Shown here: one piece after another, positions 1-23,642 of the stretch
Numbering within the stretch: position 1 is the stretch's first letter
Layout: the number at the start of each line of letters is the position of its first letter
DNA from: a virus
DNA length: 23,642 nucleotides
Virus record (IMG/VR): IMGVR_UViG_3300046318_000111
Coordinates: 1-23,642 of that record
Direction: 5' to 3' (one strand)
Notes under the pieces: model-generated
The model's database searches: none
Told to the model about the DNA's origin: nothing
The model's input: the letters and a program-made list of their open reading frames with translations, nothing else
Translations under genes and position numbers: made by a program

Positions 1-28
1 CCCTGATAATATTGTTAAAAAGGAAGAT

Positions 29-1021
29 ATGCACTACTGCGCAAAGCACATATTCTCAGAACGCTTCGGTGAAGGTTTGGTAGTTGAAGGTTCACACGCT
101 GAGCCAACAGCAGAAGGCTTGATCGAGTGGTATGATGTTGACTTTGGCGGTACTGTTCGTCGCGTTATGACTGAAAAGGTTAAAGTGATGCACGCTGAGT
201 ATCACATGAACCACAAGAAGAAAATGAAGGAAGAGGTTGAAGAAGCCGCTTCTCACCAAGCTTCCGCAACAATGAAGCACGTTAAGGACGCTACTCCTGG
301 CGAGAAGAAAGCCGCTAAGGACATCAAGCCTGGTATTGCTGGATACCGCGATCGCGTTGCAATGTTAAAGTCCGCTCAAGCTGACGGCCGTCTAAAAGAA
401 GGAAAAGCACACACAGTTCCTAAGACAGCTAAAGAAAAAGACCTTGCCGCTCTTGCTGAGCCAAAAGACAAAATCACTCACGCTGATGTGATGGTTGGCC
501 GTGGTGTTAAGAAAGAAGAAGTTGAGTTGGATGAGGGATTTGAAAATCTTCCTGGCAAAGCAACCCACTTAACAAAGGTCGATGTCCGTCACCCAGAGCA
601 TGGCATTATTTCTGGCAGCACTACTCTCCGTCACCTTGGTGGTAACAAGTATGAAGTCCGAGCCGGCCGCGCAAAAGGTAAGACTATTGCCCTCGATGAC
701 AAGCATGTTCAAAAGTTGAGCATGGAAGAAGTTGAGCTCGACGAAGCGATGATCTCTTACAGCGATTTCCAGTCGAAGATCAAAGCTCACCAGAAAGCTG
801 GCAATCAAATTAAAGACGATAAATATGATAAGAAGAAGGCTTCTTACACTGTGATCGATCAAGAAGGCACGGCCAAAAAGATTACTCACACAGATTCCGG
901 TGTTTCACAACAACACCTGGGAAGCGTGAAACGCGATGACGATGAGTCATCAGAAACCAAACCAACAGAAAAGCGTGGTCGCGGACGCCCAGCAGGGTCT
1001 AAGTCTGGCGCTCGCAACTAA
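29..1021 (+). CDS. Virion/prohead protein with T4 protease-like cleavage sites
   Basis: A 330-residue, Lys/Glu-rich protein. The N-terminal 60 residues form a small beta-rich domain (HYCAKHIFSERFGEG, then IEWYDVDFGG) of a kind I associate with marine T4-type phage proteins. Two acidic motifs, KKEEVELDEG near residue 165 and EEVELDEA near residue 236, each contain LDE followed by G or A. This fits the T4 gp21 prohead-protease consensus (L/I)xE|(A/G/S). The end is basic and Gly/Arg/Pro-rich (KRGRGRPAG). The reading frame stays open to the window edge, so the true start may lie upstream; the ATG at 29 has an AAGGA four bases before it. The next gene follows after 18 bases. A head or prohead component is an inference from the cleavage motifs and the neighbouring structural gene. 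Confidence 0.7.
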   Translation: MHYCAKHIFSERFGEGLVVEGSHAEPTAEGLIEWYDVDFGGTVRRVMTEKVKVMHAEYHMNHKKKMKEEVEEAASHQASATMKHVKDATPGEKKAAKDIKPGIAGYRDRVAMLKSAQADGRLKEGKAHTVPKTAKEKDLAALAEPKDKITHADVMVGRGVKKEEVELDEGFENLPGKATHLTKVDVRHPEHGIISGSTTLRHLGGNKYEVRAGRAKGKTIALDDKHVQKLSMEEVELDEAMISYSDFQSKIKAHQKAGNQIKDDKYDKKKASYTVIDQEGTAKKITHTDSGVSQQHLGSVKRDDDESSETKPTEKRGRGRPAGSKSGARN

Positions 1022-1039
1022 ACCACAAGGAGAACTAAA

Positions 1040-1906
1040 ATGGCACTATGGGGAAACACAGACGCTCTTGTAAGCGCACCAAAATACATCGCTCGCAAGG
1101 CGTTCTTTGATAGCACCGCTGTCAACACGACAGCTGAGACGATTAACATTCTCAGCTCTAACACCGGCTTTGCAACTGGTGATGCTGTCTCGTATAGCAT
1201 TAATGGCGGCACCGTTATCGGTGGCTTGACCAATGCAACCACATACTTCGTTCGCGTTGTTGGTGCTGGTTTGATTGCATTGTATGATACATACGCACAT
1301 GCTATCGATACCGGTGCAACTACAGGTCGTGTTAATATCACTGGTGCGGGCGTTGGCACGCATACTTTACAGCGCACTACCGCAGCAAACGCTTTTGCCG
1401 GTCAACCAGGCATTTTCTTTGTTGATGCTCAAGAAGCACAAGCAACAGAAAACAAAGCTAAGGGTATTACTGGCGCTGGCTGGTGGTCGTACCGTACCTT
1501 TACAGACGCACAATCTACAACTCGCCACAAAGCTGAGTGCTTGATTGCAATGGCTGTAGGTGCTGTTGCTGCAGGTGACGCCGAAGATACAGTTGTCGTC
1601 GACATGGTTATCACTATCGACACACAACCAGCCGATACAACAGTTGATCTGAGCGATAGCACAACTGATACCGCAACATTTACTGTTGAAGCAACTGTTA
1701 ATGCAGATCTTCCATTGAGCTACCAGTGGCAGAAACAAGAAGCTGGCGCTGGTGCATGGGCTAATATCTCAGGTGCAACGTCTGATTCTTACACAACTGG
1801 CGTTCTAACAGTTCTTGCTGACAACACCGATAAGTATCGCGTAGTTGTGTCGGCTGATGCAATCAGCCTCACATCTGACGCTGCTACATTAACTGTACAA
1901 GCTTAA
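1040..1906 (+). CDS. Structural protein with C-terminal Ig-like domain
   Basis: A 288-residue protein preceded by a strong AAGGAG. The start MALWGNTD resembles an opening I associate with virion proteins of marine T4-type phages. Residues 20-125 are Thr/Ala/Gly-rich beta sequence, and residues 145-165 contain GAGWWSYRTFTDAQ. Residues 205-288 form an Ig-like fold: QPADTTVDL, then a YQWQK strand with the core Trp, SYTTGVLTV, and the final YRVVVS strand. Ig-like domains on phage heads and tails usually bind glycans or cell surfaces weakly. It lies directly behind the gene with protease-like sites and is closed by an intrinsic terminator, so the pair probably forms the end of a late structural operon. 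A head decoration or outer capsid protein is the best guess. Confidence 0.75.
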   Translation: MALWGNTDALVSAPKYIARKAFFDSTAVNTTAETINILSSNTGFATGDAVSYSINGGTVIGGLTNATTYFVRVVGAGLIALYDTYAHAIDTGATTGRVNITGAGVGTHTLQRTTAANAFAGQPGIFFVDAQEAQATENKAKGITGAGWWSYRTFTDAQSTTRHKAECLIAMAVGAVAAGDAEDTVVVDMVITIDTQPADTTVDLSDSTTDTATFTVEATVNADLPLSYQWQKQEAGAGAWANISGATSDSYTTGVLTVLADNTDKYRVVVSADAISLTSDAATLTVQA

Positions 1907-1916
1907 TTGTAATAAC

Positions 1917-1940
1917 GGAGGGCTTTGGCCCTCCTCTTTG
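1917..1940 (+). terminator. Rho-independent terminator
   Basis: A perfect 7-bp stem GGAGGGC/GCCCTCC with loop TTTG, followed by TCTTTGTT. It lies ten bases after the stop of the Ig-domain gene. Confidence 0.85.
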
Positions 1941-1947
1941 TTATCAT

Positions 1948-2328
1948 ATGATGGATTTACCCTTTACCGAGCAGAACTTTCTGCTCATTGCTATGCACCA
2001 CTACGATAACACCCAATGCACATCGATTGCAGAGTTCGAAGAGGACCTGCGTCGATTTGCTTATTTGAAGAAGTTATTTGGCCGACATGCTGACAACAAT
2101 GATCTCAAAGAGCGGTTGATTCTCAATCACATTATTGTTTTGTACAATCTGTTTGGTATTGTAGTCGTCGAGATGTTATTTTTTAAGATAGATAAAGAAT
2201 ATTGGAATGTACTAGCTACATTTTTAGTTTATTTGAAACTAATGCCCGAAAGTGTACCTGAGTTTGGTATTCACCTAAAAGATATCACTTTAGATCAACA
2301 CATTCTAACCTTGCTGGAAACCCTATAA
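1948..2328 (+). CDS. Conserved T4-type phage protein of unknown function
   Basis: A 126-residue, mostly helical protein. The segment HHYDNTQCTSIAEFEEDLRR, then LKKLFGR and LKERLILNHIIVLYNLFG, matches my recollection of a small family widely shared by marine T4-like phages. No enzymatic motif is visible. The start is ATG 1948 or ATG 1951; neither has a clear Shine-Dalgarno. The stop overlaps the next start by one base (TAATG), so the two genes are probably translationally coupled. It sits between the structural genes and the lysis pair. Function unknown. Confidence 0.75.
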   Translation: MMDLPFTEQNFLLIAMHHYDNTQCTSIAEFEEDLRRFAYLKKLFGRHADNNDLKERLILNHIIVLYNLFGIVVVEMLFFKIDKEYWNVLATFLVYLKLMPESVPEFGIHLKDITLDQHILTLLETL

Positions 2329-3056
2329 TGGCCTCGATCGTAGACAACCTCATTGCATACCGCGTCCTTTCAATGCTTGTTAAACCATTCATTGAGACTG
2401 ATGCATACAAGTTAGGTATCATTGATGAAAAGGGTCAAAATCTGATTAAGTCACGTGACCTTAAAACACAAGAGCAAAAGGATGCATATACGTACTTGCA
2501 CCGCTTAGTGTTCAATCTGAAAAAATTATTAATGAAATTGCCTGGTGGCGATTCAATGTTAAAGAATTTGGTGGCTGCGTTTTTCTTGGTGAAGGAAAAT
2601 TACAGCACAAGAACGACCACAGTGAGTCAAGAACGCCTGGAAGAGTTGATCAACATGATCGATTCCGGTGTGGTACTCGCCGAAGAGCAGCTAATTGTCG
2701 AAGAGTTTCTCCTAGTAGAGGATGCAGTGGCTAATGTCGCTGGCGCGGGTGTCTCAACTGATGCTCCTGTGATCCGCCGCAAACCTAAGCGGTTTGGTCG
2801 CTTTACAGTAAATGATGAAGTGTACAACCGATTCAGTAACGGCAAAGCAAAATACCGCAAGTGGTCTTCCTACTTGAATTTAGAAGATGATGGAGAGCGC
2901 ACAATATACGAATTTGCCCGTAAGAATCCAAATGGAGTAATTATTTTACATAATGGTAAGAATACAAAGGCAATTCGATTTAATCGTAATGGTGGTGGGT
3001 CGTGGTCTAAATTAAAGCGCCCCTCTAAGCAAATCAACAATGATGTGGTTACTTGA
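2328..3056 (+). CDS. Conserved T4-type phage protein, unknown
   Basis: A 242-residue protein. The N-terminal half (residues 1-85) is helical and well conserved in related phages as I recall it: IAYRVLSMLVKPFIETDAYKLGIID, followed by TYLHRLVFNLKKLL and LPGGDSMLKNLVAAFF. An acidic linker covers residues 95-145. The C-terminal 100 residues are basic (RRKPKRFGRF, then RKWSSYLNLED and a Gly/Ser/Lys tail), suggesting nucleic-acid or virion contact. It is coupled to the preceding gene by TAATG and overlaps the i-spanin start. Function not assigned. Confidence 0.75.
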   Translation: MASIVDNLIAYRVLSMLVKPFIETDAYKLGIIDEKGQNLIKSRDLKTQEQKDAYTYLHRLVFNLKKLLMKLPGGDSMLKNLVAAFFLVKENYSTRTTTVSQERLEELINMIDSGVVLAEEQLIVEEFLLVEDAVANVAGAGVSTDAPVIRRKPKRFGRFTVNDEVYNRFSNGKAKYRKWSSYLNLEDDGERTIYEFARKNPNGVIILHNGKNTKAIRFNRNGGGSWSKLKRPSKQINNDVVT

Positions 3057-3468
3057 ACTCCTCCCACACTGGGTTATCCATTCTACGCTGTTAGCAGCGG
3101 TTGGGGTATTGATAGCAACTCGTCTGATTCCCCTCCTCCCCAATAGAACACTGATTACTGCGACAGCTACGGCTGTCGTTTTGCTTTGCGTGTTTGCTGA
3201 GGGGGCTATATACAATGAGGGCGAATGGAAATTGCGAGTCGCAGCTGCAGAGAATCGAGTGCTGCAAGCGGACGTCAAATCATCGCAAGAGAATGTAAAA
3301 TTGGTAACTAAGACGGTTGAAAAGATTCAGGTCGTCAAAGACGTACAAGTAGTGATTCAGAAAGAGATTGTTGAACAGGCTCCAGTGATTGATGTTGACT
3401 GCCGTATTCCACATGAAGCTATCGATATACACAACAAAGCAGCAAACCGGCCAGAAGGTGTGAAATGA
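3040..3468 (+). CDS. Inner-membrane spanin (i-spanin, Rz-like)
   Basis: A 142-residue protein. Two hydrophobic segments (about residues 12-32 and 38-58) precede a periplasmic coiled-coil region (residues 65-120, heptad-like with many Val/Lys/Glu). I-spanins anchor in the inner membrane, reach across the periplasm and bind an outer-membrane lipoprotein to fuse the membranes at the last step of lysis. The assignment rests on this topology and on the directly following lipoprotein gene, with which it overlaps by ATGA. It starts inside the end of the upstream gene. A single N-terminal transmembrane segment is more usual; two predicted segments are slightly atypical. Confidence 0.7.
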   Translation: MMWLLELLPHWVIHSTLLAAVGVLIATRLIPLLPNRTLITATATAVVLLCVFAEGAIYNEGEWKLRVAAAENRVLQADVKSSQENVKLVTKTVEKIQVVKDVQVVIQKEIVEQAPVIDVDCRIPHEAIDIHNKAANRPEGVK

Positions 3469-3728
3469 AAATTATTGCAATTCTTCTCACATTAGCGCTT
3501 GTAGGGTGCTCTACTCCTGTACCAGTAAAGAGAACTTTTCCGGAGGCTCCACCAATATTGATGAGAGAGTGTCCTAATCTCCAACAGGTACCGGAACAAG
3601 CAAAGCTGAGTGACATGCTATCCACCATTACACAGAACTACTCGTTGTATCATGAATGTCAATACCTAATGAGCAGATGGCAGGAGTGGTACCTGATCCA
3701 GAAGAACATATTTGAAAGCAGCAATTAA
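3465..3728 (+). CDS. Outer-membrane spanin lipoprotein (o-spanin, Rz1-like)
   Basis: An 87-residue protein with a short signal peptide ending in the lipobox LVGC (Cys15). The mature part is typical of phage Rz1-type lipoproteins: a Pro-rich start (STPVPVKRTFPEAPP), a RECPNLQQVP segment, then LSDMLSTITQNYSLYHEC and a helix MSRWQEWY. O-spanins sit in the outer membrane and pair with the i-spanin. The four-base ATGA overlap with the upstream gene supports coupled synthesis. This lysis pair closes the structural block. Confidence 0.85.
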   Translation: MKIIAILLTLALVGCSTPVPVKRTFPEAPPILMRECPNLQQVPEQAKLSDMLSTITQNYSLYHECQYLMSRWQEWYLIQKNIFESSN

Positions 3729-3794
3729 TACATCCTCACAGGGGACATAGTAATTCTCCAGCAGATGAGCTGACCGCGTCAACTTTATCTTGGG

Positions 3795-3823
3795 TTGATA
3801 AAATAATTGGTTTAGTGTATCAT
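3795..3823 (+). promoter_or_regulatory. Sigma70-type promoter for primase operon
   Basis: -35 TTGATA (3795-3800), a 17-base spacer and -10 TATCAT (3818-3823), each hexamer 5/6 to consensus. Transcription would start near 3830, just before the primase gene, fitting an early or middle operon. Confidence 0.7.
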
Positions 3824-3848
3824 CTGAGGATGTTTATAGGATGTTGTG

Positions 3849-4877
3849 ATGACTCTTTTTGTTGATGTGAAGTATGCTGATATGCTCGGGCCAAGGCTAC
3901 GAAATTATAAGCGTAAGGGCGATTTTCTTTGGAATTTCTCATGCCCCGTTTGTGGTGACTCAAAGACCAATAAGTCAAAGGCTCGTGGATATATCTACAA
4001 AGTGAAGACCGGTCTCTTCGTTAAATGTCATAAGTGTGGCTACAGTACCAACTTAGGCAACCTCGTTAAGTATCTTGATCCTGTTATGTACCAAGAGTAC
4101 GTCTTGGAGAACTACAAGGAAAGTGGCGCACCTCGCAGCCACCACAAGGATACCTCAATTGCCATTCCGGCAATTATCAAAACCCCGGAACTAACCGTCT
4201 CGATTCTTGATCCAATCAAGCGTCTTGACTCCCTGCCACTGGACCACCCAGCAGTAAAGTATGTGTTGAAACGGAAGATACCATCAAGGTTCCTGTCTCT
4301 GCTGTATTACGCGCCCAGATTCAAGGCGTATGTAAACTGGGTTGTCCCTGGTAAATTTAGAGACTTGCAGGACGAACACCCTCGGCTAATCATCCCATAC
4401 TTCAACCGTCACGGAAAGTGTTTTGCTTTTCAAGGGAGGGCGTTTGGAAAAGAAGACCCTAAGTACTATACCATCAAGGTTGATGATACGGAAGAAAAGG
4501 TGTTTGGACTTGATAGAGTTAACTTTGCCAAGCGAATCTTCATAACAGAAGGTCCACTCGACTCATTGTTTATTCCAAATGCTATTGCTGTATCTGGTTC
4601 ATCATTTACTACCCCAACGATTGAGTCACTCAAGACCAATTGCACTGTGATCTATGATAATGAGCCAAGATCTAAAGAGCTTACAAATCTGATCAAAAAG
4701 ACAATTGATGCCGGTTTTAGCGTGTGTATGTGGCCGGAGGTTATTGTGGAGAAAGATATCAATGAAATGATATTGGCCGGCAGGACGTCGGAAGAAATAT
4801 TGGAAATCATCAAACAAAACACGTATACTGGGGTTGAAGCGCAGTTGCGCTTCGCGTCATGGAGAAAATGTGAATGA
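3849..4877 (+). CDS. 61: DNA primase, T4 gp61-like (DnaG type)
   Basis: A 342-residue protein, the same length as T4 gp61. It makes RNA primers for lagging-strand synthesis together with the replicative helicase. The N-terminal zinc ribbon is visible as CPVCGDSKTNKSKARGY and CHKCGYSTN (four Cys, about residues 30-62). The TOPRIM domain follows around residues 200-270, with FITEGPLDSLF carrying the conserved metal-binding Glu and AVSGSSFTTPT after it. The start could be GTG 3846 or ATG 3849; the ATG is preferred. The helicase gene is not next to it. The stop overlaps the next ATG by four bases. Confidence 0.93.
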   Translation: MTLFVDVKYADMLGPRLRNYKRKGDFLWNFSCPVCGDSKTNKSKARGYIYKVKTGLFVKCHKCGYSTNLGNLVKYLDPVMYQEYVLENYKESGAPRSHHKDTSIAIPAIIKTPELTVSILDPIKRLDSLPLDHPAVKYVLKRKIPSRFLSLLYYAPRFKAYVNWVVPGKFRDLQDEHPRLIIPYFNRHGKCFAFQGRAFGKEDPKYYTIKVDDTEEKVFGLDRVNFAKRIFITEGPLDSLFIPNAIAVSGSSFTTPTIESLKTNCTVIYDNEPRSKELTNLIKKTIDAGFSVCMWPEVIVEKDINEMILAGRTSEEILEIIKQNTYTGVEAQLRFASWRKCE

Positions 4878-5173
4878 AATTTAAAAAGAAGCCAGTTGTT
4901 ATTGAAGCCATTCAATTTTGGTACAACGATCGTGGTATAGCAGATCTAAAAGAGTTTTGTGGTAGTGAACTAAAGGCTTATGGCAAGGAACGTCATATTC
5001 TTGCTGTCGGTTGGGCTCACGTTGGTACTCTTGAAGATGGTGATGCAACTACCGGGCAGGTGAAGCACGTCGCCACAGAGGGTGATTGGATCATTAGAGG
5101 CGTAAAGGGTGAAATCTATGCCTGTAAGCCGGATATTTTTGAACTAACTTATGAGAGATTGAGTGATGAGTAA
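4874..5173 (+). CDS. Conserved small phage protein
   Basis: A 99-residue protein. It begins MKFKKKPVVIEAIQFW and ends with GDWIIRGVKGEIYACKPDIF followed by ELTYE, a widespread phage family as I recall it with a short beta-barrel-like C-terminal half. No catalytic residues are evident and no function is established to my knowledge. It overlaps the primase stop by ATGA and its own stop lies inside the next gene, so it belongs to a tightly packed operon. Confidence 0.8.
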   Translation: MKFKKKPVVIEAIQFWYNDRGIADLKEFCGSELKAYGKERHILAVGWAHVGTLEDGDATTGQVKHVATEGDWIIRGVKGEIYACKPDIFELTYERLSDE

Positions 5174-5378
5174 TCTTTACAGAATAAATGATGGTGTGTA
5201 CCAACACTTTATAGAGTTCACACCATCTATTAATGACTGCATTTCTATGCAGATAAAAACGAAGTGGACTGGAGCAAATGATCCAGATCAACTACAAAAT
5301 AAATTCCACATCATATTGTCCAAGGAAGAGATGATCGACCTAGGCAATCAACTTATTGAGAGAGCTACATCTTTATAA
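5166..5378 (+). CDS. Hypothetical small protein
   Basis: A 70-residue protein starting at ATG 5166 (a GTG three bases upstream is possible). It overlaps the previous stop. The sequence reads as alternating beta strands (HFIEFTPSINDCISMQIKTK) followed by a helix (SKEEMIDLGNQLIERA). No family recognised. Its stop codon lies within a T4-type late promoter for the next gene. Confidence 0.65.
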   Translation: MSNLYRINDGVYQHFIEFTPSINDCISMQIKTKWTGANDPDQLQNKFHIILSKEEMIDLGNQLIERATSL

Positions 5379-5381
5379 ATA
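5374..5381 (+). promoter_or_regulatory. T4-type late promoter TATAAATA
   Basis: An exact match to the T4 late promoter, placed about 35 bases before the HNH gene and overlapping the preceding stop codon. It would give this endonuclease its own late transcript through the sliding-clamp/gp55-type system. Confidence 0.75.
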
Positions 5382-5415
5382 GTTCTCGTGGGGTGTCCAA
5401 TACTAAGGAGAAAAC

Positions 5416-5994
5416 ATGAGAACCAACTACCGCAAAATTTGGGAAAAATACAACAACCAAACCATTCCAGATGGGTTTGAAATACATCATAAAGATGGTG
5501 ATTTTTTAAATAATGATCCGTTGAATCTTCAACTAGTTACTATTGACGAACACCTTGAAATTCACCGTAAACAAGAAGATTGGGGAGCTGTTCAAGCTAT
5601 TTTAATGAGGATGGATAATCCCGCAGATATTAGCGACGTTGCAAGACGAGCTCAATTACATCGCTTAGAGTGCGGCACGCACAATTTTCAAAAGATGTCA
5701 AAAGAACGTAAGATGGAGGTGGGAGTTGCAGTTGGATTATATACTAGGGATCAAAAACTAGGAATCCATGCTATAAATGCTGATCCAATTTTGGCTCGCG
5801 AAAACGGCCGGCGTGGTGGATTAGTTGCAAAAGAAAAGAATGCGGGATTCTTGAATACCAAATCAGAAAAACACGGTAGTAAGGCGGTTAAAGGCACTTA
5901 CTGGTGGGTTACAAAAGACGGATCAAGAAAACGATCAAAGCAATGTCCCGGTGAGGGATGGGTCAAAGGTACAATATACAAGGAAACACAATGA
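5416..5994 (+). CDS. Free-standing HNH homing endonuclease
   Basis: A 192-residue protein with a strong AAGGAG. The HNH core is at residues 20-50: FEIHHKDGDFLNNDPLNLQL, followed by VTIDEHLEIH, with the paired His, central Asn and distal His visible. The middle is a basic helical DNA-contact region (ENGRRGGLVAKEK). The C-terminus (about residues 158-190) carries YWWVTKDGSRKRSKQCPGEG and then WVKGT, a Trp-Trp...PGxGW module that recurs in two GIY-YIG enzymes of this window. The gene sits directly before thyX, its stop overlapping the thyX ATG by four bases, so it rides in a nucleotide-metabolism operon but also has its own late promoter. It probably nicks or cuts an intronless neighbour gene to spread. 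Confidence 0.85.
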   Translation: MRTNYRKIWEKYNNQTIPDGFEIHHKDGDFLNNDPLNLQLVTIDEHLEIHRKQEDWGAVQAILMRMDNPADISDVARRAQLHRLECGTHNFQKMSKERKMEVGVAVGLYTRDQKLGIHAINADPILARENGRRGGLVAKEKNAGFLNTKSEKHGSKAVKGTYWWVTKDGSRKRSKQCPGEGWVKGTIYKETQ

Positions 5995-6674
5995 AAGTAA
6001 AATTAGTAAGTTATTCGCAACCCACGGAAGATTTTCGTAATCAGGGAATTACAAATGTACAGGAATTAATAGCGTTTTGTGCTAGGGTGTCAAACCCATC
6101 CAACCAATTTAATAATGAAACGTCGGAGAAGTTGATCAAATACTTAGTTAAACATGCTCACTGGTCACCTTTAGAAACTGTGAGTGTTTGCTTAGAGATT
6201 GAGACCACTCGAGATATTGCACGGCAGATCCTTCGTCACAGAAGTTTTAGTTTCCAAGAGTTCAGTCAGCGTTATGCAGACCCAACAAAAGACCTTAGCT
6301 TCGTGCTTCGAGAGTGCAGACTACAAGATCCCAAGAATCGACAGAATAGCGTAGTGGTTGACATGACTACTGATGAAGGTCGTCGACTTGCGTGGCAGTG
6401 GGAGAATATGCAGCAAAAGGTAATCGACACCGCAAAGGATGCATATGAGTGGGCTGTGACACACGGTATTGCAAAAGAGCAAGCACGCGCTGTTCTCCCA
6501 GAGGGTAACACCAAGTCGCGCATGTATGTCAACGGTACTATCCGTTCATGGGTGCACTTCATTGAAGTACGATCTGGTAATGGAACACAGCAGGAGAATA
6601 TTGACATTGCTCGAGCCTGTGCTCAGGCGATCGCAGCTATTTTTCCAATGGCTGGCGACTTTGTCGCTAAGTGA
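5991..6674 (+). CDS. thyX: Flavin-dependent thymidylate synthase ThyX
   Basis: A 227-residue enzyme that methylates dUMP to dTMP using methylenetetrahydrofolate, NAD(P)H and FAD. The family signature RHRxxSxxExSxRY is present as RHRSFSFQEFSQRY (about residues 78-91), and the dUMP-binding C-terminal part includes RAVLPEGNTKSRMYVNGTIR. ATG 5991 is chosen because it follows an AAGGAAA site and forms an ATGA overlap with the HNH gene. T4 itself uses the unrelated ThyA-type enzyme (td), so ThyX here is a non-orthologous replacement. It leads into nrdA and nrdB, giving a dTTP/dNTP supply block. Confidence 0.96.
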   Translation: MKVKLVSYSQPTEDFRNQGITNVQELIAFCARVSNPSNQFNNETSEKLIKYLVKHAHWSPLETVSVCLEIETTRDIARQILRHRSFSFQEFSQRYADPTKDLSFVLRECRLQDPKNRQNSVVVDMTTDEGRRLAWQWENMQQKVIDTAKDAYEWAVTHGIAKEQARAVLPEGNTKSRMYVNGTIRSWVHFIEVRSGNGTQQENIDIARACAQAIAAIFPMAGDFVAK

Positions 6675-6715
6675 TTACTAAATATACCCCCAAATATAAC
6701 GACAAAAGAGGTAAC

Positions 6716-8521
6716 ATGACACAAACGATACACGGTATTACCGTAGATTATAGCAGAGATTCGCTATTAGATGAAATTGGAAAAGAAAGATTAAAAGACT
6801 CATATATGATGGAGGGAGAAACATCTCCCCAAGACCGATACGCTTATGTGTCAAAGGCGTTTTCGAGTAACCCACAGCACGCACAACGATTGTACGATTA
6901 CTCCAGCAAGCATTGGTTGGGTTATTCCACCCCAATTCTTTCGTTTGGGCGCAACTCCGCGGGATTACCTATCTCCTGCTTCCTTGTTAATGTGCATGAT
7001 TCAAAAGAGGGTTTGGTTGATGCTTTGTCAGAAGCAAATTGGTTGTCGATGCTTGGTGGTGGTGTAGGTGTATATTTTGGTACACGCGGTGCAGATGAGA
7101 AGTCAGTTGGAGTGATCCCTCATATGGGTGTTTATGATCGCTCGAGTCTTGCGTACAAGCAAGGTACGACTCGTCGTGGATCATATGCAATGTATTTGGA
7201 TATCAGCCACCCAGACATTGTTGAGTTCTTGGATATGCGTAAGGAGACAGGTGATCAGAATCGTCGTAGCCCTAACCTACACCACGGCGTTAACATTCCC
7301 AATTCGTTCATGGAAATTATTGAGCGATGCATGAAAGATCCACAGGCAGATGATTCGTGGGAGCTACGTGACCCGATGTCGGGTAAGCTACACGAGACCG
7401 TATCAGCAAAGGCACTGTGGACTGCCTTGCTCGAGCTTCGTGCAGGAGCCGGCCGTGGCGAGCCTTACGTTCACTTCATTGACAACGTTAACAACGCACT
7501 GCGTCCAATTCTCAAAGAGCGTGGTTACAAGGTTGTTCAATCGAATCTGTGTTCCGAGATTGAATTGATGACTGACAAAGATACTACTGCTGTGTGCTGC
7601 TTGTCTTCGATCAACCTCGAGCGTTGGGATGAGTACAAAGATAACTACCAATTCTTCCGTGATGTTATGGAGATGTTGGATAACGTGTTGCAGTACTTCA
7701 TCGACAATGCTCCTAAGCAGATCGCACGTGCAATCAAGTCTGCTATTGAAGAGCGTTCTGTCGGTCTTGGTGTGATGGGTTTCCACTCATACTTGCAAAA
7801 GAACATGATTGCATTTGATGGAGTGATGGCTAAAGGTGCAAACAATCGCATCTTCAAGCAGTTCCAGACCATGGTTGAACGCGCTAACCTAGAGCTCGGC
7901 GCTGAGCGTGGATCTCCAAAGTGGTTAGAAGGTACCGGTTTGCGTTTTGCTCACACATCCGCTCTTGCTCCTACTGCAACGAATGCTTTGATCTGTGGTA
8001 ATGTAAGCCCGTCAGCAGAACCATGGCGAGCAAACGCTTTCCGTCAAGACACGCTGTCTGGTACGTTTATCCAGAAGAACAAGCACTTGGATGCATTGCT
8101 GAAAGCAAAAGCGGAAGCTGGTGAGTGTAACTATGATGATGCTTGGTTGCACATTGTGCAAAACGATGGATCTGTTCAGGGCTTGGATTGCTTGACACAA
8201 ATTGAAAAAGATGTGTTCAAGACTGCATCAGAGATTGATCAGTTGTGGGCCGTCGAGCACGTTGCTGATCGTCAACCGTTTATTGACCAAGGACAGTCAT
8301 TCAATGTGTTCATTCGTCCAGACACAAGCATTGCTAAACTGCACGCTATTCACTTTATGGCCTGGCGCCGCGGCGTTAAGGCAATGTACTACGTTCGCAC
8401 AGAGAAGCTAGCAAACACTGATAAGGTTGGCAAACGAGTGGAGCGGGTCAGGATTGAAGATGAGGTAGAGCAACTTAGGCAGATTGCGGAGGATGGTATG
8501 TGCCTGAGTTGTGAAGGTTGA
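6716..8521 (+). CDS. nrdA: Class Ia ribonucleotide reductase large subunit NrdA
   Basis: A 601-residue catalytic subunit that reduces ribonucleoside diphosphates. ATG 6716 follows AGAGG; the upstream GTG 6671 lacks a good site. The active site is visible: a substrate Cys in ISCFLV, the NLCSEI loop carrying Asn, radical Cys and Glu, a second redox Cys in AVCCLSSINLE, the Tyr pair of the radical path in KAMYYVRTEK, and the C-terminal redox tail CLSCEG. It is much shorter than E. coli or T4 NrdA (about 750-760). The missing part is N-terminal, so the ATP-cone allosteric domain is absent and the enzyme is likely released from dATP feedback. A GIY-YIG gene separates it from nrdB. Confidence 0.96.
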   Translation: MTQTIHGITVDYSRDSLLDEIGKERLKDSYMMEGETSPQDRYAYVSKAFSSNPQHAQRLYDYSSKHWLGYSTPILSFGRNSAGLPISCFLVNVHDSKEGLVDALSEANWLSMLGGGVGVYFGTRGADEKSVGVIPHMGVYDRSSLAYKQGTTRRGSYAMYLDISHPDIVEFLDMRKETGDQNRRSPNLHHGVNIPNSFMEIIERCMKDPQADDSWELRDPMSGKLHETVSAKALWTALLELRAGAGRGEPYVHFIDNVNNALRPILKERGYKVVQSNLCSEIELMTDKDTTAVCCLSSINLERWDEYKDNYQFFRDVMEMLDNVLQYFIDNAPKQIARAIKSAIEERSVGLGVMGFHSYLQKNMIAFDGVMAKGANNRIFKQFQTMVERANLELGAERGSPKWLEGTGLRFAHTSALAPTATNALICGNVSPSAEPWRANAFRQDTLSGTFIQKNKHLDALLKAKAEAGECNYDDAWLHIVQNDGSVQGLDCLTQIEKDVFKTASEIDQLWAVEHVADRQPFIDQGQSFNVFIRPDTSIAKLHAIHFMAWRRGVKAMYYVRTEKLANTDKVGKRVERVRIEDEVEQLRQIAEDGMCLSCEG

Positions 8522-8558
8522 AATCTCTGTACTACTAAATAAGAGTAAGGAGAATACA

Positions 8559-9251
8559 ATGACCACCCCATACTTTTATAAGATCAGAGAGATTAGCACC
8601 GGTAAAATTTACGTGGGGTGTCAGTACGGCCAATGCGCGCACCCTACTAATTTTTGGGTAACGTATTTCACTTCATGTAAGTACGTTACCAGCCAGCCCC
8701 AAAGTTCATTTGAAGTTGTATCTATAATTACAAGGCCTGATGCTAGAGAGTATGAGCGTAGATATCTATCCAAAGCGTATAGGCTGATGGGGTCTTCTAA
8801 ATTTGAGCAAGTGTTTATAAACAGAAACCTGGCTCCAGGCGTCCTCTTTACTTCTGAGGTATTGAAGAAAATGTCTGATGGTGTTAAGGCCGCTACCCAA
8901 CGACGCAAAGATGCCGGTACATATTGTCCCACCTTCACTGGTCGCTCGCACACAGAAGAGACTAAAAGCATATTGTCCGATATGGCTAAAAAAAGATTAT
9001 CGGAGCAAGGCCACCCTCGAGGTATGTTGGGTAAGCACCACACAGAGGAAACAAAGCAACTGATTAGTGAAAAGGGTGTTGAAAATAGTGCGATGCGGGG
9101 TCGTTGTGGTGGCGACCATCCAACTGGAAATACTGTGTGGTGGAATAATGGCATCTCCCATATTAGATCAGCTAAGCACCCCGGAGATGGTTGGGTGCAG
9201 GGTCGAATATTTAAAACAAGATCAAAACGTAAGATTAAACCGAAAGAATAA
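8559..9251 (+). CDS. GIY-YIG homing endonuclease between nrdA and nrdB
   Basis: A 230-residue protein. ATG 8559 is chosen because of the upstream AAGGAG. The catalytic GIY-YIG domain is at residues 5-95 (YFYKIREISTGKIYVGCQYG, with the downstream Arg/Glu in YERRYLSK). Two NUMOD3-type DNA-binding repeats follow (GRSHTEETKSILSDMAKKRL and GKHHTEETKQLISEKG). The C-terminus carries VWWNNGISHIRSAKHPGDGW plus VQGR, the module also seen in the HNH enzyme before thyX. A homing endonuclease in the nrdA-nrdB gap is familiar in T-even phages (MobE, an HNH enzyme); here the niche is held by a different nuclease class. A CTAAATAAG box shortly upstream may be a weak late promoter. Confidence 0.88.
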   Translation: MTTPYFYKIREISTGKIYVGCQYGQCAHPTNFWVTYFTSCKYVTSQPQSSFEVVSIITRPDAREYERRYLSKAYRLMGSSKFEQVFINRNLAPGVLFTSEVLKKMSDGVKAATQRRKDAGTYCPTFTGRSHTEETKSILSDMAKKRLSEQGHPRGMLGKHHTEETKQLISEKGVENSAMRGRCGGDHPTGNTVWWNNGISHIRSAKHPGDGWVQGRIFKTRSKRKIKPKE

Positions 9252-9255
9252 ACAA

Positions 9256-10257
9256 ATGATTAAAAAAGTTAAACCACGACTAACAGATACACGCGACACA
9301 TTTAAGCCATTTGCTCACCCAAAGTGTTATGAGCTTTGGCTCAAGCACGAGCAATGCCATTGGCTACATTCCGTTGTTCCAATGCAACAAGACGTCTACG
9401 ACTTCAAGAAGCGTTTGAGTGACGGTCAGAAGGATTTCCTCACACAGATCCTTCGCTTGTTCACCCAAGGTGACGTAGACGTTGCTTCCGGATATGTGAA
9501 CAACTATCTGCCAACATTTCCACAACCAGAAGTTCGTATGATGTTGTTGGGCTTTGCCGCTCGTGAAGCAATCCACATTGCAGCCTACAGCAACCTGTTG
9601 GAGACGCTTGGATTCCCTGACTCTACATACAACGACTTTATGGAATACAAAGAGATGGCTGACAAACACGACTTTGTGTCGCGTATTGCTACATCAGGCG
9701 ACACTAATAAAGTCGTTCAGCAGATGTGCGCAATCTCCGCATTCACGGAAGGTATGCAGTTGTTCAGCTCGTTTGTTATGTTGTTGAACTTTGGTCGCAA
9801 CAACATGATGCCGGGGATGACAAAGATCGTCACCTGGTCTATCATCGACGAGTCGATGCACTGTGAAGGCATGACTTACTTGTTCCGTGAGTTTATCAAA
9901 GAAAACAAGGATATTTGGACTGACGAGCTCAAGAGTGAGCTCTATAGTATTGCAGAGAAAATGGTTGAGTTGGAAGACGCTTTCATCGATTTGGCTTACC
10001 AAAAATTGGACCCAACAGAGTTCAAGTTGCCTTTGGCTAAGAGCGACATGCACGCGTACATTCGTTATATCGCGGACCGTCGTTTGATTGGGTTGGGATT
10101 GAAAGGTATCTTCAAACACAAGAAAAATCCTATTCCTTGGGTTGATGAGATGCTTGCACTGCCAAGCCACACCAACTTCTTTGAACAGACAGAGTCCTCT
10201 TATTCGAAGGGTGCTTTGACTGGCACGTGGGATGATGTTTGGGGTTCGACCAAGTGA
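9256..10257 (+). CDS. nrdB: Class Ia ribonucleotide reductase small subunit NrdB
   Basis: A 333-residue diiron-tyrosyl radical subunit. Ligands and radical Tyr are visible: Asp in TQGDVD, then REAIHIAAY (Glu, His and the radical Tyr as ExxHxxxY, about residues 99-106), Glu in SAFTEGMQLF, and DESMHCEG (Glu and His). ATG 9256 is the natural start; the frame runs upstream through the endonuclease gene but without homology. The stop overlaps the next start by GTGA. It forms the active reductase with NrdA. Confidence 0.96.
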   Translation: MIKKVKPRLTDTRDTFKPFAHPKCYELWLKHEQCHWLHSVVPMQQDVYDFKKRLSDGQKDFLTQILRLFTQGDVDVASGYVNNYLPTFPQPEVRMMLLGFAAREAIHIAAYSNLLETLGFPDSTYNDFMEYKEMADKHDFVSRIATSGDTNKVVQQMCAISAFTEGMQLFSSFVMLLNFGRNNMMPGMTKIVTWSIIDESMHCEGMTYLFREFIKENKDIWTDELKSELYSIAEKMVELEDAFIDLAYQKLDPTEFKLPLAKSDMHAYIRYIADRRLIGLGLKGIFKHKKNPIPWVDEMLALPSHTNFFEQTESSYSKGALTGTWDDVWGSTK

Positions 10258-10493
10258 ACGACTATGTTGATCATATCGCCTCCCTTGCAAAAGAAGTGGA
10301 GGCGGAGGACCCCATTGATTGGGGAATGTTAGCCATCAGTGAAGACGATGCATATCGTCTTATGGCATCAAATATCATAGAAACGATGGCAGCTAAATAT
10401 GGCCAGCCGGAATTTAAAGATGTGATGCTAGCCACGATCGTCAAGCTAGTTGTTGAGAATTTCGTGCTAAATCTCAAATTAAAAGAAAGATGA
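10254..10493 (+). CDS. Conserved hypothetical protein downstream of nrdB
   Basis: A 79-residue acidic protein starting at GTG 10254, which overlaps the nrdB stop (GTGA). The segment EDPIDWGMLAISEDDAYRLM resembles small proteins often seen near nrdB in marine T4-type phages, as I recall them. The rest is helical (PEFKDVMLATIVKLVVENF). Function unknown; coupling with nrdB suggests a role in the same operon. Confidence 0.7.
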   Translation: MNDYVDHIASLAKEVEAEDPIDWGMLAISEDDAYRLMASNIIETMAAKYGQPEFKDVMLATIVKLVVENFVLNLKLKER

Positions 10494-10494
10494 T

Positions 10495-10647
10495 ATGGCA
10501 ACAGTAAAACAATTTCAATGCGATCACTGTGGAGCAGAGGGTAAGATAACAATTAAAGGGACAGATGTTCAATTCGAAGATGTTGTTTACTGTCCCGTAT
10601 GCTCCGGAGATATCTTCGAAGAAGCAGAGTACGACGAAGAGGAATGA
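10495..10647 (+). CDS. Small zinc-ribbon protein
   Basis: A 50-residue protein: two CxxC knuckles (CDHC at residues 9-12 and CPVC at about residues 33-36) separated by 20 residues, then an acidic tail FEEAEYDEEE. Such minimal ribbons usually serve structural or nucleic-acid-binding roles. It begins one base after the preceding stop. Its last 61 bases are overlapped in antisense by the convergent endonuclease gene. Confidence 0.75.
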   Translation: MATVKQFQCDHCGAEGKITIKGTDVQFEDVVYCPVCSGDIFEEAEYDEEE

Positions 10648-11213
10648 CGGCCTTTGGTCCAACCTTCACCGGGTGAATCAAAAGATAATTTAGTTTCCCC
10701 GGTAAAGGAGGTCCACCAAGACCTTCCTTTCATTGAAACTGATTGTAAATGCTTACTAGACTCGCTTTTAATTTTACCTTTTAATGCGGTGGATATTTTT
10801 AATTTGTGTGTTTCAGATTTGGGTTTGTGGTTACCCACAGCATTCTTGTTGCCCATCATCTTACGCCTCGTAGTGGTAGACTTTGTAGCTCCTTTTGTAC
10901 TAACACTACAACAACCGTTGGGTTGTGCATATGCTACGTTAACATAAAGCGGTGATTGTACAACTTTCAAATGCTTTTGAAATTTTAACTCACGGTCGAG
11001 TGCTTCTTTACGGGTCGTATGTGTTGTCAGTACCGTCGTTTTAAATAGGTGTGGTGATTTTTGTATTTCTTGCTTCCATAACGAGCGATATTGGAAAGAT
11101 GATACGGACCCTTTATACCCTCTGTTGATCTTTTCAATGGATGTAGATCCTATATAAAATGGCGGTAGTTTATTACCCGTATATACGGTCAAGTACGTAC
11201 AATAAATAGTCAT
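10587..11213 (-). CDS. GIY-YIG homing endonuclease (minus strand)
   Basis: A 208-residue protein. ATG 11213 is chosen because of the AAGGAG seven bases upstream. GIY-YIG core: YCTYLTVYTG, then PPFYIGSTS (residues 4-26); catalytic Arg/Glu region RKEALDRELKFQK. A NUMOD3-type motif SETHKLKISTALKGKIKS is near residue 130. The module RSWWTSFTGETKLSFDSPGE followed by GWTKGR is near residues 163-188. The remaining tail is read antisense to the zinc-ribbon gene and looks like an accidental extension up to the first stop. It lies convergent to the nrd operon and has its own late promoter and structured leader (11241-11281). Confidence 0.85.
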   Translation of the reverse strand: MTIYCTYLTVYTGNKLPPFYIGSTSIEKINRGYKGSVSSFQYRSLWKQEIQKSPHLFKTTVLTTHTTRKEALDRELKFQKHLKVVQSPLYVNVAYAQPNGCCSVSTKGATKSTTTRRKMMGNKNAVGNHKPKSETHKLKISTALKGKIKSESSKHLQSVSMKGRSWWTSFTGETKLSFDSPGEGWTKGRHSSSSYSASSKISPEHTGQ

Positions 11214-11240
11214 GCTGATATCTCCTTGTAAGATGTTAGA

Positions 11241-11270
11241 GTGAGTGGATGTTGACGCATCGCGACTCAC
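11241..11270 (-). promoter_or_regulatory. Leader hairpin of minus-strand endonuclease
   Basis: On the minus strand: outer stem GTGAGT/ACTCAC, inner stem GATG/CATC, hexaloop CGTCAA. It lies about 30 bases before the ribosome-binding site. The leader of the other minus-strand endonuclease (16531-16560) keeps both stems through compensatory changes. Confidence 0.65.
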
Positions 11271-11273
11271 ACT

Positions 11274-11281
11274 TATTTATA
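11274..11281 (-). promoter_or_regulatory. T4-type late promoter (minus strand)
   Basis: TATAAATA on the minus strand, exact consensus, about 60 bases upstream of the endonuclease ATG at 11213. Confidence 0.75.
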
Positions 11282-11300
11282 TAAAAAAAAGGAATACAGC

Positions 11301-11714
11301 ATGGCATGGTTATATAAAGGCACTCCCATTGAAAGTATTGATACGCAACAATACTCCGCTTTTGTATATGTTATTACCAATCTCAAGACTAATCGCCTCT
11401 ACATCGGGTTGAAGCAGACTACATTTGCAAAGACAAAGCAAGTTAAGGGTAAGAAGAAACGTATTCGCGCTGAGTCAGATTGGCGCGAATACTGGTCGTC
11501 TTCCGAAGAGTTGAAGAAAGACGTTGCATTATTAGGTGAGGAGAATTTCAAACGGGAAATTCTCCACTTCTGTGAAATGAAGAGTCACGCTAACTACCTT
11601 GAAGCCCGTGAACAAATGGATAGACGGGTACTTGAAAACCCTGATAAATATTACAACGGTATCATTAACTGTAGAGTTAGCCGTAATCACGTAAAGAAAT
11701 TACTAGAAAAATGA
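11301..11714 (+). CDS. GIY-YIG-like conserved phage protein
   Basis: A 137-residue protein preceded by AAAAGGAA. It has a GIY-YIG-type N-terminal half (FVYVITNLKTNRLYIGLKQ, residues 21-39) and a conserved RAESDWREYW, then GEENFKREILHFC and YLEAREQMDRRVL (Glu in the position of the catalytic acidic residue). It is short, without NUMOD repeats or the Trp-Trp module of the true homing enzymes nearby. I recall similar proteins as core genes of many T4-type phages; a DenA-like (endonuclease II) or DNA-processing role is possible but unproven. It overlaps the next gene by four bases. Confidence 0.75.
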   Translation: MAWLYKGTPIESIDTQQYSAFVYVITNLKTNRLYIGLKQTTFAKTKQVKGKKKRIRAESDWREYWSSSEELKKDVALLGEENFKREILHFCEMKSHANYLEAREQMDRRVLENPDKYYNGIINCRVSRNHVKKLLEK

Positions 11715-12745
11715 TCCTCGTCATATTGATGTTCCTGTGCGCGCTGGCATTGTCGGGCGCTGCTGCATTTTATTCGATCGTCGGTTTGATGGCGATCTTT
11801 GCGGCCGCCCCTATGCCAATTGCAATTATGGGATCAATACTGGAGGGGTCTAAGCTAGTAATTGCTTCTTGGTTGTACCGCAATTGGAGCGAGTCCCCTA
11901 AATTAATGAGGGGATATCTAACAACTGCATTAGTAATCCTAATGTTTTTGACGTCCATGGGTATTTTTGGCTTCTTATCCAAAGCCCACATGGATCAGGC
12001 AGTACCAACAGGTGATGTGGCCGCACAAGTGGCGTTAATCGATGAAAAAATTGCAACAGAAAAGGAAAATCTAAATGCAGCTCGTAAAGCAATTGCTCAA
12101 CTGGATGAGCAAGTTAATCAAACCATCTCCAGAACAACCAGTGCAACCGATGACGCCGCCGTCAATCGATCCATTGCCATCCGTCGAGGACAAGCCAAAG
12201 AGCGAATGGCCTTATCCAACGACATCGGAGCAGCTCAAAGCCGGATCACCAAGCTCACCGAAGAAAAAGCCCCGCTCGCAACAGAGCTCCGCAAAGTCGA
12301 AGCCGAAGTCGGACCAATCAAATACATCGCAGCCCTCATCTACGGCGAAGAAGGTAGCTCAGACTCGACGCTCCTCGAAAAAGCCGTCCGCTGGGTAACA
12401 ATCCTAATTGTCTCGGTATTTGATCCTTTAGCGGTGGTACTATTAATCGCTGCTAATTGGTCTCTCTCTCATTTTAGGCGTAAGGAGCAAGTCGACCTCC
12501 CAGTCGCAGAGCCGGCACCACCAATTGTTGAAACTCCCCTAACTACCCCGAAAGAAGAGGTGGTTGTGGAGGACAGTCCAAAGCGCAAAAAGGTAAACAA
12601 AAAAGAAAAGCCTGCACCGGAATGGGAGATTGCTCCTCCACCACAACCTGTAAATGTTGATGCACCCGAACATCCAGATTTAGTTCCCGGGAACCAAAAT
12701 TGGGGTTCACGCCCACCCGAACATCTAACACCTAGACGTCGTTGA
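11711..12745 (+). CDS. Membrane protein with coiled coil and basic/Pro-rich tail
   Basis: A 344-residue protein. Hydrophobic segments lie at about residues 2-22, 23-48, 70-95 and 225-250. Between the third and fourth is a long coiled coil (residues 108-205, for example LIDEKIATEKENLNAARKAI). The C-terminal 90 residues are Pro/Glu/Lys-rich and probably disordered. No enzyme motif. Codon choice inside the coiled coil (about 12150-12340) is noticeably more C-rich than around it. Its start overlaps the previous stop by four bases. Function unknown; an envelope-associated early protein is possible. Confidence 0.7.
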   Translation: MILVILMFLCALALSGAAAFYSIVGLMAIFAAAPMPIAIMGSILEGSKLVIASWLYRNWSESPKLMRGYLTTALVILMFLTSMGIFGFLSKAHMDQAVPTGDVAAQVALIDEKIATEKENLNAARKAIAQLDEQVNQTISRTTSATDDAAVNRSIAIRRGQAKERMALSNDIGAAQSRITKLTEEKAPLATELRKVEAEVGPIKYIAALIYGEEGSSDSTLLEKAVRWVTILIVSVFDPLAVVLLIAANWSLSHFRRKEQVDLPVAEPAPPIVETPLTTPKEEVVVEDSPKRKKVNKKEKPAPEWEIAPPPQPVNVDAPEHPDLVPGNQNWGSRPPEHLTPRRR

Positions 12746-12786
12746 TCAAATAACAAGTACCTGTGATAATAGTCTCAGGTCAACAA

Positions 12787-12823
12787 AAAGCCAGCACTGG
12801 GTCTCTGTTGCTGGCTTTACCAT
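12787..12823 (+). terminator. Bidirectional-looking intrinsic terminator
   Basis: A perfect 10-bp stem AAAGCCAGCA/TGCTGGCTTT with a 12-base loop. The U-run is short on the plus strand (TTTACC) and longer on the minus strand (CTTTTTG), so it may work in both directions. A weak promoter (TTGCTG, 17 bases, GATAAT at 12831-12836) follows. Confidence 0.75.
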
Positions 12824-12856
12824 TTGGAGTGATAATGTAATTTTGAGGAATTTACT

Positions 12857-13135
12857 ATGAAATATGATACAACTGATCCGGAATTTCAAACTTGGGTAAA
12901 AGGCCTACTACATGATTCAAACGTCAAAAATCTGTGCATTACTTTCACCAAAACAGACGGCAGCGCTCGAGAGATGCGCTGCACCCTCGTCGAAAGTGCA
13001 ATCCCAGCAGAAAAGATCCCAAAGAACACAGATCGCCCGTCTTCTCCTACCACACAACGTGTCTTTGACGTTGACAAGCAAGAGTGGCGAAGCTTCAAGT
13101 GGGAGTCGGTAACCCGTGTCAAAGCTGACATCTGA
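12857..13135 (+). CDS. WYL_2/Sm-like SH3 beta-barrel family protein
   Basis: A 92-residue protein matching a small phage family (WYL_2, formerly DUF2693): a helix ending in LLHDSNVKNLCITFTKTDGS, then REMRCTLV, the linker PKNTDRPSSP and the strongly conserved end QRVFDVDKQEWRSFKWESVT. The fold suggests nucleic-acid or ligand binding; the role in phages is unknown. The start has a GAGG site eight bases upstream, and the 3' end overlaps the MazG-like gene. Confidence 0.85.
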   Translation: MKYDTTDPEFQTWVKGLLHDSNVKNLCITFTKTDGSAREMRCTLVESAIPAEKIPKNTDRPSSPTTQRVFDVDKQEWRSFKWESVTRVKADI

Positions 13136-13391
13136 ACAAGAAGAGATCCTGACGATTGCTCAGGAAGAATGTGCCGAGGTCATTCAAGTGGTTAGCAAGG
13201 GCAATCGCTTTGGATTCGATGTCGAGTACAATAGTAAGACAAATCGACAGAAGCTAACGCAAGAGGTTGGCGATGTCCTTTGTATGATAGACCTGATGGT
13301 TGAGAAAGATATCCTCACCGCCGAAGGTCTTGAGCAGGCTAAGAAAGCCAAACGTGAAAAACTTAAACAATGGTCTCGTATAGGAGTTTAA
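13116..13391 (+). CDS. MazG-like NTP pyrophosphohydrolase
   Basis: A 91-residue all-alpha NTP pyrophosphatase. The metal-binding motif EExxE...ExxD is visible as EECAEV (about residue 18) and QEVGDVL (about residue 50), with RFGFD between. Such enzymes hydrolyse (d)NTPs to monophosphates and in phages may tune nucleotide pools or alarmones. It starts at GTG inside the upstream gene and ends one base before the next ATG. Confidence 0.8.
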   Translation: MSKLTSEQEEILTIAQEECAEVIQVVSKGNRFGFDVEYNSKTNRQKLTQEVGDVLCMIDLMVEKDILTAEGLEQAKKAKREKLKQWSRIGV

Positions 13392-13392
13392 C

Positions 13393-13674
13393 ATGACTAT
13401 TTCCAATCCAGTCGATCGCAAAAAGATTCGCGACGCACTTCAAGAAGCATCCAACAGTCTCACACGCATCAGCGCAGAACGCGATCTCATTAAAGAGATT
13501 GTGGCTGATCTTGCAGAGCAATATGAGCTACTGTCCAAGAAGCAGATCAACAAGATGGTTCGTGTGTATCACAAACAAAACTTCACAGAAGAACAAGCTG
13601 CGTCTAGTGAGTTCGAGCAACTGTATGAAGAAATTGTTCTGATGAACACTGGGACTACAGGTACACAAACCTAA
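13393..13674 (+). CDS. dsbA: DsbA-like dsDNA-binding / late transcription factor
   Basis: A 93-residue helical protein. The pattern ISAERDLIKEIVADLAEQYE, then KKQINKMVRVYHKQNF and FEQLYEEIV, lines up with T4 DsbA, an 89-residue dsDNA-binding protein that enhances late transcription. The fit is by eye, including the conserved YHKxN motif. It is the last gene before a strong sigma70 promoter. Confidence 0.7.
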   Translation: MTISNPVDRKKIRDALQEASNSLTRISAERDLIKEIVADLAEQYELLSKKQINKMVRVYHKQNFTEEQAASSEFEQLYEEIVLMNTGTTGTQT

Positions 13675-13677
13675 TTG

Positions 13678-13706
13678 TTGACGTCCACTCCAGACTCTTA
13701 TACAAT
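13678..13706 (+). promoter_or_regulatory. Sigma70 early promoter
   Basis: TTGACG (13678-13683), a 17-base spacer and TACAAT (13701-13706), 27 bases before the ATG of the next gene, which has TGGAGA as its ribosome site. Confidence 0.8.
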
Positions 13707-13732
13707 GAGTTCTTATTGAATGGAGAACCATT

Positions 13733-14851
13733 ATGGCAACAGCACAACGTAAACATAAGAGCCTGGAGCACTCGATGACTATCCTTACGGGAGGCCATGA
13801 ACCGGTCATCCGTAAGGAAAGATATCGCGAAGATCTGATGACTGCCCTGAACTGGTATAACGCAAATCGCGAAGAAAAAGACTTCCGAGCATATGCAGAT
13901 TACTACATCAAAAACTCCCCCGAACTAAAAGAGTACAGTTACGCCATCTCTAAGGCTTCGTTCCTTGAGATTAAGGGTATTGGTGTGATTGGACGGTTGA
14001 TTCGCCGAGATCAATACATCGACATCAAAGATATGATGAACACTTTGAGTCGGTTAGAAGTGTTAAAAGCAAAGTACCCCAAGACAAGCGCTGTGGAGAA
14101 GAAAGCTACCGTTGCTGCGGTTGCACCGTTAAATGTTCAGGATAGAATTGCAGAAACCGCTAGCAAGTTCGCAGCCGATGTTGATGAGCAAATTGACACC
14201 TTCACAAAACAGAAGACCAACGACTTTTCCATGAAAAGTTTCTTGGCCGGCAATGCAGTGTCTGGTATCGTGGCCAAGAAGATTGGTACAAAGTACCTTC
14301 GCCTCGCAAAAGAACTCGATGAGGCAATTGCAACCCGTGCTGATCCACAGCTCAAAGAGGGCTACTCTCACTTTACAAAACCTCAGCTGCGGAAGTTTGC
14401 TGAGTTCATCAAATCAATCATTGCAGACTGCAACCAACAGGTTGTCTCAGCAAAGACGGCTCGCAAACCGAAAGCTCGCAAGGTTAAGCCAGCGTCTGTG
14501 ATTGCTGCAAAGATCAAGCCCATGAAAGAGTACCCGGAATTGAAGCTTGTGTCGATTGAGCCGGCGAAGATCATTGGTGCAGATGAGTTGTGGGTATACA
14601 TTCCAGCGTCTCGAAAGCTAACTGTATTCCGCGGAGTAGACGGTAAACCACTTAGCGTCAGCCGGACTTCCATCACCAATTACGACGTTGAGAAATCCGA
14701 AACAAAAACCATTCGCAAACCAGAGCAGTTCTTCAAGGGTCTGTCGTATGGTAAGCGAGCAATGGCAAATGCTTGGAAATCAATTGAAACCAAACCATCG
14801 AAGGCACGTGCCCGCATCACCGATGACATGATTTTGTTGGCAGCAAACTAA
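13733..14851 (+). CDS. Conserved hypothetical phage protein
   Basis: A 372-residue basic protein with its own promoter. The N-terminal 100 residues contain an HHH-like stretch (ASFLEIKGIGVIGRLIRR). The middle is coiled and Lys/Ala-rich, and residues 235-260 are a very basic linker (KTARKPKARKVKP). The C-terminal domain has LWVYIPASRKLTVFRG, then LSVSRTSITNYD and EQFFKGLSYGKRAMANAW, suggesting a small beta-rich fold. DNA binding is plausible from composition only. It is followed directly (TAATG) by a small gene and then RNase H. Confidence 0.7.
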   Translation: MATAQRKHKSLEHSMTILTGGHEPVIRKERYREDLMTALNWYNANREEKDFRAYADYYIKNSPELKEYSYAISKASFLEIKGIGVIGRLIRRDQYIDIKDMMNTLSRLEVLKAKYPKTSAVEKKATVAAVAPLNVQDRIAETASKFAADVDEQIDTFTKQKTNDFSMKSFLAGNAVSGIVAKKIGTKYLRLAKELDEAIATRADPQLKEGYSHFTKPQLRKFAEFIKSIIADCNQQVVSAKTARKPKARKVKPASVIAAKIKPMKEYPELKLVSIEPAKIIGADELWVYIPASRKLTVFRGVDGKPLSVSRTSITNYDVEKSETKTIRKPEQFFKGLSYGKRAMANAWKSIETKPSKARARITDDMILLAAN

Positions 14852-15030
14852 TGAATACTACACTCGCCAAACTACAAGAAAATTGCTCCTCATATGAGGA
14901 GTTTAGTGAAAAGATTCTACAAGATTTCGTACGTTCAATTGATAAAGAAGTAAATTATGCCACATTTGCGCTAATTTCTAATTTTATCTATCAACGATAC
15001 GGAGTCCGGAGCAATGTTTGGAAAGATTAA
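14851..15030 (+). CDS. Small hypothetical protein
   Basis: A 59-residue helical protein (LQENCSSYEEFSEKILQDFV, then EVNYATFALISNFIYQRYG). It starts in a one-base TAATG overlap with the previous stop. No family recognised. Confidence 0.55.
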   Translation: MNTTLAKLQENCSSYEEFSEKILQDFVRSIDKEVNYATFALISNFIYQRYGVRSNVWKD

Positions 15031-15075
15031 GCACTCCACACAAATATGAAGTGATTACAATAGAATGGAAAATAA

Positions 15076-15969
15076 GTGATTTTAATTGACTACAGCCAAG
15101 TTTGCCTCGCAAACATCTTTCAGTTCCAATCGGATCTGAAAAAGAATAATAACAGCCCAGAAGCTGTTAACATCATCCGTCACGCTATCCTGACCGGATT
15201 GAAGTACTACAAGAAGAAGTACGGTGCCAAATACGGTGAGATGGTCATTGCGTGTGACGGCCGTAATTACTGGCGCAAGGAAATCTTTCCTTACTACAAA
15301 GCGGGGCGTTCAAAGACCCGTGAAAAGTCTGATCTTGATTGGAAGTTGATTTTTGATACAATCAGCCAGATCCGTGAAGACCTGTCATTGCACTTTCCAT
15401 ACCGTGTTGTTCACGTCGATCGAGCAGAGGCAGATGATGTGATTGCTACGATGTGTAAGTGGACCCAAACAAATGGGTTGATTGACCATGGAATGTTTGA
15501 GGATAAACAAGATGTGATGATCATCTCCTCAGACGGTGACTTTAAACAACTCCACAAATACACTAACGTCAAGCAGTGGAGCCCTATTCAGAAGAAGGTA
15601 GTGGAGTGCAGTAATCCAATCGCATATCTCGCTCAACACATTGCAAAAGCTGGTGATGATGGAATTCCAAACATCTTGAGTGCAGACAATGTATTGGTCA
15701 CTGAGGGTGTTCGACAGGGCAAGATGACTGCCAAAAAGCTCGAAGCTTTTGTTGAACGTGGCCGCGACGCGTGCGAGAATGATGAACAGCGTCGGAACTG
15801 GGACCGCAACAACCAGCTGATCAACTTGGATCTGATCCCAGCAGATATTGAGCAAATGATTGTAGATACATATACAAGCAGCACCCCGAAGGGTGATCGT
15901 ATGTCGATATACCAGTACTTAGTCAAACACCGGTGTCGTCTGCTACTTGATGAGGTAGAGGAGTTCTGA
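15076..15969 (+). CDS. rnh: RNase H / 5'-3' flap exonuclease (T4 Rnh-like)
   Basis: A 297-residue FEN-1-family nuclease, close to T4 RNase H (305). It removes RNA primers and adjacent DNA from the lagging strand. Conserved acidic residues are visible: the opening ILIDYSQ, ACDGRNYWRKEIFPYYKAGR, the VDRAEADDVIATM cluster and IISSDGDFKQL. The gene begins with GTG 15076 and a weak site. It pairs functionally with the primase upstream. Its 3' end is overlapped for 27 bases by a convergent GIY-YIG gene. Confidence 0.93.
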   Translation: MILIDYSQVCLANIFQFQSDLKKNNNSPEAVNIIRHAILTGLKYYKKKYGAKYGEMVIACDGRNYWRKEIFPYYKAGRSKTREKSDLDWKLIFDTISQIREDLSLHFPYRVVHVDRAEADDVIATMCKWTQTNGLIDHGMFEDKQDVMIISSDGDFKQLHKYTNVKQWSPIQKKVVECSNPIAYLAQHIAKAGDDGIPNILSADNVLVTEGVRQGKMTAKKLEAFVERGRDACENDEQRRNWDRNNQLINLDLIPADIEQMIVDTYTSSTPKGDRMSIYQYLVKHRCRLLLDEVEEF

Positions 15970-16503
15970 TGGGTGATGAAATTTGAGCCACTTGTTGAAG
16001 TTACTGAGAGTGAGTTCTTTTCTATCAACCAACCGGCACACAGTTTTAGGTTTTGGCCGCCCCTTAAGGGCAGCAGCGATTTTTAATTTATGGCCGTCTG
16101 CCTTACATTGCCCCTTGAGAGATGTAGACACACCCTTGCGCCGAGAGTTGACTTCAATCATCCACGGGTTAGTTCGTCCAAGTCTAGCTGCGGACATCTT
16201 TTGTCGGGTGGTTGGGGAGATTTTAGAATTATCTCCGCCAGCAGTCAAATTACGAAGGCATCCTGTCCCTAGGTCGACTCTCCCATACCAAGATATTAGA
16301 CGTCGTTCAATAGCCAAGGCGCCCAACTCCGTTAGATTTTGCTCACATACAACGATGTGAGATGGGTTTTGGGGAATGTGGATGTTGTGCTTTTGTACTG
16401 CTCTTCTACCCACACCCTTACCGATGTAATATGGGGTGCCGTCGGCGCGAATATAAGCATAGACATAAAACCCCACTGGGGTTTGAAAGCTATATAAAGA
16501 CAT
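15943..16503 (-). CDS. GIY-YIG homing endonuclease (minus strand)
   Basis: A 186-residue protein. GIY-YIG core: FYVYAYIRADGTPYYIGKG (residues 12-30), then GRRA and the ERRLISWYGR segment carrying the catalytic Glu. It continues with NLTAGGDNSKISPTTRQKMS and a NUMOD3-type LKIAAALKGRPKP. The tail VCRLVDRKELTLSNFNKWLK matches a terminus often seen in phage homing enzymes; the last dozen residues run antisense into the end of rnh. ATG 16503 has AAGGAG seven bases upstream. The leader is nearly identical to that of the enzyme at 10587-11213. Confidence 0.87.
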   Translation of the reverse strand: MSLYSFQTPVGFYVYAYIRADGTPYYIGKGVGRRAVQKHNIHIPQNPSHIVVCEQNLTELGALAIERRLISWYGRVDLGTGCLRNLTAGGDNSKISPTTRQKMSAARLGRTNPWMIEVNSRRKGVSTSLKGQCKADGHKLKIAAALKGRPKPKTVCRLVDRKELTLSNFNKWLKFHHPSELLYLIK

Positions 16504-16530
16504 GCTGATATCTCCTTGTAAGATGTTAGA

Positions 16531-16571
16531 GTGGGTGGAGAGTGCAATCTCGCGACCTACACCTATTTATG
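16531..16571 (-). promoter_or_regulatory. Late promoter and leader hairpin of minus-strand endonuclease
   Basis: On the minus strand: CATAAATA (16564-16571, 7/8 to the late consensus), then a hairpin with outer arms GTAGGT/ACCCAC and inner arms GAGA/TCTC (16531-16560), ahead of the same 33-base segment with the AAGGAG site that precedes the enzyme at 11213. Confidence 0.65.
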
Positions 16572-16600
16572 GAATTTGAATTTTAAGGAGTGAATTCACA

Positions 16601-17113
16601 ATGGCAAACAAGTATATTACAGAACTATTGAAAGAAATCAATGACGATCCGTCATTGCTGACAACAACCTATAAAAAGGTCGGTAATGGAGGACCACTAG
16701 CAGTCTTCTTTGGTCACGCTTTCACAGCGAAGGGGAAGTTCCTGTTACCTGATGGAGAGCCCCCATACAAACCAAACCCAAACCCACAAGGGATGACTCA
16801 GGCTATCTTTCAACAAGAGATTAACAAATTTTATGTATTTTGCCGTGCAGACCTGAAAGCCGCAAAGCGTGAGACGATGTTTGTCCAATTGATGGAAAAT
16901 ATTCACCCATCAGAAGCCAAGATTCTTTTGGCGGTGAAGGATCAGGAATTGACGAAGTTGTACCCCAACATCACTCGTACGGTCGTAGCTGCCGCTGGTT
17001 TCATTCCACCTTTGACTGCAGAGGAGTTGAAGCAGGAAGAAGCAGAAGTAAAAAAATCCGCAGGGCCGAAGGCAAAGTCTCCCAAATCGGAAACCCCCCA
17101 ACCGGCCCTGTAA
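16601..17113 (+). CDS. Conserved T4-type phage protein, unknown
   Basis: A 170-residue protein preceded by AAGGAG. The central part, GKFLLPDGEPPYKPNPNPQG, then FYVFCRADLKAAKRETMF and ENIHPSEAKILLAVKDQELT, is characteristic of a protein family shared by marine T4-like phages as I recall it, usually without assigned function. The last 35 residues are Glu/Lys/Pro-rich and probably disordered. It follows the minus-strand endonuclease. Confidence 0.8.
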   Translation: MANKYITELLKEINDDPSLLTTTYKKVGNGGPLAVFFGHAFTAKGKFLLPDGEPPYKPNPNPQGMTQAIFQQEINKFYVFCRADLKAAKRETMFVQLMENIHPSEAKILLAVKDQELTKLYPNITRTVVAAAGFIPPLTAEELKQEEAEVKKSAGPKAKSPKSETPQPAL

Positions 17114-17183
17114 ACACCCCCCAAAGGAAACCAATGTTTGAACGATTCTTAACGTGGCTGATGTCAAAACTTCCTGATATGCG

Positions 17184-17212
17184 TTGACCTTTAATGAAGC
17201 TCCTTGTATACT
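17184..17212 (+). promoter_or_regulatory. Sigma70 early promoter
   Basis: TTGACC (17184-17189), a 17-base spacer and TATACT (17207-17212), 25 bases before ATG 17237. It drives the cluster ending in the dCMP deaminase gene. Confidence 0.8.
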
Positions 17213-17236
17213 AGGGCTTCTAACAAGGAGAATATC

Positions 17237-17410
17237 ATGGTTGGTTACACACATAGAATTAACTGCTTCCGTAAGGTTGAGGGTTCTGGTTGGACTTTTC
17301 AGACATTCCAGACAACACGTGATGCGGTTGCAATTCACATTCGATCGCTGTACAAACAGCAAACAAATGGTGTGATCCGCAACATCGAATTGATTAAACT
17401 GAAATTGTGA
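17237..17410 (+). CDS. Small hypothetical protein
   Basis: A 57-residue basic protein (GYTHRINCFRKVEGSGWTFQ, then RDAVAIHIRSLYKQQTNG) with a strong AAGGAG and a dedicated promoter. The stop overlaps the next ATG by one base. No family recognised. Confidence 0.65.
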   Translation: MVGYTHRINCFRKVEGSGWTFQTFQTTRDAVAIHIRSLYKQQTNGVIRNIELIKLKL

Positions 17411-17598
17411 TGGAAGAAGACTTGGTATTCAGACTTCGTAAGAGAGCTGAAATTAGACGACAAATTCCCACACGTAAGAGTGTACAAGAAGGTCAGGCTG
17501 ATCGAATCGCTGATCTTCTTGAGGAAGCTGCGGATGAGATTGACCGTCTCAATCAGACGGTCGCCGGTCTAACTTCAACCATACTGGAAAGATTATGA
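17410..17598 (+). CDS. Small helical protein
   Basis: A 62-residue protein starting at ATG 17410, with GTG 17407 as an alternative. The segment GQADRIADLLEEAADEIDRL is a common motif of short phage proteins of unknown function and looks like a dimerising coiled coil. Its stop overlaps the dCMP deaminase start (ATGA). Confidence 0.65.
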   Translation: MEEDLVFRLRKRAEIRRQIPTRKSVQEGQADRIADLLEEAADEIDRLNQTVAGLTSTILERL

Positions 17599-18131
17599 AG
17601 CAAAAGTGGATTGACGCTTATATGGACACTGCTGAGCGATTTGCTCAGCTTTCATCTGCTGTTAAGCTAAAGGTCGGTTCGGTGATTGTAAAAGATCACC
17701 GAATCATCTCGATTGGATACAATGGTACACCAGCCGGCTGGGACAATAATTGTGAAGATAAAGACTTCATGAGCGGAGATGCTGGCGGTTGGCTTGACCC
17801 AGATGAAATTGAAGATAACTGGCCGTTTATTGCAACGTCTGATGAAGATGGTGCTTACATTGGCAGATATCGTTTGAAGACAAAACCTGAGGTTATACAT
17901 GCAGAAGCAAATTCGATTGTTAAATTGGCTCGTGATGGTGAATCCGGCAATGGTGCCAGCTTATTCTGCACTCATGCTCCTTGCATTGATTGCGCTAAGT
18001 TAATTTTTGGTGCTGGTATTAGACAGGTATTCTACCGTGACGAATATCGAACAGAAGATGGAATAAAATTCCTCACAAAAAGTGGTGTAGAGGTAGTCCG
18101 CCATGAACAAGCAACACCTGAAAATCATTAA
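17595..18131 (+). CDS. cd: dCMP deaminase
   Basis: A 178-residue enzyme converting dCMP to dUMP, which feeds ThyX. The zinc site is visible: HAEANSIVKLA (His and the proton-shuttle Glu) and CTHAPCIDCAKLIF (PCxxC). The N-terminus has the typical AERFAQLSSAVKLKVGSVIV and GYNGTPAGWDNNCED. It is slightly shorter than T4 Cd (193). It closes a four-gene early operon. Confidence 0.95.
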   Translation: MKQKWIDAYMDTAERFAQLSSAVKLKVGSVIVKDHRIISIGYNGTPAGWDNNCEDKDFMSGDAGGWLDPDEIEDNWPFIATSDEDGAYIGRYRLKTKPEVIHAEANSIVKLARDGESGNGASLFCTHAPCIDCAKLIFGAGIRQVFYRDEYRTEDGIKFLTKSGVEVVRHEQATPENH

Positions 18132-18409
18132 TACGTTCGTCCGTGAGAAGGGGAATGAGATACAATCGATCTTACCACCCCTTCCAGGACATCCAGTCAG
18201 ACAAGCACAAGCTCATCTGTATAAGGAAACTGAGATTTGGAGTTCCTGTAAAAGAGCTCGGTGACCATAGGTTTGATGATGTTATGAAGTTGTTACACAT
18301 CTGCGTCGAGCACGCAGCTGAACCCGGAATATCAAAGTACCTCACGTGGGTTGTTCCGGAACAACAGTATGAACCAGCTACATTAGAAATATTTTTTGAA
18401 AATTGTTGA
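18103..18409 (+). pseudogene. Probable frameshifted small phage gene
   Basis: Two overlapping frames appear to be parts of one protein. Frame one starts at ATG 18103 with an AGAGGT site and reads INTFVREKGNEIQSILPPLP, then GHPVRQAQAHLYK, before running to a stop at 18264. Frame two is open from 18143 to 18409 and becomes protein-like only from about 18227: KLRFGVPVKELGDHRFDDVM, then KLLHICVEHA. The joined order, HP.R..AH.YK followed by RFGVP.KEL....F..V, is how I know a common C-terminal domain of phage regulators. A +1 step near AAGGAAAC (18223-18230) would join them. There is no classic shift site, so a mutation or sequencing error is more likely than programmed frameshifting. Confidence 0.55.
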
Positions 18410-18445
18410 AATAATTCAAATTTCGCGATACAATCCTTATAAATA
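18406..18445 (+). promoter_or_regulatory. Dual sigma70 and late promoter
   Basis: TTGAAA (18406-18411), 17 bases, TACAAT (18429-18434), followed at once by an exact late box TATAAATA (18438-18445). The downstream RNA could be made both early and late. Confidence 0.7.
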
Positions 18446-18656
18446 AACATACAATGACAAATTTATTGCATAAACCCTTTCAGTCGAATTACCAACCATC
18501 AGCGTTCTGCGTTGAGGGTAGTGGGTATGCGGTCGACCTGAATCCGTTGTCCATTACCACGCGCGAGGGCTGGGACGGATAAGGGGCTTTGTGTACATCT
18601 AGCTGTATCGCTAGAATCAAAAACAAAGCCCAGCTCGAAAGACCTGGGCTTTTTTG
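18446..18656 (+). ncRNA. Isolated small RNA with attenuator-like 3' end
   Basis: About 210 nt between a dual promoter and an intrinsic terminator. A hairpin GGTAGTGG/CCATTACC lies near 18512-18560. At the 3' end GGGCTTTGT (18584-18592) can pair with ACAAAGCCC (18623-18631), enclosing TCTAGC/GCTAGA. The same AAAGCCC is also needed for the terminator stem. A 42-codon frame (18454-18582) starts with ATG, has no ribosome site and ends two bases before the first arm. It could be a leader peptide or chance. The RNA may be an independent sRNA or a leader that controls read-through into the stable-RNA region. I recognise no family. Confidence 0.5.
18625..18655 (+). terminator. Intrinsic terminator
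   Basis: AAAGCCCAG/CTGGGCTTT with a ten-base loop, the 3' arm running into a six-T run. It competes with an upstream hairpin for AAAGCCC. Confidence 0.85.
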
Positions 18657-18660
18657 TTGG

Positions 18661-18688
18661 TTGACTTTAATTTAGAGATCTGTATAAT
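18661..18688 (+). promoter_or_regulatory. Sigma70 promoter of stable-RNA region
   Basis: TTGACT, 16 bases, TATAAT, with a TG extension. The start would lie near 18695, just ahead of a tRNA-like gene. Confidence 0.8.
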
Positions 18689-18700
18689 AGACTCTAAGAT

Positions 18701-18808
18701 GTTTGAGAAGCATCGCGTGAGACTGCATTGGTGTGCTGAAACTCACATGACCTGCTAGCAAGGTCTGAGCATCGCTTTACTGGTTCGAGTCCAGTATGCT
18801 TCTCAAAC
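18701..18808 (+). tRNA. Aberrant type II tRNA-like gene (Leu UAG or Ser GCU)
   Basis: A clear T arm ACTGG-TTCGAGT-CCAGT and a 13-bp terminal stem (GTTTGAGAAGCAT with its exact complement at 18796-18808), so the acceptor runs on well past seven pairs. No CCA is encoded. The D region is enlarged, with GTGAG/CTCAC enclosing GCA-TTGGTG-TGC. The arm GACCT-GCTAGCA-AGGTC would present UAG (18756-18758) with C at position 33. Read as a wider loop it holds CUGCUA, typical of Ser(GCU). A short variable arm AGC/GCT fits a type II tRNA. Confidence 0.5.
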
Positions 18809-18830
18809 ATAAGCATTATAAAGTGCTGTG

Positions 18831-18859
18831 TTGACAAATTTGTGAAGTTGATTGATAAT
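18831..18859 (+). promoter_or_regulatory. Sigma70 promoter with palindromic operator-like core
   Basis: TTGACA, 17 bases, GATAAT. The segment 18844-18867, palindromic with arms GAAGT/ACTTC around the -10 box, is repeated exactly at 19514-19537. Confidence 0.8.
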
Positions 18860-18868
18860 TGACTTCAT

Positions 18869-18976
18869 CGGTTGAGAAAACAATGTTCCTTAGTGACGCC
18901 ACTTGAAATAGTGGGTAGCGCCAAAAAAGAACGGGCATTGGATGATCCAGGTCACAATGGACATTTTCAAAACCGG
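18869..18976 (+). ncRNA. Structured RNA A
   Basis: About 108 nt bounded by partly complementary ends (CGGTT...GAAAA at 18869-18880 with TTTTCAAAACCGG at 18964-18976). Inside is a hairpin CCACT-TGAAAT-AGTGG followed by GGTAGCG. Further on, GATGATCCAGG faintly recalls the 23S rRNA H69-H71 region (CCG..ACGG, GGTAGCG, TGATGGCCAGG). The resemblance is weak alone and gains weight only from its neighbours. No coding frame. Confidence 0.4.
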
Positions 18977-19004
18977 TTGACTTTAATTGAGATTCATGTA
19001 TAAT
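18977..19004 (+). promoter_or_regulatory. Sigma70 promoter
   Basis: TTGACT, 16 bases, TATAAT, beginning directly at the end of RNA A. Its first dozen bases (TTGACTTTAATT) match those of the promoter at 18661. Confidence 0.8.
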
Positions 19005-19010
19005 GAATAC

Positions 19011-19136
19011 AACTGTTCGATAAACAGTGTGACTTAGGTTGATGTTAAGTAAGACATGAAGCGAAAGCTCTTGATCACTGCTTAGTCTGATACAGAGAAA
19101 AAGGTTAGTGGAAATCACACGCAAGCTAACCAACAG
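19011..19136 (+). ncRNA. Structured RNA B with 23S domain IV-like motif
   Basis: About 126 nt. It opens with a hairpin ACTGTT-CGATA-AACAGT. A stem TAAGTA/TGCTTA then carries AAGCGAAAGCTCTTGATC (19059-19076), which differs from E. coli 23S AAGCGAAGCTCTTGATC (about position 1870, from memory) by one inserted A; a preceding AGGTT also matches in place. It ends with a hairpin GGTTAG/CTAACC containing GTG-GAAAT-CAC. No coding frame. Confidence 0.5.
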
Positions 19137-19165
19137 TTGACTTAATTTAAAGTCTATGTGATAAT
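19137..19165 (+). promoter_or_regulatory. Sigma70 promoter
   Basis: TTGACT, 17 bases, GATAAT, directly after RNA B and about 35 bases before a boxA element. Confidence 0.8.
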
Positions 19166-19200
19166 AGAGGTTCTGGAGTTGATCACAACTTCAAACAGAG

Positions 19201-19212
19201 TTCTTTAACAAT
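19201..19212 (+). promoter_or_regulatory. rrn-type boxA antitermination element
   Basis: TTCTTTAACAAT, running on as CTGG. This is the sequence found in proteobacterial rRNA leaders and spacers, where NusB/S10 bind nascent RNA to block Rho termination. It is placed as in rRNA operons, just ahead of a long processing stem. Confidence 0.7.
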
Positions 19213-19499
19213 CTGGTTTCATTGATCTGTGCTTTGGACAGTTGGCTTAAAAGCAGCCATCTGCTAAGGAGTGGGACAAGGGCATATCGTGACAGTAGTA
19301 ATACCCGACAAGGACATGGTTGAGGGTATGAAAGGAGAAACGTGGAGAAGGTAGTGGACTTGTTCTGCTATATGAAGTACCCTAGTATCTGAGTTGCGTA
19401 TGAGTCACCTGGTGAAGTGCAAAGGTACCCCGGAAATGGTAAGGCCGATGCTCCCTTTAGCGTAGTAGCACACCAAACTACAGATCAATGAAACCAGAT
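19211..19499 (+). ncRNA. RNA C: rRNA-like RNA with 23S GTPase-centre (L11-site) hairpins
   Basis: 289 nt closed by a perfect 20-bp stem (19211-19230 with 19480-19499), then TTTGG/CCAAA. Inside, TTGGCTTAAAAGCAGCCATC (19242-19261) matches E. coli 23S H43 at 19 of 20 positions, and AGCGTAGTAGCACAC (19459-19473) matches H44 (AGCGTAATAGCTCAC) at 13 of 15. Both are in native order above a stem in the place of native H42. About 200 nt separate them instead of about 9. That insert holds further 23S-like stretches that lie 5' of H43 in E. coli: GCTAAGG, CATGGTTGAG, and GGAGAAACGTGGAGAAGG. So the element looks rearranged rather than simply copied. Comparisons are from memory. A decoy for L11 or translation factors is one possible role. 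Confidence 0.65.
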
Positions 19500-19500
19500 G

Positions 19501-19529
19501 TTGACATTAAGTTGAAGTTGATTGATAAT
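19501..19529 (+). promoter_or_regulatory. Sigma70 promoter with palindromic operator-like core
   Basis: TTGACA, 17 bases, GATAAT. Arms GTTGAAGT/ACTTCAAC (19511-19518 and 19532-19539) straddle the -10 box. It shares a 24-base identical core with the promoter at 18831. Confidence 0.8.
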
Positions 19530-19560
19530 TGACTTCAACGATTGAGAAATCAATCAAATG

Positions 19561-19572
19561 TTCTTTAACAAT
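19561..19572 (+). promoter_or_regulatory. Second rrn-type boxA element
   Basis: TTCTTTAACAAT followed by TTG, as in 16S rRNA leaders. It lies 31 bases after the -10 box. Confidence 0.7.
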
Positions 19573-19587
19573 TTGCAGCTTCGAAAA

Positions 19588-19760
19588 AGTATGAACTCTA
19601 AGGGCCACTCGGTTAATTCTGGTACTCCTTAGAGGTCATATTGAAATACATTAGATCCCTTTTAGTTGCATGACGGCGCCGCCGGACTTGTACTAGATCC
19701 CTTTTAGTGTGTTTCAATATGATATCTCTGTACATTTGGGACGGCGCGAAATATCCCAAA
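19588..19760 (+). ncRNA. RNA D with tandem 16S 790-loop-like repeats
   Basis: Successive stems: CTCTAAGG/CCTTAGAG (19596-19603 with 19627-19634) extended by AGTATGA/TCATATT, then a 14-bp stem (19637-19650 with 19708-19721, one G-U). The two compete for CATATT. Inside the second lies a direct repeat TAGATCCCTTTTAGT (19652-19666 and 19694-19708), resembling the 16S 790 loop ATTAGATACCCTGGTAGT. A hairpin TTTGGGA/TCCCAAA follows near 19736-19760. No coding frame. Confidence 0.45.
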
Positions 19761-19785
19761 CGCTAAATAAGCGTAGGAGGTTTCA

Positions 19786-20190
19786 ATGAAACAATGTACT
19801 GGATGTAAAGAAACAAAGCTGTTTACAGATTTTTGTAAACAAACAAAGTCAAAAGATGGTTATCAGCCTAGATGCAAAGCTTGCATGGCGGTGTCGTATA
19901 ACCGAAGTAGAAATAAAAAAATTGATCACTATCAACAAGTTGCCAAAGTCCGTCGCGACCAGATCCAAGATTTGGTTAGTCAATGGAAATCTGAGCGCGG
20001 TTGTGTAGTGTGTAAAGAAGATTTTAGCCCTTGCTTAGAATTGCATCATACTGACCCAAGTAATAAAGAGGGAGATCCCTCATCATTTGCTAATCACAGT
20101 TTTGAAGCTTTCTTGCAAGAAGCGTCAAAGTGTATTATTCTCTGTGCAAATTGTCACAGAAAAGTGCACTTTGGGTTTATTACAGTTTAA
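19786..20190 (+). CDS. HNH endonuclease with N-terminal zinc finger
   Basis: A 134-residue protein with an AGGAGG site. An N-terminal Cys4 finger (CTGCKETKLFTDFC..., then CKAC) precedes a helical linker. The HNH/zinc unit is CVVC...LELHHTDPSNKEGD (residues 75-105) closing with CIILCANCHRKVHFG, with the catalytic His pair and the C-terminal NCH visible. This is a common mobile phage nuclease type. A hairpin ACGCT-AAATA-AGCGT with a late-like TAAATA lies just upstream. The stop codon ends at 20190 and tRNA-Pro begins at 20191. Confidence 0.85.
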   Translation: MKQCTGCKETKLFTDFCKQTKSKDGYQPRCKACMAVSYNRSRNKKIDHYQQVAKVRRDQIQDLVSQWKSERGCVVCKEDFSPCLELHHTDPSNKEGDPSSFANHSFEAFLQEASKCIILCANCHRKVHFGFITV

Positions 20191-20266
20191 CTCGCATTGG
20201 GATAATTGGTAGTCCACCTGATTTGGGGTCAGGAAGGTGCACGTTCAAGTCGTGTGTGCGAGACCA
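20191..20266 (+). tRNA. tRNA-Pro (UGG)
   Basis: Complete cloverleaf: acceptor CTCGCAT/GTGCGAG, D arm GGA/TCC, anticodon arm CCTGA-TTTGGGG-TCAGG, T arm GCACG-TTCAAGT-CGTGT, encoded CCA. It begins on the base after the HNH stop codon. Confidence 0.92.
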
Positions 20267-20274
20267 AAGTTTTT

Positions 20275-20349
20275 GCCCTTGTATCCTTAATGGTAGAGGT
20301 TCGCCTTTGTAACGCGAGTGCGGTGGTTCGATTCCATCCTGGGGCACCA
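20275..20349 (+). tRNA. tRNA-Thr (UGU)
   Basis: Acceptor GCCCTTG/CTGGGGC with one T-T mismatch, anticodon loop TTTGTAA (UGU at 20308-20310) over a stem with a C-C pair at 31-39, T arm GGTGG-TTCGATT-CCATC, encoded CCA. Confidence 0.88.
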
Positions 20350-20357
20350 AAGATTAT

Positions 20358-20432
20358 ACTGTCGTCGTCTAGTGGCTAGGACGCTACCCTTTCAAGGTGG
20401 AGAAGCGGGATCGATACCCGTCGACAGTACCA
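20358..20432 (+). tRNA. tRNA-Glu (UUC), copy 1
   Basis: Acceptor ACTGTCG/CGACAGT, D stem GTC/GAC, anticodon arm CTACC-CTTTCAA-GGTGG, T arm GCGGG-ATCGATA-CCCGT with A at position 54, encoded CCA. A second diverged copy lies at 23130. Confidence 0.93.
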
Positions 20433-20460
20433 AAACAGCAGAGGCCCAGTCGGTCGTTCT

Positions 20461-20468
20461 TATAAATA
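20461..20468 (+). promoter_or_regulatory. T4-type late promoter TATAAATA
   Basis: Exact late box 20 bases before the next gene, continuing as CTTCCAA exactly as at 22714. Confidence 0.75.
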
Positions 20469-20488
20469 CTTCCAATAATGGAGGGTTT

Positions 20489-20890
20489 ATGGAATTTGCA
20501 AATGTAAAAATAAACGTGTCAAAGACACAGGGTAATGTCGGTGTAGCACGTGCTGTGTATGAGTACACCAAAATGGGATATACAGTACTTGCGCCACTTT
20601 CTGACAGCGACAAATATGATCTTGTTGTTGATGATGGGTCTTCATTAAAGAAGGTTCAGGTCAAGACATCAAGGTGTGCATCTCGTTCAGGTGGTTACAC
20701 AATCAACCTAAAAACGAGTGGAGGAAATACAAAAGTCAACACAATACGAAAGCGTAGCCCAGATGACTATGATCTATTGTTTGTGTTGACCGAAACCGGG
20801 AAATGTTGGAACATACCGGTATTGGCTCTAGGTGATGCCGGGTCTTCAATTATAGTTGGAGCCAACAAGTACACGGAGTATGAATTATAA
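20489..20890 (+). CDS. PD-(D/E)XK homing endonuclease (I-Ssp6803I-like)
   Basis: A 133-residue protein; ATG 20489 has a GGAGGG site. The nuclease core is visible: NVGVARAVYEYTKMGYTVLA with an early Glu, KYDLVVDDG with the catalytic Asp, QVKTSR with the QxK lysine, and DLLFVLTETGKCWNIP. This matches the group I intron-associated PD-(D/E)XK family whose model, I-Ssp6803I, targets a tRNA-fMet gene in cyanobacteria. No intron is visible here; the gene is free-standing between tRNA genes. Its stop codon ends at 20890, one base before the tRNA-Tyr-like gene. Confidence 0.85.
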   Translation: MEFANVKINVSKTQGNVGVARAVYEYTKMGYTVLAPLSDSDKYDLVVDDGSSLKKVQVKTSRCASRSGGYTINLKTSGGNTKVNTIRKRSPDDYDLLFVLTETGKCWNIPVLALGDAGSSIIVGANKYTEYEL

Positions 20891-20979
20891 GGGTGGTGCC
20901 CCCTACGGCGGTCTGTAAAACCGTTGGCTTTGTTAAGTAGGGAAGTTGCCTCGTGGAGCGTTACCATCATCACCCACCA
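20891..20979 (+). tRNA. tRNA-Tyr-like (GUA) with collapsed D arm
   Basis: Acceptor GGGTGGT/ATCACCC plus CCA and anticodon arm GCGGT-CTGTAAA-ACCGT (GUA at 20915-20917) are clear. Only about ten bases lie between acceptor and anticodon arm, too few for a D arm. Instead CCCTAC there is complementary to GTAGGG in an overlong variable region of about 27 nt. The T arm is weak (GTGG-AGCGTTA-CCAT). A canonical tRNA-Tyr exists at 21517. Confidence 0.6.
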
Positions 20980-20986
20980 AGTTAAT

Positions 20987-21061
20987 GGTCCTGTCATATA
21001 GTGGTTATTATACCGGCCTGTCTAGTCGGATATCGGGGTTCGATTCCCCGCAGGATCGCCA
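20987..21061 (+). tRNA. tRNA-Asp (GUC), copy 1
   Basis: Acceptor GGTCCTG/CAGGATC, anticodon arm CCGGC-CTGTCTA-GTCGG, T arm CGGGG-TTCGATT-CCCCG, G73 and encoded CCA. A diverged copy lies at 23211. Confidence 0.93.
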
Positions 21062-21066
21062 ATTAT

Positions 21067-21137
21067 TGCGGGGATTCAGGCGATCGGTCAGTCTCATAAG
21101 CTCGGCCTAGAGGTTTCGAATACCTCCTCCGCATCCA
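21067..21137 (+). tRNA. tRNA-Met-type (CAU), short D region
   Basis: Acceptor TGCGGGG/CTCCGCA, anticodon loop CTCATAA (CAU at 21095-21097) on a weak stem, T arm GAGGT-TTCGAAT-ACCTC, encoded CCA. Only 14 bases cover the D region. A lysidine-type Ile tRNA is an alternative for CAU. Confidence 0.7.
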
Positions 21138-21180
21138 AACTCTCCCTGACATATGGAGTACAATGAGATAAGTTATATGT

Positions 21181-21289
21181 CATCTTTCTAAAACATGCTG
21201 CGGCTGAGGCTAAGCCGTTATGTGGACCATAGCTGGGCCGGTTGGCTCGGTCACCAGTTCAATTCTGGTAAGCATGTTTTAGAAAGATG
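21181..21289 (+). tRNA. tRNA-Ser-like (GGA) within a 19-bp stem
   Basis: The body is type II: D arm GGC-TGAGGCTAA-GCC, anticodon arm GTTAT-GTGGACC-ATAGC (GGA at 21224-21226), variable arm GGGCC-GGTT-GGCTC, T arm ACCAG-TTCAATT-CTGGT. The acceptor continues as a perfect 19-bp helix (21181-21199 with 21271-21289). No CCA is encoded. The last arm base is also the first base of tRNA-Ala. The tRNA proper would be about 21193-21278. Confidence 0.65.
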
Positions 21290-21363
21290 GGGACAGCAAT
21301 GGGTTGCGGAGATGCCTTGCAAGTATCTTGACTAGAAGGGTTCGATTCCCTCGGTCTCCACCA
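21289..21363 (+). tRNA. tRNA-Ala (UGC)
   Basis: Acceptor GGGGACA/GGTCTCC with the seventh pair mismatched, D arm GCA-ATGGGT-TGC, anticodon arm GATGC-CTTGCAA-GTATC, T loop TTCGATT over AGGG/CCCT, encoded CCA. Confidence 0.85.
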
Positions 21364-21368
21364 AGTTA

Positions 21369-21424
21369 CGGGACAAAAAGACAATTCTGATAAGAATTTA
21401 TTCTGCATTTCATTAGTCCCGCCA
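21369..21424 (+). tRNA. Minimal tRNA-like element (Ile GAU?)
   Basis: Only 56 nt: terminal stem CGGGAC/GTCCCG followed by CCA, and a central hairpin AATTC/GAATT whose loop region reads CTGATAA, as in tRNA-Ile(GAU). No D arm and no TTCGA T loop. It could be a degenerate remnant or a truncated mimic. Confidence 0.35.
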
Positions 21425-21430
21425 TTTTAT

Positions 21431-21509
21431 CTGTGTGTAGCTCAGTCCGGCCTAGAGTCCTCGTTTTGGAAGCGAGATGTCGGAGGTTCAAATCCTCCCA
21501 CACAGACCA
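21431..21509 (+). tRNA. tRNA-Pro-type (UGG), copy 2
   Basis: Acceptor CTGTGTG/CACACAG, anticodon arm CTCGT-TTTGGAA-GCGAG, T arm GGAGG-TTCAAAT-CCTCC, encoded CCA. It differs widely from the copy at 20191, so it is not a recent duplicate. Confidence 0.88.
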
Positions 21510-21516
21510 GTTTTTT

Positions 21517-21603
21517 GGATGATCGATAACGTTGGAGTGTTATGGCTGGCTGTAACCCAGTTGCCTTAGGGCTTAGTAGGTTCGAATCCTACATCATCCA
21601 CCA
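21517..21603 (+). tRNA. tRNA-Tyr (GUA)
   Basis: Canonical type II: acceptor GGATGAT/ATCATCC, D arm ATAAC-GTTGGAGT-GTTAT, anticodon arm GCTGG-CTGTAAC-CCAGT (GUA at 21552-21554), variable arm GCC-TTAG-GGC, T arm GTAGG-TTCGAAT-CCTAC, CCA. Confidence 0.9.
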
Positions 21604-21610
21604 ATTTTAC

Positions 21611-21685
21611 GCCTGCGTGGCAGAATAGTTATGCAACGGATTGCAAACCCGTTACAAATAGGTGCAAGTCCTATCGCAGGTTCCA
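21611..21685 (+). tRNA. tRNA-Cys (GCA)
   Basis: Acceptor GCCTGCG/CGCAGGT, anticodon loop TTGCAAA (GCA at 21643-21645) with an A-C pair at 31-39, T arm ATAGG-TGCAAGT-CCTAT, encoded CCA. Confidence 0.88.
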
Positions 21686-21803
21686 TTTAATGGTTGAAGA
21701 GGCACGATACCTAACCAGTTGAATGTTATTCCACCCTGATGAAATACACGTCCCCAGGCTGCTTGGTCGCAGTTATGTACGTGTTGAGTAGTCTAAAGTT
21801 TAT
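21686..21803 (+). other. Unassigned spacer in tRNA array
   Basis: 118 nt between tRNA-Cys and tRNA-Gly. Hairpins TGGTT...AGG-CACGATA-CCT-AACCA (from 21690) and ACACGT/ACGTGT around CTGC-TTGGTC-GCAG are visible. No T loop or coding frame. Confidence 0.4.
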
Positions 21804-21880
21804 GCGTGCTTAGCTCAGTTTGGTAGAGCAGAACGTTGCCAACGTTCAGGTCGCAGGTTCGAACCCTGTAGCCCGCACCA
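21804..21880 (+). tRNA. tRNA-Gly (GCC)
   Basis: Acceptor GCGTGCT/AGCCCGC (one mismatch), D arm GCTC/GAGC, anticodon arm GAACG-TTGCCAA-CGTTC, T arm GCAGG-TTCGAAC-CCTGT, encoded CCA. Confidence 0.92.
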
Positions 21881-21886
21881 AGTTAT

Positions 21887-21957
21887 CCCTGTTGTAGTGT
21901 AATGGGAGCACACAACTGCCGGCAGAAGTGAAGGTTCGAATCCTTCCAGCAGGGGCC
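21887..21957 (+). tRNA. tRNA-like gene, isotype uncertain
   Basis: Eight-bp acceptor CCCTGTTG/CAGCAGGG, D arm GTG-TAATGGGAG-CAC and T arm GAAGG-TTCGAAT-CCTTC are good. The anticodon arm is poor: a mismatched helix around loop GCCGGCA (21918-21924), which would present CGG with C33, and almost no variable loop. CCA is incomplete (CCT). Confidence 0.5.
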
Positions 21958-22019
21958 TAGTTTAGGATCCGTTCAGCAACTCAAAAAATTCAACTGTTAA
22001 TTGAAAAATAAGGATCCTG

Positions 22020-22048
22020 TTGTTTTTAATCTTGTTCTGATGTATAAT
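22020..22048 (+). promoter_or_regulatory. Sigma70 promoter, extended -10
   Basis: TTGTTT, 17 bases, TATAAT with a TG extension. It follows an inverted repeat AGGATCC...GGATCCT (near 21964-22018) that may end upstream transcripts. It drives the small basic protein and tRNAs behind it. Confidence 0.7.
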
Positions 22049-22068
22049 CAGTGTTTTAGGAGAATGTA

Positions 22069-22203
22069 GTGAGTAAACGAAAACCAATCGTGCGCGAACG
22101 TAACTGCTTCGTTCGTCTAGCACTGTTCCGCAAAGCAGGGTCGCACCGTAAGAGCAACAAAGCTCTACGTAAAGCGGCAAACCAATCAGCAAATTGGGCC
22201 TGA
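22069..22203 (+). CDS. Small basic phage protein
   Basis: A 44-residue protein starting at GTG 22069 with an AGGAG site six bases upstream. The sequence, KRKPIVRERN, then LFRKAGSHRKSNKALRKAAN, resembles short Arg/Lys-rich proteins (R.P..R......KA..HR..KK) that I recall as common in phages and that probably bind RNA or DNA. It has its own promoter. Its last eight bases, including the TGA stop, are also the 5' acceptor strand of tRNA-Lys. Too short for routine gene calling, but start, site and composition are convincing. Confidence 0.75.
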   Translation: MSKRKPIVRERNCFVRLALFRKAGSHRKSNKALRKAANQSANWA

Positions 22204-22269
22204 AACTTTAAGGTGAAGTAACTGGCTTTTAACCAGTAAAACTCGGATCGTTACCGAGCGGGCCTACCA
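22196..22269 (+). tRNA. tRNA-Lys (UUU)
   Basis: Acceptor GGGCCTG/CGGGCCT, D arm ACTT-TAAGGTG-AAGT, anticodon arm ACTGG-CTTTTAA-CCAGT, T arm CTCGG-ATCGTTA-CCGAG, A73 and encoded CCA. The acceptor contains the stop codon of the upstream protein gene. Confidence 0.93.
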
Positions 22270-22353
22270 TATGCAAACACATTGCCCTAGAAGCGGTGAG
22301 ATGAATGACACAATAGGCTCACAAGGGGTGTCGCAGTGTGTTTACATATGGTA
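22265..22353 (+). ncRNA. Pseudoknotted RNA element in long inverted repeat
   Basis: Outer arms TACCATATG and AAACACA pair with TGTGTTT and CATATGGTA (one C-A mismatch), continuing as CACATTG/CAGTGTG. Inside, GTGAG/CTCAC forms a hairpin whose loop sequence GACAC (22307-22311) can pair with GTGTC (22328-22332), and CCCT can pair with AGGG. No T loop. The left arm uses the CCA of tRNA-Lys. Confidence 0.45.
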
Positions 22354-22398
22354 AACAGGAGTAATTACCCTGCCCATGTTGGGGAGTCATGACCCCAA

Positions 22399-22482
22399 GA
22401 ACTCGTAGTCTTCTAATGGTAAGAAAAGCCCACTATTAGGGCTAATGCAGGTTTCGAAATCCTGCCTACAATGAGTTCGCCA
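22399..22482 (+). tRNA. tRNA-like gene (Ile UAU?) with C33
   Basis: Acceptor GAACTCG/TGAGTTC, D arm TCTT/AAGA and anticodon arm AGCCC-ACTATTA-GGGCT (UAU at 22434-22436, position 33 is C). The T arm GCAGG/CCTGC has a nine-base loop TTTCGAAAT. Six extra bases (CTACAA) lie between T arm and acceptor, three of which can pair with TAG after the 5' acceptor. G73 and encoded CCA. Confidence 0.6.
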
Positions 22483-22585
22483 TATAAAAATACATTAGCC
22501 TGACTGAAACGGGCATCGAGTACGTGGTACGTGGAAGAAGGTTCGAATCCTTCATACTCAATTTCAGTAGTGTGTTTTTATATGG
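22480..22585 (+). tRNA. tRNA-His-like element (GUG?) in long inverted repeat
   Basis: Outer arms 22480-22494 and 22571-22585 pair at 14 of 15 positions plus a G-U, starting at the CCA of the previous tRNA. Inside: acceptor ACTGAAA/TTTCAGT, loop ACGTGGT (GUG at 22524-22526, C33) on a stem with one mismatch, and a good T arm GAAGG-TTCGAAT-CCTTC. Only seven bases cover the D region, and eight extra bases follow the T arm. Confidence 0.45.
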
Positions 22586-22679
22586 TATAGTGTAATGAGA
22601 ATGCACGGGAGCGCCACATAAGCCACTTTAAGTAGTGCGGTGGAACAAGCTTCAGGTCCGGTAAGAACCCGGTATGCCA
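22583..22679 (+). tRNA. tRNA-like element (Leu UAA?)
   Basis: Terminal stem TGGTATA/TATGCCA, D-like GTG...CAC, a CCAC/GTG hairpin whose loop holds TTTAAG (UAA possible), and a T-like CCGG-TAAGAAC-CCGG. Extra sequence (GGGAGCGCCACATAA) lies before the anticodon arm. Its 5' end overlaps the preceding inverted repeat. Confidence 0.35.
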
Positions 22680-22685
22680 GATGAT

Positions 22686-22714
22686 AAGGAAGCGGTCTGC
22701 GAGACCGCTTCCTT
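22686..22714 (+). terminator. Strong hairpin upstream of late promoter
   Basis: A perfect 13-bp stem AAGGAAGCGGTCT/AGACCGCTTCCTT with loop GCG. The 3' arm runs into the late box TATAAATA. It probably ends tRNA transcripts or insulates the next gene; the U-run is short. Confidence 0.6.
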
Positions 22715-22721
22715 ATAAATA
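22714..22721 (+). promoter_or_regulatory. T4-type late promoter TATAAATA
   Basis: Exact late box 18 bases before the ATG, continuing as CTTCCAA, the same cassette as at 20461. Confidence 0.75.
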
Positions 22722-22739
22722 CTTCCAACAGGAGGTAAT

Positions 22740-23066
22740 ATGGTCAAAGTAAATCAATACGGTCCACGCAAGGAAGATTGTGAAGTGTTTGTTGCAGATT
22801 CAACATATCCACGACACAAGCTCAAAGAGCGGATCATCAAACAAAAGTTAATCGAGTATCACTGCGCATGTTGTGGGATAGGTCCTGAGTGGAATGATAA
22901 ACCCATGCCGCTCATTCTTGTGATCAAGAATGGTATCAATAATGATAATCGACTAGATAATTTGAGGTTTGTGTGCAGCAATTGCGACTCGCAACTTGAC
23001 ACATATAAGTCCCGAAATAAAAGTACAAATAAGGCGAAGTGGCAGAGTCCGGTTTATTGCAGCTGA
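22740..23066 (+). CDS. HNH-family protein, probably catalytically dead
   Basis: A 108-residue protein with an AGGAGG site and a late promoter. The fold is that of HNH enzymes with a zinc knuckle: CACCGIGPEWNDKPMPL, then NGINNDNRLDNLRFVCSNCD and SQLDTYKSRN. In family members I know, the central stretch reads LDHxNG and the end CPNCHSQ. Here the positions of the first His and the NCH His are Ile (LVIKNG) and Asp (NCDSQ). Cleavage is therefore unlikely, although the zinc Cys pairs are kept. The last 11 codons and the stop (34 bases) lie inside tRNA-Ser. Confidence 0.75.
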   Translation: MVKVNQYGPRKEDCEVFVADSTYPRHKLKERIIKQKLIEYHCACCGIGPEWNDKPMPLILVIKNGINNDNRLDNLRFVCSNCDSQLDTYKSRNKSTNKAKWQSPVYCS

Positions 23067-23124
23067 CTTGAAATCAGTCGACCCTTAACAGGGTCCGTGG
23101 GTTCGAATCCTACCTTCGCCGCCA
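23033..23124 (+). tRNA. tRNA-Ser (UGA)
   Basis: Canonical type II: acceptor GGCGAAG/CTTCGCC, D arm GCA/TGC, anticodon arm GCTGA-CTTGAAA-TCAGT, variable arm GACCC-TTAACA-GGGTC, T arm GTGGG-TTCGAAT-CCTAC, G73 and CCA. Its 5' third doubles as the end of the HNH-like gene. Confidence 0.93.
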
Positions 23125-23129
23125 AATAT

Positions 23130-23204
23130 ACTGCGTTCGACTTCAGGTGAGGTCATCACCCTTTCAAGGTGACAAGACGGGATCGTTACCCGTACGCAGT
23201 ACCA
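23130..23204 (+). tRNA. tRNA-Glu (UUC), copy 2
   Basis: Acceptor ACTGCGT/ACGCAGT, anticodon arm TCACC-CTTTCAA-GGTGA, T arm ACGGG-ATCGTTA-CCCGT, CCA. It shares the A54 T loop with copy 1 but has a different acceptor stem. Confidence 0.92.
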
Positions 23205-23210
23205 GTTAAC

Positions 23211-23285
23211 GGTGCGTTCATATAATGGTCATTATCTCGGATTGTCTATCCGGAGACAGCGGTTCGATTCCGCTACGCATCGCCA
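23211..23285 (+). tRNA. tRNA-Asp (GUC), copy 2
   Basis: Acceptor GGTGCGT/ACGCATC, anticodon arm TCGGA-TTGTCTA-TCCGG, T arm AGCGG-TTCGATT-CCGCT, G73 and CCA. Confidence 0.92.
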
Positions 23286-23287
23286 GG

Positions 23288-23386
23288 TTTTGTTAGTATG
23301 TAACAGAGTAATGTTCCAGGGTATGGCTTCCCTATTGTTGCAGATAAATGCGTTCGAATCGTATTAACAGAGAACATTCTAACAAA
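23288..23386 (+). tRNA. tRNA-like element in inverted repeat
   Basis: Outer stem TTTGTTAG/CTAACAAA, inner 7-bp stem AATGTTC/GAACATT and a T arm AATGCG-TTCGAAT-CGTATT. An arm AGGG/CCCT is present with an 8-nt loop TATGGCTT. Extra bases separate the T arm from the acceptor. Isotype cannot be assigned. Confidence 0.4.
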
Positions 23387-23393
23387 TCAAGTT

Positions 23394-23481
23394 TTGTAGA
23401 GATACGTATGGCTCAACTGAGGTAATAGCCTCCCGGCAGTATCGCCGCTATGTTAGGAAATGAGTCCCTGACTTACTACAA
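23394..23481 (+). tRNA. tRNA-like element, isotype uncertain
   Basis: Terminal stem TTGTAG/CTACAA, D-like arm GGCT-CAACTGAGGTAAT-AGCC, hairpin CGGC-AGTATC-GCCG, and a T-arm-like GTTAGG/CCTGAC with a non-standard loop. Ten extra bases follow the 5' acceptor strand. Confidence 0.35.
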
Positions 23482-23491
23482 TTTTTATTAT

Positions 23492-23566
23492 TCCCTTGTA
23501 GCTCAGCGGTAGAGTAGATGACTGTTAATCATTTGGTCCGTGGTTCGATCCCACGCTGGGGAGCCA
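23492..23566 (+). tRNA. tRNA-Asn (GUU)
   Basis: Acceptor TCCCTTG/CTGGGGA (one T-T mismatch), D arm GCTC/GAGT, anticodon arm GATGA-CTGTTAA-TCATT, T arm CGTGG-TTCGATC-CCACG, G73 and CCA. Confidence 0.92.
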
Positions 23567-23572
23567 ATTTAA

Positions 23573-23642
23573 GCCCGTCAAATCGAAGTGGCACGAGATA
23601 CTGGACTTTGACTCCAGGTATTACTAGGTTCGAGTCCTAGGG
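23573..23642 (+). tRNA. tRNA-Gln (UUG), cut by window end
   Basis: 5' acceptor GCCCGTC, D arm TCG/CGA, anticodon arm CTGGA-CTTTGAC-TCCAG, T arm CTAGG-TTCGAGT-CCTAG. The 3' acceptor strand is beyond the window. Confidence 0.85.

Follow-up and report, generated by a model that had tools for sequence, protein, structure and literature searches.

Covarying hairpins in a shared leader of homing endonucleases from T4-like phages fit the strand opposite the endonuclease mRNA

Why are two very different endonuclease genes of one phage preceded by almost the same leader, and which strand of that leader is folded? The question is raised by a 23,642-bp viral contig of a T4-like phage (the window), in which the ~70 nt preceding the minus-strand start codons ATG 11213 and ATG 16503 can be aligned without gaps. 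The 32 nt up to the ATG (ACTCTAACATCTTACAAGGAGATATCAGCATG) are identical in both leaders, and 0 such matches are expected according to a dinucleotide-shuffle control. A late-promoter motif is located upstream of each leader, TATAAATA in copy 1 and CATAAATA in copy 2. The identity ends near the promoter on the upstream side and a few codons inside the ORF on the downstream side, and the two endonucleases resemble each other only weakly, at the level of their NUMOD repeats (BLASTP E 7e-5, 31% over 71 amino acids). The first-pass annotation had reported the ungapped alignment at the correct coordinates, the conserved promoter and ribosome-site segment, and the dissimilarity of the proteins, all of which we could confirm. 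Also present in the sequence are the compensatory changes it described, from an outer A-T to a G-C pair and from GATG/CATC to GAGA/TCTC in the inner stem, and the single A-C mismatch in the leader before 16503. This mismatch turned out to be the key clue; it corresponds to a G·U pair on the other strand.

The features of the two loci are listed below; hp1′ and hp2′ denote hairpins 1 and 2 as read on the opposite strand, and the RNAs and promoters are predictions.

Locus 1
11274..11281 (-): sense late promoter TATAAATA of endonuclease 1
11222..11227 (-): Shine-Dalgarno sequence AAGGAG of endonuclease 1, from sequence; complementary to loop and stem of hp2′
10587..11213 (-): homing endonuclease 1, 208 amino acids, N terminus GIY-YIG-like, repeats NUMOD-like
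11202..11208 (+): ATAAATA, core of the inverted late promoter, within the initial endonuclease codons and separated by 5 nt from G 11214 (sequence, family-wide spacing and synonymous-codon test)
11214..11270 (+): structured antisense RNA copy 1, composed of G (+1), hp2′, A, hp1′ (covariance model R2, 60.6 bits, E 3.5e-14)
11215-11223, loop 11224-11230, 11231-11239 (+): hp2′, followed by A
11241-11270 (+): hp1′ with two bulged G
11301..11714 (+): divergent neighbour, SegE_GIY-YIG family (Pfam PF19835, E 7e-37)

Locus 2
16564..16571 (-): sense late promoter CATAAATA (sequence and promoter spacing)
16512..16517 (-): Shine-Dalgarno sequence AAGGAG of endonuclease 2, from sequence
15943..16503 (-): homing endonuclease 2, 186 amino acids, GIY-YIG-like, with NUMOD3 (E 1e-4; phrog_15526, E 7e-21)
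16493..16500 (+): degenerate inverted promoter TATAAAGA, one mismatch, 3-nt spacing
16504..16560 (+): structured antisense RNA copy 2, with hp2′, A, hp1′ (covariance model R2, 58.3 bits, E 1.4e-13)
16505-16513, 16514-16520, 16521-16529 (+): hp2′, followed by A
16531-16560 (+): hp1′
16601..17113 (+): divergent neighbour gene, DUF6433 (Pfam PF20025, E 9e-19)

Endonuclease 1 matched phrog_10820 (E 1.6e-33) and the homing endonuclease family phrog_314 (E 1.6e-21) and has relatives in 171 phage records. No late promoter was found between leader 1 and its SegE_GIY-YIG neighbour or between leader 2 and its DUF6433 neighbour.

The two leaders belong to a family with ~145 distinct copies in viral contigs. 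A first seed pattern consisting of the promoter and the first stem retrieved 80 viral-contig loci, ~70 of them with the whole leader, and a second pattern from which the promoter was left out retrieved a large additional set, nearly all with TAAATA a few nucleotides upstream. With the covariance model R1, 118 copies were recovered from 100 sources; ~15 of these copies lie outside the seed patterns. Single contigs carry as many as 13 (361 kb), 9 (134 kb), 8 (259 kb), and 6 (95 kb) copies. When seven isolated phages were searched whole with a second model, one copy each was found in Variovorax phage V45v66 (86005-86061), Pseudoalteromonas phage vB_Psh_XG4 (56144-56205), and Rhizobium phage RHph_I1_18 (80302-80359), in all cases before an endonuclease gene. 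BLAST searches of the whole window and of the leader against phages gave no useful match except Variovorax phage V45v66, an exact-string search for the ribosome-binding-site segment in viral contigs gave no match, and Rfam 15 had none at the leaders at gathering or relaxed thresholds. Because some of the outer stem is already specified in the seed patterns, the family might be thought a product of chance or of the search itself. However, the promoter together with both variable pairs occurred in 0 of 120 cellular-genome loci matching the pattern, and the covariance-model searches yielded copies outside the patterns with the same features; these results had already refuted such an origin, to which we assign practically no weight.

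Both hairpins covary strongly. Arm-swap z values were -15.4 for the inner stem of hairpin 1, -14.8 for its outer variable pairs, and -11.3 for hairpin 2, which comprises the ribosome site, and the covariation score on alignment A1 was 0.522 compared to 0.158 ± 0.010 after shuffling. The signal also held against a tree-aware null model in which substitutions were re-dealt on the tree: 9 of 15 pairs scored above all 200 nulls, with up to 21 same-branch double changes per pair. Thus, the stems are not broken without compensation in the ~145 further copies but kept with compensatory changes. In the apparent CGC/C internal loop, the G pairs with C and is flanked by two bulged C; several copies (leaders L341, L344, L350, L359, and L367) have CAC/T instead. 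The first-pass annotation had recognized the first hairpin and missed the second one at the ribosome site, the signal from the opposite strand, and the inverted promoter within the ORF. Two further pairings were considered and not adopted. The conserved CTCT does not behave as an anti-Shine-Dalgarno switch, as it is unchanged when the ribosome site becomes GGAA or GGAC. A stem of the early transcript between the upstream TATAAATA and the TATTTAT behind the ATG would be confined to early read-through transcripts; the two elements are complementary but invariant, and their flanks do not covary (arm-swap z -0.7).

The strand on which the stems are selected can be read from their wobble pairs. Nearly all apparent mismatches on the sense strand are A·C, that is, G·U on the complement; counted over distinct stems, sense A·C and G·U occurred in ratios of 9:0 in the outer stem, 9:6 in the inner stem, and 39:5 in hairpin 2. 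In 43 leaders beyond the reach of the seed patterns the corresponding numbers were 50 and 4 (p 3.8e-11). The antisense fold was the more stable one in 107 of 118 copies (mean MFE -18.4 versus -14.0 for sense) and in 41 of 45 copies found by the model, and RNAalifold gave -22.96 for the antisense and -14.54 for the sense alignment. In the window, the values were -19.5 versus -13.4 for copy 1, in which all consensus pairs are standard under model R2, and -21.1 versus -9.4 for copy 2. Matches of R2 lie on the strand opposite the ORF and span the ribosome site and the leader. The antisense family comprises 55 to 57 nt and two hairpins with the consensus G-CUGA(N4)-7-nt loop-(N4)UUAG-A-hairpin with two bulged G; the first, CUGA..UUAG hairpin has 8 to 9 bp and an anti-Shine-Dalgarno loop, and 97.7% of the cells in the antisense alignment are paired.

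The opposite strand also carries a promoter motif of its own. ATAAATA-N5-GCTG is present in inverted orientation in the first codons of the endonucleases, so that TATTTAT, the reverse complement of ATAAATA, directly follows the start codon. The distance from TATTTAT to CAGC is mostly 4 to 7 nt, though the start codon and the reading frame shift, as in one HNH family whose proteins begin with MYLQNKYT, MIFIDNKYT, or MLFINNKYT. In 100 MxIY starts, Ile was encoded by ATT in 88 (41% in the same genes, p 1.7e-22) and Tyr by TAT in 91 (73% in the same genes, p 4.5e-6). Codon choice and frame drift indicate that the inverted motif is constrained at the nucleotide level. The spacing TAAATA-N5-GCTG was found in 80 of 129 copies. 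As T4 late promoters occupy positions -13 to -6 (PMC1524935), this spacing places the expected +1 at the G of GCTG, the first base of the antisense RNA. The motif is degenerate in the second window copy, where it is weaker than in the first, and its strict form is absent in 15 of 60 divergent cases. A terminator scan of the window predicted none of the intrinsic type downstream of hp1′ on the plus strand, and a short free RNA is therefore not assured.

On the sense strand, TAAATA is located upstream in 141 of 147 copies, a number to be read with the fact that some seed patterns required it. Its matrix resembles that of the inverted promoter, and it occurs at two spacings, 3 or 5 nt. At 3 nt, a class whose share is inflated by the first seed pattern, the predicted late mRNA starts inside the 5′ arm of the hairpin; this applies to 59 of 141 copies including both in the window, and for endonuclease 1 the T4 rule (-13 to -6) predicts a start at ~11268. 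These data bear on the assumption of the first-pass annotation that the fold belongs to the endonuclease mRNA; in this reading the hairpins would act in its late leader and the second one would mask the ribosome site. The late promoter directly upstream, the position of the ribosome site within hairpin 2, and the ribosome-site hairpins of T4 I-TevI, I-TevII, I-TevIII, and segB and of Aeh1 mobE (PMC2988022) agree with this assumption. However, the sense strand has A·C where the other strand has G·U, the predicted mRNA start clips the first hairpin in ~40% of the copies, and the longer early-transcript pairing of promoter and TATTTAT lacks flank covariation. Wobble asymmetry, fold energies, the position of the 5′ end, and the inverted promoter all favour the opposite strand: the covariation fits the strand opposite the endonuclease mRNA, and a selected fold in the sense mRNA is not supported. 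Hairpins acting in that mRNA are consequently improbable. The earlier proposal of a regulatory RNA cassette linked to different homing enzymes thus holds with respect to a structured, covarying element shared by many enzyme types, but not with respect to its being an endonuclease-mRNA leader.

The readable ORFs behind the leader are essentially all of the homing-endonuclease type (GIY-YIG, HNH, NUMOD3). Among 103 distinct downstream proteins of at least 100 amino acids, 64 matched PHROG 314 and 42 PHROG 655, both annotated as "homing endonuclease"; according to Pfam, 45 contain NUMOD3 and others match HNH or GIY-YIG models, and the remaining proteins have GIY-YIG, HNH, or NUMOD3 features by eye. 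Truncated endonuclease ORFs follow ~10 leaders. Leaders L010 and L024 are identical over 81 nt (68 nt plus ATGAATATTTATT) and then encode different endonucleases, which shows that the shared unit is the module and not the gene. There was no evidence for an RNA-guided nuclease scaffold, an idea prompted by the end of the RNA at the flank, and the proteins have NUMOD DNA-binding motifs. The element might also work as DNA, with one strand folding into a hairpin that a protein of recombination or replication recognizes while the cassette spreads, as with integron attC sites. Bulged bases, a strand-specific fold, sequence-conserved edges, and the reuse of the module would suit such a function. Both edges, however, are late-promoter motifs at transcription-start spacing and, by eye, look unlike an attC core site; moreover, the copies adjoin many different genes. 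We regard a function as DNA as very unlikely. The tolerance of G·T is also compatible with a folded single DNA strand and in this respect counts against an antisense RNA.

The opposite-strand RNA could instead serve mainly the neighbouring gene, as its late promoter and protective 5′ leader: an inserting endonuclease would replace the promoter that it displaces, and the 5′ hairpins would stabilize the mRNA. Of 109 leaders, 60 face a divergent neighbour, 30 are codirectional, and 19 are unclear. When the ATG of the divergent neighbour lies within 60 nt (27 cases), 25 neighbours lack an own late promoter in the intervening stretch and the inverted promoter is retained in 22, and T4 endonuclease genes with embedded promoters for displaced neighbours are known (PMC2988022). 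As 25 of these 27 neighbours lack their own promoter, the module probably also drives the late transcript of a close divergent gene. In the 30 codirectional cases the RNA leads nowhere useful, yet its features are kept equally well, with the antisense fold winning in 27 of 30 and the inverted promoter kept in 27 of 30; fold, wobble bias, and inverted promoter are retained in both settings. A role solely as the 5′ UTR of the neighbour fails for the codirectional copies, and we consider service to the neighbour as the main role rather unlikely.

On balance, we lean towards a portable module in which convergent late promoters flank an antisense RNA of two hairpins that covers the ribosome site of the endonuclease and is likely to act as a translational brake. 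The module would control free-standing homing endonucleases of T4-like phages, measure 75 to 80 bp, and be bounded by two inward-facing late promoters. The upstream one would drive the endonuclease mRNA, and the inverted one, within the first codons, would start the two-hairpin RNA at its first base. This RNA would match the endonuclease mRNA without mismatch across its 5′ leader and ribosome site and would most likely restrain its translation, comparable to the action of RNA-OUT on the IS10 transposase; with a close divergent gene, the same promoter would also supply that gene with a late transcript having the two hairpins as its 5′ end. We favour the antisense brake, with the neighbour-promoter role as a secondary one, in view of the coverage of the ribosome site, the promoter-less neighbours, and the retention in codirectional settings. 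Our computations show that such a module exists and is reused by unrelated endonucleases, which strand carries the fold, and that an inverted motif at fixed spacing is conserved at the nucleotide level; from the sequence we infer promoter firing, the 3′ end of the RNA, and repression. A point against the brake is that the invariant CUGA/UUAG with its fixed G·U and the two bulged G exceed what simple antisense pairing needs; the RNA may have a protein partner. More speculatively, one mobile promoter-RNA module might have been captured repeatedly by unrelated selfish nucleases (GIY-YIG, HNH, NUMOD3). In a phage with many of them, an antisense RNA common to all copies and acting in trans, perhaps together with its own binding protein, would then restrain all resident copies jointly and possibly dampen incoming ones; we hold this extended scenario to be doubtful.

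In the literature searched, which left most subscription journals outside its coverage, no description of the leader family was found, and the sole case of an RNA antisense to a homing endonuclease gene was CfrI of cyanophage S-PM2, which is co-expressed with that gene and thought to be regulatory (PMC2984593). CfrI likewise comes from a T4-like phage, but it has ~225 nt and connects a single endonuclease gene with psbA (PMC2984593), whereas the leader family has 55 to 57 nt, a promoter motif inside the ORF, many endonuclease families, and many copies per genome. RNA-OUT of IS10/Tn10 and Asr9 of ISPpu9 are antisense RNAs of transposons (PMC5006887, PMC8450116) and resemble the predicted RNA as structured, element-encoded opposite-strand RNAs that cover a mobility enzyme's ribosome site and 5′ leader. 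They differ in that each serves one transposase type, Asr9 activates, and the leader family uses phage late promoters. With RNA-OUT and CfrI the family has in common the opposite-strand position, a promoter motif (as judged from sequence), and a stem-loop selected in antisense. T4 I-TevI and segB and Aeh1 mobE also combine a T4-like homing endonuclease with a late promoter and an RNA structure at the ribosome site, but their hairpins are in the sense mRNA, are individual, and depend on whether the transcript starts at an early or a late promoter (PMC2988022); the leaders share the upstream late promoter with them and not a fold selected in the sense mRNA. The promoters embedded in T4 seg and mob genes similarly lie inside the endonuclease ORF and serve the adjacent gene (PMC2988022), whereas that of the leader is inverted, has a fixed first-codon site in a conserved module, and is also present without a divergent neighbour.

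The asymmetry of G·U and A·C pairs can thus reveal the true strand of a leader hairpin. Rfam has no entry for the module, a covariance model finds it easily, and isolated Variovorax, Pseudoalteromonas, and Rhizobium phages carry it. An opposite-strand RNA and two promoters that move together with the nuclease, and are also able to restore transcription of the neighbour, would offer a concrete and common answer to how a phage tolerates a dozen DNA-cutting selfish genes in its genome.

Four endonuclease-like genes of the window lack the module, which shows that it is not universal, even inside a single phage:
window 5416-5994 (+), endonuclease-like gene
window 8511-9251 (+), endonuclease-like gene
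window 19786-20190 (+), endonuclease-like gene
window 22740-23066 (+), endonuclease-like gene

An array of 12 tRNA genes (window 20191-23563, +) is interrupted by HNH-like and PD-(D/E)XK endonuclease ORFs. The HNH-like ORF at 22740 is preceded by a terminator-like hairpin, AAGGAAGCGGTCT-GCG-AGACCGCTTCCTT, with TATAAATACTTCCAACAGGAGG immediately after it (window 22690-22735, +). The promoter/ribosome-site string ahead of the PD-(D/E)XK ORF, TTATAAATACTTCCAATAATGGAGGG (window 20455-20490, +), closely resembles that ahead of the HNH-like ORF.

In both the window phage and Rhizobium phage RHph_I1_18, one leader has as its divergent neighbour, read away from the endonuclease, a SegE_GIY-YIG family gene:
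window 11301-11714 (+), SegE_GIY-YIG family protein
RHph_I1_18 79836-80276, SegE_GIY-YIG family protein
The label 'NAD synthetase', attached to this protein in PHROG 447 and one GenBank record, is likely a misannotation.

In one viral contig, L164:5741-5803 (+) is a weak match to RF02523, the thermometer family ROSE_3: it scores 34.9 bits (E 7.5e-4), below the family's gathering threshold of 43.

Behind three intact leaders lies a NUMOD3-repeat ORF without a recognisable nuclease domain:
L046:2007-2450, NUMOD3-repeat ORF
L085:1092-1544, NUMOD3-repeat ORF
L149:5715-6167, NUMOD3-repeat ORF
Behind five others, the endonuclease ORF is broken or nearly deleted:
L101:1191-1249, intact leader
L103:4561-4616, intact leader
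L048:4874-4932, intact leader
L122:4407-4465, intact leader
L146:8179-8235, intact leader
At these five loci, the module has lasted longer than its endonuclease gene.
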